64,000 nt of DNA, taken from contig WIUZ02000016.1 in assembly GCA_015956445.1 (NCBI GenBank), positions 682,001-746,000 of the forward strand, given 5' to 3'. Position 1 is the stretch's first letter. Each line of letters starts with the position of its first letter. Position numbers and translations under genes: made by a program. Positions 1 to 64,000 of the stretch are shown one piece after another. Under the pieces are notes generated by a model that saw nothing but the letters and a program-made list of their open reading frames with translations, searched no databases and was not told the origin of the DNA. This DNA is from Thelephora terrestris. Lineage: Eukaryota; Basidiomycota; Agaricomycetes; Thelephorales; Thelephoraceae.

Positions 1-1075
1 ACTCATTTATGACATCACGATAACGACCAACCCTGGACCCTGATCACACACGTGGACAGTCACATCACAGTCTCCTAACCGGAGGAAGGAATTGCCGCTA
101 CTTGGAAGAATCGCCTTAGGATACTTCTGGTTAGCTCAGCAAATGTGGAAGTAGCCGTTAGCGTGAAACACCGGCGAAGCATGTAATCCCTCATGTCCCA
201 TGAGTCTAGGCCCAACCTCCTCATGTTCGGACGTACGTTGAGGTTGCCACTAGTCCGTGATGCTGTTACCGCCTACAGACAACAAGGGATGATGAATGGT
301 CTCTATCTTTGGCCTCTCCAAAGGAAGCATCCAAGAAGATTCTCACCTGACCCTTGGGTGTGATCCCCAGGAACGAACTTTCATGACCCCATGCCCCTTT
401 TTCTTTTAGGACTAGTGTTATCTTTACCCCTATGTTTCATGCGGACGTTCCTTATCTTTTATGCAATCCTTCACACGCTAGTAAGGCCCTTTGTCCTTTA
501 TTCTCCCATGCGTCATATTTGTTCGCTTCCCTTACTTAGTGTTCTCACACTCCTTATCTCCCTTTGTTCTATCTTGATAAGGGTATATTAGGGTTACTGA
601 CGTCATGGCCACTCCTTTAGTATAAGTAGCAACTGTGGCTGTATTGTAGTACCTTAGTTTTGTTACCTCAGGAAATCCTCTGCCCTTCTCAGCCCAGTTG
701 CAGTTAAGGCCAAGTCAGAGTTTTCTGTTTGAACCCAAGACATCCCCCATCTGCTCTCCCTCCCGCTCTGCGCGTCAACTGCGCCTCGCAACTATAGAAC
801 CCCAGCGTTCACATTAGAACACCTCGAGCGTCCAGTCAATCACCTGGTGGAGTCATCCATCCTGTTGTAGGGATAAACCCTTGTGTGTTAAACCGAACGA
901 AGTACGGTTTAGGTTGGGTTTCCCTTTAGGATTTCGACCTGACTTGTAGTGACCTCGGACAACCTACCGGAAGAATAGAGAAGTGATCGTTCTCTCACAA
1001 GCTAGTTGGACTAGTGAGTACTCTGCGGAGTCGGCTCAGTGCACTGGTAGTTGTTGGGGTAGAGTGGCCCTGACA
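1..1075 (+). mobile_element. Element A: right part of a large LTR-like element (main subfamily)
   Basis: Repeated almost exactly at the right of B (22150-23243) and D (37980-39107) and, inverted, in C (27683-28750). It ends in CCCTGACA at 1075, the same terminus used by B and D, whose ends are fixed by 5-bp duplications. It carries a TGACGTCA palindrome at 598-605 and a TATA box (TATAA, 621-625), then about 450 bp to the terminus, which looks like the promoter-R-U5 part of an LTR. The left part with its antisense gene lies outside the window. It shares a private stretch near 285-350 with copy C, so A and C are sister copies. It is inserted in another LTR-like element (H). A 66-residue hydrophobic reading frame at 391-591 is open here and in C but shifted in B and D, so I do not treat it as a gene. 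Confidence 0.85.
621..625 (+). promoter_or_regulatory. TATA box and CRE-like palindrome of element A
   Basis: TATAAG follows a perfect TGACGTCA palindrome (598-605) by about 15 bp. The same pair is at 22766-22793 in B and 28135-28162 (inverted) in C. In D the palindrome has become TGATGTCA (38631-38638), a CpG to TpG change, while the TATA box (38654-38658) is kept. TGACGTCA is the classical binding site of CREB/ATF-type bZIP factors; that such a factor acts here is inference. Confidence 0.55.
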
Positions 1076-2257
1076 CTGATCGAGGTCGACCGACGGCTCA
1101 ACTGTCATAGAAGGGCTTTGAACGAGTTGGACACCAAGGTTGGCGTGATGTTCCCCTGTATTGATGGAGGAAACTCATTCCACTTCTAGGTTGATACGCT
1201 GGATGATGCTCTGCCATTGTTGGGCGTCCGGGTCGACTCAATGAGTGAGCGACTGTGCCACTGCCGTACTCGTTCGGTGGCTGCTGTCCGTGATGACTCC
1301 GAGGATGAGTCGATCCCAGACAGGATGGCTTCGCCGGCTTCTGACGGGTTGTACCATATGCCAACATGTACTGAGGGCGGGGAGGAGGTCGTTCGCGAGA
1401 CATCCGAGGAGATGGCCATCAACCTGGTCAGCAGTTCGCCCGAGTTGGAGTATGAGGAAGAGAATGAGGTGGCTGTTCCAGTTCCTCCTCCTTCAGTCTC
1501 TCCGGTGCGTGGACAGCATTCCATTCGTACTCGTCGATGGGTTCCTTACAACAGTGCTCGTCGTCCAGCCCATCGAATGCAACCCAGCAATCCCAACGTC
1601 CTCTTTGGAGGAGTCCTCAAGTCCACCTTCCTATTCTGATGTGACAATGTTGCAGTGTCGCCTGGATTGCGGCGAGCTGATCCCTTTGGAGTCCGTAGAC
1701 GTGAACGAGTTAACGAACCTTACACTCTCATCGGTCCGGCGTGCAGCGGAGGCTGTGCGGTTGGTGACTCAACTGACTGAGAGGATGGAGGGGTGGTCAG
1801 CGCAGAGGACTCAGAGTTGGGACCAGACCTTGGTCGATTTAGTGAGGAGCTGCCTTCGCGCCGAAGTTCAGCTGGCCATCGCTCATTGTCTGGAGGAAGT
1901 GCGGGTCGTCGAGATGGTCGACGAGGAAGTCGCCGAGAGTGCCTCAGAGGGGACGGAGGAGGAGGAGGTTTCCAGTGCTAAGGAGTACTGGCAGACTAGG
2001 TCTTAACGGCTAGGGTCCGTACACCTTAGTCTTCGTCCATAGAGTCCGTGCGGATTCAACTCCGTCGGTTGGTCGTCTTGTGTCTTTGTTGTGGTTGCGC
2101 TGTTGTAATATCATCATGCTTGTCTGTGTCTTTTGATGACGTGTGAGTCACGATAAGGGGAATTGATAAGATAAGAAAGAGGGGGTAAGGAAAGTAGGCG
2201 AAAGTTGGGTGTAAAAGAATGGATCAAAAAAGGGGATTAAAATTCAGCACGCTGACA
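1076..2257 (-). mobile_element. Element H: fragment of another large LTR-like element, inverted
   Basis: It ends at 2257 with GCTGACA, so read on the minus strand it begins TGTCAGCG, close to the TGTCAGG start of B, C and D. Element A has inserted into it at 1076, and its other half is outside the window. It contains the 3' part of a plus-strand coiled-coil/acidic gene (1084-2006) followed by about 250 bp to the terminus. That is the same order (gene 3' end, short spacer, terminus) as at the left ends of B and D, in mirror image. The sequence is too diverged from the main subfamily for DNA-level alignment by eye, so assignment rests on architecture and terminus. Confidence 0.5.
1084..2006 (+). 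pseudogene. 3' part of the antisense gene carried by element H
   Basis: Two overlapping open frames cover this stretch. One (1217-1639) is acidic, with Pro-rich and RRPAHRM segments; the RRPAHRM block also occurs in the genes of elements B, C and D. The other (about 1635-2006) has an amphipathic helix-rich stretch and an acidic C-terminus ending in a TAA stop at 2004-2006. Most likely an intron or frameshift connects them, as in the other copies. The 5' exons were separated when element A inserted at 1076. I do not recognise the family. Composition and position suggest a nuclear or nucleic-acid-associated structural protein, but no function can be assigned. Confidence 0.45.
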
Positions 2258-2360
2258 CTGGTCGCCGAGTTATTTTTTGGGGCCCTGATGAAATTGGCCA
2301 CATGGGAACTCTTCCTAATTAGGGTACAATTACTATATAAGGAAGATGTCTATTAGATAA

Positions 2361-4110
2361 TCAATTGCCGAGCTGGGCTGCCAGACTCTCTGGTATTCGT
2401 CTGTGGGACTTATATCTTCGTGAGCTGAACTTCTGAACCTGAAGATGTGCTTCACGAGTGCCCATCCCCACATCATATGCATCCACCCAACGCCACATCC
2501 AATGTTCCCACTTCCGGATGGTTTCAACCGACACAAATTCCAGGCCCTTTGGTAAGTTCTCCTGTAATGTGGTAAAGGTGTAGTTGCAATTCTCTCGTAG
2601 GTACCTCTTGACTGCGCCCCAAAAGTATTCAATAAAGTTGAGCTCACAGTGAAACTTTGGGAGAAATATGCAGACGTGACCAGCTTCTTCGATCACTTCC
2701 TGGACGAGTGAATGTTGCTTGTTAAAATCTGGTTGTGAATCAAGCAACCGTTTCACGCAACAATTGACTGATCCCGCAGTGCACTTCTCCCCACGACACT
2801 TCATCCGGAGTTTATTAACCCAGAGGCCACGCTCCATGAGCACATGCCGCATTCCCTTTGGTTGGTCAGGAAATTTGGGGTGGTCCTTTGGGAAAACCAT
2901 CGGTTGGGTGATCCGTTGGCCATCTTGCAAGAACCACCCATCCCTCATCCGTGCTTGCTTGCCCACAGGATTCATGTTCATTTGGGAGGAAAGGAGGGCA
3001 TCTTGTGAGTATGCCAAGTGGCCTTGGGAATTGTCGATGAGGAAAAGGGCTTGGCAGCCCGGTCCATGAACATCTTCAAATGTCGGTATTATCTTTTCTT
3101 TCAGCTGAAATAATATTGTGAATAAAATGTTATCTCATTGGGTTACAACGTACCTGTTTCACAAAAAACTCCCCATTTCAATAGCCCTCGTAATTCTTCC
3201 CGTATTTGAGACTCTGGCTCACCCCTTTCAACCATCCGACTGTTGAGCAAATCACATCGCTTTGATGGATTCCACGCCCCACACCTTTTTTCTTTAATGT
3301 GTGTTCCTTCTCATGGACCCAACTCATCTTTTTCCCATCATTTGCCTGAAACATTGACTTGTCATGTAATATGAGGACCAAACGCTGCTCAACAAAATTT
3401 TTAACTGGCTTCATCTTCTCCTCCACAACCACTCCCACAACATACTCCACCAATTGGCACCAATATTCCTTTATCTGAGGAATAAACCTGTTCTGTCGGT
3501 ACTCCACAACATCAGGATGCTTGTGACCATCAAAGTACAGCGCTTTTCGGTGCTCAGTGAAGCGGAAGCCTTCGCGATGAAGCCAACGACAAGCAGTGCT
3601 GAGGCTAACGCCCCAAGTAGCCTTCATGTGGATCCGAGAGAAGAGCTGAAGCTCAAGGTACTTTTTTAGTCCAAGGGGTATTTCCTTGTTCATGAGGTTC
3701 GTGCCATACACTTCTGCGACTTTTGGGACCATTTTCGTTGCACTGAAGTCAGCAAGCTTTGCAGGATCAACAGCCCACTTGTTCGATCGAACGTACGACT
3801 GCAGTTCAGCACAGATTGTGGGGTCCTCGAGCAGTGTGAAGAGCTTGATGTGCCTTCCATGTTGTGACTTGGGTAGTTTCTGGTCTGTGATCCACAGTTT
3901 TGCCCATGAATGAACTTGCCTTCCTCCCCATTGTGGAGCAAACCCTTGGGCTTCAGCAACACGCTCGGATGCCTCAATTTCTCTGCGATTATTTTGCATG
4001 AGCATGTGGAGGTAGCTCTGAATCGCATGGGCTCTGCGGGCCTGCAATCCATTTGGCCCACCATCAAATCCCCCCTGAGTTGAGTTGATTCGCCTCTTGA
4101 GATCCATCAT
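2361..4110 (-). pseudogene. IS630/Tc1-mariner-like DDE transposase, interrupted by a TGA
   Basis: Two exons (4110-3154 and 3104-2361) flank a 49-nt intron (3153-3105, GTACGT..TTTCAG). The protein is about 560 residues. It has an N-terminal helix-turn-helix-like part, then the three DDE signatures of the superfamily: HDKSMFQANDG in exon 1, LIDNSQGH at the start of exon 2 and FHCELNFIEYFWGAVKRY near the C-terminus. Such enzymes cut and paste DNA, usually at TA targets. Just before the intron the frame reads EGY, TGA, NGEFF; a TGG tryptophan codon at that place has apparently become TGA (3178-3180), so this copy should not make full-length enzyme. The rest of both exons is open, so the loss looks recent. 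I could not identify terminal inverted repeats. Confidence 0.8.
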
Positions 4111-4311
4111 TGCACTCTGTCTGTGTCACGGACACGTAACATATTGAGGAAAATCACACAGGTCATTCAAGATATCCATCACATTCATAGTAATGACAAA
4201 GCAAATCGAACAAACTAGACAAGGAGGAAAGGATCTACTTCACAAGCACATTTCTGAGCAAACGGACAACAATGGGCAAAATGGAAAGGATTATATACGG
4301 ATTGAGGACAA

Positions 4312-4568
4312 TAAGAATACTCCCTCAATATCGGATCCACCCAGCAGTCCCAACACCCCAGAACATCATGCTCCAATCCATCGAACATATCCTTCCTCAC
4401 TTGATCTAGCCCTTCACTCAGTAGATCAAATCCATACTTGTCCTGCAGACTCGCCATCTCCAACTTCAGCCGCATGCGAACCTGGCAGGCCTTGCTCGAC
4501 GGACGACACTGTTGTCCAGTGTGAGTCATCGGACTCTTGCGACTCTTCTTTGTGGTCCTCTCCACCAT
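4312..4568 (-). CDS. Possible upstream exon of the IS630-like transposase
   Basis: An open minus-strand stretch starting with a basic, Ser/Lys-rich N-terminus and containing SLQDKYGFDLL and a short Trp/Cys segment (GCWDCW). It is followed at about 4311 by a plausible donor (GTATAT). An acceptor just upstream of the ATG-ATG at 4110 would join it in frame to the main exon. The plus-strand frame over the same bases is also open, so coding direction is uncertain. If real, it supplies an N-terminal part of the transposase. Confidence 0.3.
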
Positions 4569-4582
4569 CTGAAGAACCAGCT

Positions 4583-6350
4583 GTGGTAACCACTTTTCTG
4601 AGTAGAGTGTGATAACATTGAATTTTTCGTTCTCATAATTATCATGATAACCTGAGTAATACTCAGTTTATACTCACTACTGCACCGGGCTACCCTGGTG
4701 CCACTATTTCAGGTTTCTGATGGAAATAACACAAACCCAGTCGCTCGCGTTCCCGCCCCCTCCCGCATGGGTTGCAACGGTGGGAATTGTTCCTTGGGAT
4801 CAATCTCAACTCGCTGCCCGCCCTTCCTGCCCACTCTTCTTTTTTGCCGGTAATCCCATCCGCTAGGGGGGCCGATATTGCCCCTGCATTTGTTTTGGGT
4901 GGCTAGGGAGCATGAGAATCCCGCCGCGTCCCATCGCGTGCCACTTTTCCAGGATCTTGGGGTGCCACAATCGTGGGAATTATTTTTTGCAATAAATCTT
5001 GACCCACTGCCCGCCCTCCCTGCCCACTTTTTCATCAATAATCCCATCCGCTAGGGGGGCTGATATTGCTCCTGCCTCGTTTTCAGAGGGTCAGAGAGTG
5101 TGAGAGTCTCGTCGCATCTCATTGTGTTCCCCTCGCCTGCCGCTTTTCCGGAATCATTTGGTGCCACAATCGTGGGAACGCACCCTAACCTTTTCTAGCC
5201 AGCTTTCCACCCATTTTCACTCTGCCCTCTCCTCCTCACTTCTCCCAATCTTCCTACAACCCCTCCAATGTACGCCTGCACAGAGTCAGGCCCTCCATCA
5301 TCGGCTTCTTTTGGGGACCAGGGAATGCCATGTCCGCCAAAAACCATCCAACCAATTTCCTCCATCAGCACCCATCCACTCGTTCACTCATCCTTCCCTC
5401 CTTCCAATTTCTCATCCATTCCCATCCACAATCCCTAACCACCAGCCACAACATTGGTGTAAAACCGCCTGCGACTCCCACCGCTTTGAGGGTCTGGATC
5501 CTCTCCGATGCCATCTACGAGTTGGGGCCTCCACCACGCACTTCGTGAGTTTTTTTCTCTCTCTCTACCAGTTCTCTCATCTCATCATTCAGACCTCAGC
5601 CTTTTTTGTTCCAGGAACTATTGATATCAAGACTTCAAGTTGTCCTACAAGCACTCAGCTTACCACCTCCTCCCGCTACTCTCGTTCATCACCATTCCGG
5701 CATCCTGGGCTTGTTTAGGCTACCCAGCATTGGAAAATGGTACGTTTATCATTTTTTTCTAACATTTAACCAACCACCACATATTCGAAGGGAGGGTTGC
5801 TCTTCAGTGCCATTGACATATGCGTCGCTCTCTCAAGGACCCCCGCGATTGTATTCATTTCTTTTACCTCTGGCGCCACTCTCACCAGCAACCACCAGGA
5901 ATCACCCATTTCTCACCAGCACCTCTCCATGTTGTCCTGAAAGCCACAAACATTGTCTATTATACACTCTGCAGCAGTTCCTCCGCCATCTCTTCATCCC
6001 GTTCCCTTCTTTGAACATCAGTCCACTCTGATCTCCTCCCCACGCCTTCCCACAACAATCTTGTCTCCCACTCTTAGTTGGTCAGCAGCCTCACCCCTTC
6101 TCACCATCCGTGGTTCAGCACTGGGTCCACATGCTCGAGCAGCCTCCTTGCTAGCTCATAGGTTTATGGAAACATCCCCAAGGCCCCTTGACAGCAATGG
6201 CAACATTCCCCCCCTCTCTTCGTATCTTGTTGCCTGCAGCCCTATGCCCCGTGCAAAACCCCTACTTTTATATTGTTATGTTGTTACACTGTACTTCGTT
6301 TAACGATTTGTACACTACATATTGTCTGACCGCGTGATTTGTGCCAATCG
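4583..6350. repeat. Dispersed repeat region with GGTGCCAC sub-repeats, copy 1
   Basis: From about 4583 (GTGGTAACCAC) the sequence matches 25253 onward: the same GGTAACC, a TGAGTA(A/G)AGTGTGATAA stretch, a GTGATAAC-like block, then pyrimidine-rich DNA with scattered GGTGCCACAATCGTGGGAA units (about 4970 and 5157). Similarity is still visible near 5310-5330 against 26160-26180. It is probably the non-coding end of a DNA transposon; ownership (KDZ element or IS630-like element) is unresolved. From about 5200 to 6350 it is Pro/Ser/His-codon-rich simple sequence whose long reading frames look like by-products of the pyrimidine bias. I see no convincing gene there. Confidence 0.55.
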
Positions 6351-7463
6351 AAACCCTTGCTCGCTGTATGTTATTCCTCTCTGGGCCCGAGTGCAATTTC
6401 CAATGGATACTTGTGACCTCCGCTACACCGCATGTCTAGGAACCCTCTCCCGCTTTTTTTCAAGGGAGCCGCATCACACTCGAGTCTCGAGATCAAGATG
6501 ACGAATAAATAGGAACTCCTTCCATTGGCTAACACACGTATTTTTTTAACACTGTTCCCGTGGGTTTGTTGTCTGGATACTGGTTCACACTTTAGCTCAA
6601 TCATTTCTTTAAAAAAAAATTCTGTCATCTTCCAAAAATTATTTAATATGTCAGGGTTACCAGCCTAAGCTTGTTCTGATGTCAGAGGATCAGTGTTGGG
6701 GATGGAAAGGGGGTTGGAGGAGATGTCTAGGGAGGTGGTATGTAGGGGCAGAGGGAGATGGATGTGGGGATAGAGGGGTTTGTTCTCTTGGTTGATACCT
6801 GTAACCAATGAGAAGATGTTAGGAGTGTATTGAGGGTTCACACTTCAGGCAATTGATTTGCCCATCAAATGAATAGAAGGGTGAGAATAGAGTATGGTTT
6901 ATACTCTGATATATTGAAACTAATGATAGTGATTACAAAGAAGATTGAGGATGGGAAAAGAGAAAGGTCTGAGACACCTTTCCTTATATATATTCCCATC
7001 CAACAAGTCACATGATATTATTTGATACTATTTGGTCATCTGTCTTTGGCCTTGTTTGGTTGGGCAACAAATCATGTGATAAGTCACATGATGGGTTTCC
7101 ACACATAGCCTTGATCATGCTCCCATCACCTGACATATTCTGATCACCTGACACTCTCTCATTTCCTGCTGAACCACTTACTGCCCTCAGGCTGCTTTGA
7201 TGGGTCTTGATGGCACGAATTTCATTAACTACCTGGCTGATCTTTTGTTCCCAGAAGTGGATTCGTGACAAATATGTATCTTTCCTGGTGCTGCTCATTT
7301 TACTTCATTCGTGTTGTTCTAACATCTTCATGCCACCTATTGCCTCATCATGCAGGCTGCTTTTTTCAGACACCAACAATATAATGCCCGCATTCTAGTG
7401 TAAACTAAAATATCTAGAATGAATAGATAAAACATTAACAAGTGTATGAATGAATGACGAGAA
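6351..7463. other. Intergenic sequence without recognisable genes
   Basis: AT-rich, with poly-A/T tracts near 6540-6625 and purine-rich stretches near 6690-6780. A 96-codon minus-strand frame (7298-7008) begins with a heptad-like segment, but it has no recognisable domain or start context, so I leave it as a weak candidate only. Nothing else is supported here. Confidence 0.4.
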
Positions 7464-7580
7464 GACAAAATAAATAGAGGCAAACAAAATAAATAAAGCC
7501 AAACAAAATAAATAAAGGCAAACAAAATAAATAAAGGCAAACAAAATAAATAAAGGCAAACAAAATAAATAGAGGGAAAT
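7464..7580. repeat. 19-bp minisatellite, about six units
   Basis: Tandem units of aaacaaaataaataaaggc, phased at 7501, 7520, 7539 and 7558, with slightly altered units on both sides. It produces overlapping hydrophobic minus-strand reading frames in all three frames, rich in the period-like pattern LFILFAFIYFV. These are repeat artefacts, not membrane proteins. Confidence 0.9.
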
Positions 7581-7688
7581 GAAGGAAACAACGGGCACGG
7601 GAGGTATAGGTGCAGTCAGAGTGCATCACAGGGTAGGTAAACTGATACAGGAGCAAATGATATGATAATAACGTGAAGAGAGATGGAC

Positions 7689-8988
7689 CTACGCCTGGCT
7701 AGCAACCTGTTCCAGCACCCAGCGTACATCATTCACGACCAAAGTGTAGTTAGTTAGATCTGTAGCCGTGATCAATGCGTTCACCCACCACCTGAGGCAT
7801 GACACCATCAGAAACACACCATTAGGACCTCCTTTGTTGAAGTAGTTGAACAAAAAATCATCTGGGAGGGGACCATAAGTCGGTGGCCATTCCTTCCGCG
7901 TGGTCAGTTGGATCGTGATCCACCAATTGAGGACAGCTGCACCGAAATCTTCGGCATCCACGCTGTCGCCACGGGAGTACTTTTGTGCCCACTTCATGAA
8001 CTGAGTGATCTCATTGGGCCGGTTGTCAGCTGTTAGCGCTAGACGTTTGGACTTGATGTTGTCAGCGCATGAGTGACACAAGGAAACTTGAATTACCTAC
8101 TAAGTTTGGGTATCCCAGCCTTGCTTCCTGGTCGAGAAACAGGTCTACGACCTTGCCAATACAGCCATAGTTGGGTATGTACTTAAGGAAATGATTCACA
8201 GCCGAGGAGAGCCATTCGGGATGTACATCCTCATCCTCCAAGAGCCGGGATGGCGGCTCACCCTCGATGAGGGCGCAGACGCCCAGGCGTGGGAGCATCC
8301 CAATTTCTACCCCCGTTTGATGGATGAAAGGGCCAGTAAGAGATAAATTGTCCTCGACGACAATTTCGCCGCTGAAGTGGTCTGCAGCTGTCAGAAACTC
8401 TGACTCATCGTCAGGGAGGGTATAGACACTGAATCCACTATCGGAGGCATAGTCGTTAGGAACTGAATTTGCCGTGTCTGATGGAAGGTCGGTATTACTG
8501 GTGATGTAGAACTCAGTGGGAACTAAGGGACTGAGGGTCGGTCCGTTGGACTGGATTTGTGATGTGTCTGTCTTGGAAGTTGTGACGAAGGGGGTTTCGA
8601 CATTGGAGACGTTAAGCAGGGTGGTCACAAGTTGGGGGCTGGAGTTTGTGATATTTCCCAGAGCTGAGCCCTTAAGACGATATCGATGTTGGACTGGTCC
8701 CGTCTGCTTGCGCGCCTGCTTAGACGATCGCTCCGTCTGCTCAGGTCCTATCACAGTTGGAGACTGGGAAATCTGGATGGTTGGAGAGGTGGAGGGTGTT
8801 GCCGGTGTGCTGGAGAGTGTCGCTGGTGTGCTGGAGGGTATTGCCAGTGTGCTGGAGGGTTCAGAAGGTGCATCTGTCATGTCTGTGATGGGGTCCAGGG
8901 AGTAGTAGCGCCGTTTTTCTTTCGCTATAATACTCGAGGGTAAGTGAGCGTGTAGTGACATACAAGTTGTGATTACGCACGATAGCAC
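7689..8988 (-). CDS. Unknown gene, divergent from the KDZ transposase
   Basis: Exon 1 is 8988-8097 and exon 2 is 8029-7689, with a 67-nt intron (8096-8030, GTAATT..AACAG) that joins in phase 1. The first ATG at 8988 is possible; an internal ATG near 8882 starting MTDAPSEPS is equally likely. The N-terminal half is low-complexity with near-repeats of SSTPAT. The C-terminal half is ordered, with an FMKWAQKYSRGD segment, a Trp-rich NWWITIQ segment and a GGPNG..SCLRWW motif ending in DVRWVLEQV. I recall proteins of this type as frequent companions of transposons in mushroom genomes, but I cannot name the function. It faces away from the KDZ transposase, with CACTG element M between their starts, so the two may be genes of one element. 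Confidence 0.6.
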
Positions 8989-9579
8989 AACTTACACTGG
9001 GGGCAAGGGGTCAAATACCCAGTGGGTACATGCTGAACACATTGTGATCACAGTCAACAAGTGATCTCAATGTGCCCACTGGGGACATTTTGATTGCAAT
9101 CACAATGTACCCATCAATGTGTTCACAATGTGCCCAGCTCATTACATAATGGTTTCTTTCACAATGTTGTCCACAATGTGTCCAGCATGTGGCTGAGCCA
9201 CACATTTCAAGGATTATCCAGTGATGTGTCCACAATGTCCCCAGGGGGTTCTTTTTGAAGCAATCACATTGTAATCTCAATATTGTTTAATTTCACCATG
9301 AATTTTCAAAGAAATCACTATGTGTATGGCTGTACACATTCTAGACACATCACTGGGTACTTTGTGAAAGAAGTTTGAATGAGTGGCTCAGCCACATGCT
9401 GTACACATTGTGGACAACATTGTGAAAGAAACTATTATGTAATGAGATGGGTACATTGGATTCACATGGCCAGGCACATTTTGAATGTATCCAAATTTCC
9501 CCCACTGTGCACATTGTGATCACTTGTTGACTGTGATCACAATGTGTTCAGCATGTACCCACTGGATATTTGACCCCTT

Positions 9580-9933
9580 TGTTGAGCAGGTAGAATATAA
9601 TACTATACTACTACATGGGTACTCTAAGTCTTACCTGAAGGGGAGAGGCTTATAGTTACTAGTGGGAGAAAGAGAGAGAGAAGCAATTGATTGATCTATC
9701 TACACATGAAGGGTATATATATCTATCTACTCTATTGGGGTCACAGCTATACAGTGTGACTGATGCAAGGTCCGTGCGGCGGCTTAAGGCACATGCGCGT
9801 CATACCGATCAATCGGATCACTGATGTGATACTGTCCCTTCAGGTCGCTTATTCAGCGCTCTCCGGCATCGGCTCTCACTCGAGGCGGTGGAGCCGGTTG
9901 ACTCGTTGCTGGGCACAGACCTCCGGTTCAACA
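9580..9933 (-). repeat. 3' LTR of the copia element
   Basis: 354 bp, the downstream LTR in the transcription direction (minus strand). Its ends TGTTGAGC/GGTTCAACA contain the inverted ends TGTTGA/TCAACA. It is a direct repeat of 15250-15605. Confidence 0.95.
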
Positions 9934-10009
9934 CTCCCCCTTACTAAGTACAGATCCTTTTGTAATTTTATTGGTGGGAACTGAATTGTAGTAAGTTGGA
10001 GGTATGTGC

Positions 10010-13000
10010 TCAGAAGAATTCGAGGCCAAGGGCATCTCTGAATTTTCTGAGTTTGACCACCCCAAGGTTTTTTGTCAGAAGATCTGCGGGATTGTCATCT
10101 CCGGAAATGAAGTACACTACTACGCGCCCATCATTGATGACTTCGCGGATATAATGGTAGCGGATGTCGATATGCTTCGACCTCTTTTCAGTGACCGGGT
10201 TTGAGGCGATGAAGATTGAGCCTTGGTTGTCTCCGCAGATTGGGATGGCTTTGAGATCGTAGCCGAGCTCCCCCAGAAGGGTATGCATCCAGACCACTTG
10301 GCGACTACAGTCGGAGAGCGCCATGTACTCAGCCTCAGTGGATGACAGGGCAATGGTTTTTTGTGCCCTTGAAGTCCACGAGATGAGTCCCTTTGCCATC
10401 CGGACAAAGTATCCACTTTGGGATCGTCTCTGAGTGGGGTCTGAGGCCCAGTCTGAATCGGTACAGGCTGAGATACCTTCCCGTGAGTCTCCGTCGTAGG
10501 TTAATCGGTATTTTGATGTCCCGATTAGATAGTGGCAGATATAGCGCTTTTTTGATGTGCTCTTTCAATGGGTTTGCAGCATATTGCGCAAGTTTGGTGA
10601 CCGCGAAGGCAATATCAGGTCGGGTACCCAGCATGAGGTATAATAAGGAACCAATTATGGTTTGGAACCTGCTTCGTCTTTCCAGGCATGCTACCTCTGT
10701 CGATGGAGTCAGCACATACCCGGCTGGGAGAGGGGTTGCTGCAACTTTAGCATTTTGCATTCCACATCACTCAAGGACCGTTTGGAGGTAGGCACATTGA
10801 TCTATGGAGATCTTGCTGCCGTGTCTAGTGATCCTCATGCGGAGGAAATCGGTTAAGTCCCCTAAATCCCTGGTTTCCCATATTTTCATGAACTCCCCCT
10901 TGAGCTGCTCCGTAAGCGTTGTGTGAGGGTCAGTAAAGATGGCGTCATCTACGTAGATTAACGCAATTACGAATCTTCCATCTTTATCTTGGTAAATGAA
11001 GATTCCGGCATCTGAGCTCAAGGATTTGAATCCGAGCTTTTCCATGGACCGTTTCAGGGCTCGCCACCATGCGAGTCCAGCTTGTTTCAGTCCGTAGAGG
11101 GCACGCTTTAAGCAGAGAACATGAGTCTCTTTTCCTGGAGCTACGAATCCCTCTGGTTGTTCCATGTAGATTTCCTCATCGAGTTCGCCGTATAGGTATG
11201 CATTGCGAACATCAAGTCCCTTAAGGACCCATCCTCTGAGGGCAGCCATTGTGAATATTAGGCGCACTGTCTCGAATCGGACAACGGGGGAGAACACAGC
11301 ATCGTAGTCCATTCCCTCAACCTGTGAGAAGCCTTTTGCTACTAAGCGGGCCTTCTTGCAACCATCTGGTTTTTGGTCAAATACCCAGCGGTTTTTAATA
11401 ACCTTGCGGCCTCGAGGGCGCTCTACCAGGTCATATACGTTTCGCTTGCGAAGAGCTTCCAACTCTTCGTTGCAAGCTGTCCTCCATTCCTTGAGCTCAG
11501 CCTGTGGTAGTGTGGCGATGTCTCGGTATTTCCATTCTTTTGGAGTTTTTTCTCTGGCGGTTGGTGAGACGGCCTTTGAAACTAAGAGGTTTTGGAGTTC
11601 TACTCCCCCTTCCCAGCATAGCCTAGCTAGAGGGGCATCAGTGTCCTCCTCAGGGGTGGTAAATCCGGATGGTTCAACAGACTTTTCAACCTCTTCTTCG
11701 GACTCTGATACCACTTCAGTCTCTTCCTCAGCGAAGGATTCTCTCTCAGGAAGCGGCTGCGTGCTAGGTCCGGGAATCGCTCCTGAACTTCGCCTGCGCC
11801 TAGGTGCTACGGAAAAATCTCCAACAACCTTCTTCCAATCCTTCATACGCTGCGTAGACTTAATTACTTCTACCGGATGTTTACCTCCGTAAACATTGCC
11901 AGGCTTGACTGGTACTTTCCGTTCACGCTGGGGCCTCCAAGCCTTGACTGGTGACGGAGGCATAACTGTCGGCGGAGCAGGTGGCGCATCCTCAGGGTCG
12001 GAATCAGAGCTAGAGCTGGGGGTAGGTGATCTCAGCAGCTCCGGGCTGGGTGCTCTAGATTGCACCGGCGTCTGTGGCCATGGTGCGGGCTCAATAGCAC
12101 GTTCCTTGCCTTTTGAGGAAGGCTTGGGGGTAGGTTTGGGATGCGCTGAGGGTGTCGTGTCATCTCCCTCTTGTCCTCCTGGAAGGGGACACTGGCAGTT
12201 ACCGTCATTGTGACAGTGATGACAGGGTAGGGGTGGCGCAGTAGATTGCAGCCACGTGTTACATCATGTACTGGCAGTTGGGCACTTTGGAAAGTGCAAC
12301 TCATCGAAGGTGGCTTGAGCAGCAGAGAAGATAACATTGTTAGGTCCACGCATAAAGATCCATCCTTTTCCTCCTGGGTGAGTTCCCAGGTAGGTCATCA
12401 ACTCTGATTGGGGCATGAGTTTATTTAACCATACTTCCTCTGGGATGAAGACGTAGGCTCTGCAGCCAAGAACCCGAAGATGATCAACCGAAGGCTTACT
12501 CCCATTTAGTAGTTGGACTGGGGTCTGCCAGTTTAGGCGACGGTTCGGCGTTCGGTTGTAGACGTGAGTTGCGTGGTCAAGGGCGAATTCCCACCAAGAC
12601 TGAGGGAGGCAAGCCTGCAGCCTCATGGATTCTTCTTTATCCATCAATGTTCGAATGATCCTTTCCGCACGACCATTCTGTTGGTGTGCATGCGGGATAG
12701 ATTGGAGGATCTCGATTCCTTTTTCCTTGAGCATCGTCGTACTTTCTTCTGGTATTTGGTCTCGACCATTGCCAGGAAGTGCCTGGTGGCCATAAGTGCG
12801 CCATCCTTAGTGCGCAAGTTCATGGTCCAGGCATGTGAGGCATAGTTGTCATAGAAGACAATTGAGTACTTGTATTTGCGGTAGGATTCGATGGGGAAGG
12901 TCTTTAGATCCGAATGGATCAGCTCGAAGGGGGCACTTGCTCTGATTTTGGATGGGGAAAGGTTTTATTGGTCATCTTTCCTTGCGCGCATCCAGAACAG

Positions 13001-14847
13001 AGGTGCTCTTTTGGGATTTCGACATGAGGAAAATCCTTGACATGTTTCCCAGCCTTTTGGATCACTTCTTTAGAGGGGTGAGCCAGTTGGCAATGCATGA
13101 TCTCAAAATCAGTGCTGTAAATGGTCTCAATTGTAGCTGCAGTAAGCTGCGCCCCGAGGAGAGTCCTAATGACGTAAATGCTGTCATCCTCAGTTTGAGG
13201 GTAGAAGGTAAGAAACTCTGTTTCTTCCTCATAAAGCGAGATTTCGCGAGCACTCCCCCTTGAAAAGAGTCCGCTTTTTAGGAACTGACCAAGTGATAGT
13301 AGCCTGTGGCAGATATCTGGGACGTGATAGACGGGGCTTAGTCTGACGGCCTTTTCATTTATGTAGAGGATTACTGTTCCTTTACCAACAATGGATGTGA
13401 AGTTTGTCGCAGTCCTAAGAGGAATGGACGTGATGGCCTCATATTCAACAAAGTCATTTATGTCGAAGGTAAAGTGCCAGGTTGCTCCAGAGTCGAGCAT
13501 CCACACGGCTTCAGTTTCACTCGGGGTGGACAAGGTAAGACAAATATATTTGGAAGCAACTACTGAAGAATTATGTATATCTTCAGGTGCTGTGGAGTCG
13601 TTAGTTTCGTTACTCCACATTTGATTTGTTTCATACCTTCCGTCAAGGCCAGACGGACCGGCAACCAACGCAGGGGAGACAACATCCATCTCATCATCTG
13701 ACCATCCCAAGCTTACCTCATCCTCGCCTGGCGGGGTACGTGCCTTTTTACGGGGGCGAGGATTGACCATCTGCTCACAAGAGCGCTCCAGCCTTTTGAG
13801 GGTCTCAATCGTAGGCTTTACGCTTATGCGTGCTGCAAGGTCCCTAGCCTCCTGTACGGAGGGGTAGAAGGAAGGGGTTCCTGTGCCTTGACGATGGACA
13901 GGGAGATGGCGTATGGGGAAAGCCGCCATGGAGGCAAAGCCATAGTCTATTGCCAACATGCTGGAAGAGGAGGGGACCGGAGTTTGTTGAGAGGGGGAAG
14001 GTGCTGGTACCTCCTCAGTTTGTTGGGCCTGCTGGAATCTTCCGTGGCCACCTCTCTGTCCTCGACGGTTTCGTCCTTGGCCTTGACCCTGGGGCTGGCT
14101 CCCGTCGTGTTGCTGCTGCTGCTGCTGGAAATTCGGATTTCCAGGGGTGTGCTGTATGTTGGACAACTTTTGGGCTTGTTGTCCAGGACGACGGGAGCCA
14201 GACTTCTGCTCCCAGGCCAGTTTGACCATCTTCCTCAGCTCAGTGACATTTAGGTTGTCGATGCTGTCGGCCTGGCAGAGGATTTGGGCGAGGTAATCGT
14301 AGGAGGGTGGCATCCGGGATAAGATCATCATTGCTTTGATGAAATGTGGGATTTCCGCTTGGGCTTCGGCAAGTCGGCCAAAGTGGGCCAGGATCTTGTC
14401 GATCGCCGGGATAGGGTCCGCATTGGTGGGGATCTGTATATCCAGAGCGCTTTTGAACTCTGAATAGACACCCATAACTCCGGGTTTTCCGTACTCCTCC
14501 TCGATTGCCTGGTATAAGGCTCCAGCATCCTCCTCACTCTTGTGCTTTGCCTGGATGTCAGGGCTTAGCCTTAGGAAAATGTTTCCTAAGGCTTTGGAGT
14601 TGTTATCCTCCCACGCTTCGAGCGCGTCTTCGTCAATTTCTTTGCCGCCCTCCTGCGCCGGAATTTCTTCAGCATCATCGGTGGCAGGAACGGCTGCTAT
14701 ATATGGTTGTACTGTTTTAATGGGCTTTCCCTTCTTCATCAGTCTCCACTGTCCTTGTGCCATCAGAAAACTTTTGATGGTGGGAGCCCAACACTGATAA
14801 TTGGGGCCTTCGAGGACAGGGACGAGAGAGGTAAGCTGGGACGACAT
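10010..14847 (-). pseudogene. copia gag-pol polyprotein, frameshifted and with an integrase deletion
   Basis: From the start at 14847: a gag region of the UBN2/copia type with Gln-rich linker; protease motif LDSGATWHF; the GAG-pre-integrase HCQLAHPS..CSGCAQGK; then the integrase core. The core loses its frame near 12930, and around 12735 the segment carrying the second catalytic Asp is missing, the reading jumping to LKEKGIEILQSIPHAHQQNG with the catalytic Glu region intact. Reverse transcriptase (12065-10767) keeps LDVRNAYLYG and YVDD. RNase H ends the protein (10399-10010) with LSSTEAEYMAL and SKHIDIRYHYIRE. At least three frame breaks (about 12930, 10770 and 10400) make the copy inactive. 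The family makes the particle protein and the enzymes that copy and integrate the element. Confidence 0.9.
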
Positions 14848-15233
14848 GTTTCTTTGGTTTGGGGGGTGGAAGTGCCTACACCCAAAACAAGAGTCATCAG
14901 TTAATGAATGCTTCTATGCCAAATGCAATGAAAGAGGGAAGAATTAGTCTTTCCCTTTTAAGGATTACTTTAGTGAGAGGTTTATTGCATGTTGCCTCAG
15001 TCCACACCGTTGGCAGATGTTAATCGACTACCCTCCCCTGTGGGGTCTACAAATGTGTGTTGTGCTCAGCTTAGCCAATCACTGTTTCATCCCCTTTTGG
15101 GGTTTTGACTTTTTGTTCTAAGTCCCCTTCCTGCACAGTGGATAGCGCAGTGGCAGCCTTTAAGGCGCACTGAGGTAAGGCTAGAGCCTGTCCAAACGCA
15201 GCCACAAGGGCGCAGAGTGGAACACAGGGCATA

Positions 15234-15249
15234 GCCTGGGCTCATAACC
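15234..15249 (-). other. Primer-binding site matching the anticodon arm of initiator tRNA-Met
   Basis: Directly inside the 5' LTR the minus strand reads GGTTATGAGCCCAGGC. The plus-strand complement GGGCTCATAACC is the anticodon loop/stem sequence of initiator tRNA-Met (anticodon CAT), not its 3' CCA end. Drosophila copia is known to prime from such an internal tRNA-Met fragment, so the same half-tRNA priming is inferred. Bases further right (GGCGCAG.GTGGAA near 15208) also resemble the 5' half of that tRNA. Confidence 0.6.
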
Positions 15250-15605
15250 TGTTGAGCAGGTAGAGTATAATACTATACTACTACATGGATATTCTAAGTC
15301 TTACCTGAAGGGGAGAGGCTTATAGTTACTAGTGGGAGAGAGAGAGAGAGAGAAGCAATTGATTGATCTATCTACACATGTGGGGTATATATATCTATCT
15401 ACTCTATTGGAGTCACAGCTATACAGTGTGACTGATGCAAGGTCCGTGCGGTGGCTTGAGGCACGCGCGCGTCATACCGATCGATCGGATCACTGATGTG
15501 ATACTGTCCCTTTGGGTCGCTTATTCAGCGCTCTCCGGCATTGGCTCTCGCTCGAAGCATTGGAGCCGGTTGACCCGTTGCCGGGCACAGACCTCCGGTT
15601 CAACA
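15250..15605 (-). repeat. 5' LTR of the copia element
   Basis: 356 bp, the upstream LTR in the transcription direction. It contains a (GA)n tract one or two units longer than its partner and TATATATA-rich sequence near 15388. It is followed immediately on the right by the duplicated CCCTT and the last bases of element M. Confidence 0.95.
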
Positions 15606-17207
15606 CCCTTGTCCCCAGTGTGATTGTGGCATACTGGTGTGTTGAGATCCAGGTCAGAATATGTCGATATCCTCGTCATCTTGTACATAGACACATTTCC
15701 TACTTGGATGATTATGCTAATCTGTGATTTACTTTCAACGTTGTATACATTTTAAGGACTGAGAAACAATTATCTAATATTCCAGGCCTTGCCTCAAGGT
15801 AAGTACATGGCAACTCTCGTGCCGATCACCTTTCTTCCACATCTCCACTATGTTCAAGCGAGAAGGTGGATTAACCCACAGCGGTAACCCCAAGGTCAAG
15901 AAGCGCAAGGGTGTCAAAATTCGCACCGTTATTATTCCAGATTCTGATGAAGAAAGCCCTACCCCGAACGTCAAGATGGACTATGCGCGGTTGGTTCAAA
16001 CACATGTAACAGCCTCTGGGAAAGTCGGGAGTGTTACCGCAACCAGTGTCCCTTTTGTCGAGGCGGCAGAGTACCTCGCGAATGGTTCCATGCTTGACAT
16101 CGACAACGATCCCAACCTTGCTAGTGATATTCCCATCCACAATGTTGTGCCGGAGATGCAGGTAACTAAGATGAGGCGAAAGAGAGGAAACGATAGTGTG
16201 AGTTCCACTAAATTACGCCCGCTCTTCTAACTCGCTAAAAACATTCTAGACTAAGATGAAGTCTTGGCTTGGTCTGCGATCCGCCGTGCTCGATGAGATC
16301 ATCAGTCTTGATGGGCCAGGTGACGCTCGCACCGATTTATGTGGCTTGTTCCTAAACCACGAAGAACCCCCTTTGTACCGTTGTCTGGAGTGCTCCTATG
16401 GTTCTCTTTCCTGTGGGGAATGTGCTGTCGTGTTGCACCAAACAATGCCATTGCACCGCTTGGAGGTATGTTCTTTTCTATTTGCATGCTCTCTCATTCA
16501 TCACGTTTATACCATTCACAGTGCTGGAAGGATGGGTTCTTTGACAGGGCATCTCTACATTCTCCTGGATTCGTCTGTAATCTTGGGCATGAAGGTGCCG
16601 CCTGCCCTGTGGGCTCACAACCTCATGAGCTTCTCATCGTCAATATCAATGGCTGGCACAAACTACGGGTCCGATACTGTAACTGCGGGGCAAGCAAACT
16701 ACGCCTGGAACACTATTATCAACTATTACAAATGCACTGGTATCTGTGATGATTTCGCCGTTTACCCCCTTTATTTTCTTTTATTTAACGCCTCATCACC
16801 ACTAAGTCAGTTGGTGCCCTGCCCTAAACATGGCAGTAAACTGTTTATTATGCCATATGCTCTATGTTTAATGATTCAAAGTCCAATACGTGGAACATGC
16901 TACTAGTCAAGATACCCCAGAAGACCTGAGGTATAATACGTGAACATGTACCGGCGGACCTTCATACGAAGATTCCCCCTACCTGGCCCTCCGTTGCCCC
17001 TGGACGACTAGTAGATATTCAGGCTACCGACAACAAGGGATGTATTAATAAGCGTCGCGCGTTAACCTCTCACAGAAGTTAACCGGCTTATTAATCTGAC
17101 CCTTGGATTGGACTTACGAAAACCATTATGTTTTACGACTCATGGATCATGCACAAAAAGACAAGAAAGAAGATTAATTCCAAGGAGTCATAGTACAAAA
17201 GAGTTAT

Positions 17208-18420
17208 TTAATCAATATCTCTGCGAATCCTTTGTACTACCTCCAAGGCCAATCTCACCAACTCCTCATTCGCCCAATTCTGCTCCCTAATCTCGTTCGG
17301 GTCCACGTCCGACAGGTCCTCGTAATCTGGAAGTTCCGTATCAGAGTTCGGCTCGCTATCGGGAACAAACTCAGCGTACAGGTCATACTCCAAGGCAGGC
17401 CATTGACGACGACTACCCCAAGGAGTAGACACGAACTCAGGACGAGGGGTGTCCCTACAGACAACTCCCAAGTTCTGGTAGAACTCGTCGCTCCCGATCT
17501 CAATGACCTCATCATCAACAGGAACCAACCTGTTCTCGTGACGGACCAACAAACAAGCGGGCGGAGACTCAGCCCGATTGGGAACTATCGGCGACCCGGC
17601 CTGATGTGGAACCTCCAACTCCTCTTCTTCAACTCGGACCTCCGACTCGTTACACCTCCTCTGGAGATCCCGGACTTCTCCGGTCAACTCGGAGACATGA
17701 CGAGTAAGGCGAACCTAAAAGGAACAGGGTTAGAAGAAAGCAACTATCTTCAAATCCCAGCCCCCGTACCTTATCATCTTCCAGTCTCCCGGTATGATCG
17801 ACCAGACTCCGGATCAGGTCCTTCAACGTGATCATCTCCCCCTTCAACAAATCGAGATCAGCCACTTGTTTCTCAGCGGCATCGTCCGTCTTCATCGTCC
17901 AATCCTGCAATACAGCAACGTCCTTCTCCAAATTCTCGATCTCATCCCGATGACCATCGACACGCTCATTAACATGAGCAATCTCATCCATCAACATGGA
18001 CCCAACGTTACCCGTATGGATAACGCTGGCCTCCAACACAGAGTTGAAGGTCTCATTGGTCTCAGTGACGAACTCGACACCCCTGTTAAGGAGTTCGGTC
18101 GCATAAGGGTTTGTCTCGATACGCACTAACTTGCGTCGAGACACCCTTCGAGAAGCCTGGATGAAATCCCTGAATCCTAAAAGGAGTTAGTTCGCTTTCC
18201 TAAACTGGAATGCGTAACCAGGCCCCCCACCTAAGTCAGTAAACCCTTCTTGAGGGTCGGCAGTGGCGGTCTGGTTCATGACATTTCCCAAAGTGGGATA
18301 AGGACGGGAAGTATCACGACGAGCGTGAGAGAAACGATCAATGTTGAAGTTATTCTCCTGAACAGGAGAATAGGAGGAAGAGCGGCGAGTAGGAACACGA
18401 GTTTGAGCATGAGGCATGTT
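17208..18420 (-). CDS. Antisense coiled-coil gene of element I
   Basis: Three exons: 18420-18231, 18176-17770 and 17714-17208. Introns of 54 nt (18230-18177, with a CTAAC branch-like motif and TTTTAG end) and 55 nt (17769-17715) keep the frame. The product is about 350 residues: a Ser/Arg-rich N-terminus starting MPHAQTRVPTRR, a long heptad-bearing coiled coil in exon 2 (NLEKDVAVLQDW..DLDLLKGEMITLKDLI), a second short coil (ELTGEVRDLQRR), then an acidic C-terminus. There are no internal stops. Exon order (short N-terminal, coil, acidic C-terminal) parallels the genes in B, C, D and E, although I see no clear sequence identity. I do not recognise the family. The gene reads against the TATA promoter of its element. 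Confidence 0.65.
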
Positions 18421-18845
18421 GGCTGTGTGTAACAAAGGTGGGTTTGTTGAGAGACCCAGTCATCCAACCCCCTTTGGTTATATACCAAATGCCACCCCCC
18501 TTCCACGACTCAGGAGTTGAGTCATCCTTTCTATTGTTTACTGCGCATGACCCACATGACATCATATGCCCCTATCTTTAGTCATATGCTCCCCTTTTGC
18601 CATTGGCTGTTAGTCAGCCATACCCACATTCCTTCCGAACATTCTCAGGATACGTCATGCTTTGTAACTGCTTTGTAATGCTCTCAAATTGCTATTGGCC
18701 GCCACACTTTCGTTTATCAGCTGATAATTTGTAGCATTAGTCACCACGTAAAGCACAGACCATGCAGTGCTGCGCACGGACCATGTTTGTCTGTGTTTGT
18801 ATCATTAGTATAGTTACATGTTACTGTCACATCACAAATCTAAGT

Positions 18846-18853
18846 AGTATATA
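18846..18853 (+). promoter_or_regulatory. TATA box of element I
   Basis: GTATATATAC, about 430 bp upstream of and directed away from the antisense gene start. It is followed by CT-rich leader-like sequence to the element terminus, as expected for an LTR promoter. Confidence 0.5.
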
Positions 18854-20125
18854 TACTCAGAGTAGTTTAGCCTGTACTCCTTAGATTTGTTATCATCAGA
18901 CTCTCTGTGACCTCTACTGCTGTGTGCTTAGAGCAAGAGTGCCTGAAGACCCTTGTCTCCTTCTTTCTCCTTCTCTCTACCTCTAGTCTGTGAAGAGACT
19001 TCCGATATCCCTGGGTTTGCAACAGGGCAATAACTGTGTGTTTGACCCTTGAGTGTGATAGGTTTGGATAGCAAGAGTGCTATTGAACTGTAGAGGTCGC
19101 ATCAGCCTGACAGTATCCAGCTTCCTTCGACCGTCCTGGAACTGTATTCTCCTTCGATCTTCTCGAAATGTACCACAAAGCGATGTTGCAAGGAAAACTC
19201 AACCCATATGACTTCTACCTCGCCATCATGCACAAATCAGACAATCAAGGGCGGTCAAAACAAGTGGTGAGTTATCTGATTTATTTTTTCAATCACTGCT
19301 GCTGAAGGACCGGGACAGTACCGGTATCACAAAATATTGTGTTGCATGCACCAATGGAGGCACCTCAAGGCGATCAAACATGGCGGTGGCGCTCATCAGG
19401 CATACCCGCTTTCTGCAACAACACCAGGTTCATTTGCGATCGAGTGTTCTGCCTGTCTGCACCCCGGCCGAAATCTTCCAGACGATTGGGATAGTGTCCG
19501 TGGTGCAAAAGAGTCAGGTGTTTCGTCCTAAGCCTGCAACATCTACTAACCAATCTAAAAGGTGGATCTACACGCAGTTCATTGCTGTGGATTCCAATTT
19601 CAAGCTTAAGTCAAAGAACCACCAGATCAAGGACCTGGAACTTGGCTCTGGATGGTCATATTTTGTTGAGAATGCTGCTTACACCCGCCACGTCGCAAAC
19701 AATCCCCATGAGACAGATGTACGCATATTTCAAATATCAGGGGTCCTGTTTTGATCTTGTTTCTAGGTTACGAGCTGTGGCACCAAATTCCATGCTGTGA
19801 ATCAGGCCAACTCACGTGGTGGCGGCAAAGACTACACTGCCACCATTGTTGTTAAGGCAGTCTGCGCGCCACACTGCTTTGTCCTCCCCAACGCTGTGGG
19901 TGATTTGCAACGTGGAGAACGGTATGGATCCCTATCAATGTCAGGAACATGGTATTTTTAAACTTTTTATAACACGCTCTTTCCTCGAACTCTTCTTACC
20001 ATTTCTTATGTTTGAATGCTTCACACTCCTTATTCTTGACTTCCATCATTCAAAACACACACAGGCGTGTACTATTCCCAGCGAATTGTAACAACATGGC
20101 TATACAAAGTGCTATCAACGTCCCA

Positions 20126-21863
20126 TCAGAAATCGATTCTATCTACGGCAGGCCTAAAGGTCATCAACTGTCCATCCCGGAGATTGTAGTGCTGGCCCCT
20201 CCTTGCAAGGACCTCCCCGAACATGGCGTCACCGTCTTCGGCGCTCAGCTGAACAACTAGTTCAAGCCGATAGGAAGAGATACCTTCGAGCGGACCGATC
20301 AGCCTCCCAGATGTCACCGAACTGCGGAACACCTGGTCCCACATCTCCATCACCGGGTGACTGCTCGGCAGCACTATCGATGTAGTCGACAAGTGATCCT
20401 CCGTCTCCCTCATCGGACCCCTGGATGGGATCCTGTCTTGCGAGGCGAAGCTGGTGGCGGAGTTGGATCTCTGACTCGACCTGTCGGTAAGGACGGTGGA
20501 CCCGATATCAGAATCCTCGCTCCTCACCTCGATCAGACTGGTCACCATCTGACTCAACTGGTCGAGGGTAAGGATTAGCCGATGCAGTCATACGATGCGC
20601 GGGACGGCGTCGAGAGCATTTGCAGCGTTGCCCCGTAGTCACCGGACGTACCTCGGCAACCCTCGGAGCATCTTCGGCCCGATCAACGACCATGACCTCA
20701 TCCTCGATCTTCACCAACTGATGGATTGGCTGCAAGGCGCAGCGCCCACAGTTCTCCTTGTCGGACGCGGCCAAAGTGGAACCCGGAGCTGGAGTCGGAA
20801 CGGGAACCGCGTTCTCGATCGGAGGCGTCGCATAGGACGACGGGTTAGGCGATGGGAGTACCACCTCGTCGGCGTACTCCAACTCGAACAGAACATCGGC
20901 TGTCCCCTGACCAACCAACACGGGCCCCTCCTTGCAGTTGCAGGTCTTGTCCTGCAAGGACTCAATCAGCGCCGTCAACACGGCCACCACGTTCTCGAGT
21001 TCTTCAGTCTATAAGAAGTCCTTCAGTCATTGCATAAACCTGCAAAGGCTGAAAGAACCTTTTCATCCCTCCTGGCCAAAGCACCCTTGATGTTGTTATC
21101 CCGAACCTTCAAACCGGCGACCAACTCCTGACGGTTGGCAACCATTGCCTCCAACGCCTCGTTCGTCCCCTGCTGGAAGGCGGCCAGGGTCTCCTTCATC
21201 TGCAGACCCTCCGCTGACAGACGAAGAACGTCTGCCTTCGCCTCCTTCACCTCACGCTCCAAACGTTCAACCTAGGCAGTTTGATTAGTCGAGAGTCATA
21301 CTCGAATATTCAAACAGAGAACCTACCCGGCTCTCCCCTTCCCGAACGAGCGACCACAAGAGACTAGTGGAAGCGGTGGCATGGCAGACGGCCCGAGGAA
21401 CAGTCGCTCCGTGCTCCAACAGGTCCTGATCATAGATTCCCCTCTGCAGGGTGTACCAGAGCTCCTTTTTGATCGGATGCTCCAGCTCCCCAAACCTACC
21501 CCTCATCTGGAAGGCCACCTTCTCGGCGATCATCGTACGAACCCAGAGCTCATCGTCCCAGGTCAACCCCATCAAATGTGGGATCGTCTCCCTGAGACGT
21601 TCGGCGTCCACCTCTGTGACAACCTCCAAGATCTAGAAGCCGTTAGTTTGACATCTACGCCGAAAGAACGTAACCTCTACCTAGAGGAAGGCGTTAGTGC
21701 AAGCACACAAAGCTCTAGGTCTCCTCCATACCTGGTCATCAGTGGTATAGGGAGTCCCCGCCATACAGGCGTAGGTCTTGCGAGCAGCGGCACGACGGTC
21801 GATGCGAGAGATGGTGGAGATGCCGTTGGCAACTTTGTAGGTGTGGTTGTTGGGGAAAGACAT
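20126..21863 (-). pseudogene. Antisense gene of element B (premature TGA)
   Basis: Same gene as in D and C. Exon 1 (21863-21732) encodes MSFPNNHTYKVANG.. of 44 residues; exon 2 (21632-about 21327) a helical domain with RETIPHLMGL and LEHPIKKELWYTL; exon 3 (about 21275-21075) a coiled coil with EREVKEAKADVLRL; exon 4 a region with KTCNCKEG and a CGRC motif, a basic RRRPAHRM segment and a C-terminus with AEDGDAMFGEVLARRG. In exon 4 a codon that is CGA in copy C is TGA here (20508-20510). The exon 3 to exon 4 splice also differs from D. The last part is open in two frames at once, as in all copies. Function unknown. Confidence 0.7.
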
Positions 21864-22788
21864 GTTTTGGTAAGATGATGGGGAAGTTGCTGGTGTTGCT
21901 GATCAAGGATGGCTCCAAGAAGACGTCCTTCTTATAGCCTAGATCGGTGATCCTTCACGTGACCTACCTCGACAAACCTCATTGGTCCGGGTCACATCAA
22001 CTTCCGCCCCCTGTACCATCATCGTTGGCTTACTATGTCAAGCTGATACCTCGGCCCGTGGGACGGCCTTGGAAGAACTTCGTTCCGGAACGCCTAGAAC
22101 GCGCGCGCACTAAAAATAGGTCTCAAGACCCTGATGACCCCTTTATGACATCACGAACCCCTTTTACAACCCCTCATGACTTTACGATTACAATCAACCC
22201 TGGACCCTGATCACACATGTGGACAGTCACATCACAGTCTCCTAACCAGAGGAAGGAATCACCGCTATTCGGAAGGAGTGCCTTAGGCTCCTTTTGTTTA
22301 GCCAAGCGAATGTGGAAGTAGCCGTTAGCGTGAAACACCGGCGAATCTGTAATCCCTCATGTCCCATGAGTCTAGGCCCAACCTCCTCATGTTCGGACAT
22401 ACGTTGAGGTTGCCACTAGTCCGTGATGCTGTTACCGCCTACAGACAACAAGGGATGTTGAATGTCTCTACTCCCGAATCCAGCTGGCAGAGGCCATGTA
22501 AAGGGAGATTGACACCTGGCCCTTGGGTGAGATCCCCAGGTACGAACTTTCACGATCCCATGCCCCTCTTTCTTTTAGGACTAGTGTTATCTTTACCCCT
22601 ATGTTTCATGCGGACATTTCTTATCTTTTATGCAATCCTTCACACGCTAGTAAGGCCCTTTGTCTTTATTCTCCCACGCGTCACCATTGTTCGCTTCCCT
22701 TACTTAGCGTTCTCACACTCCTTATCTCCCTTTGTTCTATCTTGATAAGGGTATATTAGGGTTACTGACGTCATGGCCACTCCTTTAG

Positions 22789-22793
22789 TATAA
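22789..22793 (+). promoter_or_regulatory. TATA box of element B, with upstream TGACGTCA
   Basis: Identical to the element A promoter block. Directed rightward, away from the antisense gene, about 450 bp from the element end. Confidence 0.55.
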
Positions 22794-23463
22794 GTAGCAA
22801 CTGTGGCTGTATTGTAGTACCTTAGTTTTGTTACCTCAGGAAATCCTCTGCCCTTCTCAGCCCAGTTGCAGTTAAGGCCAAGTCAGAGTTTTCTGTTTGA
22901 ACCCAAGACATCCCCCATCTGCTCTCCCTCCCGCTCTGCGCGTCAACTGCGCCTCGCAACTATAGAACCCCAGCGTTCACATTAGAACACCTCGAGCGTC
23001 CAGTCAATCACCTGGTGGAGTCATCCATCCTGTTGTAGGGATAAACCCTTGTGTGTTAAACCGAACGAAGTACGGTTTAGGTTGGGTTTCCCTTTAGGAT
23101 TTCGACCTGACTTGTAGTGACCTCGGACAACCTACCGGAAGAATAGAGAAGTGATCGTTCTCTCACAAGCTAGTTGGACTAGTGAGTACTCTGCGGAGTC
23201 GGCTCAGTGCACTGGTAGTTGTTGGGGTAGAGTGGCCCTGACAATCAATTGTTTCCGAGTCTATACTAATCACTTTGCTTTCTGTCTAGGTACATCAAAA
23301 CCGATTACATTATCGCTGCATACCTCAAGCATTGTAAAGTCCAGGACGTCAAAATATCATAAAATATTGCCTGCAAGTGGTTGATCAACCTCCCTGCCAG
23401 ATTTTCGACCTACTACGAGGACGTGGACCTAACAGCATTCTCTTTCACATTCCTCATCCCAAA

Positions 23464-24416
23464 CACTGGGGACAAGGGGTCAAATACCCAGTGGGTACAT
23501 GCTGAACACATTGTGATCACAGTCAACAAGTGATCACAATGTGCGCAGTGGGGGAAATTTGAATACATTCAAAATGTGCCTGGCCATGTGAATCCAATGT
23601 GCCCAGTGGGCACATTTTGATTGCAATCACAATGTACCCATCAATGTGATCTCAATGTGCCCACTGGGGACATTTTGATTGCGATCACAATGTACACATC
23701 AATGTGATCTTGATGTGCCTGCTGTGCACATTTTAATATCTTTCACAATGTTCCCATCAATGTGTTCCCAATGTACCCAGCTCATTACATAATAGTTTCT
23801 TTCACAATGTTGTCCACAATGTGTCCAGCATGTGGCTGAGCCACTCATTCAAACTTCTTTCACAAAGTATCCAGTGATGTGTCTAGAATGTGCACAGCCA
23901 TATACATAGTGATTTCTTTGAAAGTTCATGGTGGAATCAAACAATATTGAGATTGCATTGTGATTACTTCAAAAAGAACCCCCTGGGGACATCATGGACA
24001 CATCACGGGGTAATCTTTGGAAGAATTTTGAATGAGTGGCTCAGCCACATGCTGGACACATTGTGAACAACATTGTGAAAGAAACTATTATGTAATGAGC
24101 TGAGTACATTGAGAACACATTGATGGGAACATTGTGAAAGAAATTAAAATGTGCACAGCAGGCACATTGAGTTCACATTGATGTGTACATTGTGATTGCA
24201 ATCAAAATGTCCCCAGTGGGCACATTGAGATCACATTGATGGGTACATTGTGATCACAATCAAAATGTGCCTACTGGGCACATTGGACTCACATGGCCAG
24301 GCACATTTTGAATGTATTCAAATTTCCCCCACTGGGCACATTGCGATCACTTGTTCACTGTGATGACAATGTGTTCAGCATGTACCCACTGGATGTTTGA
24401 CCCCTTGTCCCCAGTG
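23464..24416. mobile_element. CACTG fold-back element J
   Basis: 953 bp with ends CACTGGGGACAAGGGGTC and GACCCCTTGTCCCCAGTG. The whole element is an imperfect inverted repeat with arms of about 450 bp, built from reiterated CACATTGTGATC/AATGTGCCCA motifs. The 3-bp duplication AAA (23461-23463 and 24417-24419) is confirmed because excising the element and one AAA restores the KDZ frame FLIPKFHLPAHG. No gene. The reiterated motifs may be transposase-binding sites (inference). It is the same length as Q. Confidence 0.9.
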
Positions 24417-25252
24417 AAAATTTCACCTCCCAGCCCATGGCGCCAAATGCCAGGCTCGTTACTCCTTCAATTATACCCGTAGAGTGGGCCGTACACATGG
24501 TGAAACAGTTGAGCAGGAATGGGCTTACATTAACCTTGCTGCTCTATCCACATGAGAGATGGGACCTGGGGTGTGTCACGCTGCACTTGACAACAGCTGT
24601 AGTGGCTGGAACTGGAAGAAGATGTTAGGATTAGGTGAGTGCAATGGCTACATTGTTGGGTTTGGAAGTATAGCACACTTGTTGACCATGACTACCGGCA
24701 GGCCCATTGCTTGAAAAAAATCTCGCAAAAGCAGCTGATACGGCATCAAGGCAATGCCAGGTTGCCGACAACTTCACGGCAACTTTCCCTCGCGAGGCAA
24801 TACAGGATTGGACTTGCATGGTCAGGGAATGGGAAGCAGACCCCTCATACCCCAACCCATACATCTCAAGAGAGAATGGTAATGTTTCAATGCTGTAGGG
24901 TGAACGTGAATGACCGTCCTTTTTACCAGCATCAAAAGTATCCAAGGCTCGATTGCAACTCACTTGGGAAGAGGTCGCGGAGGCAGAAAGGGGAAAGGAG
25001 ACACTCCACAAGGTCTCCCCGTCCATTTTTATACGTGCCGGCCTTGAACTTGAAGATCAACAGTACGAGTTTATTACACATTGGTATCTAATGGCTAATC
25101 TCCAAACAGGTATGGTTTACAATCTGCATTCGCTGGAAAGGCACACTCCAATGCCCAGAAAGCAACACTTCTCGAGCGCCAGATTGCACTTCTTCACCAG
25201 ATCAACAAGTGGCGCGAGTTACAGGCGGTCTATATGCCTGGGGTGCCACTAC

Positions 25253-26189
25253 TGGTAACCACCTTTTACTGAGTAAAGTGTGATAAAATCAAAATTTTCG
25301 GTCTCATAATTCTCGTGATAACTTGAGATTTTCTCAGCCTGTTCCCTCCCCTGATCCCAGCCGCTGATCGTACCACTGTTCTGGGTTTGATGGCAAGCGC
25401 GCCGCTGTTGCCATCAGGATGGACATTGCCGCCGCGCGGATTGTCCTTCGGGACTGATCCTGACTGTTGGTCCCACCCTCCCTCCCGCTTTTGTCCCTCG
25501 TCGGCAGTTCCTGCCTGCCAGGGAGCCCCTTTTAGCCCGTTTTTCTTTCTGCCCTTCCTGGGAAATCAAAAAACACAAGAAACGCATCCCGACTGGCTGC
25601 TTTCAACGCACCGCAACCGGCTGCTTTTGGAATCTGGGGTGCCACAATTGTGGGAAACCAATTCCGCCCACTTCTGGATCCGGGTGCCACAATTGTGGGA
25701 AACACCCCAACCAGCCGCTTTCTGGATCTGGGTGCCCCAATTGTGGGAAACGCACCGACCGGGCTGCTTTCCTGGGTGCCACAATTGTGAGAAATGTGCC
25801 CCGACCAGGTGAATCCGGGTGCCACAATCGTGGGAAACCCACCACCCCCATTTCTTTTCTCAAAAAGTGTAATAAATAACATAGATAGTACTACGTACAC
25901 ACAATAGACTAGCACCCAAAAAGAAATTGTGAGAAACGTGCCCCAAACAGGTGAATCTGGGTGCCACAATTGTGGGAAACCCATCCTGACCAGCCACTTT
26001 GTGGATTTGAGGTGCCGCAATTGTGGGAAACTAACAAATCCCTTGTCTGTCCATCACACCGTTGCACGCTTCCAGCCTCACTCGCCACATTCCCTCTCCC
26101 CCATCCAGTAGTGGATGTGCACTCACAAACTTTCCAGTCCCCTGCCATTGCTTTTTTCGCCATTTTTTGGAGATCAGGGAATACCACAT
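25253..26189. repeat. Dispersed repeat region with GGTGCCAC sub-repeats, copy 2
   Basis: Begins in the last codons of the KDZ gene with GGTAACCACC and matches 4583 onward. From 25637 to about 26020 it has some seven degenerate copies of GGTGCCACAATTGTGGGAA, spaced irregularly by 40-130 bp. The core CCACAATTGTGG is a perfect 12-bp palindrome. Reading frames across it simply translate the repeat. It is cut on the right by element G. Confidence 0.7.
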
Positions 26190-27682
26190 CTGTGGTTCGA
26201 ACTCTTCTTACCGTTTTTTATGTTTGAATGCTTCACACTCCTTATCCTTCACTCCATCATTCAAAACACACACAACACGCAATCCATTCACCATGAACCG
26301 GAACAACATGGCTATACTAAGTGCTACCAATGTCCTGTCAAAAGTCGACTCTATCTACGGCGGACCTCATGGTCATCAGCTGTCCATCCCGGAGATTGAA
26401 GAACCGGCCCCTCCTCGCAAGGATCTCTCCGAACATGGCGTCCCCATCCTCTGCGCTCAACTGAACGTCTAGTTCAAGTTGATACGAAGAGACTCCTTCG
26501 TAGGGTCCCACCAGCCGCCCAGATGTCACTGAACTTCGGAACACCTGGTCCCACATCTCCATCACCGGGTGACTGCTCGGCAGTGCTGTCGATGTAGTCG
26601 AAGAGAGACCCTCCGTCTCCCTCATCAGAGGCCTGGGCGGGATCCTGTACTGCGAATCGAGTGAGGTGCCGATGCTGGACCTCCGACTCGACCTGTCGGT
26701 TGGGACAGTTGACCCGGTATCGGAACCGTCTTCCCTCATCTCGGCCAGACTGGTCCCCATCCGACTCAGCTGGACGCGGGTAAGGGAAGACGAGGGTGCC
26801 ATGCAATGATCGTTGTGGCATCAGGAGCATTTACAACGCTGACCCTTAGTCACTGGACGTACCTCGGCGACCCTCGGAGCTTCTTCGGCTCGGTCCACGA
26901 CCATATCCTCGATTGGCACCAACTGGCTGATCGGCTGCAGTGGGCAGCGCCTACAGTTCTCCTTGTCGGACTCGGCCAGAGTAGAAGCCGGAGCCGGAGT
27001 AGGAATGGGAGCCTCGTTCTCTACCGGAGGTGTGGCGTAGGACGACGGGTTAGGCGACGGCAGTACCACCTCATTGGCGTACTCCAACTCGAACGGAACA
27101 TCGGCCATACCCTGTCCAACCAAGACAGGACCTTCCTTACAGTTGCAAGTCTTATCCTGAAGGGATTCAACCTGCGCGGTCAACACAGACACCAGATCCT
27201 CGAGTTCCTCGATCTAGAAGAATGCCTTTCAATTATTGCACAAACTACAAAGGCTGAAAGCCGACCTTAATGTTCCCATCCCCGATCTTCTTTGAATGCC
27301 TATCCAGGCGATCATCTCTCGCATCCAAGGCACCCCTGATGTTGTTGTCCCGAACCTTCAACCCTGCAGCTAACTCCTGATGGTTGGAAACCATCGCCTC
27401 CAACACCTCGTTCGTCTTCTTCTGGAAGTCGGCCATCGTCTCCTTCATCAAGAGACCCTTGGCGGACAACCAAAGGACATCGGCCTTTGCTTCCTTCACC
27501 TCGTGCTCCAACCATTCAACCTAGGCAGTTTGGTTAGTCGAGAGTCATACTCGAATGTCCAAACGGAAAACCTACCCAGCTTTCCCCCTCTTGAACAAGC
27601 GACCACAATAGCGTGGTGGAAGTGGTGGCATGGCGGACGGCCCGAGGAACAGTCGCCCCGTGCTCCAACAGATCCTGATCAT
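26190..27682 (+). mobile_element. Element G: truncated LTR-like element, main subfamily
   Basis: The left end lacks the TGTCAGGAACATGG tip and the next roughly 35 bp found in B and D; homology starts at CGAACTCTTCTTACC. It carries the 3' exons of the antisense gene up to exon 2. At 27682 it is cut by element C inside exon 2 (after the QDLLEHGAT coding region), and its promoter half is missing. Confidence 0.75.
26338..27662 (-). pseudogene. Antisense gene of element G, 5' part lost
   Basis: Contains part of exon 2 (up to LLEHGAT), exon 3 coil (KEAKADVLWLSAKGLLMKET), then exon 4 with KTCNCKEG and the double-frame C-terminal region (26338-26830). Exon 1 and most of exon 2 are absent because element C interrupts it at 27683 and the continuation does not reappear beyond C. 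Degenerate relative to D. Confidence 0.65.
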
Positions 27683-30156
27683 TGTCAGGGCCACTCTACC
27701 CCAACAACTACCAGTGCACTGAGCCGACTCCGCAGAGTACTCACTAGTCCAACTAGCTTGTGAGAGAACGATCACGTCTCTATTCTTCTGGTAGGTTGTC
27801 CGAGGTCACTACAAGTCAGATCGAAATCCTAAAGAGAAACCCAACCTAAACCGTACTTCGTTCGGTTTAACAAACAAGGGTTTATCCCTACAACAGGATT
27901 GATGACTCCAACAGGTGATCGACTGGACACTCGAGGTATTCTATAAGATGAACGCTGGGGTTCTATAGTTACGAGGCGCAGTTGACGCGCAGAGCGGGAG
28001 GGAGAGCAGATGGGGGATGTCTTGGGTTCAAACAGAAAACTCTGACTTGGCCTTAACTGCAACTGGGCTGAGAAGGGCAGAGGATTTCCTGAGGTAACAA
28101 AACTAAGGTACTACAATACAGCCACAGTTGCTACTTATACTAAAGGAGTGGCCATGACGTCAGTAATCCTAATATACCCTTATCAAGATAGAACAAAGGG
28201 AGATAAGGAGTGTGAGAACACTAAGTAAGGGAAGCGAACAAATATGACGCATGGGAGAATAAAGGACAAAGGGCCTTACTAGCGTGTGAAGGATTGCATA
28301 AAAGATAAGGAACGTCCGCATGAAACATAGGGGTAAAGATAACACTAGTCCTAAAAGAAAAAGGGGCATGGGGTCATGAAAGTTCGTTCCTGGGGATCAC
28401 ACCCAAGGGTCAGGTGAGAATCTTCTTGGATGCTTCCTTTGGAGAGGCCAAAGATAGAGACCATTCATCATCCCTTGTTGTCTGTAGGCGGTAACAGCAT
28501 CATGGACTAGTGGCAACCTCAACGTACGTCCGAACATGAGGAGGTTGGGCCTAGACTCATGGGACATGAGGGATTACATGCTTCACCGGTGTTTCACGCT
28601 AACGGCTACTTCCACATTTGCTGAGCTAACCAGAAGTATCCTAAGGCGATTCTTCCAAGTAGCGGCAATTCCTTCCTGCGGTTAGGAGACTGTGATGTGA
28701 CTGTCCACGTGTGTGATCAGGGTCCAGGGTTGGTCGTTATCGTGATGTCATAAATGAGTCATCAGGGTCGTAATAAAGTCGTCAAGGTCATGAGACCTAT
28801 TTTTAGTGCGCGTGTGTTCTAGGCGTTCCGGAACGAAGTTCTTCCAAGGCTGTCCCGCGGGCTGAGGTGTCAGCTTGATGTAGTAAGCCAACGATGATGG
28901 TACAGGGGCGGAAGTTGATGTGACCCGGACCAATGAGGTGCGTCGAGGTAGGTCACGTGAAGGATCACCGATCTAGGCTATAAGAAGGACGTCTTCTTGG
29001 AGCCATCCTTGATCAGCAACACCAGCAACTTCCCCATTATCTTACCAAAATGTCTCTCCCAAACAACCATACCTACAAAGTCGCCAATGGTATCTCCACC
29101 ATTTCTCGCATTGATTGCCGTGCCGCCAACCGCAAAACCTACGCCAATGAGGCAGGGGTTCCCTATACCACGGATGAACAGGTATGGGGGAGAGCTAGGG
29201 CTTCTTGTGTTTGCACTAACTCCTTCCTCTAGGTAGAGGTCGTACATTCATCAGCTTAGACGTTGAGCTAACGACTTTTAGATCTTGGAGGTCATCAAGA
29301 ATGTGGACGCCGAACGTCTCAGGGAGACGATCCCACATCTAATGGGGTTGACCTGGGACAATGAGCTCTGGGTCTGGTCCATGATCACCGAGAAGGTGAT
29401 CTTCCAAATGAGGGGTAGGTTTGGGGAATTAGAGCATCCCATCAAAAAGGAGCTCTGGTACACCCTGCAGAGGGGGATCTACGATCAGGACCTGTTGGAA
29501 CACGGGGCAACCGTTCCTCGGGCTGTCCGCCATGCCACCGCTTCCACCATGCTGTTATGGTTGCTCGTTCGAGAGGGGGAAAGCCGAGTAGGTTTTCCAT
29601 TTGGATATTCGAGTATGACTCTCGACTAACCAAACTGCCTCGGTTGAACGTTTAGAGCGGGAGGTGAAAGAGGCGAAGGCAGACGTCCTTCGTCTGTCCG
29701 CGGAGGGTCTTCTGATGAAGGAGACTATGGCCGACTTCCAAAAGGGGACAAATGAGGCATTGGCAGCAATGATGCTCAACCATCAAGAGTTAGTCGCCGG
29801 ACTAAAAGTCAGAGACACCAACATCCGGGAAGCTTTGGATGCGAGGGACGATCGCCTGGATAGGCACTCAAAGAAGATCGAGGGTGAAAGCGCTAAGGTA
29901 GCTTTCCTCATCTCGAAGATGAAATGAGGGAGGCTGACACTTTCTAGATCGAGGAACTCGAGGATCTAGTGTCCGTGTTGACAGTGCGGATTGAGTCCTT
30001 GCAGGACAAGACCTGCAACTGCAAGGAGGGTCCCGTGTTGGTTGGTCAGGGGACTGCTGACGTTCCATTCGAGCTGGAGTATGCCGACGAGGTGGTACTC
30101 CCATCGCCTAACCTGTTGTCCTACGCCACGCCTCCAATCGAGAACGCGGTTCCCGT

Positions 30157-32138
30157 TGAACAGGGGCTATGTGGGCTAAGGTCCGATGGGGAGAAGATGG
30201 GGTGCCCTGTCAACGTCGATGAAGGTGGTCCTTGGTCGTACGATGCCTCCTAGCTCCGTAGGGACACGTAGGGAACTGTAGGAAAATGTAGTGAAACGTC
30301 GGGAACGTCGGGATGTGTAAGGAGAAGTAGATATCAAGAGGGAACTAAAGATAACTAAAGATAACAGAAGGGAATCAATGAAACAGACAAAGGAACGACG
30401 AGGGAAAACTTCGGGACGACGACGAGAACTTCGGGAGGTCGGGATCTTCGGGATGACGACAGGACGCTAGAGACGACGACGAGAACGCAGGGACGCAGGT
30501 ATGACGACGAGAACGATAGGGAAGACGCAGGAGACACTGGGGACAAGGGCACAAATACCCAGTGGGTACATGCTGAACACATTGAGATTACAGTCAACAA
30601 GTGATCACAATGTGCCCAGTGGGGAAAATTTGAATACATTGAAAATGTGCCAGGCCATGTGTATCCAATGTGCCCACTGGGCACATTTTGATTGTGATCA
30701 CAATGTACTCAGCAATGTGATCTCAATGTGCCCAGTGGGGACATTTTGATTGCAATCACAATGTACCCACCAATGTGATCTCAATGTGCCCAGTGGGCAC
30801 ATTTTAAATTCTTTCACAAAGTGCTCAGCAATGTGCTCACAATGTACCCAGCTCATTACATGATGGTTTCTTTCACAATGTTGTCCACAATGTGTCCAGC
30901 ATGTGCCTGAGCCACTCATTCAAACTTCTTTCACAAAGTATCCAGTGATGTGTCCATAATGTCCCCAGGGGGTTCTTTTTGAAGTAATCACAATGTAATC
31001 TCAATATTGTTTGATTTCACCATGAACTTTCAAAGAAATCACTATGTGTATGGCTGTCCACATTCTAGGCACATCACTGGATACTTTGTGAAAGAAGTTT
31101 AAATGAGTGGCTCAGCCACATGCTGGACACATTGTGGACAACATTGTGAAAGAAACTATTATGTAATGAGCTGGGTACATTGTGAACACATTGATGGGAA
31201 CATTGTGAAAGAAATTAAAATGTGCACAGCAGGCACATTGAGATCACATTGATGGGTACATTGTGATCGCAATCAAAACGTCCCCAGTGGGCACATTGAG
31301 ATCACACTGATGGGTACATTGTGATCACAATCAAAATGTGCCTACAGGGCACATTGGACTCACATGGCCAGGCACATTTTGAATGTATTCATATTTCCCC
31401 CACTGGGCACATTGTGATCACTTGTTGACTGTGATCACAATGTGTTCAGCATGTACCCACTGGGTATTTGACCCCTTGCCCCCAGTGAGACTATAGGGAG
31501 ACGACGACGACGAGAGGAGAACGATAGGGAGAGGAAAACATGGGAATCAGTCCCCTGGATTGGTCTCTGGTGAGTCTATCGAATACAGAGGCTTATATAC
31601 TAATCTAGGAGGCTCTGAGAACGTAGGAAGCAAGAGGGAATGAACCAAATGATGTCAAAAGACCTAATGACGAGTCTATGACATAGGGAGGGCGAGGGAT
31701 CGAAGGGAACGACCAAGGAAAGAGATGTGGTTGAGAAATGAACCAAAAGGGAATGATCGAGCATAGGGATCGAGAGATCGAGGGGAATGGTGTAGGGAGA
31801 TATCGCGAAGGTATAGGGAAGTCGGGAGAAGATATAGGGAGGGGTCGCGAATGGTGTAGTGTTGGGAGGGATATAGGGAGGTCGGGGGGGGGGGGGGTAG
31901 CGAGAGATAGGGAGAATACTAAAACATCGGGAAGGTCGCGAAGCATCGGGACGAGTAGGTTAGTATAGGGAAGGGAGTAGTGAGGTAAAGGGAGATATAT
32001 GGGTATGTAGGGAAGTATAGGGATGCATAGGGGGGGGGTAGGAAGGTATAGAGAGTATAGAAACGTCGCGAAGCATTCCGAGGGAAAGGGACGTAGGGAA
32101 TGTCGCCGACGAGTACTCCAGAGAATGGAGGCATGTCA
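30157..32138 (-). mobile_element. Solo LTR O of another retrotransposon family
   Basis: On the minus strand it begins TGACATGCC and ends CCCTGTTCA, with the 4-bp repeat CCGT on both sides (30153-30156 and 32139-32142; a 5-bp CCGTT reading shifts one end by a base). About 1.03 kb once element Q is removed. A TATATAA on the minus strand near 31588-31594 is a likely promoter. Much of it is degenerate runs of GTAGGGA/GACGACGAGAA, with a poly-G tract near 31886-31897. No internal retrotransposon genes. It interrupts the gene of element C. Confidence 0.75.
30535..31487. mobile_element. CACTG fold-back element Q
   Basis: 953 bp, exactly the length of J, with ends CACTGGGGACAAGGGC and TTGCCCCCAGTG and a 3-bp duplication AGA (30532-30534 and 31488-31490). 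Arms are inverted repeats of the same CACATTGTGATC/AATGTGCCC motifs. It sits inside solo LTR O, so it is one of the youngest insertions in this pile. Confidence 0.9.
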
Positions 32139-33032
32139 CCGTTCCGACTCCGGCTCCAGCTTCCACTCTTGCCGAGTCCGACAAGGAGAACTGTCGTTGT
32201 TGCCCGCTGCAGCTGATCAGTCCACTGGTCAAGATCGAGGATGAGGTCATGGACGTTGATCGGGCCGAAGATGCTCCGAGGGTTGCCGAGGTACGTCCGG
32301 TGACTAAGGGGCAACGTTGTAAACGCTCTCGACGCCGTCCTGCTCATCGTATGGCTCCCTCGGCTGATCCGTACCCTCAACCAGTTGAGTCGGATGGTGA
32401 CCAGTCTGGTCGAGATGAGGGACGATCCTTCCGATACCGGGTCAACCGTCCCTACCAACAGGTCGAGTCGGAGGTCCAGCTCAGACACCAGCTTCGTCTT
32501 GCAAGACAGGATCCCACCCAGGGGTCCGACGAGGGAGACGGAGGGTCGCTCTTCAACTACGTCGACAGCGCTGCCGAGCAGTCACCCAGTGATGGAGATG
32601 TGGGACCAGGTGTTCCGCAGTTCGGTGACATCTGGGAGGCTGATCGGTCCGCTCGAAGGTATCTCTTCCTATCGGCTTGAACTCGAGGTTCAGTTGAGCG
32701 CGGAAGATGGCGACGCCATGTTCGGAGAGATCCTTGCAAGGAGGGGCCGGTTCTTCGATCTCCGGGATGGAACGTTGATGACCATGAGGCCTGCCGTAGA
32801 TCAAGTCGACTTTTAAGGATGTTGTATTGCACTAGTATAGCCATGTTGTTCCGATTGCCGTGAATGGATTGCGCGTTTGTGTGTTTTGAATGATGGGTGT
32901 GAAGGATAAGGAGTGTGAAGCATTCAAACATAAGAAATGGTAAGAAGAGTTCGAAGAAAGAGTGTGTTATAAAAAGTTTTAAAAATACCATGTTCCTGAC
33001 AATCAGGTCCTTTTGCACACCGTTGTCCCTCT

Positions 33033-34257
33033 CACTGGGGACAAACCCCAGTTTCCCGGCCCAGGACATTGTAATCACATTGTAAGGAAATGGAAAATGT
33101 GCCTGGCAATAACCCACCTGGTACATCATAAATACATTCAAAATGTCCAGGCCAATTTCCTTAGGGTGTTGCCAGCACAGGAAATGCTCAGTACATTCAT
33201 GGTGTTCCTGGTCATGTGATCTCAGTGATCCCATTAGGTAATCCATGGGAACATCATGAATTTTCCCAAAGAAATACCCATGATGTCCCTGAGTGGCTCA
33301 TTGAAAGAAAACCCTGAGTGAACCCACAGTTTCCCAGGTCATGTGACCTTGATGTCCTGATTAGGTAATCTGAGGGTAAACCATGAATTATCCCAAAGAA
33401 AGTGACCATGGTGTTCCTGAGTGGCTCATTCACAGTGTTCTTTTCAGTGTTCCCAGTGGTGTGATCACAGTGTTCCGAGTCAGTAAAATTCAAATTGTGC
33501 CTTAATGGTGTGCCGGAAGTGTACCAGTGTGGTATATCCTGAAAGTACTAAGGCCTTCGACCGTGATGTACCAAAATTTGGCAAACCATCAGGAAACTGT
33601 AGGAACACTGAAAGGAAACTGAGAAATTGGGAACATTTTGAATGGGTTTATGATGTTCCCAGTGTTCCCAGTTTCCTTTCAGTGTTCCTACAGTTTCCTG
33701 ATGGTTTGCCAAATTTTGGTACATCACGGTCGAAGGCCTTAGTACTTTCAGGATATACCACACTGGTACACTTCCGGCACACCATTAAGGCACAATTTGA
33801 ATTTTACTGACTCGGAACACTGTGATCACACCACTGGGAACACTGAAAAGAACACTGTGAATGAGCCACTCAGGAACACCATGGTCACTTTCTTTGGGAT
33901 AATTCATGGTTTACCCTCAGATTACCTAATCAGGACATCAAGGTCACATGACCTGGGAAACTGTGGGTTCACTCAGGGTTTTCTTTCAATGAGCCACTCA
34001 GGGACATCATGGGTATTTCTTTGGGAAAATTCATGATGTTCCCATGGATTACCTAATGGGATCACTGAGATCACATGACCAGGAACACCATGAATGTACT
34101 GAGCATTTCCTGTGCTGGCAACACCCTAAGGAAATTGGCCTGGACATTTTGAATGTATTTATGATGTACCAGGTGGGTTATTGCCAGGCACATTTTCCAT
34201 TTCCTTACAATGTGATTACAATGTCCTGGGCCGGGAAACTGGGGTTTGTCCCCAGTG
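33033..34257. mobile_element. CACTG element R: nearly perfect 1.2-kb palindrome
   Basis: Ends CACTGGGGACAAACCCC and GGGGTTTGTCCCCAGTG; 3-bp duplication TCT (33030-33032 and 34258-34260). The arms (about 590 bp each) mirror around 33645 with a loop of about 50 bp. The same 79-residue frame is encoded identically on the minus strand at 33254-33493 and the plus strand at 33797-34036, so at least 240 bp of each arm are identical. It is a different sequence family from J and Q apart from the tips. No real gene. Confidence 0.9.
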
Positions 34258-34260
34258 TCT

Positions 34261-35001
34261 CCTTCAGTGACTCGACCAATCAGTTGTGTTCCTCTTGCAT
34301 CGCCAACATCTCGCTCTCGAAAGTCACGCGAAGCGTGTCATTCATCAGTAGGAGAGTCTTCTTGGTGTCCAGCATCTCCTGGTACATCCTGCGAGTGTCT
34401 TCCTTCACCTCCCGCTTCAAGCGTTTGTTCTGACAAGCCAATCAGTGTTATCCCACAAGTGGGATGCACAGATCAACTCACCACTTTCTGTTCCGTCCGC
34501 AATAGGAACCAGAGACGGTGACCAACGGCGGCTGTATAGTGTTGAGAACAAGTGGCTCCAGGCCATCTTCCTTCGCCATCCCCCAGGTCGTAGATCCCCA
34601 TTTGAAGGAGACCCCACAGGGCGGATGCAACTGGAGTTTCCCATGGCATATGCAGCTCAGTGTCAAACGTCACCCCGCGCATCGACTCTTGCAACTTGTG
34701 GTCGATCAAGTTGTGGAACCACAATTCGTCGTCCATGGTCAAGTACCGAGGAGGATTAGCGATCTTCGCTTCCAATTGGCGAGCATCTACCTGGTTGGCG
34801 ACTGTGAAGATCTGCGAAAGCGATGTCAGTTGTTGCCAGCAAACAGCGACACGTGACATCACACCTCTCAATAACTAGGGTACGCCACACTGGCGGCAGG
34901 AAGGAAGTACCGCTTGTTCTGCACAGCTCGGGGATCCGTGGACTCAATGGTAGCGGTACTGTTCTCAGTGTGGAAGACACAGTCAGAGATCATTGGCATG
35001 A
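34261..35001 (-). pseudogene. Antisense gene of element E (3' end lost)
   Basis: Exon 1 starts MPMISDCVFHTENS near 35001 and parallels the MSLPNNHTYKVANG exon of D. Exon 2 (about 34800-34475) is homologous to exon 2 of B-D: TMDDELWFHNLIDHKL corresponds to TWDDELWVRSMIAEKV, and ALWGLLQMGIYD to ELWYTLQRGIYD. Exon 3 (about 34430-34261) is the coil with KREVKEDTRR. Palindrome R inserted in exon 3; the reading continues for about 30 bp on its left (33002-33029) and then stops at element C. The remainder, including exon 4, is gone. Confidence 0.65.
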
Positions 35002-35456
35002 TGGAGTGGTTGGTTGGTGGTAATGTTGGTTTAGGAAGAAGGGAGTTTGATGGACCCAACGGCCGGTTTGCGCAACGCTTTATCCGACCTCTGACAGTGC
35101 TCGCGCCCTATTTGCCATTGGATTGGCCCATTGTTTCCCGGTCCAGACTCCCCATACATTTGTCCTGACATTGGTTACCCCATTCAAGCCCCACTCGGTC
35201 TTTTGTTATCCCGATCGAACGAGCTGACGCGTCGTCTTCTTATTGGTTAGTCTTCACATGTGATATTGTTCTTTGTCATTCCTTTCCCACACGACGTCAT
35301 GACCCCTTTCTTATTCTCTCACGAACCCTAACCAATTAGCCATTCCTTCATTGGTTCTATTCTATCTTCCGGGCCGCTTACTGTTCTGGCTTACTCACGG
35401 CCTTTCTTTGCTCCGAGCTATTATTAGATAGGGTTATCTCTGTCCCGGCCACTCTC

Positions 35457-35464
35457 CTATATAA
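35457..35464 (+). promoter_or_regulatory. TATA box of element E
   Basis: CTATATAAGTACC lies about 455 bp from the antisense gene start and points away from it, in the position equivalent to the TATA boxes of A, B and D. Confidence 0.5.
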
Positions 35465-35803
35465 GTACCAGTAGAGTAGCTGAGGATTCCCCATCTTTAA
35501 TATCTTGGGAAGTCCTGTTCTCCTTGCAGCATCGGTGTATTTGCTGTAGGCCACTGAAGAGCTTATTGAGTACCTCTTTGAACACGTTCGCTCTCCTCTC
35601 TCTCTCAGCCTTGCATCAAGAATCAGCGAACACGCTTACAAAAAGGAGTTCCTCACCGCTCTTCATCAAGCAACAATTTGATGCGCCATCCTCGGGCTCT
35701 TACATCTGCCCTCAGACGACGATAGGGATTTGTCAGGTAGAGGCTCGGCACTCCTGCTGTGAATTCGGACAACCTACCGGAGAACGCTCGTCCATCGTGT
35801 TTT

Positions 35804-38800
35804 TGTCAGGAACATGGTATTTTTAAACTTTTTATAACACGCTCTTTCTTCGAACTTTTCTTACCACTTCTTATGTTTTGAATGCTTCACACTCCTTATC
35901 CTTCACACCAATCATTCGAAACACACCAACGCGCATACATTCACGGCAATACGGAACAACTGGCTATACAATGCTTATACAACGTCCTCAAAAGTCGACT
36001 CTATCTACGGCAGGCCTCATGGTCATCAAGCGTCCATCCCGGAGATCGTAGTGCTGGCCCCTCCTCGCAAGGACCTCCCCGAACATGGCGTCACCATCTT
36101 CGGCACTCAGCTGAACGACGAGTTCAAGCCGATAGGAAGAGATGCCTTCGAGCGGACCGATCAGCCTCCCAGATGTCACCGAACTCTGGAACACCTGGTC
36201 CCACATCTCCATCACCGGGTGACTGCTCTGCAGCACTATCGACATAGTCGAAGAGCGACCCTCCGTCTCCCTCGTCACACCCCTGGGTGGGATCCTCTCT
36301 TGCGAGTCTAAGCTCGTGGCGAAGCTGGATCTCCGACTCGACCTGTCGGTAGGGACGGTGGACTCGATAACGGAACTCTCGTTCCCCACCTCGACCAGAC
36401 TGGTCACCATCCGACTCAACTGGACGCGGGTATGGGTTAGCCGAAGGAGCCATGCGATGAGCAAGGCGGCGTCGAGAGCGTTTACAACGCTGCCCCTTGA
36501 TCACCGGACGTACCTCAATGGCCCTCGGAACGTCTTCGGCCCGATCTACCTCCATGACCTCGTCCTCGATCTTGACCAACCTACTGATCGGCTGCAATGG
36601 ACAGCGCCCACAGTTCTCCTTGTCGGACTCGGCCAACGTGGAAGCCGGAGCCGGAGTCGGAACGGGAACCGCGTTCTCGATCGGAGGCGTCGCATAGGAC
36701 GATGGGTTAGGCGAAGGGAGTACCACCTCGTCGGCGTACTCCAGCTCGAACGGAACGTCGGCAGTACCCTGACCAACCAACTTCGGACCCTCCTTGCAGT
36801 TGCAGGTCTTATCCTGCAAGGACGCAATCTGCGCCGTCAACACAGCCACCACGTCCTCGAGCTGTTCCGTCTAGAAGAAGTGTCAGCTTTTCTCATTTCG
36901 TCTTTCGAGATGAGAAAAGCTACCTTTTCATCCCTCCTGGCCAGCGCCCCCTTGATGTTGTTGTCCCTGACCTTCAGCCCGGCGATCAACTCTTGATGGT
37001 TGGCGACCATTGCCTCCAACGCCTCGTTCGTCCCCTGCTGGAAGGCGGCCAGAGTCTCCTTCATCTGGAGACCCTCCGCTGACAGACGTAGGACGTCTGC
37101 CTTCGCCTCTTTCACCTCACGCTCCAATCGTTCAACCTAGGTAGTTTGGTTAGTCGAGAGTCATACTCGAATATCCAAACGGAGAACCTACTTTGCTCTC
37201 CCCCTCTCGAACGAGCGACCACAATAACGAGGTGGCGGCGGTGGCCTGACGAACGGCCCGAGGAACAGTCGCCCCGTGCTCCAACAGATCCTGATCGTAG
37301 ATCCCTCTCTGCAGGGTGTACCAGAGCTCCTTCTTGATTGGATGCTCCAACTCCCCGAACCTACCCCGCATCTGGAAAATCACCTTCTCGGCAATCATGG
37401 ACCGGACCCAGAGCTCATCGTCCCAGGTTAACCCCATCAAATGTGGGATCGTCTCCCTGAGACATTCGGCGTCCACCTGCTGGACGATCTCCAAGATCTA
37501 AGAAGCCGTTAGCTGGACAGCAGCGCCCAAAAGAACGTAACCTCTACCTAGAGGAAGGCGTTAGTGCTAAACACAAAAAGCTCTAGACCTCCCCCATACC
37601 TGGTCATCCGTGGTATAGGGAGTCCCAGCTGCACAGGCGTAGGACTTGCGGGCAGCGGCACGACGGTCGATACGGGAGATGGTGGATATGCCGTTGGCAA
37701 CTTTGTAGGTGTAGTTGTTGGGGAAAGACATGTTTTGGTAAGATGATGGGGAAGTTGCTGGTGTTGCTGATCAAGGATGGCTCCAAGAAGATGTCCTTCT
37801 TATAGCCTAGATCGGTGATCCTTCACGTGACCTACCTCGACGAACCTCATTGGTCCGGGTCACATCAACTTCCGCCCCTGTACCATCATCGTTGGCTTAC
37901 TACATCAAGCTGACACCTCGGCCCGCGGGACGGCCTTGGAAGAACTTCGTTCCGGAACGCCTAGAACGCGCGCGCACTAAAAATAGGTCTCAAGACCCTG
38001 ATGACCCCTTTATGACATCACGAACCCCTTTTACGACCCCTCATGACCTTACGATTACGATCAACCCTGGACCCTGATCACACACGTGGACAGTCACATC
38101 ACAGTCTCCTAACCGGAGGAAGGAATCGCCGTTATTCGGAAGGAGTGCCTTAGACTCCTTTTGGTTAGCCAAGCGAATGTGGAAGTAGCCGTTAGCGTGA
38201 AACACCGGCGAATCTGTAATCCCTCATGTCCCATGAGTCTAGGCCCAACCTCCTCATGTTCGGACGTACGTTGAGGTTGCCACTAGTCCGTGATGCTGTT
38301 ACCGCCTACAGACAACAAGGGATGTTTGCATGGCTCTACTCCCGAATCCGCTGGTACAACTATGTAAAGGGAGATTGCCACCTGACCCTTGGGTGTGGTC
38401 CCCAGGTACGAACTTTCATGACCCCATGCCCCTTTTTCTTTTGGACTAGTGTTATCTTTACCCCTATGTTTCATGCGGACATTCCTTATCTTTTATGCAA
38501 TCCTTCACACGCTAGTAAGGCCCTTTGTCCTTTATCTTCCCATGCGTCATATTTGTTCGCTTCCCTTACTTAGTGTTCTCACACTCCTTATCTCCCTTTG
38601 TTCGGACTTGATAAGGGTATATTAGGGTATTGATGTCATGGCCACTCCTTTAGTATAAGTAGCAACTGTGGCTGTATCGTAGTACCTTAGTTTTGTTACC
38701 TCAGGAAATCCTCTGCCCTTCTCAGCCCAGTTGCAGTTAAGGACAAGTCAGAGTTTCTTGTTTGATCCAAGACATCCCCCATCTGCTCTCCCTCCCGCTC

Positions 38801-39107
38801 TGCGCGTCAACTGCGCCTCGTAACTATAGAACCCCAGCGTTCATATTAGAACACATCGAGCGTCCCGTCAATCACCTGGTGGAGTCATCAATCCTGTTGT
38901 AGAGATAAACCCTTGCGTGTTAAACCGAACGAAGTACGGTTTAGGTTGGGTTTCTCTTTAGGATTTCGACCTGACTTGTAGTGACCTCGGACAACCTACC
39001 GGAAGAATAGAGAAGTGATAGTTCTCTCACAAGCTAGTTGGACTAGTGAGTACTCTGCGGAGTCGGCTCAGTGCACTGGTAGTTGTTGGGGTAGAGTGGC
39101 CCTGACA
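35804..39107 (+). mobile_element. Element D: complete 3.3-kb LTR-like element with intact-looking antisense gene
   Basis: 3304 bp, TGTCAGGAACATGG to GGCCCTGACA, flanked by GTTTT on both sides (35799-35803 and 39108-39112). It is inserted in element E. The right part has the TATAA promoter (38654-38658) but the upstream palindrome has decayed to TGATGTCA. The left part encodes the antisense gene with all four exons open, making D the best reference copy for the family in this window. Confidence 0.92.
35988..37731 (-). CDS. Antisense coiled-coil gene of element D (reference copy)
   Basis: Four exons. Exon 1 37731-37600 (44 residues) and intron 37599-37498; exon 2 37497-37192 and intron 37191-37137; exon 3 37136-about 36922 and a short intron ending TTCTAG near 36873; exon 4 from about 36872. 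Exon 2 is an all-helical domain of about 100 residues (RETIPHLMGLTWDDELWVRS, LEHPIKKELWYTLQ); exon 3 is a coiled coil; exon 4 has KTCNCKEG, a CGRC pair, acidic and basic stretches. The frame from exon 4 ends at 36124 (HLFLSA), while an overlapping frame open from 36464 ends at 35988 with AEDGDAMFGEVLARRG..RPAVDRVDF. The gene reads against its element's TATA promoter; the first base of the ATG is about 925 bp from that TATA. I do not recognise the family. Confidence 0.65.
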
Positions 39108-39235
39108 GTTTTGGACCACATAGACTTTGGGTGGATATAGGGAAGTCGTTCCCCCTTTGCCCCATTGACTCTTGTTGGTTGGAGTTGTGACTCACCAACA
39201 GCACTGGTATCTCAAGGCGAAGAGTGGACCTGACA

Positions 39236-39963
39236 ACCAGAAGGTTATATAAAGATCTGTCTGATAGGTTTCTTCTCTGCATAAAATGGAGCATTTCTTT
39301 CAGATTGGAATGTTCCTAGGCTGTCTGGAAGTGTTCAAATTTCTTGGGATTCCCACTTGTCACAAACTTGTGGTGACTAAGTGACATGCACCATAGAGAA
39401 AGGGAAAAAGGCAATAAGATACTCACTCCTCAAGAAAAGGGAAAAATATGAGGAGCGATGAGGGAGTGACTCGAAAGATAAGCGAACGCTCAGGAACCAA
39501 ACAAGTACAAACAAAGGGGTAGCGTCAAATAGGTAAGTTACAATCCAACAGACAGATGTGAGCTAGCTTTACTGGCCATCACAATGATAGATGTATATAC
39601 AAGGAGTGAGTCCTATTCATGAGGGGCAGTACCTCTGGTTGAGTGTCCTCAGGCCCCAACAAAGATGCCCAAACCTCAGAGTTTGATGGCCAAGTTGATG
39701 ACTGATGTTAATTGATTTGGGCTGTTCCTAAATCAAAGAACCTTGAGCTCCTACCTGGAGATCCTGTGGATCCAATCAAGGGTATCATCTTTACCAAGCC
39801 ATACTTTGTGATCTTTAAGGACAGGCATGTTGCCTAAGGGGCCTTCAGAAGGAGCATGTGTGTTGACTCTAGGCACCTTTGGACCTTTGATCACTTCAAA
39901 GCTCTTGCTTCAAAGCTATTTTCATTTCCACAATAAGCAGTGTCCTCTATGTAGGAAACAGTG
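39236..39963. other. Intergenic spacer
   Basis: Between the end of element E and the stop of the RecQ-type gene. AT-rich, with TTATATAAAG near 39245; I see no gene or repeat. It presumably includes the 3' untranslated region of the minus-strand gene to its right. Confidence 0.4.
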
Positions 39964-42900
39964 TTACAGTTGATTAACCTTATTCAGGAACCAGCTGGCT
40001 AGCCTGTGCAATCTGTACATGTCCCCATCCTTCTCAGCAAGCCAAGAATACACATGATTAACATCACCCTCCCATTTCTTTGTATCCCAGCCCAGCTCCT
40101 TCTTCAGCTCAAGTTGGAAATCATCCTTCCCTTGCTTGTAGACCACCCATGCAATACCTATACACATATCTGCTGTAGTGCAAAGACTTGCAGTCTTGTC
40201 TCTGTTGCTGTGGACATTGCTTGGGAACCCACAGGTGAAACACCAGTATGGATACACATCTGTCTTGTATGACCACTGGATAAATTCATTCAGTTTAGGG
40301 TAAGGGAGGGAAATTGGTGCAGTCTCATACCTTAGCTTCACTTTTTTTTGGTGAATTGTAATCATAGAAATCCTGGAACCCCTGGAGCTCCTGACCACGG
40401 TATCGGGCACAGTCATTGAGCCTTTCATGTCTTGAAGGTGGCTTCAGAGCCCCACCATTTTTCTGAGTGTGCAAGAGCCAGCAAATGCCACAAGTCTGGC
40501 CCACCTTGACTACCCTCTGATATAGTTTGGCAGTGTTTTCTTTGAGGAGTTTTTCCCCAGCTACTGCATGGATGGAGTGTCGAATTACTGGCAGATTAGG
40601 AGCCCGAGGTTGAAATGGTTGTGTGGGTATCTGTGTGGGATTATTTGTGGGCTGAGATGGATAAGGTGTGAGACCTGTGTTCCTCCCAGAAAAGCTGAAG
40701 TTGCTCTGATTGAGAGCCAAGGCGTATGCGGACTTGATGACCTTGCAATCAGGGTTGCACCGGCCACACCGTTGTGAACCATCAAGTTCATGACAAGTTT
40801 TTTCAACTCCATCCACAGTTGATGAGATAACTCCCCGAAGGCATCCTGTGTCATCCAGCCAGTCCTGTAGCTCCACCTGGCATTGGCTGTCATCTTTGTC
40901 ATTGGGTTTGGGGTAAAAGTTTCTTTGCTTGGTGAGAACAATTACTAGGGCAGGTTTTCCATCTCGCCCAGCCCTGCCTGCACCCTGAACAAGGTCCAAC
41001 AAGCCCCATGGGGGTGAGGCAAAGATCACAAACCTGACATGGTCATAGTGAACTCCTTGGATGAGAGCAGAGGTTCCAATCAACAATCCTCCAGTCTGAC
41101 CATTCCTCCAATCCTCAAAGTACCTTTCCCTTTCATCATCACTCTCTGTCATCCTGCCATGGATGAAGGGAACCTCAAGTGCGGCTGATAGTAATTGGCC
41201 TTCTTCGACCTTTGAAACAAAGACCAGGCCTCGATTTAAGTCAGTGAGGCCTGCTGCAAGTCCCTGAGCAGTCCTCACTACAGCATCCATAAAATCCACA
41301 TCATTACACCGAAGAGATTTTAGAGCATAGATGTGTTCCAGCCGGTTGGTTGGCATCCGAACAATCTTGGGATTTTGTGGGAGGGCCACCGCCTTTAGAA
41401 AAGTCTCAAGAAGTCTTGGAGGGAGGGTTGCTGTGAGAAAGGTAAGGGGAATCTTGAGTTTCATGACTGTGGGAACATGTTCCATGCACTTCCGATAGGT
41501 ACTGGAGGTCAAAATGCAGTGTGCTTCATCAAAGACCATGGCGCAGATACTTTCACAGTTTTGTCCCAGCCAGCTGTTCAGACCTGTCAGCCTATGCCAC
41601 ATGCCAGTTGGTGTATTGTTCAACACTCACTTTAAGAATGGTTTACTGACTGCAGTTTCAACTGCCACTATGGCCAGCCTAGTTTCTGAGGCATTGTACA
41701 CTGTGCCAGATGTCCACTTCTCAGCCTTGATACCAATTTTCCTTGCATTTTCCATGATCTGCATCACAAGGGTTTTGAATGGAGCCACAACCAAGGTCAA
41801 CCTGCCCTCAACAATTGGGGGAATCTCAAATGCCATTGACTTCCCAGCACCAGTAGGCAAGACAGCAACTGTGTGCTGCCCACTGAGCACCAATTCAACC
41901 AGGTATTGCTGTTGGGGTGACTTGAACACTGCTTTGTCATTTTGAAGGGCAATTCTCAGACCACGTAGAGCCTTATCAGGAATGGACTGACTAGGGTTAG
42001 AAGCCACATCTGGGAATTGGTGAACAGTATTGGGACCCACCTCTGATGAGCCAACTGTTGAGTGCACTGGCATGCTTGAGCTTTCTGTGGCCTGGTTTGG
42101 AGGCTGATGGTAAATGGGATGAGAGGATGGGGCCTCTAAGAGTTGTTGGTAGGTGGGTCCCAGGGTTAAGGGTTCTGGGGGAAAATGATGAACAGAAGCA
42201 GACATGAGGGGCCTTGGGGTATGGCAGTGGTCTGTTTCTGGAGTACTTGGTCTTGTGCTCAAGTCCACCTCAAGGTCTGTGATGGGTTCAGAGGGTTCTT
42301 GCTGTAAGTTGGGTCTTGTGAGTGCATCCAATTCCTGCTCCTCATTGTTGGCAAGTTGAGGGGGCTGGCTCTTGAGATTGTTGACCTCTGGAGTTGCAGC
42401 TTGATCTGACAGCTGGAAAAAATTGGCTATAAAGGAATCTGAGTCAGCATGGGACCTCTGTGGCAACTTATCTCTCTCACTTTCTGGGGTTTCATCCCTC
42501 ATGCCTGACCAATGGAGTGTTTGGTTGTTTCTTTGCCTCTTTTTCCCGTCATGTCCTAGGTCAGTCAGGGAGGCTACACGTTTCTTCTGGGCTGCTGGTT
42601 CCAAGGGTTGCAATGTTGGGAGAGGGTGATGGGTAAATGGTGCAGCCAGAGGTTGTGGGATATGGGAAGGGTGAAGGAATGTTGGGTGTGGAGCAGGTGC
42701 TGCAGTGGGTGGTGTGGTAGCTCCAGCTGTCTGGCCTGGATGGTGACTGGATTGCTGGTGGGTTGAGTTACTGGCAATGTCAACAAGAACACTTGTGCAA
42801 GTCTCTGCAAAATTCCGTCGCAGCTCTTCACGTATGAAGGGCTGCATCTGTTGAATGACTGTGTGGTATGTTGCACTCTGGATTTCATTAAGCAATGATT

Positions 42901-45900
42901 TGATGAGTCCATTGCCAGAATCACCATGTGAAGTGGAGGCCAGTCCTCGGGCAAGTCGTCGCTTTGTCCTGAGTGGAACCAGGGGAATGTTCTCTGCTCC
43001 CAGCCCAATTGCATCATGATACTGCTCGCACCACTCGCGGACGTCTAAGAGATGATGGGAAGTCATCCCCTCCAGGAGGCCATGCTCACGGGCATAGACT
43101 GTATCTGCAGTTCTTGATGAATGGGCAGAGATGAGATCACCGATGTTGTCTCCACGAGGAACTCGGAATTCTTCGACATACTCGCGTTGGAAAGCGATGA
43201 TGATGTGTCGGAGGGGGTTGAGACCAAAGGAGACACCGAGGTGCTGTCCAGTCACTTCTTGTAAGACATCTGAGAACTGTGCTGAAGTCATCCTCTGTCC
43301 GTGCTTGACGTAGAGGTAAAGACTATAGTTCTCGACTTCTGTGGGTCCATAAAGGACTTCTGCTATAGCCTGTTCCAGCGGCCGTACCACCAGGAGGTAA
43401 TAGCTGATGAGTTCTGTGAGAACCTGGGGGTGAAAACAGACATTGAATGCATCAAGGCCACTGGCATGGGTAGTCTTGGTGTGTCTCCTGACTGTCAGCA
43501 GGCGTCCAAAGTTGAGATAGAATGTTCTAGGTTTCAAACCATTTGATATTTGGTCTTCCATCTGCTCTGTTCCACGAGAGGGTGGGCCTGCGCCAATGTG
43601 GACCAATGTAGCGATGAGGTCAACAATGGATGCAACCTTGCACATGAAGTCATGACAGGCACATTTGTTCCACCTGAGTTCCCCAGCCTTCACCTCTGCA
43701 AGCCTGAATGTCTCTCCAGAAGCCATGTGTTGAAACAGGGCGTGTTCTCGGGGTACGGTGTGAGCATGGCGGATCCAAGAGTCGCCACGGGTGGTGGAAG
43801 TGAGATCATCCACAAAGTCTTCAGGAATGTGGTATTTGATTGGTTGCCCCCCAGAAAAGGAGTACAGCCTGGACCTCAAAGCCATGGCCATTGACTTGAC
43901 TCCACTGGTCAACTTGTGGATCTTCAGGCTGGTGGATCGAAATTGAACTGTTGACATATCTGGGCTCCAGGTGATTGATGGGGCTACGATCTGGTTGTAG
44001 GCCAAGGTTGACACAAATCGCTGCAACTGCCGCACATCATCAAAGACAGACACTGTTTTGTCTTGAAGGTGACCAGGGCAATGTGATTGGAGCCAGCTGT
44101 CATGAATTTTGAGAAGAATCCACAATTGAGTTAGTCAAACTGGCATACCTTAACATTGTACAGGTCTCTTGCCTGGAGACAAGGCAAGCCTGGTACATGG
44201 CTGTGGCTCGAAGCAAGAATTGCCAATTTGCTAGGAGAGAAGTCATGGAGGAAGGAGGTTTGAAAGTATCATCAGGGTTGTAGCTGTATGCGGCAATGAA
44301 GCACTGCACAGGACATTGGAACTGTTTGTCCTCAGCGTCGGGGGATCGTCTGGTGACACAAGCGAAGAAGAGAGACTGGAGTCCTTCCACAAGATCGTCT
44401 GTAACATCCTGGGGCCTCTGTGCTCTGTTGATTCTCTGGCAGAGCTCCTGTGTCAAATTTTGCTGTTCGGTGGTGAGGGGAAGCTGGCAGCTTGCCCCAG
44501 GGTGCTGGTGGGTTCGAATGCATCCGGCAACAAATCGCGTGAGGGTTCGCGTGTAGTTATTCTCGGCACCGTCAGACTCTACCCACTGCCAATATGCGTC
44601 ATCCCTGATAGAAGTTTAGAAAGGTTGTTTCAATGAAAAGACAAACAGGAACACTCACGCTGTTGCAAGCAGCCGGCGCATGGATGGTGAGGAAGATGCC
44701 CAGATTTTTTTGATTTTGCTGGCCCATGCCACAGAGATCGGATGTATTGCATGTAACAGTTGGTCCCCAGTGGCGCCATATGAGGGAAAGGCTATCAGAT
44801 CGATGACCTCTGCTGGGTTGTTCCGGAAAGGGCCAACAAAGGCATCCCAGTGGGTAACCTTTAGGAGGCTAGACATCTCCCTTGATTCAAGATCGTCAGC
44901 CTGTTCAGGATGCAAAATGGGTTGCTTGGAGTGGTGAATGAGTGCCTTGTATGCCTCGGAAGCAGATCCCGGTGAAAGCCCTGCAAAAACCCTGAAGTAC
45001 CTCCTGTGAACCCCTTGGAAGATGGTCTGGTAGTCACAGGTGTAGGTCCTCCTTTCCTCTACTGAAGGCTTCCAGTTGGCGTCCTTGTGTGCTCTGCTGA
45101 GGTGAGTCGCAAAGGAATTCAAGGTTCCCACCACTTCATGGCATGGGGATCCACCGGCCTCTATTGGACAGTAGAACCCACGCTCGATCTTGATTCCCCT
45201 GACAGGAGCCTGCCCTGCCTGTCGTCCACGTACCACATCAGGGTCTCCAAGACCCAGGGAAGAGATGAGTTCCGGAAGCTGGTGTATGTCATTCTTGAAT
45301 TTCTTTCGGAGGAGATCAAACACCTCATTGTGCTTGGTTTCCAGGTGACCTCTCCACTCCATTGGGGGAAGCCCAACTTGGCACAGGGTGCAGATGAGGA
45401 CTCCTATGTCTGAATTGAAAGCCAAACCGAACAGATCTAGTGGGTGAGGTTGAATCAGTTCTGCCTCAGGATGGCTTGTGCTTTCTTGGGAGTAAGGATG
45501 TGTATCCCCTAGGTCGATTACTACTGGACCAAGCCCTTGAGCACAGATGCATGCCACTGTAAATGGAGCTGTAATGCTTACTATTGCTGCCAAAATCATT
45601 GTCGCAGATGTCCTCAACATGTTCAATGGATTCCCTCTCCGGGTCAACTGCCATATCTGAATAGAGCTCTGGAGGACTGGGTCCCTGGCAAGCACTTGTG
45701 TGATCTGATAGCTTGCTGTAGTCAGAGTGACACAAAATTACCCTTGGGAGGGTTACTCACTTGCTGGATGTGGTTGGCTGGCAATGTGCAGCATTGTGCT
45801 GGCTGCAACAGGTTCTTCAGCAACCTGTGACACCTGATTGGGCGTGGTTGGCTCCATGTTGATTTCTGGGATCTCGAAAGACAAAGATGGTTCTATGAGA

Positions 45901-46440
45901 ACCTGCTGGATTTGACGTGATGGAGTTGGGGTTGGGGTTGAGCCTGTTGAAAGGGTGTCTGTCTCTTCTTTGGTACCAAACTCCGTAGCTCCAGGCTTCT
46001 CTGGATAAGCAAATATAAGTTTCCACTATGACAGAAACCATGGTCAATTTCAGAAACCCAGATTGCTGTTCACCCACTCACCTTGCCATCAAACGCCTTC
46101 ATTAGTGAGTACTTTGTCAGGAGTTTACCCCCTGACCGGTAGCCACTCGATCCACCAGGCTTTTGAGCACGGACGTATTCAAATATTTCAAGGCCTGCAT
46201 TTGGCTCAGCAATCAAATACCATTTGTTGAAGCGCACACTCTTACCCTTCTCTGACTCAAAACCAACTGCCTCCTTGGCCTCCAGGTGCTGTCCCAGTGT
46301 GCCATGCACCTTTGAGCGACACAGTGGGCAGAAGTCGGGGGTGTCAAGAAGGTTGATGTACCTCATCATTGTCATGAGGATCGGTGAAGGGTCAGTGTTT
46401 GAAAAAGTGTGGCGAGGAGGGGCGTGACTTCCAATCAAGC
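39964..46440 (-). CDS. Composite OrsD-like zinc finger / tyrosine-recombinase-like / RecQ helicase protein
   Basis: Exons include about 46440-46085, about 46027-45756, 45720-44659 (probably split by a small intron near 45590), 44604-44149, 44096-41631, 41591-40331 and 40275-39964. Introns: 44658-44605, 44148-44097, 41630-41592 (39 nt) and 40330-40276. N-terminus: CPLCRSKVHGTLGQH finger, then an OrsD/DUF3505-type module (CTLCQVGLPPMEWRGHLETKH and a second C/H pair). Middle (44.0-43.0 kb): tyrosine-recombinase-like residues in order, PPSRGTEQ (Arg), RHTKTTH (Lys), NPLRH, AHSSRTADTVYARE (His..Tyr). Then a long Pro/Ser linker and a RecQ-type helicase: LPTGAGKSMAFE (41828-41866), DEAHC (41515-41530), AGRAGRDGK, and zinc clusters CHELDGSQRCGRCNPDC and PYWCFTCGFP. 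The residues expected for ATPase and strand-exchange chemistry are visible and the long exons are open. Start codon not fixed. A mobile or subtelomeric role is inference. Confidence 0.85.
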
Positions 46441-46639
46441 GCTGAAACACCTTATCTCCTTGCAAAGAATGAATTATCTTTTGTTGTAACAAGAAACTGA
46501 CTTGTGAAATAATGACAAAGAATACCAGAGAAGAAGACGTCGCTTCAGATGGGAATTTGCAAAAAAAACAAAGATCCTCGCGTATTTCGTTTTTTTTCAA
46601 ATACGTGACAGAGAAGCCGTAGCTCCTCGGCTCAAAACG

Positions 46640-47090
46640 CAGTCATGGTTACCGAACGAACGACAAACATCGACGAAACATTAAATACTCGTATGGTCCT
46701 GTCCCTCCACACAGAGACAATGAAGCGATCGCCCGGCACAAGGCGCGCAGACGACACGGTGTGGTCACGTCCCGCCATCGTCTTGGCCTCCCTCCGGTCG
46801 TTTTGAGTGTCCCATACTTTGATGAGTAAATCTGAGGAACATGTGACTCTATCACGTCGTAAGTCATAGGCAAGAAAAATCTAAGACATTGCCCCTGCTA
46901 TCAAAGTCGACGTGGTTCACAGAGCGTTCCCTCAAACTGTTTCCCAGTCCCAGATCTTCACGATGGAATCGTCGCTCGCGGAAGCAATGGTGTTGTAGGA
47001 GGGGTAGAAAGCAACGCGTAAAACTTCGATCCAGTCAGAGTCGGGAAAGACGAATGAGATAAGAATCTCTCACAGGATGGTCGGGAGTAA
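46640..47090 (-). pseudogene. LIS1/PAC1 WD-repeat fragment
   Basis: On the minus strand, WD-repeat pieces typical of the nuclear-distribution protein LIS1/PAC1 (a dynein regulator) are visible: [18 protein letters not shown] near 46940-46995, then LLIKVWDTQND, a DHTVSSAR..PGDRFIVSV segment and RDRTIRVFNVSS (46870-46680). The first two lie in different frames with sequence missing between. Normal proteins have an N-terminal LisH/coil and seven WD repeats; only about three are here. The downstream part is cut off where the RecQ-type gene region begins, and the N-terminus is not found upstream. Confidence 0.7.
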
Positions 47091-47400
47091 TCGAAACTGG
47101 AGGGTGTTCCCCAGACTTAACCACGCCGAGAGGTCCTGATACTGGGCGGCGCCCATTGACTTATCCTTTTTGACCTTGTCGAAGAAGGCCTCCTCGCTCT
47201 TCGTCAGGGGCTTCTCGCTATACAGTTCGTGCCTCGAGTCGGTAGAGTTGAGCGCTCGGAGTTAAGAAACCAGATCGGAAGCGACACCGCTGTCCGCATC
47301 CGTGAACTGTAAAAGGAAACTTTTGAGTAAGAGATAATTAAGTAATGTGGAAAAACCCACGGACGCGGAGAGTTCTGCTTCTCGTCAACGACGGAAGAGA
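47091..47400 (-). other. Unrecognised coding-like fragment
   Basis: A minus-strand frame (about 47270-47110) reads LYSEKPLTKSEEAFFDKVKK and continues through KSMGAAQYQDLSAWL. The composition is protein-like and soluble, but it has a stop on its N-terminal side and loses the frame within about 60 codons. I cannot name it; it may be a remnant exon of a separate host gene lying between the PAC1 fragment and the glutaminase. Confidence 0.3.
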
Positions 47401-47839
47401 TCTACTCAAAAGACGAGGAGGAGCGCCAAGGATGGCATCTGAACGTGATGTGCGTAAACGCGACCCTCTATCTGGAGGAGCACATCTCTGACGCGAAACT
47501 TTTGGAAAAGTGAGTGGAACATTGACTTTTTGGAACGTGCTTGCTTGTGATGGCGGATTGACACGACTGTGGCTGGTTATTTATCGCGGAGAGGATCTGA
47601 CGCCACATCATCGAATGAAAAGCTACTATGGGTATTCATTCGAATCATTCTGCACGGCCCGAACGCCACATGCGAAACCGGGGTGGGGTGGTGATGTGGA
47701 CACGAACGTCCAGTGGTGGAGCGTCGTGAAGACAAAGTTGGGTGACACAAGGCTCATGATCGGTGGCAAAGGAATGCAGGCTTGACGACACCAGCCGCGC
47801 CAGCTTGATACGTCAATCCGGGGTCCTGAAACGTGTTGA

Positions 47840-48690
47840 AAAAGGCTGGTAGGACTCTGCGCTAGAGTGTAACGACGCACCTGCTCCGTGGAGTAAACGA
47901 CGCTTCCATATCTCAACCTGCCGTTTACCTCGCCAAATTGGGTCTGGTTCTGGGGCAAAAACTGATGGGTGACAACGTCTCCCACCGTGGTACTCCATTG
48001 GACAAGTTGGTCAGGTTGGGCGAGCCATTCTCCGTCGATATCTGTGAAGAGCTCGACTTGACGTGGGTTCCCGTCGTTGGAGGCAACCTTGACGCCAAGG
48101 TAAGAGATCGACTAGATCCGTCGGCTGGGCTCTCGTCAGAACATAACCTGGCACGGATTCGGGTGGTTGATAGGGCACAAACCTCGATCGGGCTCAGGCT
48201 CAGAAAGGTGGCGGTCAAGTCTAACCTCCCGCAAGTCATAGCAATAACTGTCTTCGTCGAAGTGAACTTGAGGTGATGAACGTTTCGTCCCAGACAAGAC
48301 CTGAGAGTGGAGAGGTACATACAATTGTTTTTTTTTGGACCGCCGGGGTGTAATTCTGACGGTCTCCCATCCAATCGAATAGCTGGCCGTCCACTCTGAA
48401 AAACCCTGTCCATGTAAGTTTCTGACCGGATGCGCCCACTAGTCAGCGTCCAGGGTCTACCGAAAGAGTTCAAGTGAACGACTCACCGAGCCATCACGAT
48501 AGGACTGCCATCCAGAGTTCAACGAGCCATTTGTCACTCCCTGATCCATCCATGACTGAGGGTATGGTCCCCTGACAGCAAGTGGGTTCACAGGAGGGAT
48601 GAGGGGCATGACCGTCCAGTTTTGTGCGAAGGCAAACGAAGCCGCGAAGAGGAGTTGAAGGAACGACATCCGGTAACTGACACCGTCCAT
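47840..48690 (-). pseudogene. gtaA: Glutaminase A-like secreted protein, N-terminal fragment with frameshifts
   Basis: Starts MDGVSYRMSFLQLLF with a signal peptide ending ..FAFAQ. Then PVNPLAVRGPYPQSWM, and after an intron (GTGAGTC..GGTCAG) WTGFFRVDGQLFDWMG, the N-terminal signature of fungal GtaA-type glutaminases (DUF5127/DUF4965/DUF1793). Further pieces follow in shifted frames: DLTATFLS, then VASNDGNPRQVELFTDIDGEW and QFLPQNQTQFGEVNGRLRYG. A conserved block between PTDLV and SYLGV is missing a few bases, breaking the frame. Usual proteins are about 650-700 residues; only the first third is recognisable, so this is a fragment. The family converts glutamine to glutamate outside the cell. 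Confidence 0.7.
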
Positions 48691-48699
48691 GGTCGCTCA

Positions 48700-49860
48700 G
48701 GGAGAGGTTCAGTATTCGGGTCAAAACACGGGGGAATCCGGTGATCCGCGCGCGCCAGAGCCCGAGCCTTGCCCAGCCGACTCTCCTCAAAATTTGTACG
48801 ACGACTGATATCGTCATACCCGACGCTTCAATCGATGACAAATGAGATTCGATTTTTACTGGAAACGCTGCTGTAGTTAAACGCAAAGTAGACGAAGGTA
48901 CTGAATAGAACGGAGGGTAGCTGGTTCGAGGAAAGCTTCTTAACCAGGGCTGCGTGATTGAACAAGCCAACGCGCCCAGCCTGCGGCACCCTGATTCCGG
49001 TCGCGGGTCATACTGCTCGCCGACATGATTACGATTTCTCGTGCGCATATTCCCCGCGGTGACGAGCGACAACTTGGACTTTAACACTTTGATCGAGCCA
49101 CAAGCCACACCGGAAAATTCCGATGGGCCACATCGTCGTCGAGAAAGTCCATGTTCCGCGTTCGAGGGGTTCAAATTGATTCCTGCCAGCACAGCGAGCC
49201 TGGGGGTTGATCAAACACTCCTTGCGCAGGCGTTGTTTGCGGGTAATACCGAAAGAACCCAAGCGCCGACGGATGTGGTACTCAACGACGCAGCGAGGTT
49301 GGGTTCCAGTAGGGGTGTCTGTGGCCTGCCTAAGTACATGTGGGCTGAGGTCAACCAGGTGATGGGCATCAATGCTATGACAGTGGATGAACGTCATCTT
49401 GAAAAAGGCGGCTAAAATCGCATGTAAATCGAGGACGTTGGTGGATCCGCGCAATCTGACGGGGAACTGACAACTGGAATAGTCGCGGCCGTAACGTGCC
49501 GTCGATTCCTTCCTTAGGTCCGTCACTCGAGCAATTCTCCTGGTAGGAGGTCGATGTGGCGTCTGTGAATATCGAAGGGAAGTAGGTCCCAGTGGGACGG
49601 GTCCAGGTGTTGACGGTTGGTGTTCGTCTTGCCCTGCGGCGGACGTCCTTCAGCGAAATTGACAGACGAGTCAGCAGGGCTTCTTACATGAAATAACTGG
49701 CTAGTGTCCTAAGCAAGTTTGAGGGACAAGCAGCAAGCGCGTAAGGAAACGCACAGAGCAAGTCCCTAGGTGTTATTGTTGGTGATCTGATCTTTGTTGT
49801 CCTCTTCCGCGTATCTTCATCGTTCGTTCTCGTTCGGATAGGTTCGCTCCTCATCTGGAT
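48700..49860. other. Intergenic region with weak reading frames
   Basis: Overlapping frames of 120-165 codons occur on both strands around 49029-49526, but neither shows a recognisable domain, intron pattern or codon preference. I assign no gene. Bases 49530-49860 are non-coding by eye. Confidence 0.35.
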
Positions 49861-49898
49861 TATCCATTATAATCTATCACGCTGCTTTGCCTTCTTAC

Positions 49899-51553
49899 CA
49901 ACAATATCCACCCCATCAAACCTCTGAGTAGAGTTAAGCCGAGTTGTAACTGTGGAGGGATCAATGCCACCGGGACATGATCCAATAACCACTGAAGGGC
50001 CGACGTGATCATGGCTAGAAACGAAGGAAGTCATTCCCCGGGATGTGGCATGGCCAAGGAAGAAGTACCTGCGCGCTTGGCGGCCTCCAGTTGCTTGTTA
50101 TTCAACACCTCGAGAACAGGTGGAGGGAAATAGCTGGAAGGAAGGATCAGTTGTTCGCAAAATCGGATGCGCTCACATCCTGTAACCCCGCCACATCGTT
50201 TGTAGGGAGATATTGATTGGAGAGGGAACCCACGAGCTTCTCATTCTTCTTCAAGTTCTGTTCCGCCTTAGCTTTGGCCTCCGCCTTCTTCTTCTCCTCT
50301 TTGGTCTTCTGCTCTGCGCGCCTCTCCTCCTCCGTCTTGGACCACGGCCATCGGAAGATGCTCCTTGACTCTGTCCCAGGAGCGTCGCTGGGTCTTCCTT
50401 CTCCATCACCGGGAGCCTCAGCGGAATCTTCATCAGCCGTCTGCAAGGAGCCTGCACCCCTGTCCCCAACACTGGAGTCCTGGTGCATCTCGCTCAACCC
50501 CTGACCATCATCCGCTTCACTCTCTTCGTCGACATCATCGACGGTGTAGATCTGGCGCAGGGGACTCCGGTAACTCTCGGCTACCGCCCGACCCGCTTCG
50601 TTGTAGGGCACGTATTCGGTCTCGGCGATCTCGACGAGCGAATCCCGCTGCGCAATCAAAGGAGAACAAAGCATCAAGCTCGATCCGTCGTCCGCTACCT
50701 CCATTCCACGGCTATCCTGCTCCTCGTTACTATCCGGGGGAAGTTCACGGTTCCTCGACATCGGGGATTGGAGCCTCTCTAAGACTGAGAAAACAGAAGG
50801 TTGGCTGAGACCAGGGGACTTCGTGAGTCTGGCTGAATGTAGGAAGGAAAGGACTCTCGAGTCGGCCATAGGACTGAGTAGGTTAGACGGGCCCTGCACT
50901 GGAGGTTGCGGGAGACTTCTTCTATCATGGGGTGTCGTTGGGGATTCGAGAGCCATTGGTTGATACATTGCAGTATGGGTGGAAGCGATGATGGAATAAA
51001 GATGTGGGTGTTGGGTATTCCCCCTCGCTGAGGGGGTCGAACTGGAAGAGCCTTCGGGTGGTGTTGTCAGAGTTGCTGGCATCGACGAAACAGCATCGAG
51101 TTCCTCTGCAGCAGTCGAAGGGGATCTGGACAAAGTTGGGGACCGACTTGCGTGCTCGGTAGTTACGTGTGGCTCTGGTGCCGACCATCTCGAAGGCGAG
51201 ACTTCATCAAATCCAGAGGTCCTAGTCCTCGCGTGCCTCCAGAATCGTTGCAAAGGTGTAGGAGACGCGACGCCTTCCGTGTCATCCTGGTCTTTGGTTT
51301 GCGGCTGTTCGTCGTCAACGGGCAAATCTGATCGCGGTGGTTCCGGTTCTGGCTCGGGAGCAGAAGGTATCGTGGAGGGTTTTGTGTCTGGTGTACTGAA
51401 GGCCCGAAGGGGGTGTCGCAACCCAACAAAGCGGGTGTTGAGGTTGATGGGGGTTGGGGATCGGATGGCTGATCGTTCTCCTTCGAGAACATCGCTGTTG
51501 TCCTCGGTATAACAAAAGTTCGATGAGGTAGAGGGTAGCGTTTTACGAGGCAC
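49899..51553 (-). CDS. Conserved basidiomycete Ser/Pro-rich protein with C-terminal hydrophobic domain
   Basis: The first exon is a single long open frame from 51553, low-complexity and rich in Ser, Pro, Glu, ending in a Lys/Glu-rich helix (EERRAEQKTKEEKKKAEAKA). After a short intron the conserved part begins: YFPPPVLEVLNNKQLEAAKRA, then after a second intron (GTACTT..TTCTAG) MITSALQWLLDHVPVALIPP ending at 49899. I recall this YxPPP..LEAAKRAAMIT block from hypothetical proteins common in mushroom-forming fungi, where a hydrophobic tail follows. No function is known to me. The C-terminal exon was not found, so the 3' end is open. The two visible introns and the 468-codon open frame suggest it is intact so far as seen. 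Confidence 0.6.
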
Positions 51554-51575
51554 ACACGACCGTTTATTACTCTTC

Positions 51576-52050
51576 TTATTTCGGCTTGCAATGAGAGGTG
51601 GTTGGGATGGTTTCCGGCCAATCCTTCGCTTCTTCGTATCCTCCTTTCATAAGACTTCCGGGCGTAGGACGACACAAAGAGGCTCTCCTGTGACCGCTGA
51701 GGCTATCGAAGACCCGAACCCGCTTAGCTTCCCCGTTGAAGTCCCGCGTCGAAAGGCTCTCGAACGCAAGGGTCCCTCCTGAATGGAAAACTCTATTTCC
51801 AGGCTCCGGAACGAGGCTCGCTTTCCCAGTGAGACGGAACTGGTCCATCGAATCTTCGATCCACCAGTTGATCTGTACCGTATCATTCGCTGGGGTACGA
51901 ATATCTGTGGTTGCGAGAATGGTCGGGAAGTGCCCGTTTCCGTCGGGCGAGATCAATGCTCTGACGATGCATGAGCGGACTTGGGGAACAGCCTCAGCTA
52001 TCGTAGCTAGTTGCATGACTAGAGACAGGGACGTTTTTGAGTCGCAAGTT
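51576..52050 (-). CDS. Pyridoxamine 5'-phosphate oxidase-like FMN-binding protein (Alr4036 type), C-terminus short
   Basis: One frame reads MQLATIAEAVPQVRSCIVRA, then TTDIRTP, WWIEDSMDQFRLTGKA and DSLSGHRRASLCRPTPGS. These match the order of the FMN-binding split-barrel family related to pyridoxamine-phosphate oxidases: Arg for phosphate, WWIE..QFRI/L and the SGH..RASW block. Family members continue for 60-80 residues with a second conserved block; here the frame stops at 51576, only about 20 bp from the next gene's start. The protein is therefore probably truncated. The true start is uncertain because homology extends to about 52050, upstream of the first ATG. Confidence 0.65.
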
Positions 52051-52531
52051 TAGGTTGAAATTTTGTGTAATGTTGTGAAGTACCGTTTGCATTTTTGTGT
52101 TCTCCAAAGAGCTTTGAGAGGGCGGTAAACCAGCGTGGAGGAGGCGGAGACATGATTGGGAGGAATATATGCTTTTTCTTCATGAAGTTCAGACTTTACT
52201 AGGTCCACATTAGCGTTTGGGATCGAGAATACCGTGGCGCGCGGAACTCACGATCACTATGGCCAGACAGAGCGGTTTTCCCGCCCCTTCGTACCGGAAC
52301 GAGTCAGCTAGAGTAGGAAGTGCGTGGAGGACCAAGGTGTCGGATGATTGTGGCGAACAGTGCTTCAATACAACCGCCTGCAGGACCTCGCGCCGCCAGT
52401 GGACCGTCGACCGGTATGAAGTAGGATTTGAGTGCTTCTGGCAAGAGACATCGTAGTGGAGGGACTTGAGTTGGAACGTAGAAGACGAGCGGAAGGAGTG
52501 GGGGTCCGCATGCTCGAGGGTGGGGGGACAA

Positions 52532-53905
52532 TCACGATTTACTAAAGTAGGGATGAACGAGTGCTCGTTTAGCTAAGGGAGAAATCATTAGGGGTGCGAT
52601 GAATGTGACAGGGGCGAAATTTGTACCTGAAATGCGCTTAGAGGTATCATACACGAGCAATTGCTTGACCAAATCGACGCCCTGAGCTTCCAAAGATGGG
52701 AATTGTGAGGCGAGATCGGCCCCCGGCCACTGAGGAAAGGTTGGTTTGTAGTCTGGCAGTTGGCTCACGCCTGGCCATCTCTCTTCGTTCGGTGTCCCCA
52801 TAATCCTGGATGAGTGGAATTGAGGTGAACGATGTGAGTGGGCTACGATGTGAGATACCGACCTGAAAATCCTGAAGATCTGATCGATTTCTGAATCTCC
52901 CGGAAACAGTGGGTTACCCCTGTTGACCATCTCTGCGAAGATGCATCCAACGGACCACATATCTATTGCCGTTCCATAGTGTCGAGAACCAAGCAGTACT
53001 TCAGGTGCCCGATACCAGAGGTCACGACCTATGGCATTTCGGTAGGTTGGCTGAGTCGTGAGGCCTAGCGCGTCGACGTACCTCGTGGGTGTACGTTCAC
53101 ATGGGAATGCCGAATGCCCGCGCAAGTCCAAAATCGGCCAACTTTAGGTTGTCAGTTTTATCGATCAGTAGGTTCTGAGGTTTGAGGTCTCTGTGTGGGA
53201 TTCGGTGGGAATGACAATATAAAAGGCCAGCGGTAAGTTGCTTTGTGAATTTCTGCGGGAAAGTGGGCGTGAGTTATGAACAGTGGCACGTGACCATGAA
53301 TGAATGGGGCATTGTCCTCGTGTGGAACACGCGCGGACGCGATGGTGAACAAAGGGATATATTGAGAACGCGCAACTATTGCCCGTGAATGAAGAGGAAG
53401 GTTCAACTTGCTGACCTTTGTGATCGCGAGCGATATGGGTTTTCCGGAGTGGTTACCATGCTCCATGTAGCGCTTTAAGTCGACGTCGAGGAATTCAAAT
53501 ACCAGATACAGTTTGTTGTCAGCATGGACGATGTCTAGTAGTCTGTGGCGATCCAAAAGTCAAGTCGCACGCGCGGCAGGGGTGGCAGGGAGATCGCACC
53601 TAACGACGTTCTCATCCTTGAGCTCCTTGAGCAAGCTGATTTCTCGGATTGCGGTGCTCGAAACACCCTCATCTTCTGCTTCCAGCCTAATCTTCTTGAG
53701 GGCAACGATTTCGTTTGAGGTTACATCCCGAGCCTTGTACACGACGCCGTAAGTTCCTGGGAAAGTGATGGGGTCATCAGACGTTGAGTGGCCAGGGTTG
53801 CGAACTCAAGACACCTTCGCCTGAGGTAGGATATGGGTCAATGAGAATAAAGAGAAGTTTGACTGAACACTGACCGACTTTCTCGATCTTTGCGTATCTA
53901 CATCC
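52532..53905 (-). pseudogene. cdc2: Cyclin-dependent kinase 1 (Cdc2) with disrupted start, stop and frameshift
   Basis: The order of features is that of CDK1: YAKIEKVG near 53890, glycine loop completed by a 6-nt micro-exon, [14 protein letters not shown], the cyclin-binding helix as SSTAIRE (usually PSTAIRE), [55 protein letters not shown] and a C-terminal HPYFSKS. Introns lie between all these blocks. Three lesions: the expected ATG-GAT-AGA start now reads ATG-TAG; a CGA Arg codon in the activation segment is TGA (53099-53097); and one C is missing in the VVTLWYR codons near 53020. Cdc2 is essential for mitosis, so an active copy must exist elsewhere if these changes are real. Confidence 0.85.
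53815..53820 (-). other. 6-nt micro-exon in the CDK1 glycine loop
   Basis: Sequence GCGAAG on the minus strand, between a 54-nt intron (53874-53821, ending CCTCAG) and a 58-nt intron (53814-53757, GTGTCT..CCCAG). Including it gives VGEGTYGVV with the intact GxGxxG loop. Skipping it still keeps frame but deletes Glu-Gly. The splice pattern is inferred from conservation. Confidence 0.65.
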
Positions 53906-54246
53906 GGGGGAGATGAGAAGTTCGTTTCATAGAGAACGAGTGAGGTCCAACGCACCGGTCCATATAAATTCTGAGGTCTTGAAGGCTTTGGTCGGTTGTG
54001 GGCGGGTGTGTCTGGTGGTTGGGAAGAGAGAGAGGACAGATGGCCGCTGGTGGCGTTTTAAAGTCGAAAGGTCAATTTGCTTTTGGGACAAAATGCGTTG
54101 TCTGCCGGTAGGGAGTGGAGATCCGACCCGGATAACAGCAACAAACACAGACTTAAATTCGCCACGACATAACCCCTCCGGTACATTCTTTCGTCGCCTC
54201 TTCCGAATCCCCACCCGGCTCGAATCTCGAGTCTACTACGTCTGCT

Positions 54247-56830
54247 ATGCCGCCTACTCCTATTCCAGATCGCGGTGTGGGCCTCTCTGACCCAGACCAA
54301 AGTGCGGGAAGGCGCAGAATGCTTGAGTTGGTCAATCGTATGCACAACACTGGGTAGGTCTGTTATCTCAAATCATGGATGCATGGCTAAGCCTCTTGCA
54401 GCGTTCAGTCAGACATCGACTTACCGATGATCGCCGTCGTCGGTTCGCAAAGTGCTGGAAAGTCTTCGTTGATCGAGTCCATCTCGGGGATCACCCTTCC
54501 CCGCGCCGCTGGTACATGTACCAGGTAGGCATAACTTTCCCTCACCCCGTTCTAATGCTCACCCATCGATAGATGCCCCACAAAATGCCGTCTCTCATAT
54601 TCCACCCAACCTTGGTCATGCAAAGTTTCACTACGAAAGACGTTCGACGAACACGGAAGACCCAAGGGCACCGCAGAGAATATTCCATTCGGGCCGGTCA
54701 TCAAAGACAAGCAAAAAGTGGAGGAGCGTATCTGTCGTGCTCAACGTGCAATTCTCCGCCCTAGCAAAAGCCCTGAAGTGTTCTTGACTGGGCCGGACGA
54801 AAATACGGACTCCCCGGAAACCACGTCCTCCAAAAACTGTGTCTCTCTTGAGATAAATGGTCCAGAGCTGACCGATCTATCGTTTTGTGACTTGCCGGGT
54901 TTGTTCTTTCCTACTTGGCTGCAAAACTGAATGCGTTTGAACAGGTCTCATCGCTAGGGTTGGTACGAACGGTAAGGCGTCCGATATCGACCTGCTGAAG
55001 GATTTGGTCACTACGTATATCTTTAAGCCAAGTCGCCTGATCCTACTTACGGTCACATGTGAAAGTAAGTAAGGTTCACACCGTTTTCGTTTCTTTCTTG
55101 CACTGATGTTTCTATAGCGGACTTTGAGAACCAAGGAGCACATCAAATTGCGAAGCAGCACGATCCAGAAGGAAAGCGAACGATCGGTACGTTTGTTCCC
55201 ACCCTCTTTGGCACACCTGACCGACCTATTATTCTTGCAGGCGTTCTAACTAAGCCGGGCCGATTCCAGCTGGGGAAGAAGAAGCTTGGCTACGTTCTAT
55301 CCGAAACGAAGCAGAGCCGCTCGTGAACGGATGGTTCACGGTAAAGCAACCCGGATCAACTGAGATCAAAGCTGGAGTCACATGGGCTGAGGCTCGCGCA
55401 CAAGAGAACCATTTCTTCGCCACCACCACTCCCTGGTCGAGCGCAGAAACGTTTTATCAGAGGAGGCTTGGAACGTGCAACTTGACACAGTCCTTGAGCA
55501 AAATCCTCTCGGATATTATCAAACAGAGGTGAGTTTCGTGTTGTTGTTGGGTGTGACTCCTGAAGCGCTGAACTCGCGGACTTCTTGAGGCTTCCTAAGC
55601 TGGCGGAATAGTTACAAATTCTTCTCAAGGAAACGGAAAATCGCCTTCGCAAACTCCCGAAACCACCCCCCGAGAACCCTGTCACTGAAATTATCGACCT
55701 CGTCTCTGGCTTTTCTCGTTCTCTATCTACTCTCGTGGAGGGTACGCCCGATGAACGAGGGATCCACCAGACGATCAGGCCTCTGCATACAAAATTCAGA
55801 GACGCTATACGGGACACTGCTCCAGACTTCCGTCCATACAAATCTGGGGAGTGGCTGAACTACGAGCCTCCCTCGTTCCTTGCTACCGAGAAAGCACTGT
55901 TAGGTTCGGATGATGGCGTCATCTATGTGGATCAGGTTATGAACTTGGCACTCCAGTGAGTAGGATTTTTTCACCCTTACTGTCCAGCTGCTAAGTAATA
56001 ATATAGGGCGAAGACGAGAGAGCTTCCCGACAACTATCCATTCATCGTAACAAGGAAGTTCATCAAAGAAGCGATCGAGAGGTGGTCGGATCCGAGCCAC
56101 GACCTCTTTGAAGCGGAGTACGCGATTCTTGTTGAACGAGTCAACGGCATGGTTGAAGAACACTTTGCTTCCTATTTCCATGGAGGTCTATATCACAGGG
56201 CCAAGTAAATTCACCTTTCCGTGTCCTGTTCTGGTGCTCAACAAAACTGGGTTTGCTAGGTCCATCGTCAACGAGGTTCTCGCCGACTGTCATGCCTCGA
56301 TGCTCGAGAAGATTGATTGGTCACTGGAGATGGAAGCAACTTCGACATTCACACTCAACGAACACTATTTCTCTGACTACCGCCAGAAGTTCCCGGAATC
56401 CTATCGTGGTGCAAGGGCGGAGGAGAACAGGAAGGGGGACGAGGACCTTCGGCTGGAGGAGTTGATTGCGCGCGACCGGTATTAACCTGCCCTGCAGATC
56501 ATGGAAAGTGTCCGAGGATACTTCCAAGGTAGGCTTGATTGCTACTTCCTTCCTTTTTCATGCCATTTACGCCTTGCCTAGTCTCCTACAAGCGGTTCAC
56601 GGACATGGTCCCCATGACCATCGATCAGGAACTTCTGCGAGGTTTGGATTGGGATCGTGGGATTCGCGGGGCCCTCATAGATAAACTCAAAATAGGTGGC
56701 CCGGACTGTGTCGAGAGGGCTGGTCAATGCTTGTAGGAGCCTCCGGACGTTCAATCTCGAAGGGAAGACCTCGGAAAGAGGCTTGAGCGTCTTCGTCTGG
56801 CCAAGCGTGAGCTTCAAAGCTTATTCTGAC
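54247..56830 (+). pseudogene. Dynamin-family GTPase with two internal stops
   Basis: Starts MPPTPIPDRGVGLSDPDQ at 54247, transcribed away from cdc2 over a 340-bp shared promoter. The GTPase domain shows VVGSQSAGKSSLIESISGI (P-loop), the switch threonine in PTECRL, DLPG in FCDLPGL, and TKPG. The middle region has LVNGWFTVKQP..ENHFF and many introns; the GTPase effector region near the end has MESVRGYFQVSYKRFTDMVP and EPPDVQSRREDL..LERLRLAKRELQ. Two in-frame stops break it: TAA at 56483-56485 just before the effector region and TAG at 56734-56736, where a Glu is expected before EPP. Without them the length would be near 740 residues, usual for this fungal Mx/Vps1-related group, which remodels membranes. 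Confidence 0.85.
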
Positions 56831-57059
56831 CCGATGATGACCGAAATCGGTGTGCCCTTGCTTACTTTTCGATATTCTTGAATGTGCCTTTTGTGAAACT
56901 ATTCGTCGCATGTACCATACCGTATGCCTTGAATCGTTATCTGTCGTATGGACCCCTTGCCCGTTGCGATCATGTCCCCCCTACCCCAGCACAAAACCGG
57001 TGAACCACAATGCTGAGCCTGTACTTTTGTGCGCCATCGCATCTCAGATTCTACATTCC

Positions 57060-57185
57060 GAGGACCTACAACCCTTCATTGATCACGTTCGTTAGGATTC
57101 ATGCGCATGGTTCGGATGATGTTTGACCAAGAACTGTAGCGAGGATTAGACTGGGATTGCGGCCTCAATTCTGCATTGACCAAGA
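57060..57185 (+). pseudogene. Second, isolated dynamin effector-domain remnant
   Basis: Bases around 57117-57185 read FDQEL, stop, RGLDWDCGLNSALTKRLDV. This parallels IDQELLRGLDWDRGIRGALI of the dynamin gene 500 bp upstream. Only about 40 codons remain, with a TAG where the parent has a sense codon. It looks like the tail of a tandemly duplicated dynamin gene. The following 57190-57780 holds no recognisable exon. Confidence 0.55.
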
Positions 57186-57799
57186 GACTCGATGTCACTT
57201 TTTGAAGAGAGACGAACCGTGCTCCTCTCTGCAAGGTGGGAACTACAGAGCATTTGATTGTCCCTCCCGCCCATGTCACGATCCAAATTTCGTACTTTGC
57301 GGATAGAATTTTTTCAGGGTATCTCTTGGTTGAATACCGCTGTAGTGCGTGCAGGTCTCTCAAAGTTTTATCGTTCCAAATGTAGGCTGGAATCCAGCCC
57401 CAAATTCAAGCAGGGGAGAAGGATGCGAGGGGGGACTGCTGTGGGGGGAACGCTCTGATCTAGAATAACCCAATCACAAACACGACGATCGGCAACACTC
57501 AACTCACGCGGACCCACCACGGATACCTTGTTACTCGCTGCGACGACCTGCAAACAGCTCATACACTTTCGCTGCAAGAAGCTCACGCTACTAATGGGAA
57601 TGGGAGGTCGAGAGACAGATGCTTTTGGCAGGAGACATCCCCGTCTGTCCCGTGGTTACAAACCCCGCCCCGCCCGACCATTGTCTGGACCTTTACGTGG
57701 AGTCCTCGGGATGCTTTTAGGTGTACCTGAACCGAGGGGGACCCCCATGAAGCCAACAGCGGAGGATAGACTACTCCTTTTGGCGAGCGCTTGACGGAA

Positions 57800-59440
57800 G
57801 GCCCCTGCTTCGGCACTTGCCGGCGGCTTCAAACGCCCAAACAGAACCTATCCTCCTCTCGCGTTTCATGTCAGATCCGATACGACGCAACCACCTCCCC
57901 AAATACCTCTATCAAGTTTATGACGGATGGCGTTCTACTCCGGCAACTCTCCTCGGATTTCTTACTCCGCAAGTATCCTGTCACCATCATCGACGAAGCG
58001 CACGAACGGAGTATGAACACGGATATATTGTTTGGCGTGCTCAGCAGGGTGCTGAAACTTCGGGAAGAAATTTGGAGAGAGGGGAGGGACGATATCAAGG
58101 TATGGTCCAAGTTCATTGAACCGCGTTTTATATCCCCTTCAACTTGCTTCCATAGCCCCTTCATCTGGTAATCATGTCTGCTACTCTCAATATATACGAC
58201 ATGGCGGAGAACAAGACTCTGTTCGCGACTCCACCTCCCACGATCAACGTTCCAGGTCGTCAATAGCCCGTTACGATCCATTTCAGCAGGAAGACCAAGC
58301 CGGATTACGTCGCAGAAGCTGTCCGCAAGACAAGAAAGATCCACAACCGGCTGCCTCCTGGAGGGATCCTCATTTTCCTTACCGGGAAAAACGAGATAAC
58401 GGGGGTTTGCAGAAAGCTAGAGGTGAGGTTTGGCCCAATGGCACTATCGGAAAAGAAGAGGAAGCAGCTCACCATCTCGAACCGCCAGAGGGGGTGCGAC
58501 AGGGGGAATTGGCGACGGATGTCGACGACGGTATGGATATTGATGGAAGTGGTAACGACGAGCGGGCGCTGGACAGTGAAAGCGAGAACGAAGAGAACGG
58601 AATGGAGGACATTTGGGACGATGTCGGCAGTGAGTGTATGTGGCTCCTCTTCCTTTCCAGTAGTTCTTATCAGCACCGCACTTCAGCGCCGATGCACATA
58701 GTGCCCTTGTCCTCTCTGCCACCGGAAGAAAAACCACTCAGGGTATTTGAACCCCGGACTGTGGAAGGTGGAACGAGGTAAACCGAAACTGGGACGCGCG
58801 CAAGGTTAATCTCATCCGCTTTTGTAGAGACGGTACGACTTGGACACGGTATCCAAGCTTTCCAAGCGAGCTGGATCTCCAAAGCTTCCGCTACTCAACG
58901 AGCAGGTCGTGCCGGACGGACCGGTCCTGGACATTGCTATCGGCTCTACTCCTCTGCCGTATCCGAGAACTACTTTGACGAATTCAGCAAACCCGAAATT
59001 CTTCCCATGCCTATAGACGGAGTGGTCCTTCAGATGAAGAGTATGCATATCGATGCCGTGGTCAACTTCCCCTTCCCCACCCCACCCTCCCGCGATATGC
59101 TGCTCAAATCTGAGAAATTCTTAACGCACCTGGGCGCTCTCCAGAAAACTGGGACGGGTGAAGCTCAACTTACGGATTTGGCACGGTCGATGGCCCTCTT
59201 CCCGTTGTCACTACGGTACTCGAGGATGTTGATCAGCGGGATGCCTCCCGTATGTCATTGCCATCGTCTCGGCGCTTTCGCTTGGGTAACCCTTCTTACA
59301 CGAGGAAGCACTCAGCGCTGACGATGAGGACAAACACTCTGGCAGAGGCATGGACGACGAATCACAGTACATCACTAAAGAGAAGGTCAAAACTAAGGAG
59401 CAGGGGAAGGCAAGGCGGCGCTCCTTTTTTCAGAACCAGC
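57800..59440 (+). pseudogene. ECM16: DHX37/Ecm16-type DEAH-box RNA helicase, truncated and frameshifted
   Basis: Readable blocks in shifting frames: [38 protein letters not shown] near 58175, PVTIHFSRKTKPDYVAEAV, NRLPPGGILIFLTGKNEI, an acidic insert, RRYDLDT, QRAGRAGRTGPGHCYRLYS and MPIDGVVLQMKSMHID. That is the order of the ribosome-assembly helicase DHX37/Ecm16 (Dhr1), which acts on pre-18S rRNA with U3 snoRNA. Missing: the P-loop exon at the N-terminus, and the segment between EGGTR (58779) and RRYDLDT (58830) that should hold motif V. One G is missing near 58850. The C-terminal oligonucleotide-binding fold is not seen after 59440. Confidence 0.8.
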
Positions 59441-59469
59441 AGGTGAGTCGTAAAACCCCTCAGAAGCCG

Positions 59470-59799
59470 CGTCAGCTTATTTAAAAAAAAAAACCAAATA
59501 CGCGAGGTTTTTTGGTTTTTTTTAAATTTACCGTTCAACATGGAATGTCAGAATCAAAGTTCCGTCGGGTATCTCGCGTGAGCTCGCGTGCCGCTTCCAC
59601 TTCATTCCCAAGCTGCTTAAGGACTGCTGGCAAGCAGAACGTCATCTCCAGCTGTCGGTGGAAGATGTCCTGGCTGTGTCAAGACGGCTGCCTCTGCCTC
59701 CGGTACAATCTCCCCAGTTGGAGGTTTTGCACAACGGCACGAGGATCCCAGTTCTGACTTGACGAAATTTGGTGCGCTCCTCTCCTAATCGCACGGCAA
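59470..59799 (+). other. A/T homopolymer block and unrecognised coding fragment
   Basis: 59480-59525 is a run of A, then AAATACGCGAGG, then a T-rich run, nearly a hairpin. After it a plus-strand frame reads LLKDCWQAERHLQLSVEDVL then LPLPPVQSPQLEVLHNGTRIP to a stop near 59760. It is protein-like, but I cannot name it. It may be the last exon of an otherwise lost gene. Confidence 0.3.
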
Positions 59800-59819
59800 T
59801 GTCAAATTCATCAGGTGCT

Positions 59820-60400
59820 GTAGATCAACTGTTCCTCGGAATGACCCACGGTGGGCTTTCCCCTCCCATCACACACCTGCCCGAGGTCAACGCCACAGTT
59901 TTCACAAGCCGGTCTCTTGAAACCCACATCCGAAGAGCGCAAAGGCCTCTTATCGAACCTCGATGCCGAAGACCACGACAACGGCGAACTGCCTCGTTAC
60001 GAAGATGAAGAGTATGCCGAGTCTCGAGGACGCACCCCGCTGCGGAAGAGGAGCGATTGTTGGCAGCCTCATCGCTTTGATTCCCGGAGCATCGTTCCTT
60101 GTGCCAGTGTCGAGGGGCTGGTGTTCAGGAATAGATTCTGCAAGTCGAGTGACGGACCCTTCAGATTGCTCAGCAACGGGGCACACGATTTCAAACGAAT
60201 AGTTTGGATTGTGTCTATTGATGGTCTTCGGTGAGCCTTGCAATGGTGATGCATAACGCGTGGTGCTTATACAGTGCAACGTCCGTCGGGCAGGGCGGAT
60301 TATCTCGACCGGGGGTTCACCCCGCATCTTTTGGATATCAGCAAAGAGGGCCTTCGAGCGAAGTTTATGAGACCGGTATATTCCCTGTACGCGCCCCATT
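59820..60400 (+). pseudogene. Type I phosphodiesterase/nucleotide pyrophosphatase, N-terminal fragment
   Basis: An acidic cytosolic N-terminus (DHDNGELPRYEDEEYAE.. RGRTPLRKR), a hydrophobic segment IVGSLIALIPGASFLVPV in a shifted frame, then HDFKRIVWIVSIDGLR and, after an intron, ADYLDRGFTPHLLDISKEG and AKFMRP. The SIDGLRADYL block contains the metal-binding Asp of the NPP family, whose members split phosphodiester bonds in nucleotides outside the cell or in the vacuole. The catalytic Thr region (FPNH) and the rest are not readable after about 60400, and the frame changes between RTPLRKR and the membrane segment. I judge it a broken copy. Confidence 0.6.
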
Positions 60401-60771
60401 GTAACTGTACGGCGAGGTACTGATCTCTCATTCTAGCCATTATCATTCCCGTGAGTTCATCGAATCCCGGCGCAGTGCTTTATCTGACTCGCTTCGCGAC
60501 GGTAGTAATCACTAGGAAGAGATTCTGGTGCACCTGATTGTTCGATCCCAGTCTGAGATGCATGGTCTGACCCCTTTGTATTGGGACCTGGTAAGTTTAG
60601 TGATACCAATTTCTTGGACAATTTCAATTGAGCACTAACTTAGATTGGCAACGGTCAAGCCGACCGGCCCTTCACCGATGACAACAAATTCGCATTTTAC
60701 CTGCACTATTTCCACGATGCATCAGGTTTTTCTAATTTGTCCCGTCTCCATCATGCCTCCTGCTGACATAT

Positions 60772-61903
60772 TTGGTACCAAAACTCACAGGCAAGGGAAA
60801 GGCATCGGTTGTGGACAGGTCACGCGTTCCCAATTCGGGATCGCAACCGACAACTTCCATTGAAAACCCTAGTTTGGTCTATCGACTCCAGAAGATGAAC
60901 GGTATGGAGAGGAAAAGGCGCTCGAGGACTCGGAGAGACCAGCCATCCGCGGATAGGCCTGGTCAACCGTACCAGAGGAACCTTCATACTCGAGCAGCCT
61001 CTTCGATGACCCAGCTGGCACCTCTAGACCCCTGTAGTCATTCGCCCTCCAGGCGCCAAGACGCATCGCAGGTCTCAAAATCAGGAATATCCCCATCCTA
61101 TCTCGACGCTTTCCCGCCCGCAATTTCATTGGATGAACGTGGGTCATCATACCCCTCAGCCACTTCCCCCTCCCACAGTTCCTCACCTTCATCACCATAT
61201 TATCTCGGCGCTGCAACATCTTTATCATCTCAGGGGTCGAGAAACATAAGTTCCTTACAAGCGTCTTTACCGATCCCGACCCCCGCTTTCGATGATTTCC
61301 CAGCATATGGCTCTAGCTTTGCAGTCTGCTCCGGATTCTTTCTTTTCAACGTTGCCTGGCTATCACGAGTTCCAGAGCTATAGTCATGTACTCTCTCGCA
61401 AACCAAGTTCACAGCACCCTGTGTCTCAGGCCATCCAATTCGACGGATCGCAGTTGGCGATGCAGTGCAACGATGTCTACGGATCTAGTCGTTCGTGCTG
61501 GAACGAGGACAGCAGACAACAGGGATGGATGGAATTGTCGGCGTATCCCCGCTTCCTGGAGTCAGAACCTTCCAGCGTTTTGACTCCACGATTAGCGCAT
61601 CAGCCAGGAAAAACCTCCGCGACTTCCTCTTTCCCTCCAACATTGCACGATTTAGACGCTCCTCCCGCAGGAAATCCTGGTGCTAACTACTTTTATCCGG
61701 ATTATGAAGATCACGCCGCTGGAACGTCCGTATACGGTACAGAACACCCGGTTCCTCGCCAGCCCCTCTCCGGACGCGGATCTCCCGACCACCGTCCCAT
61801 ACTATTCATAATCACTTCCCGTGTTTTACCGCATCCACGCCAGGTCCGGCGTGATGTATATACTAGACTGCCAGTATTCTGCCTCGTTTTACCCCTCGTG
61901 TAG
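60772..61903 (+). CDS. Unrecognised Ser/Pro-rich reading frames
   Basis: A frame from 60772 to 61383 and a second from about 61322 to 61903 are both rich in Ser, Pro, Tyr and Gln, overlapping around 61300-61380 as exons of one gene might. The first starts basic (MERKRRSRTRRDQPS) and passes into SSPSSPYYLGAATSLSS; the second has PPAGNPGANYFYPDYEDHA. Composition resembles the disordered tail of a fungal transcription factor, but no DNA-binding domain is visible upstream in 60400-60770. No function assigned. Confidence 0.35.
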
Positions 61904-62820
61904 TATCAAACAGACGCCAGTTGTATCTAGTTTGACACCAGCTGGTCGATCACGGGAAGCTAAGGTTACAGTCAAAGCATCGACACTTTTTCTGCTTCCA
62001 GATCAACGTCGCCAAAGATCTCGATACTCGGACGTTGACGACGCAGAGGTTTGCATAGTTAACGCAATCGTTAACTTCATCGAGCGACGGAGCGATAAGG
62101 CTGAGAAAATCGTCATTTTCTCTTGTGATGGCGTTGCCCATGCGTGTCGATACAGGCGACGGCTCAGCGAGATAAGGATAGCCCCGGCAAAGCCAAGACC
62201 GACGACGATGCAATGATCTCCTCACGCTGTTCAAGGCCAGCGGCGCCGACAAGTTGTCACTTTCCGAGCGTCGCCCCTCGCAGGATCATGATGCGATTCT
62301 AGGTACCAACTCGACTGCCTGCCACTGTGTGATCTAGGTCGATCAATGTTGAAATACGACGTCCGCGTCCGTAGTGGAATCCTGCTCCTAGGGTTCGCCA
62401 TGTGGTTCCACTGGTTCTTTGATGTTTGCTTGTTTCTGATCATCAGCCGATTACCCAAATTGTTCCGATCTCACTCGAAAGCAAGTCAGAATGGTGTCCG
62501 CAAAACCTGCACGGCAACTTAGCACGATGTCAAAGCTACCTGGACTTTTGTGGCTTATCCTCGATAATCCTACGATATCCATCGGCGGACTTGATGGGTC
62601 TGGGAACTTCAAGTTTGGATAGCCGAAACGGCGTGACCTTCGAGATACCTCCGCGAGAGGTCCGGTTGGTATGACTTTCAGATACTCTGCAGGAGGCCCG
62701 GTAAGTACGACTTCGGCGCAATTCTTCCTCGCACATAACCGAACACTATCGTTCGCCGAGAGGCCCGATCCTCTGGTGTAAGAAGGACGTCTTCGAGTAT
62801 CCCCTGTGAAGTCTCCGGTC
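61904..62820. other. Region without a clear gene, probably degraded 5' part of the MUN-domain gene
   Basis: Several short frames on both strands (for example DDAEVCIVNAIVNFIERRSD near 62040-62095 on the plus strand) suggest eroded exons belonging to the gene downstream. Continuous reading is broken by stops every 20-60 codons. I do not assign boundaries. Confidence 0.3.
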
Positions 62821-64000
62821 CGTTTTCTTGATCGAAGCCTTCGCGGTCATGTCCGTGTCTGTCGAGACGTTCCCACTGTCCGTTTTTTTTTTCACAGAAC
62901 CTGAAGTCTCGCTGGGGATACTCACTGAAGCGCACGTTGAACTCATCAACGAGTGTGCGCTGAGGTGGAGGATTGGCCAGCCATATCGAGTGTCGTGTTT
63001 CCTGGAGTTAATTAGGCAATCTTACGAACGGAATGAAGTGCCGATCGAATGCATACCAGAAGCGCTTGGCAACGTGAAGAAAGTGTAACAGGAACTGGAT
63101 CTGGAGAAGTGGCCGATACAAGATGTAGGTGCATCTGACTTTGAATCTCGACCTGCCTCATCTCCTCTTTCTCAGAACGACTACCTTGCGCACGTGTATG
63201 GAAGTTTGTACTCCGTTCTTCTTGGACCGATCTACCAAGCCCTGGAGTCGATCCCTCGACTTGGAGCATCTAAGTTAAAACCATACCTCCGTATACTGGA
63301 GCCTGCCCAAGACCGCCGGCTCCTACAGCGGTTTGATGTGGATATACAAGCTAGAATAATGGACGTCCAAGAGCAGGTCAAGATATCTGCAGAGGCAAGC
63401 TACCATAGGAAGTTCAAGGAGCTGGGGAGTCGGCCAGGGGTCAACAGGGCTTTACGTCTACTGTTGGTCACGGATGAAATCGAAAAGTGGACGAAGCTGA
63501 TGGACAAAGTGTTGGAAGAACCTATCTCAGGGTAATATCCGTGCTTCTCTGGTGTGGCGGTTGCATCTCTGATTTTGATGAGTGCAGGAAGATCGATGTG
63601 GTTGCCTTGGTGGTGGAAGTCGTAGTGCCGTTATTCCTCATGGAACTCGATGCGTCATCAAAACACTTGTGGCAGGATTGGATGAACGGACCAACGCCAG
63701 ACGTTCCCATCGAAGACCCCCTCTCGTTGTATAGGCGGACGAGAGTGATGATGGACATTTACCATGCTTACTGCCCGAAGTCTGTTTGTTTTCTTCCTAC
63801 CCGATTGAACTGCTTAAACCATCCTCGAGCAGAGGTGATGCCGAGTTTGACGTTGGTGCCTTCTTTGGGCCATCTGTCAGGCAATGGTTAGTCAACACGG
63901 ATGATAAGATGACACAGTGGGTCCAAGCGGTAAGTCTTGGACATTTTGTCCGACATATTGCTAAGTATCTAACTCGACGACAGGCCATCGCTGCAGATAA
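62820..64000 (+). pseudogene. Munc13-like MUN-domain protein, partial (continues past window), with internal stop
   Basis: Plus-strand exons: HVELINECALRWRIGQPYRV, then QELDLEKWPIQD, an intron ending TTCTCAG near 63175, NDYLAHVYGSLYSVLLGPIY..RLLLVTDEIEKWTKLMDKVL, then after another intron VALVVEVVVPLFLMELDASS, LYRRTRVMMDIYHAYCP, and near the window end FGPSVRQWLVNTDDKMTQWV. The last two blocks are the MHD1 signature of MUN-domain proteins, which help dock secretory vesicles. A TAA at 63086-63088 lies in frame between NVKKV and QELDL, so this copy looks broken. The C2 domain, if any, lies outside the window. Confidence 0.75.

Follow-up and report, generated by a model that had tools for sequence, protein, structure and literature searches.

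Telomere-linked RecQ helicase (TLH) genes are known in several fungi, and the available parts of two papers describe the function of their proteins as unresolved (PMC7840980, PMC7473861), that of the S. pombe Tlh protein being "not clarified yet" (PMC7840980). In the available part of a third source, helicase and DUF3505 (= OrsD) domains are reported together at all 24 subtelomeres, and the families carrying them are filed as transposable-element families with no recombinase domain described there (PMC5576322). Here, a 64,000-nucleotide stretch of the Thelephora terrestris genome (the window) was found to contain one large minus-strand gene, modeled from the sequence as 7 exons encoding 2,036 aa without an internal stop. 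This agrees with a preliminary description that had placed a single OrsD and helicase gene at about this position. Introns of 39–56 nt were placed by eye at GT..AG borders, the junction of exons 2 and 3 being less sure because two frames lie open at that point. The parts of the gene are as follows.

46375-46082, 46025-45761, 45715-44659, 44604-44149, 44096-41631, 41591-40331, 40275-39964, minus strand: whole gene (46375..39964), 7-exon model
46260..46335, minus strand: N-terminal CxxC...H zinc-like motif (CPLC...LGQHLE), from the sequence
45084..45422, minus strand: OrsD domain (PF12013, formerly DUF3505), Pfam E 1.8e-13
43001..44095, minus strand: middle region with a tyrosine-recombinase-like catalytic domain, its catalytic half at about 43660-43001, from conservation and profile alignment
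41950..43000, minus strand: low-complexity Pro/Ser/Gln-rich linker, from the sequence
40958..41917, minus strand: RecQ-type SF2 helicase core, DEAD then Helicase_C with a 39-nt intron between them, from Pfam and PDB
40150..40810, minus strand: C-terminal cysteine/histidine clusters (CGRCNPDC; CGIC...C; WCFTCG), from the sequence

The encoded protein thus runs from the OrsD domain through a middle region of ~365 residues and the linker to the helicase core and the zinc clusters. The PF12013 match scored 51.4 bits against a curated cut-off of 26.6, and no Pfam family exceeded its cut-off for the N-terminal CxxC...H motif. For the helicase, Pfam gave DEAD (E 2.5e-11) and Helicase_C (E 1.1e-12), the closest solved chains in the PDB were the RecQ helicases RECQ5 and BLM (E ~2e-15), and the motifs PTGAGKS, DEAH and GAGRAGRDG could be read directly; the RecQ-type core proposed earlier was therefore confirmed, together with Cys/His clusters at both the N- and the C-terminus. 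A Pfam search at E 1 with the two helicase ORFs returned DEAD, ResIII and Helicase_C only, the RQC and HRDC domains of canonical RecQ proteins not being found. By architecture and place, the gene family is assigned to the TLHs, sharing the RecQ-type core with S. pombe tlh1-4, Magnaporthe TLH1, Ustilago UTASa and the subtelomeric RecQ of Agaricus bisporus var. burnettii, as far as the available parts of the sources describe them. The part that is new relative to that family is the recombinase-like domain, recognised here in the Thelephora terrestris copies.

Alignment of five divergent paralogue subfamilies (alignment A1, numbered by its first row) revealed 23 invariant columns in the middle region, among which R-x-x-E, K, R, H and Y follow the order typical of tyrosine recombinases (YRs). 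The candidate catalytic residues and their counterparts in XerD are listed below.

43574..43576, minus strand: candidate catalytic Arg I, R175 (R-G-T-E), invariant 5/5, on XerD R148 in the permissive alignment
43475..43477, minus strand: candidate catalytic Lys, K208, invariant 5/5, on XerD K172 in the permissive alignment
43208..43210, minus strand: candidate catalytic Arg II, R297 (NPLRH), invariant 5/5, on XerD R247 in the default and permissive alignments
43121..43123, minus strand: candidate catalytic His, H326 (AHSS), invariant 5/5, on XerD H270 in the permissive alignment
43094..43096, minus strand: candidate nucleophile Tyr, Y335, 9 residues past the His, invariant 5/5, on XerD Y279 in the permissive alignment

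The preliminary description had picked out Arg, Lys, Leu-Arg-His, His and Tyr; these held for the five listed residues, whereas the His of the Leu-Arg-His box is kept in three of the five subfamilies. The R..K..R..H..Y order, the R-x-x-E box and the His-to-Tyr distance of 9 are shared with XerC/D, lambda Int and Cre, from which the present protein differs in its fusion to OrsD and a RecQ helicase and in two features of the site itself. Firstly, the second His/Lys position ([H/K]xxR) is N, S, S, S and K across the subfamilies, whereas the His is present in 60 of 61 prokaryotic and phage YRs used as references. Secondly, R-to-K (33–35), K-to-R (88–90) and H-to-Y (9) fall within the range of these references, whereas R-to-H is 29–31 compared with 19–24, so that the observed pattern did not pass a permutation test with strict spacing; with ranges widened only after this failure, it arose in 79 of 300,000 label permutations over the 23 columns. 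All five residues are retained in 11 of 13 inspected copies, the patterns for at least one of them not being found in the other two, which are decayed. Between the paralogues designated B and C6, the catalytic part showed a pN/pS of 0.22 over 227 codons, indicating purifying selection, and an amino-acid identity of 72%, the highest of five segments, compared with 61% for OrsD, 63% for the N-terminal portion of the middle region, and 64% and 61% for the two halves of the helicase.

Profile-profile alignment (hhalign) of the middle region to the 61 references, with no motif supplied, placed R297 on XerD R247 in the default local mode and all five residues on the XerD catalytic residues in a permissive mode (mact 0.01). 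The default scores were weak, with P 0.041 for the whole region and 0.025 for the catalytic part, and were equaled by 3 and 1 of 100 column shuffles, respectively. The corresponding values were 0.14 and 0.095 when the correlation term was omitted and 0.18 and 0.13 for a reversed alignment; in global mode the register was lost for the whole region (P 0.67), the catalytic part giving P 0.049. No match was obtained with Pfam at E 10 for the three of five middle-region sequences searched, including DUF3435 of captains or any other recombinase family, or in a PDB profile search with the middle region, and AlphaFold2 on the single window sequence gave no usable model (mean pLDDT 33). Viral and prokaryote contigs queried with the window exon-5 frame and the B paralogue contained no relative, nor did viral contigs queried with the helicase exon. 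The earlier proposal of a cut-and-join enzyme fused to a helicase is thus partly supported, the invariant residues, the profile register and purifying selection pointing to a putative YR domain and the low profile scores standing against it.

The copy survey, made in the one genome of Thelephora terrestris, revealed a multi-copy and not a single-copy gene, with copy pairs 98.96–99.94% identical over the stretches compared and blocks of up to ~15 kb common to different contigs at 98–100% identity. The 12 OrsD matches listed genome-wide all lay at or near family copies; the copies on C10 and C11 were broken by inserted DNA, and that on C4 was cut short. Nine of the 11 residue-complete copies lie no more than 41 kb from a contig end, the other two, including the window copy (~230 kb from the end), being away from contig ends. 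Of the nine ends beside copies, two finish in TTAGG arrays, 195 bp long and ~10 kb beyond the copy on contig C4, and 927 bp long and ~18 kb beyond the copy on contig C11. A 45-base run of TTAGG had 701 matches in the genome, with many interior sites among the ~100 matches listed. TTAGGG was rejected as the telomere repeat, since its 45 matches were all interior where contig ends are known and it is TTAGG that ends two contigs; internal TTAGGG pairs, considered as inserted telomere-capped molecules, were likewise discarded, their flanks resembling longer inverted terminal regions of a transposon. The available literature on fungal TLH genes likewise describes multiple copies near chromosome ends, some near-identical and some truncated. 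Of the two roles suggested in the preliminary description, a mobile element or a subtelomeric factor, the latter is favoured because of this proximity of 9 of the 11 copies to ends and the two TTAGG arrays.

Cryptons and Starship captains are eukaryotic kin of tyrosine recombinases. It could be supposed that the YR serves as transposase to a similar, subtelomere-preferring element carrying a helicase, with the copies as its insertions, and the recent near-identical copies on separate contigs, the retained YR residues and the likeness of the decayed copies to dead transposons fit such an element. We nevertheless consider it unlikely, because the homology blocks overrun the gene on both sides with ragged end points that differ from copy to copy, and neither terminal repeats nor target duplications could be assigned to the gene. 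Mapping of copy boundaries, as proposed earlier, yielded neither precise ends nor targets among the five B copies: the one sharp 3′ end, in the C12 copy, is due to a transposon-like insertion there, its flank being repetitive inserted DNA, whereas the other four share more flank, which excludes a common 3′ element end. The window copy and a partner at C8:886 kb have ~3 kb of upstream flank in common, and the adjoining segment is the following.

46530..49461, no strand assigned: upstream block with a WD-repeat fragment and a piece resembling glutaminase (PF17168), duplicated at other sites of contig C8, from sequence searches

The preliminary description had taken this WD-repeat sequence for a host gene cut at the edge of the locus, but it is a short repeated piece found at four places on contig C8, a number that counts copies of the fragment and not true WD genes, since the search used that one of two overlapping open frames which is not the WD-scoring one. 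The repeated fragment and the duplicated flanks rule out a clean insertion beside a host WD gene, the window flanks being common to duplicated blocks on the same contig. The window copy is accordingly a divergent, contig-internal member of the family in a transposon-rich, segmentally duplicated stretch.

The long common blocks with ragged ends could also mean that the gene is a passenger, its blocks spread by ectopic recombination or break-induced replication, with the protein or RNA serving chromatin or telomere-crisis roles and the YR residues persisting as a relic or a DNA-binding fold; production of RNA is indeed proposed as the main role of S. pombe tlh in the available part of PMC7840980. 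Retention of the five residues in 11 of 13 inspected copies, in a segment that is under purifying selection and better conserved than the other four compared, argues against this, and we regard it as improbable. A type IB topoisomerase-like site, the residue set of which is R-K-R-H-Y without the second His of YRs, would make the protein a topoisomerase-helicase fusion relaxing or decatenating chromosome-end DNA with no strand exchange, and is very unlikely despite the absence of that His and the long R-to-H distance, since the R-x-x-E box, the LRH-type box (3/5) and the GHS-x8-Y-type box are YR-like and alignable to XerD and the residues near the Tyr lack the S-K-x-x-Y signature of type IB enzymes.

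Taken together, it seems on balance probable that the OrsD, YR-like and RecQ fusion is a fungal telomere-linked RecQ helicase that spreads subtelomeric blocks. By this mechanism, the OrsD and zinc parts together with the YR domain would bind subtelomeric repeats at some DNA site or structure, strands would be cut and rejoined by the YR tyrosine via a covalent phosphotyrosine link, and the helicase would open or migrate the DNA such that an end could invade or be exchanged, as a result of which telomere-proximal blocks, including the gene itself, may be spread and homogenised from one chromosome end to another. Against this, ordinary homologous recombination can share blocks without such a protein, and an excess of recent repeats at contig ends can stem from the assembly.

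Phage N15 TelN is a protelomerase, a hairpin telomere resolvase, and is not known to contain a helicase. Its catalytic residues, which we take to be those carried over from the related TelK, are R275, K300, R383, H416 and Y425 (letters checked), giving spacings of 25, 83, 33 and 9 versus 33–35, 88–90, 29–31 and 9 here, a comparison by spacing only; TelN Y379 lies near the place of the His that is absent here. Tentatively, and with rather more doubt than for the Thelephora family, fungal TLHs as a class might be YR-helicase fusions, that is, chromosome-end recombinases, perhaps resolvase- or captain-like, that maintain themselves at the ends by cutting, copying and rejoining subtelomeric DNA; if so, the view of these proteins as helicases only has overlooked their catalytic centre. 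A catalytic cut-and-join domain beside the helicase would give TLH genes a concrete, mutable active site with a single Tyr. If the YR domain is true, the role of TLHs in chromosome-end recombination becomes directly testable, and the gene family would have a means of persisting and propagating at chromosome ends.

The window gene was modelled on the minus strand from 46375 to 39964, with seven exons encoding 2036 residues and no stop; its introns were positioned by eye, the junction between exons 2 and 3 being the least certain. Pfam searches of its separate open frames identified OrsD (PF12013, E 1.8e-13; 51.4 bits versus a cut-off of 26.6), DEAD (E 2.5e-11) and Helicase_C (E 1.1e-12), and no RQC or HRDC domain was found in these frames. 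The solved structures closest to the helicase core were RECQ5 and BLM (E about 2e-15). Between OrsD and the helicase lies the following region:

Window 44095-43001, minus strand, middle region

It had no Pfam match at E 10, a profile combining it with its paralogues had no match in PDB, and fold prediction from one sequence gave a mean pLDDT of 33. The preliminary description had picked out the Arg, Lys, Arg, His and Tyr positions of a tyrosine recombinase (YR) here. Alignment of five subfamily representatives, the other four being 22-28% identical to the window sequence, revealed 23 invariant columns, and the claimed positions were borne out as R175, K208, R297, H326 and Y335, together with E178, in all five subfamilies (numbering of the first row). 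Their spacings were 3 (R-to-E), 30-32 (E-to-K), 88-90 (K-to-R), 29-31 (R-to-H) and 9 (H-to-Y), as against 22-39 (R-to-K), 62-127 (K-to-R), 19-24 (R-to-H) and invariably 9 (H-to-Y) in 61 bacterial and phage YRs. Thus, the R-to-H gap of the family is longer than that of the references. It also differs at the second His of YRs, which is present in 60 of the 61 references, whereas the five subfamilies carry N, S, S, S and K. The residue spacing of the phage protelomerase TelN resembles that of the family, a likeness in spacing alone that is a lead rather than evidence of kinship.

The observed pattern did not pass a permutation test using the reference spacing ranges; with widened ranges, picked after that failure, it arose 79 times among 300,000 label permutations, and 10 times in as many trials when positions were randomized as well. 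Motif inspection showed the five residues to be complete in 11 of 13 copies, and at least one of the five-residue motifs was not found in the decayed C1 and C60 copies, C1 having Cys at Arg II. When five segments were compared between the B copies, one paralogue subfamily, and the C6 copy, amino-acid identity was highest in the catalytic part (72%; others 61-64%), where pN was 0.172 and pS 0.776, synonymous sites being saturated.

The family profile was also compared by hhalign with a YR reference profile, no motif being supplied. The default local match was weak, covering 70 columns and ending where R297 and its neighbour meet XerD R247. For the whole middle region P was 0.041, and 3 of 100 column shuffles scored as high; for the catalytic part P was 0.025, and 1 shuffle in 100 did so. 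Without the correlation term, P was 0.14 (whole) and 0.095 (catalytic part); reversed profiles gave 0.18 and 0.13. In global mode the whole region lost register (P 0.67), and the catalytic part gave P 0.049. A permissive run (mact 0.01) of the catalytic part placed R175/K208/R297/H326/Y335 on XerD R148/K172/R247/H270/Y279. A genuine YR domain is quite probable.

The genome searched comprised 40.6 Mb in 60 contigs, the window being C8:682001-746000; its OrsD genes, short introns and transposons suggest that it is fungal. A protein search with the exon-5 frame, an open frame of the window gene, gave 28 matches including the window's own, or 17 loci by our count; a DNA search added family pieces on C3, and DNA comparison sorted the copies as follows:

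C4, C8:636 kb, C10, C11, C12: B copies, the other four 99.5-99.9% identical to C12 over the stretches compared
C14/C19: pair, 99.88% (DNA)
C22/C8:937 kb: pair, 99.89% (DNA)
C6: separate family member
C8:886 kb: partial copy of the window gene and its upstream flank, 98%
C60, C3, C1, C15, C4:1078 kb: decayed or short pieces

The order OrsD, middle region, helicase was retained in the B and C6 copies, and all 12 OrsD matches among those listed lay at or near family copies. At C22:104682-118181 and C8:937606-951111, OrsD and middle-region matches were about 13 kb apart, and therefore these parts may be separate genes or one gene interrupted by an insertion.

Nine of the 11 residue-complete copies were no more than 41 kb from a contig end, whereas C8:636 kb and the window copy lay farther in; of 11 contig ends read, 9 adjoin such copies. 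Two of these ends finish in TTAGG arrays in telomere orientation (195 bp on C4, 927 bp on C11), about 10 kb (C4) and 18 kb (C11) beyond the B copies and preceded by the same subterminal sequence:

C11:794869-795803: TTAGG end array
C4:1382306-1382500: TTAGG end array

Contig ends may be enriched in recent repeats for technical reasons, and therefore more weight falls on the two contigs with end arrays. The array-adjoining sequence had full-length matches at the C4 and C11 ends only, and related repeats (73%) lay near the copies on C14 and C19, at a distance of about 5 kb. If the C4 and C11 arrays are real, TTAGG rather than TTAGGG would be an unusual telomere repeat in a fungus. A 45-base TTAGG run had 437 forward and 264 reverse matches in the genome, many of those listed being interior and some sitting in transposon ends; within the 64-kb window there was no TTAGG run of at least three units. 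At interior sites, transposon-like elements carried degenerate CCTAA/CCCTAA telomere-like repeats in inverted end regions, several with about 1.6 kb between paired runs, for example:

C1:3383656-3385342: telomere-like-ended element
C2:468281-469918: telomere-like-ended element
C13:503639-505226: telomere-like-ended element

The 10 kb upstream of the C12 gene was common to C8 and C10 at 98-100%; C11 shared 4.3 kb and C14 part of it, and the C4 copy broke off inside the 5′ part of the gene. Downstream, C8, C4, C10 and C11 had a further common stretch that was absent beside the C12 gene, just downstream of which repetitive DNA was inserted. The C10 gene was interrupted between OrsD and the middle region, and the C11 copy was split by a 2.4-kb insertion (C11:771360-773779) related to window 16745-19115; when placed on C12, the gene parts on either side of this insertion have 6 bp in common, which may be a target duplication. 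These boundaries match an exchange of subtelomeric blocks rather than a fixed-end element. Of the two roles proposed in the preliminary description, the subtelomeric factor is favoured over the mobile element.

The window gene had its 5′ part in common with C8:886 kb, as well as some 3 kb of the flank upstream. From 46530 outward, this flank also recurs in inverted orientation at C8:838261-845952; the 7.7-kb block (window 46530-54181, 99% identity) is a recent intrachromosomal duplication that includes DUF5127 glutaminase-like and WD-repeat fragments; the WD piece occurred four times on C8. A repeat at window 38487-39109 had further copies at window 453-1075, 22622-23243 and 27683-28307 and was also found next to the family copies on C4 and at C8:636 kb.

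Published work describes subtelomeric RecQ helicases in Ustilago, Magnaporthe, S. pombe, Agaricus and others (PMC10532341, PMC7473861, PMC5576322, PMC7840980). According to these papers, the helicase core was the sole domain detected in the Agaricus proteins (PMC7473861), repeats with helicase and DUF3505 (OrsD) occurred at 24 of 24 subtelomeres in Colletotrichum higginsianum (PMC5576322), OrsD was mentioned for Ustilago UTASb (PMC10532341), and the function of the S. pombe Tlh protein was not clarified yet (PMC7840980). Among the matches listed, titles and abstract openings of the open-licence literature mentioned no recombinase in such helicases. By architecture and place, the present family is telomere-linked helicase (TLH)-like, and it is likely that the putative YR domain is put to catalytic use. 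The protein would then cut and rejoin subtelomeric DNA, with the helicase opening the DNA for the YR to do so.
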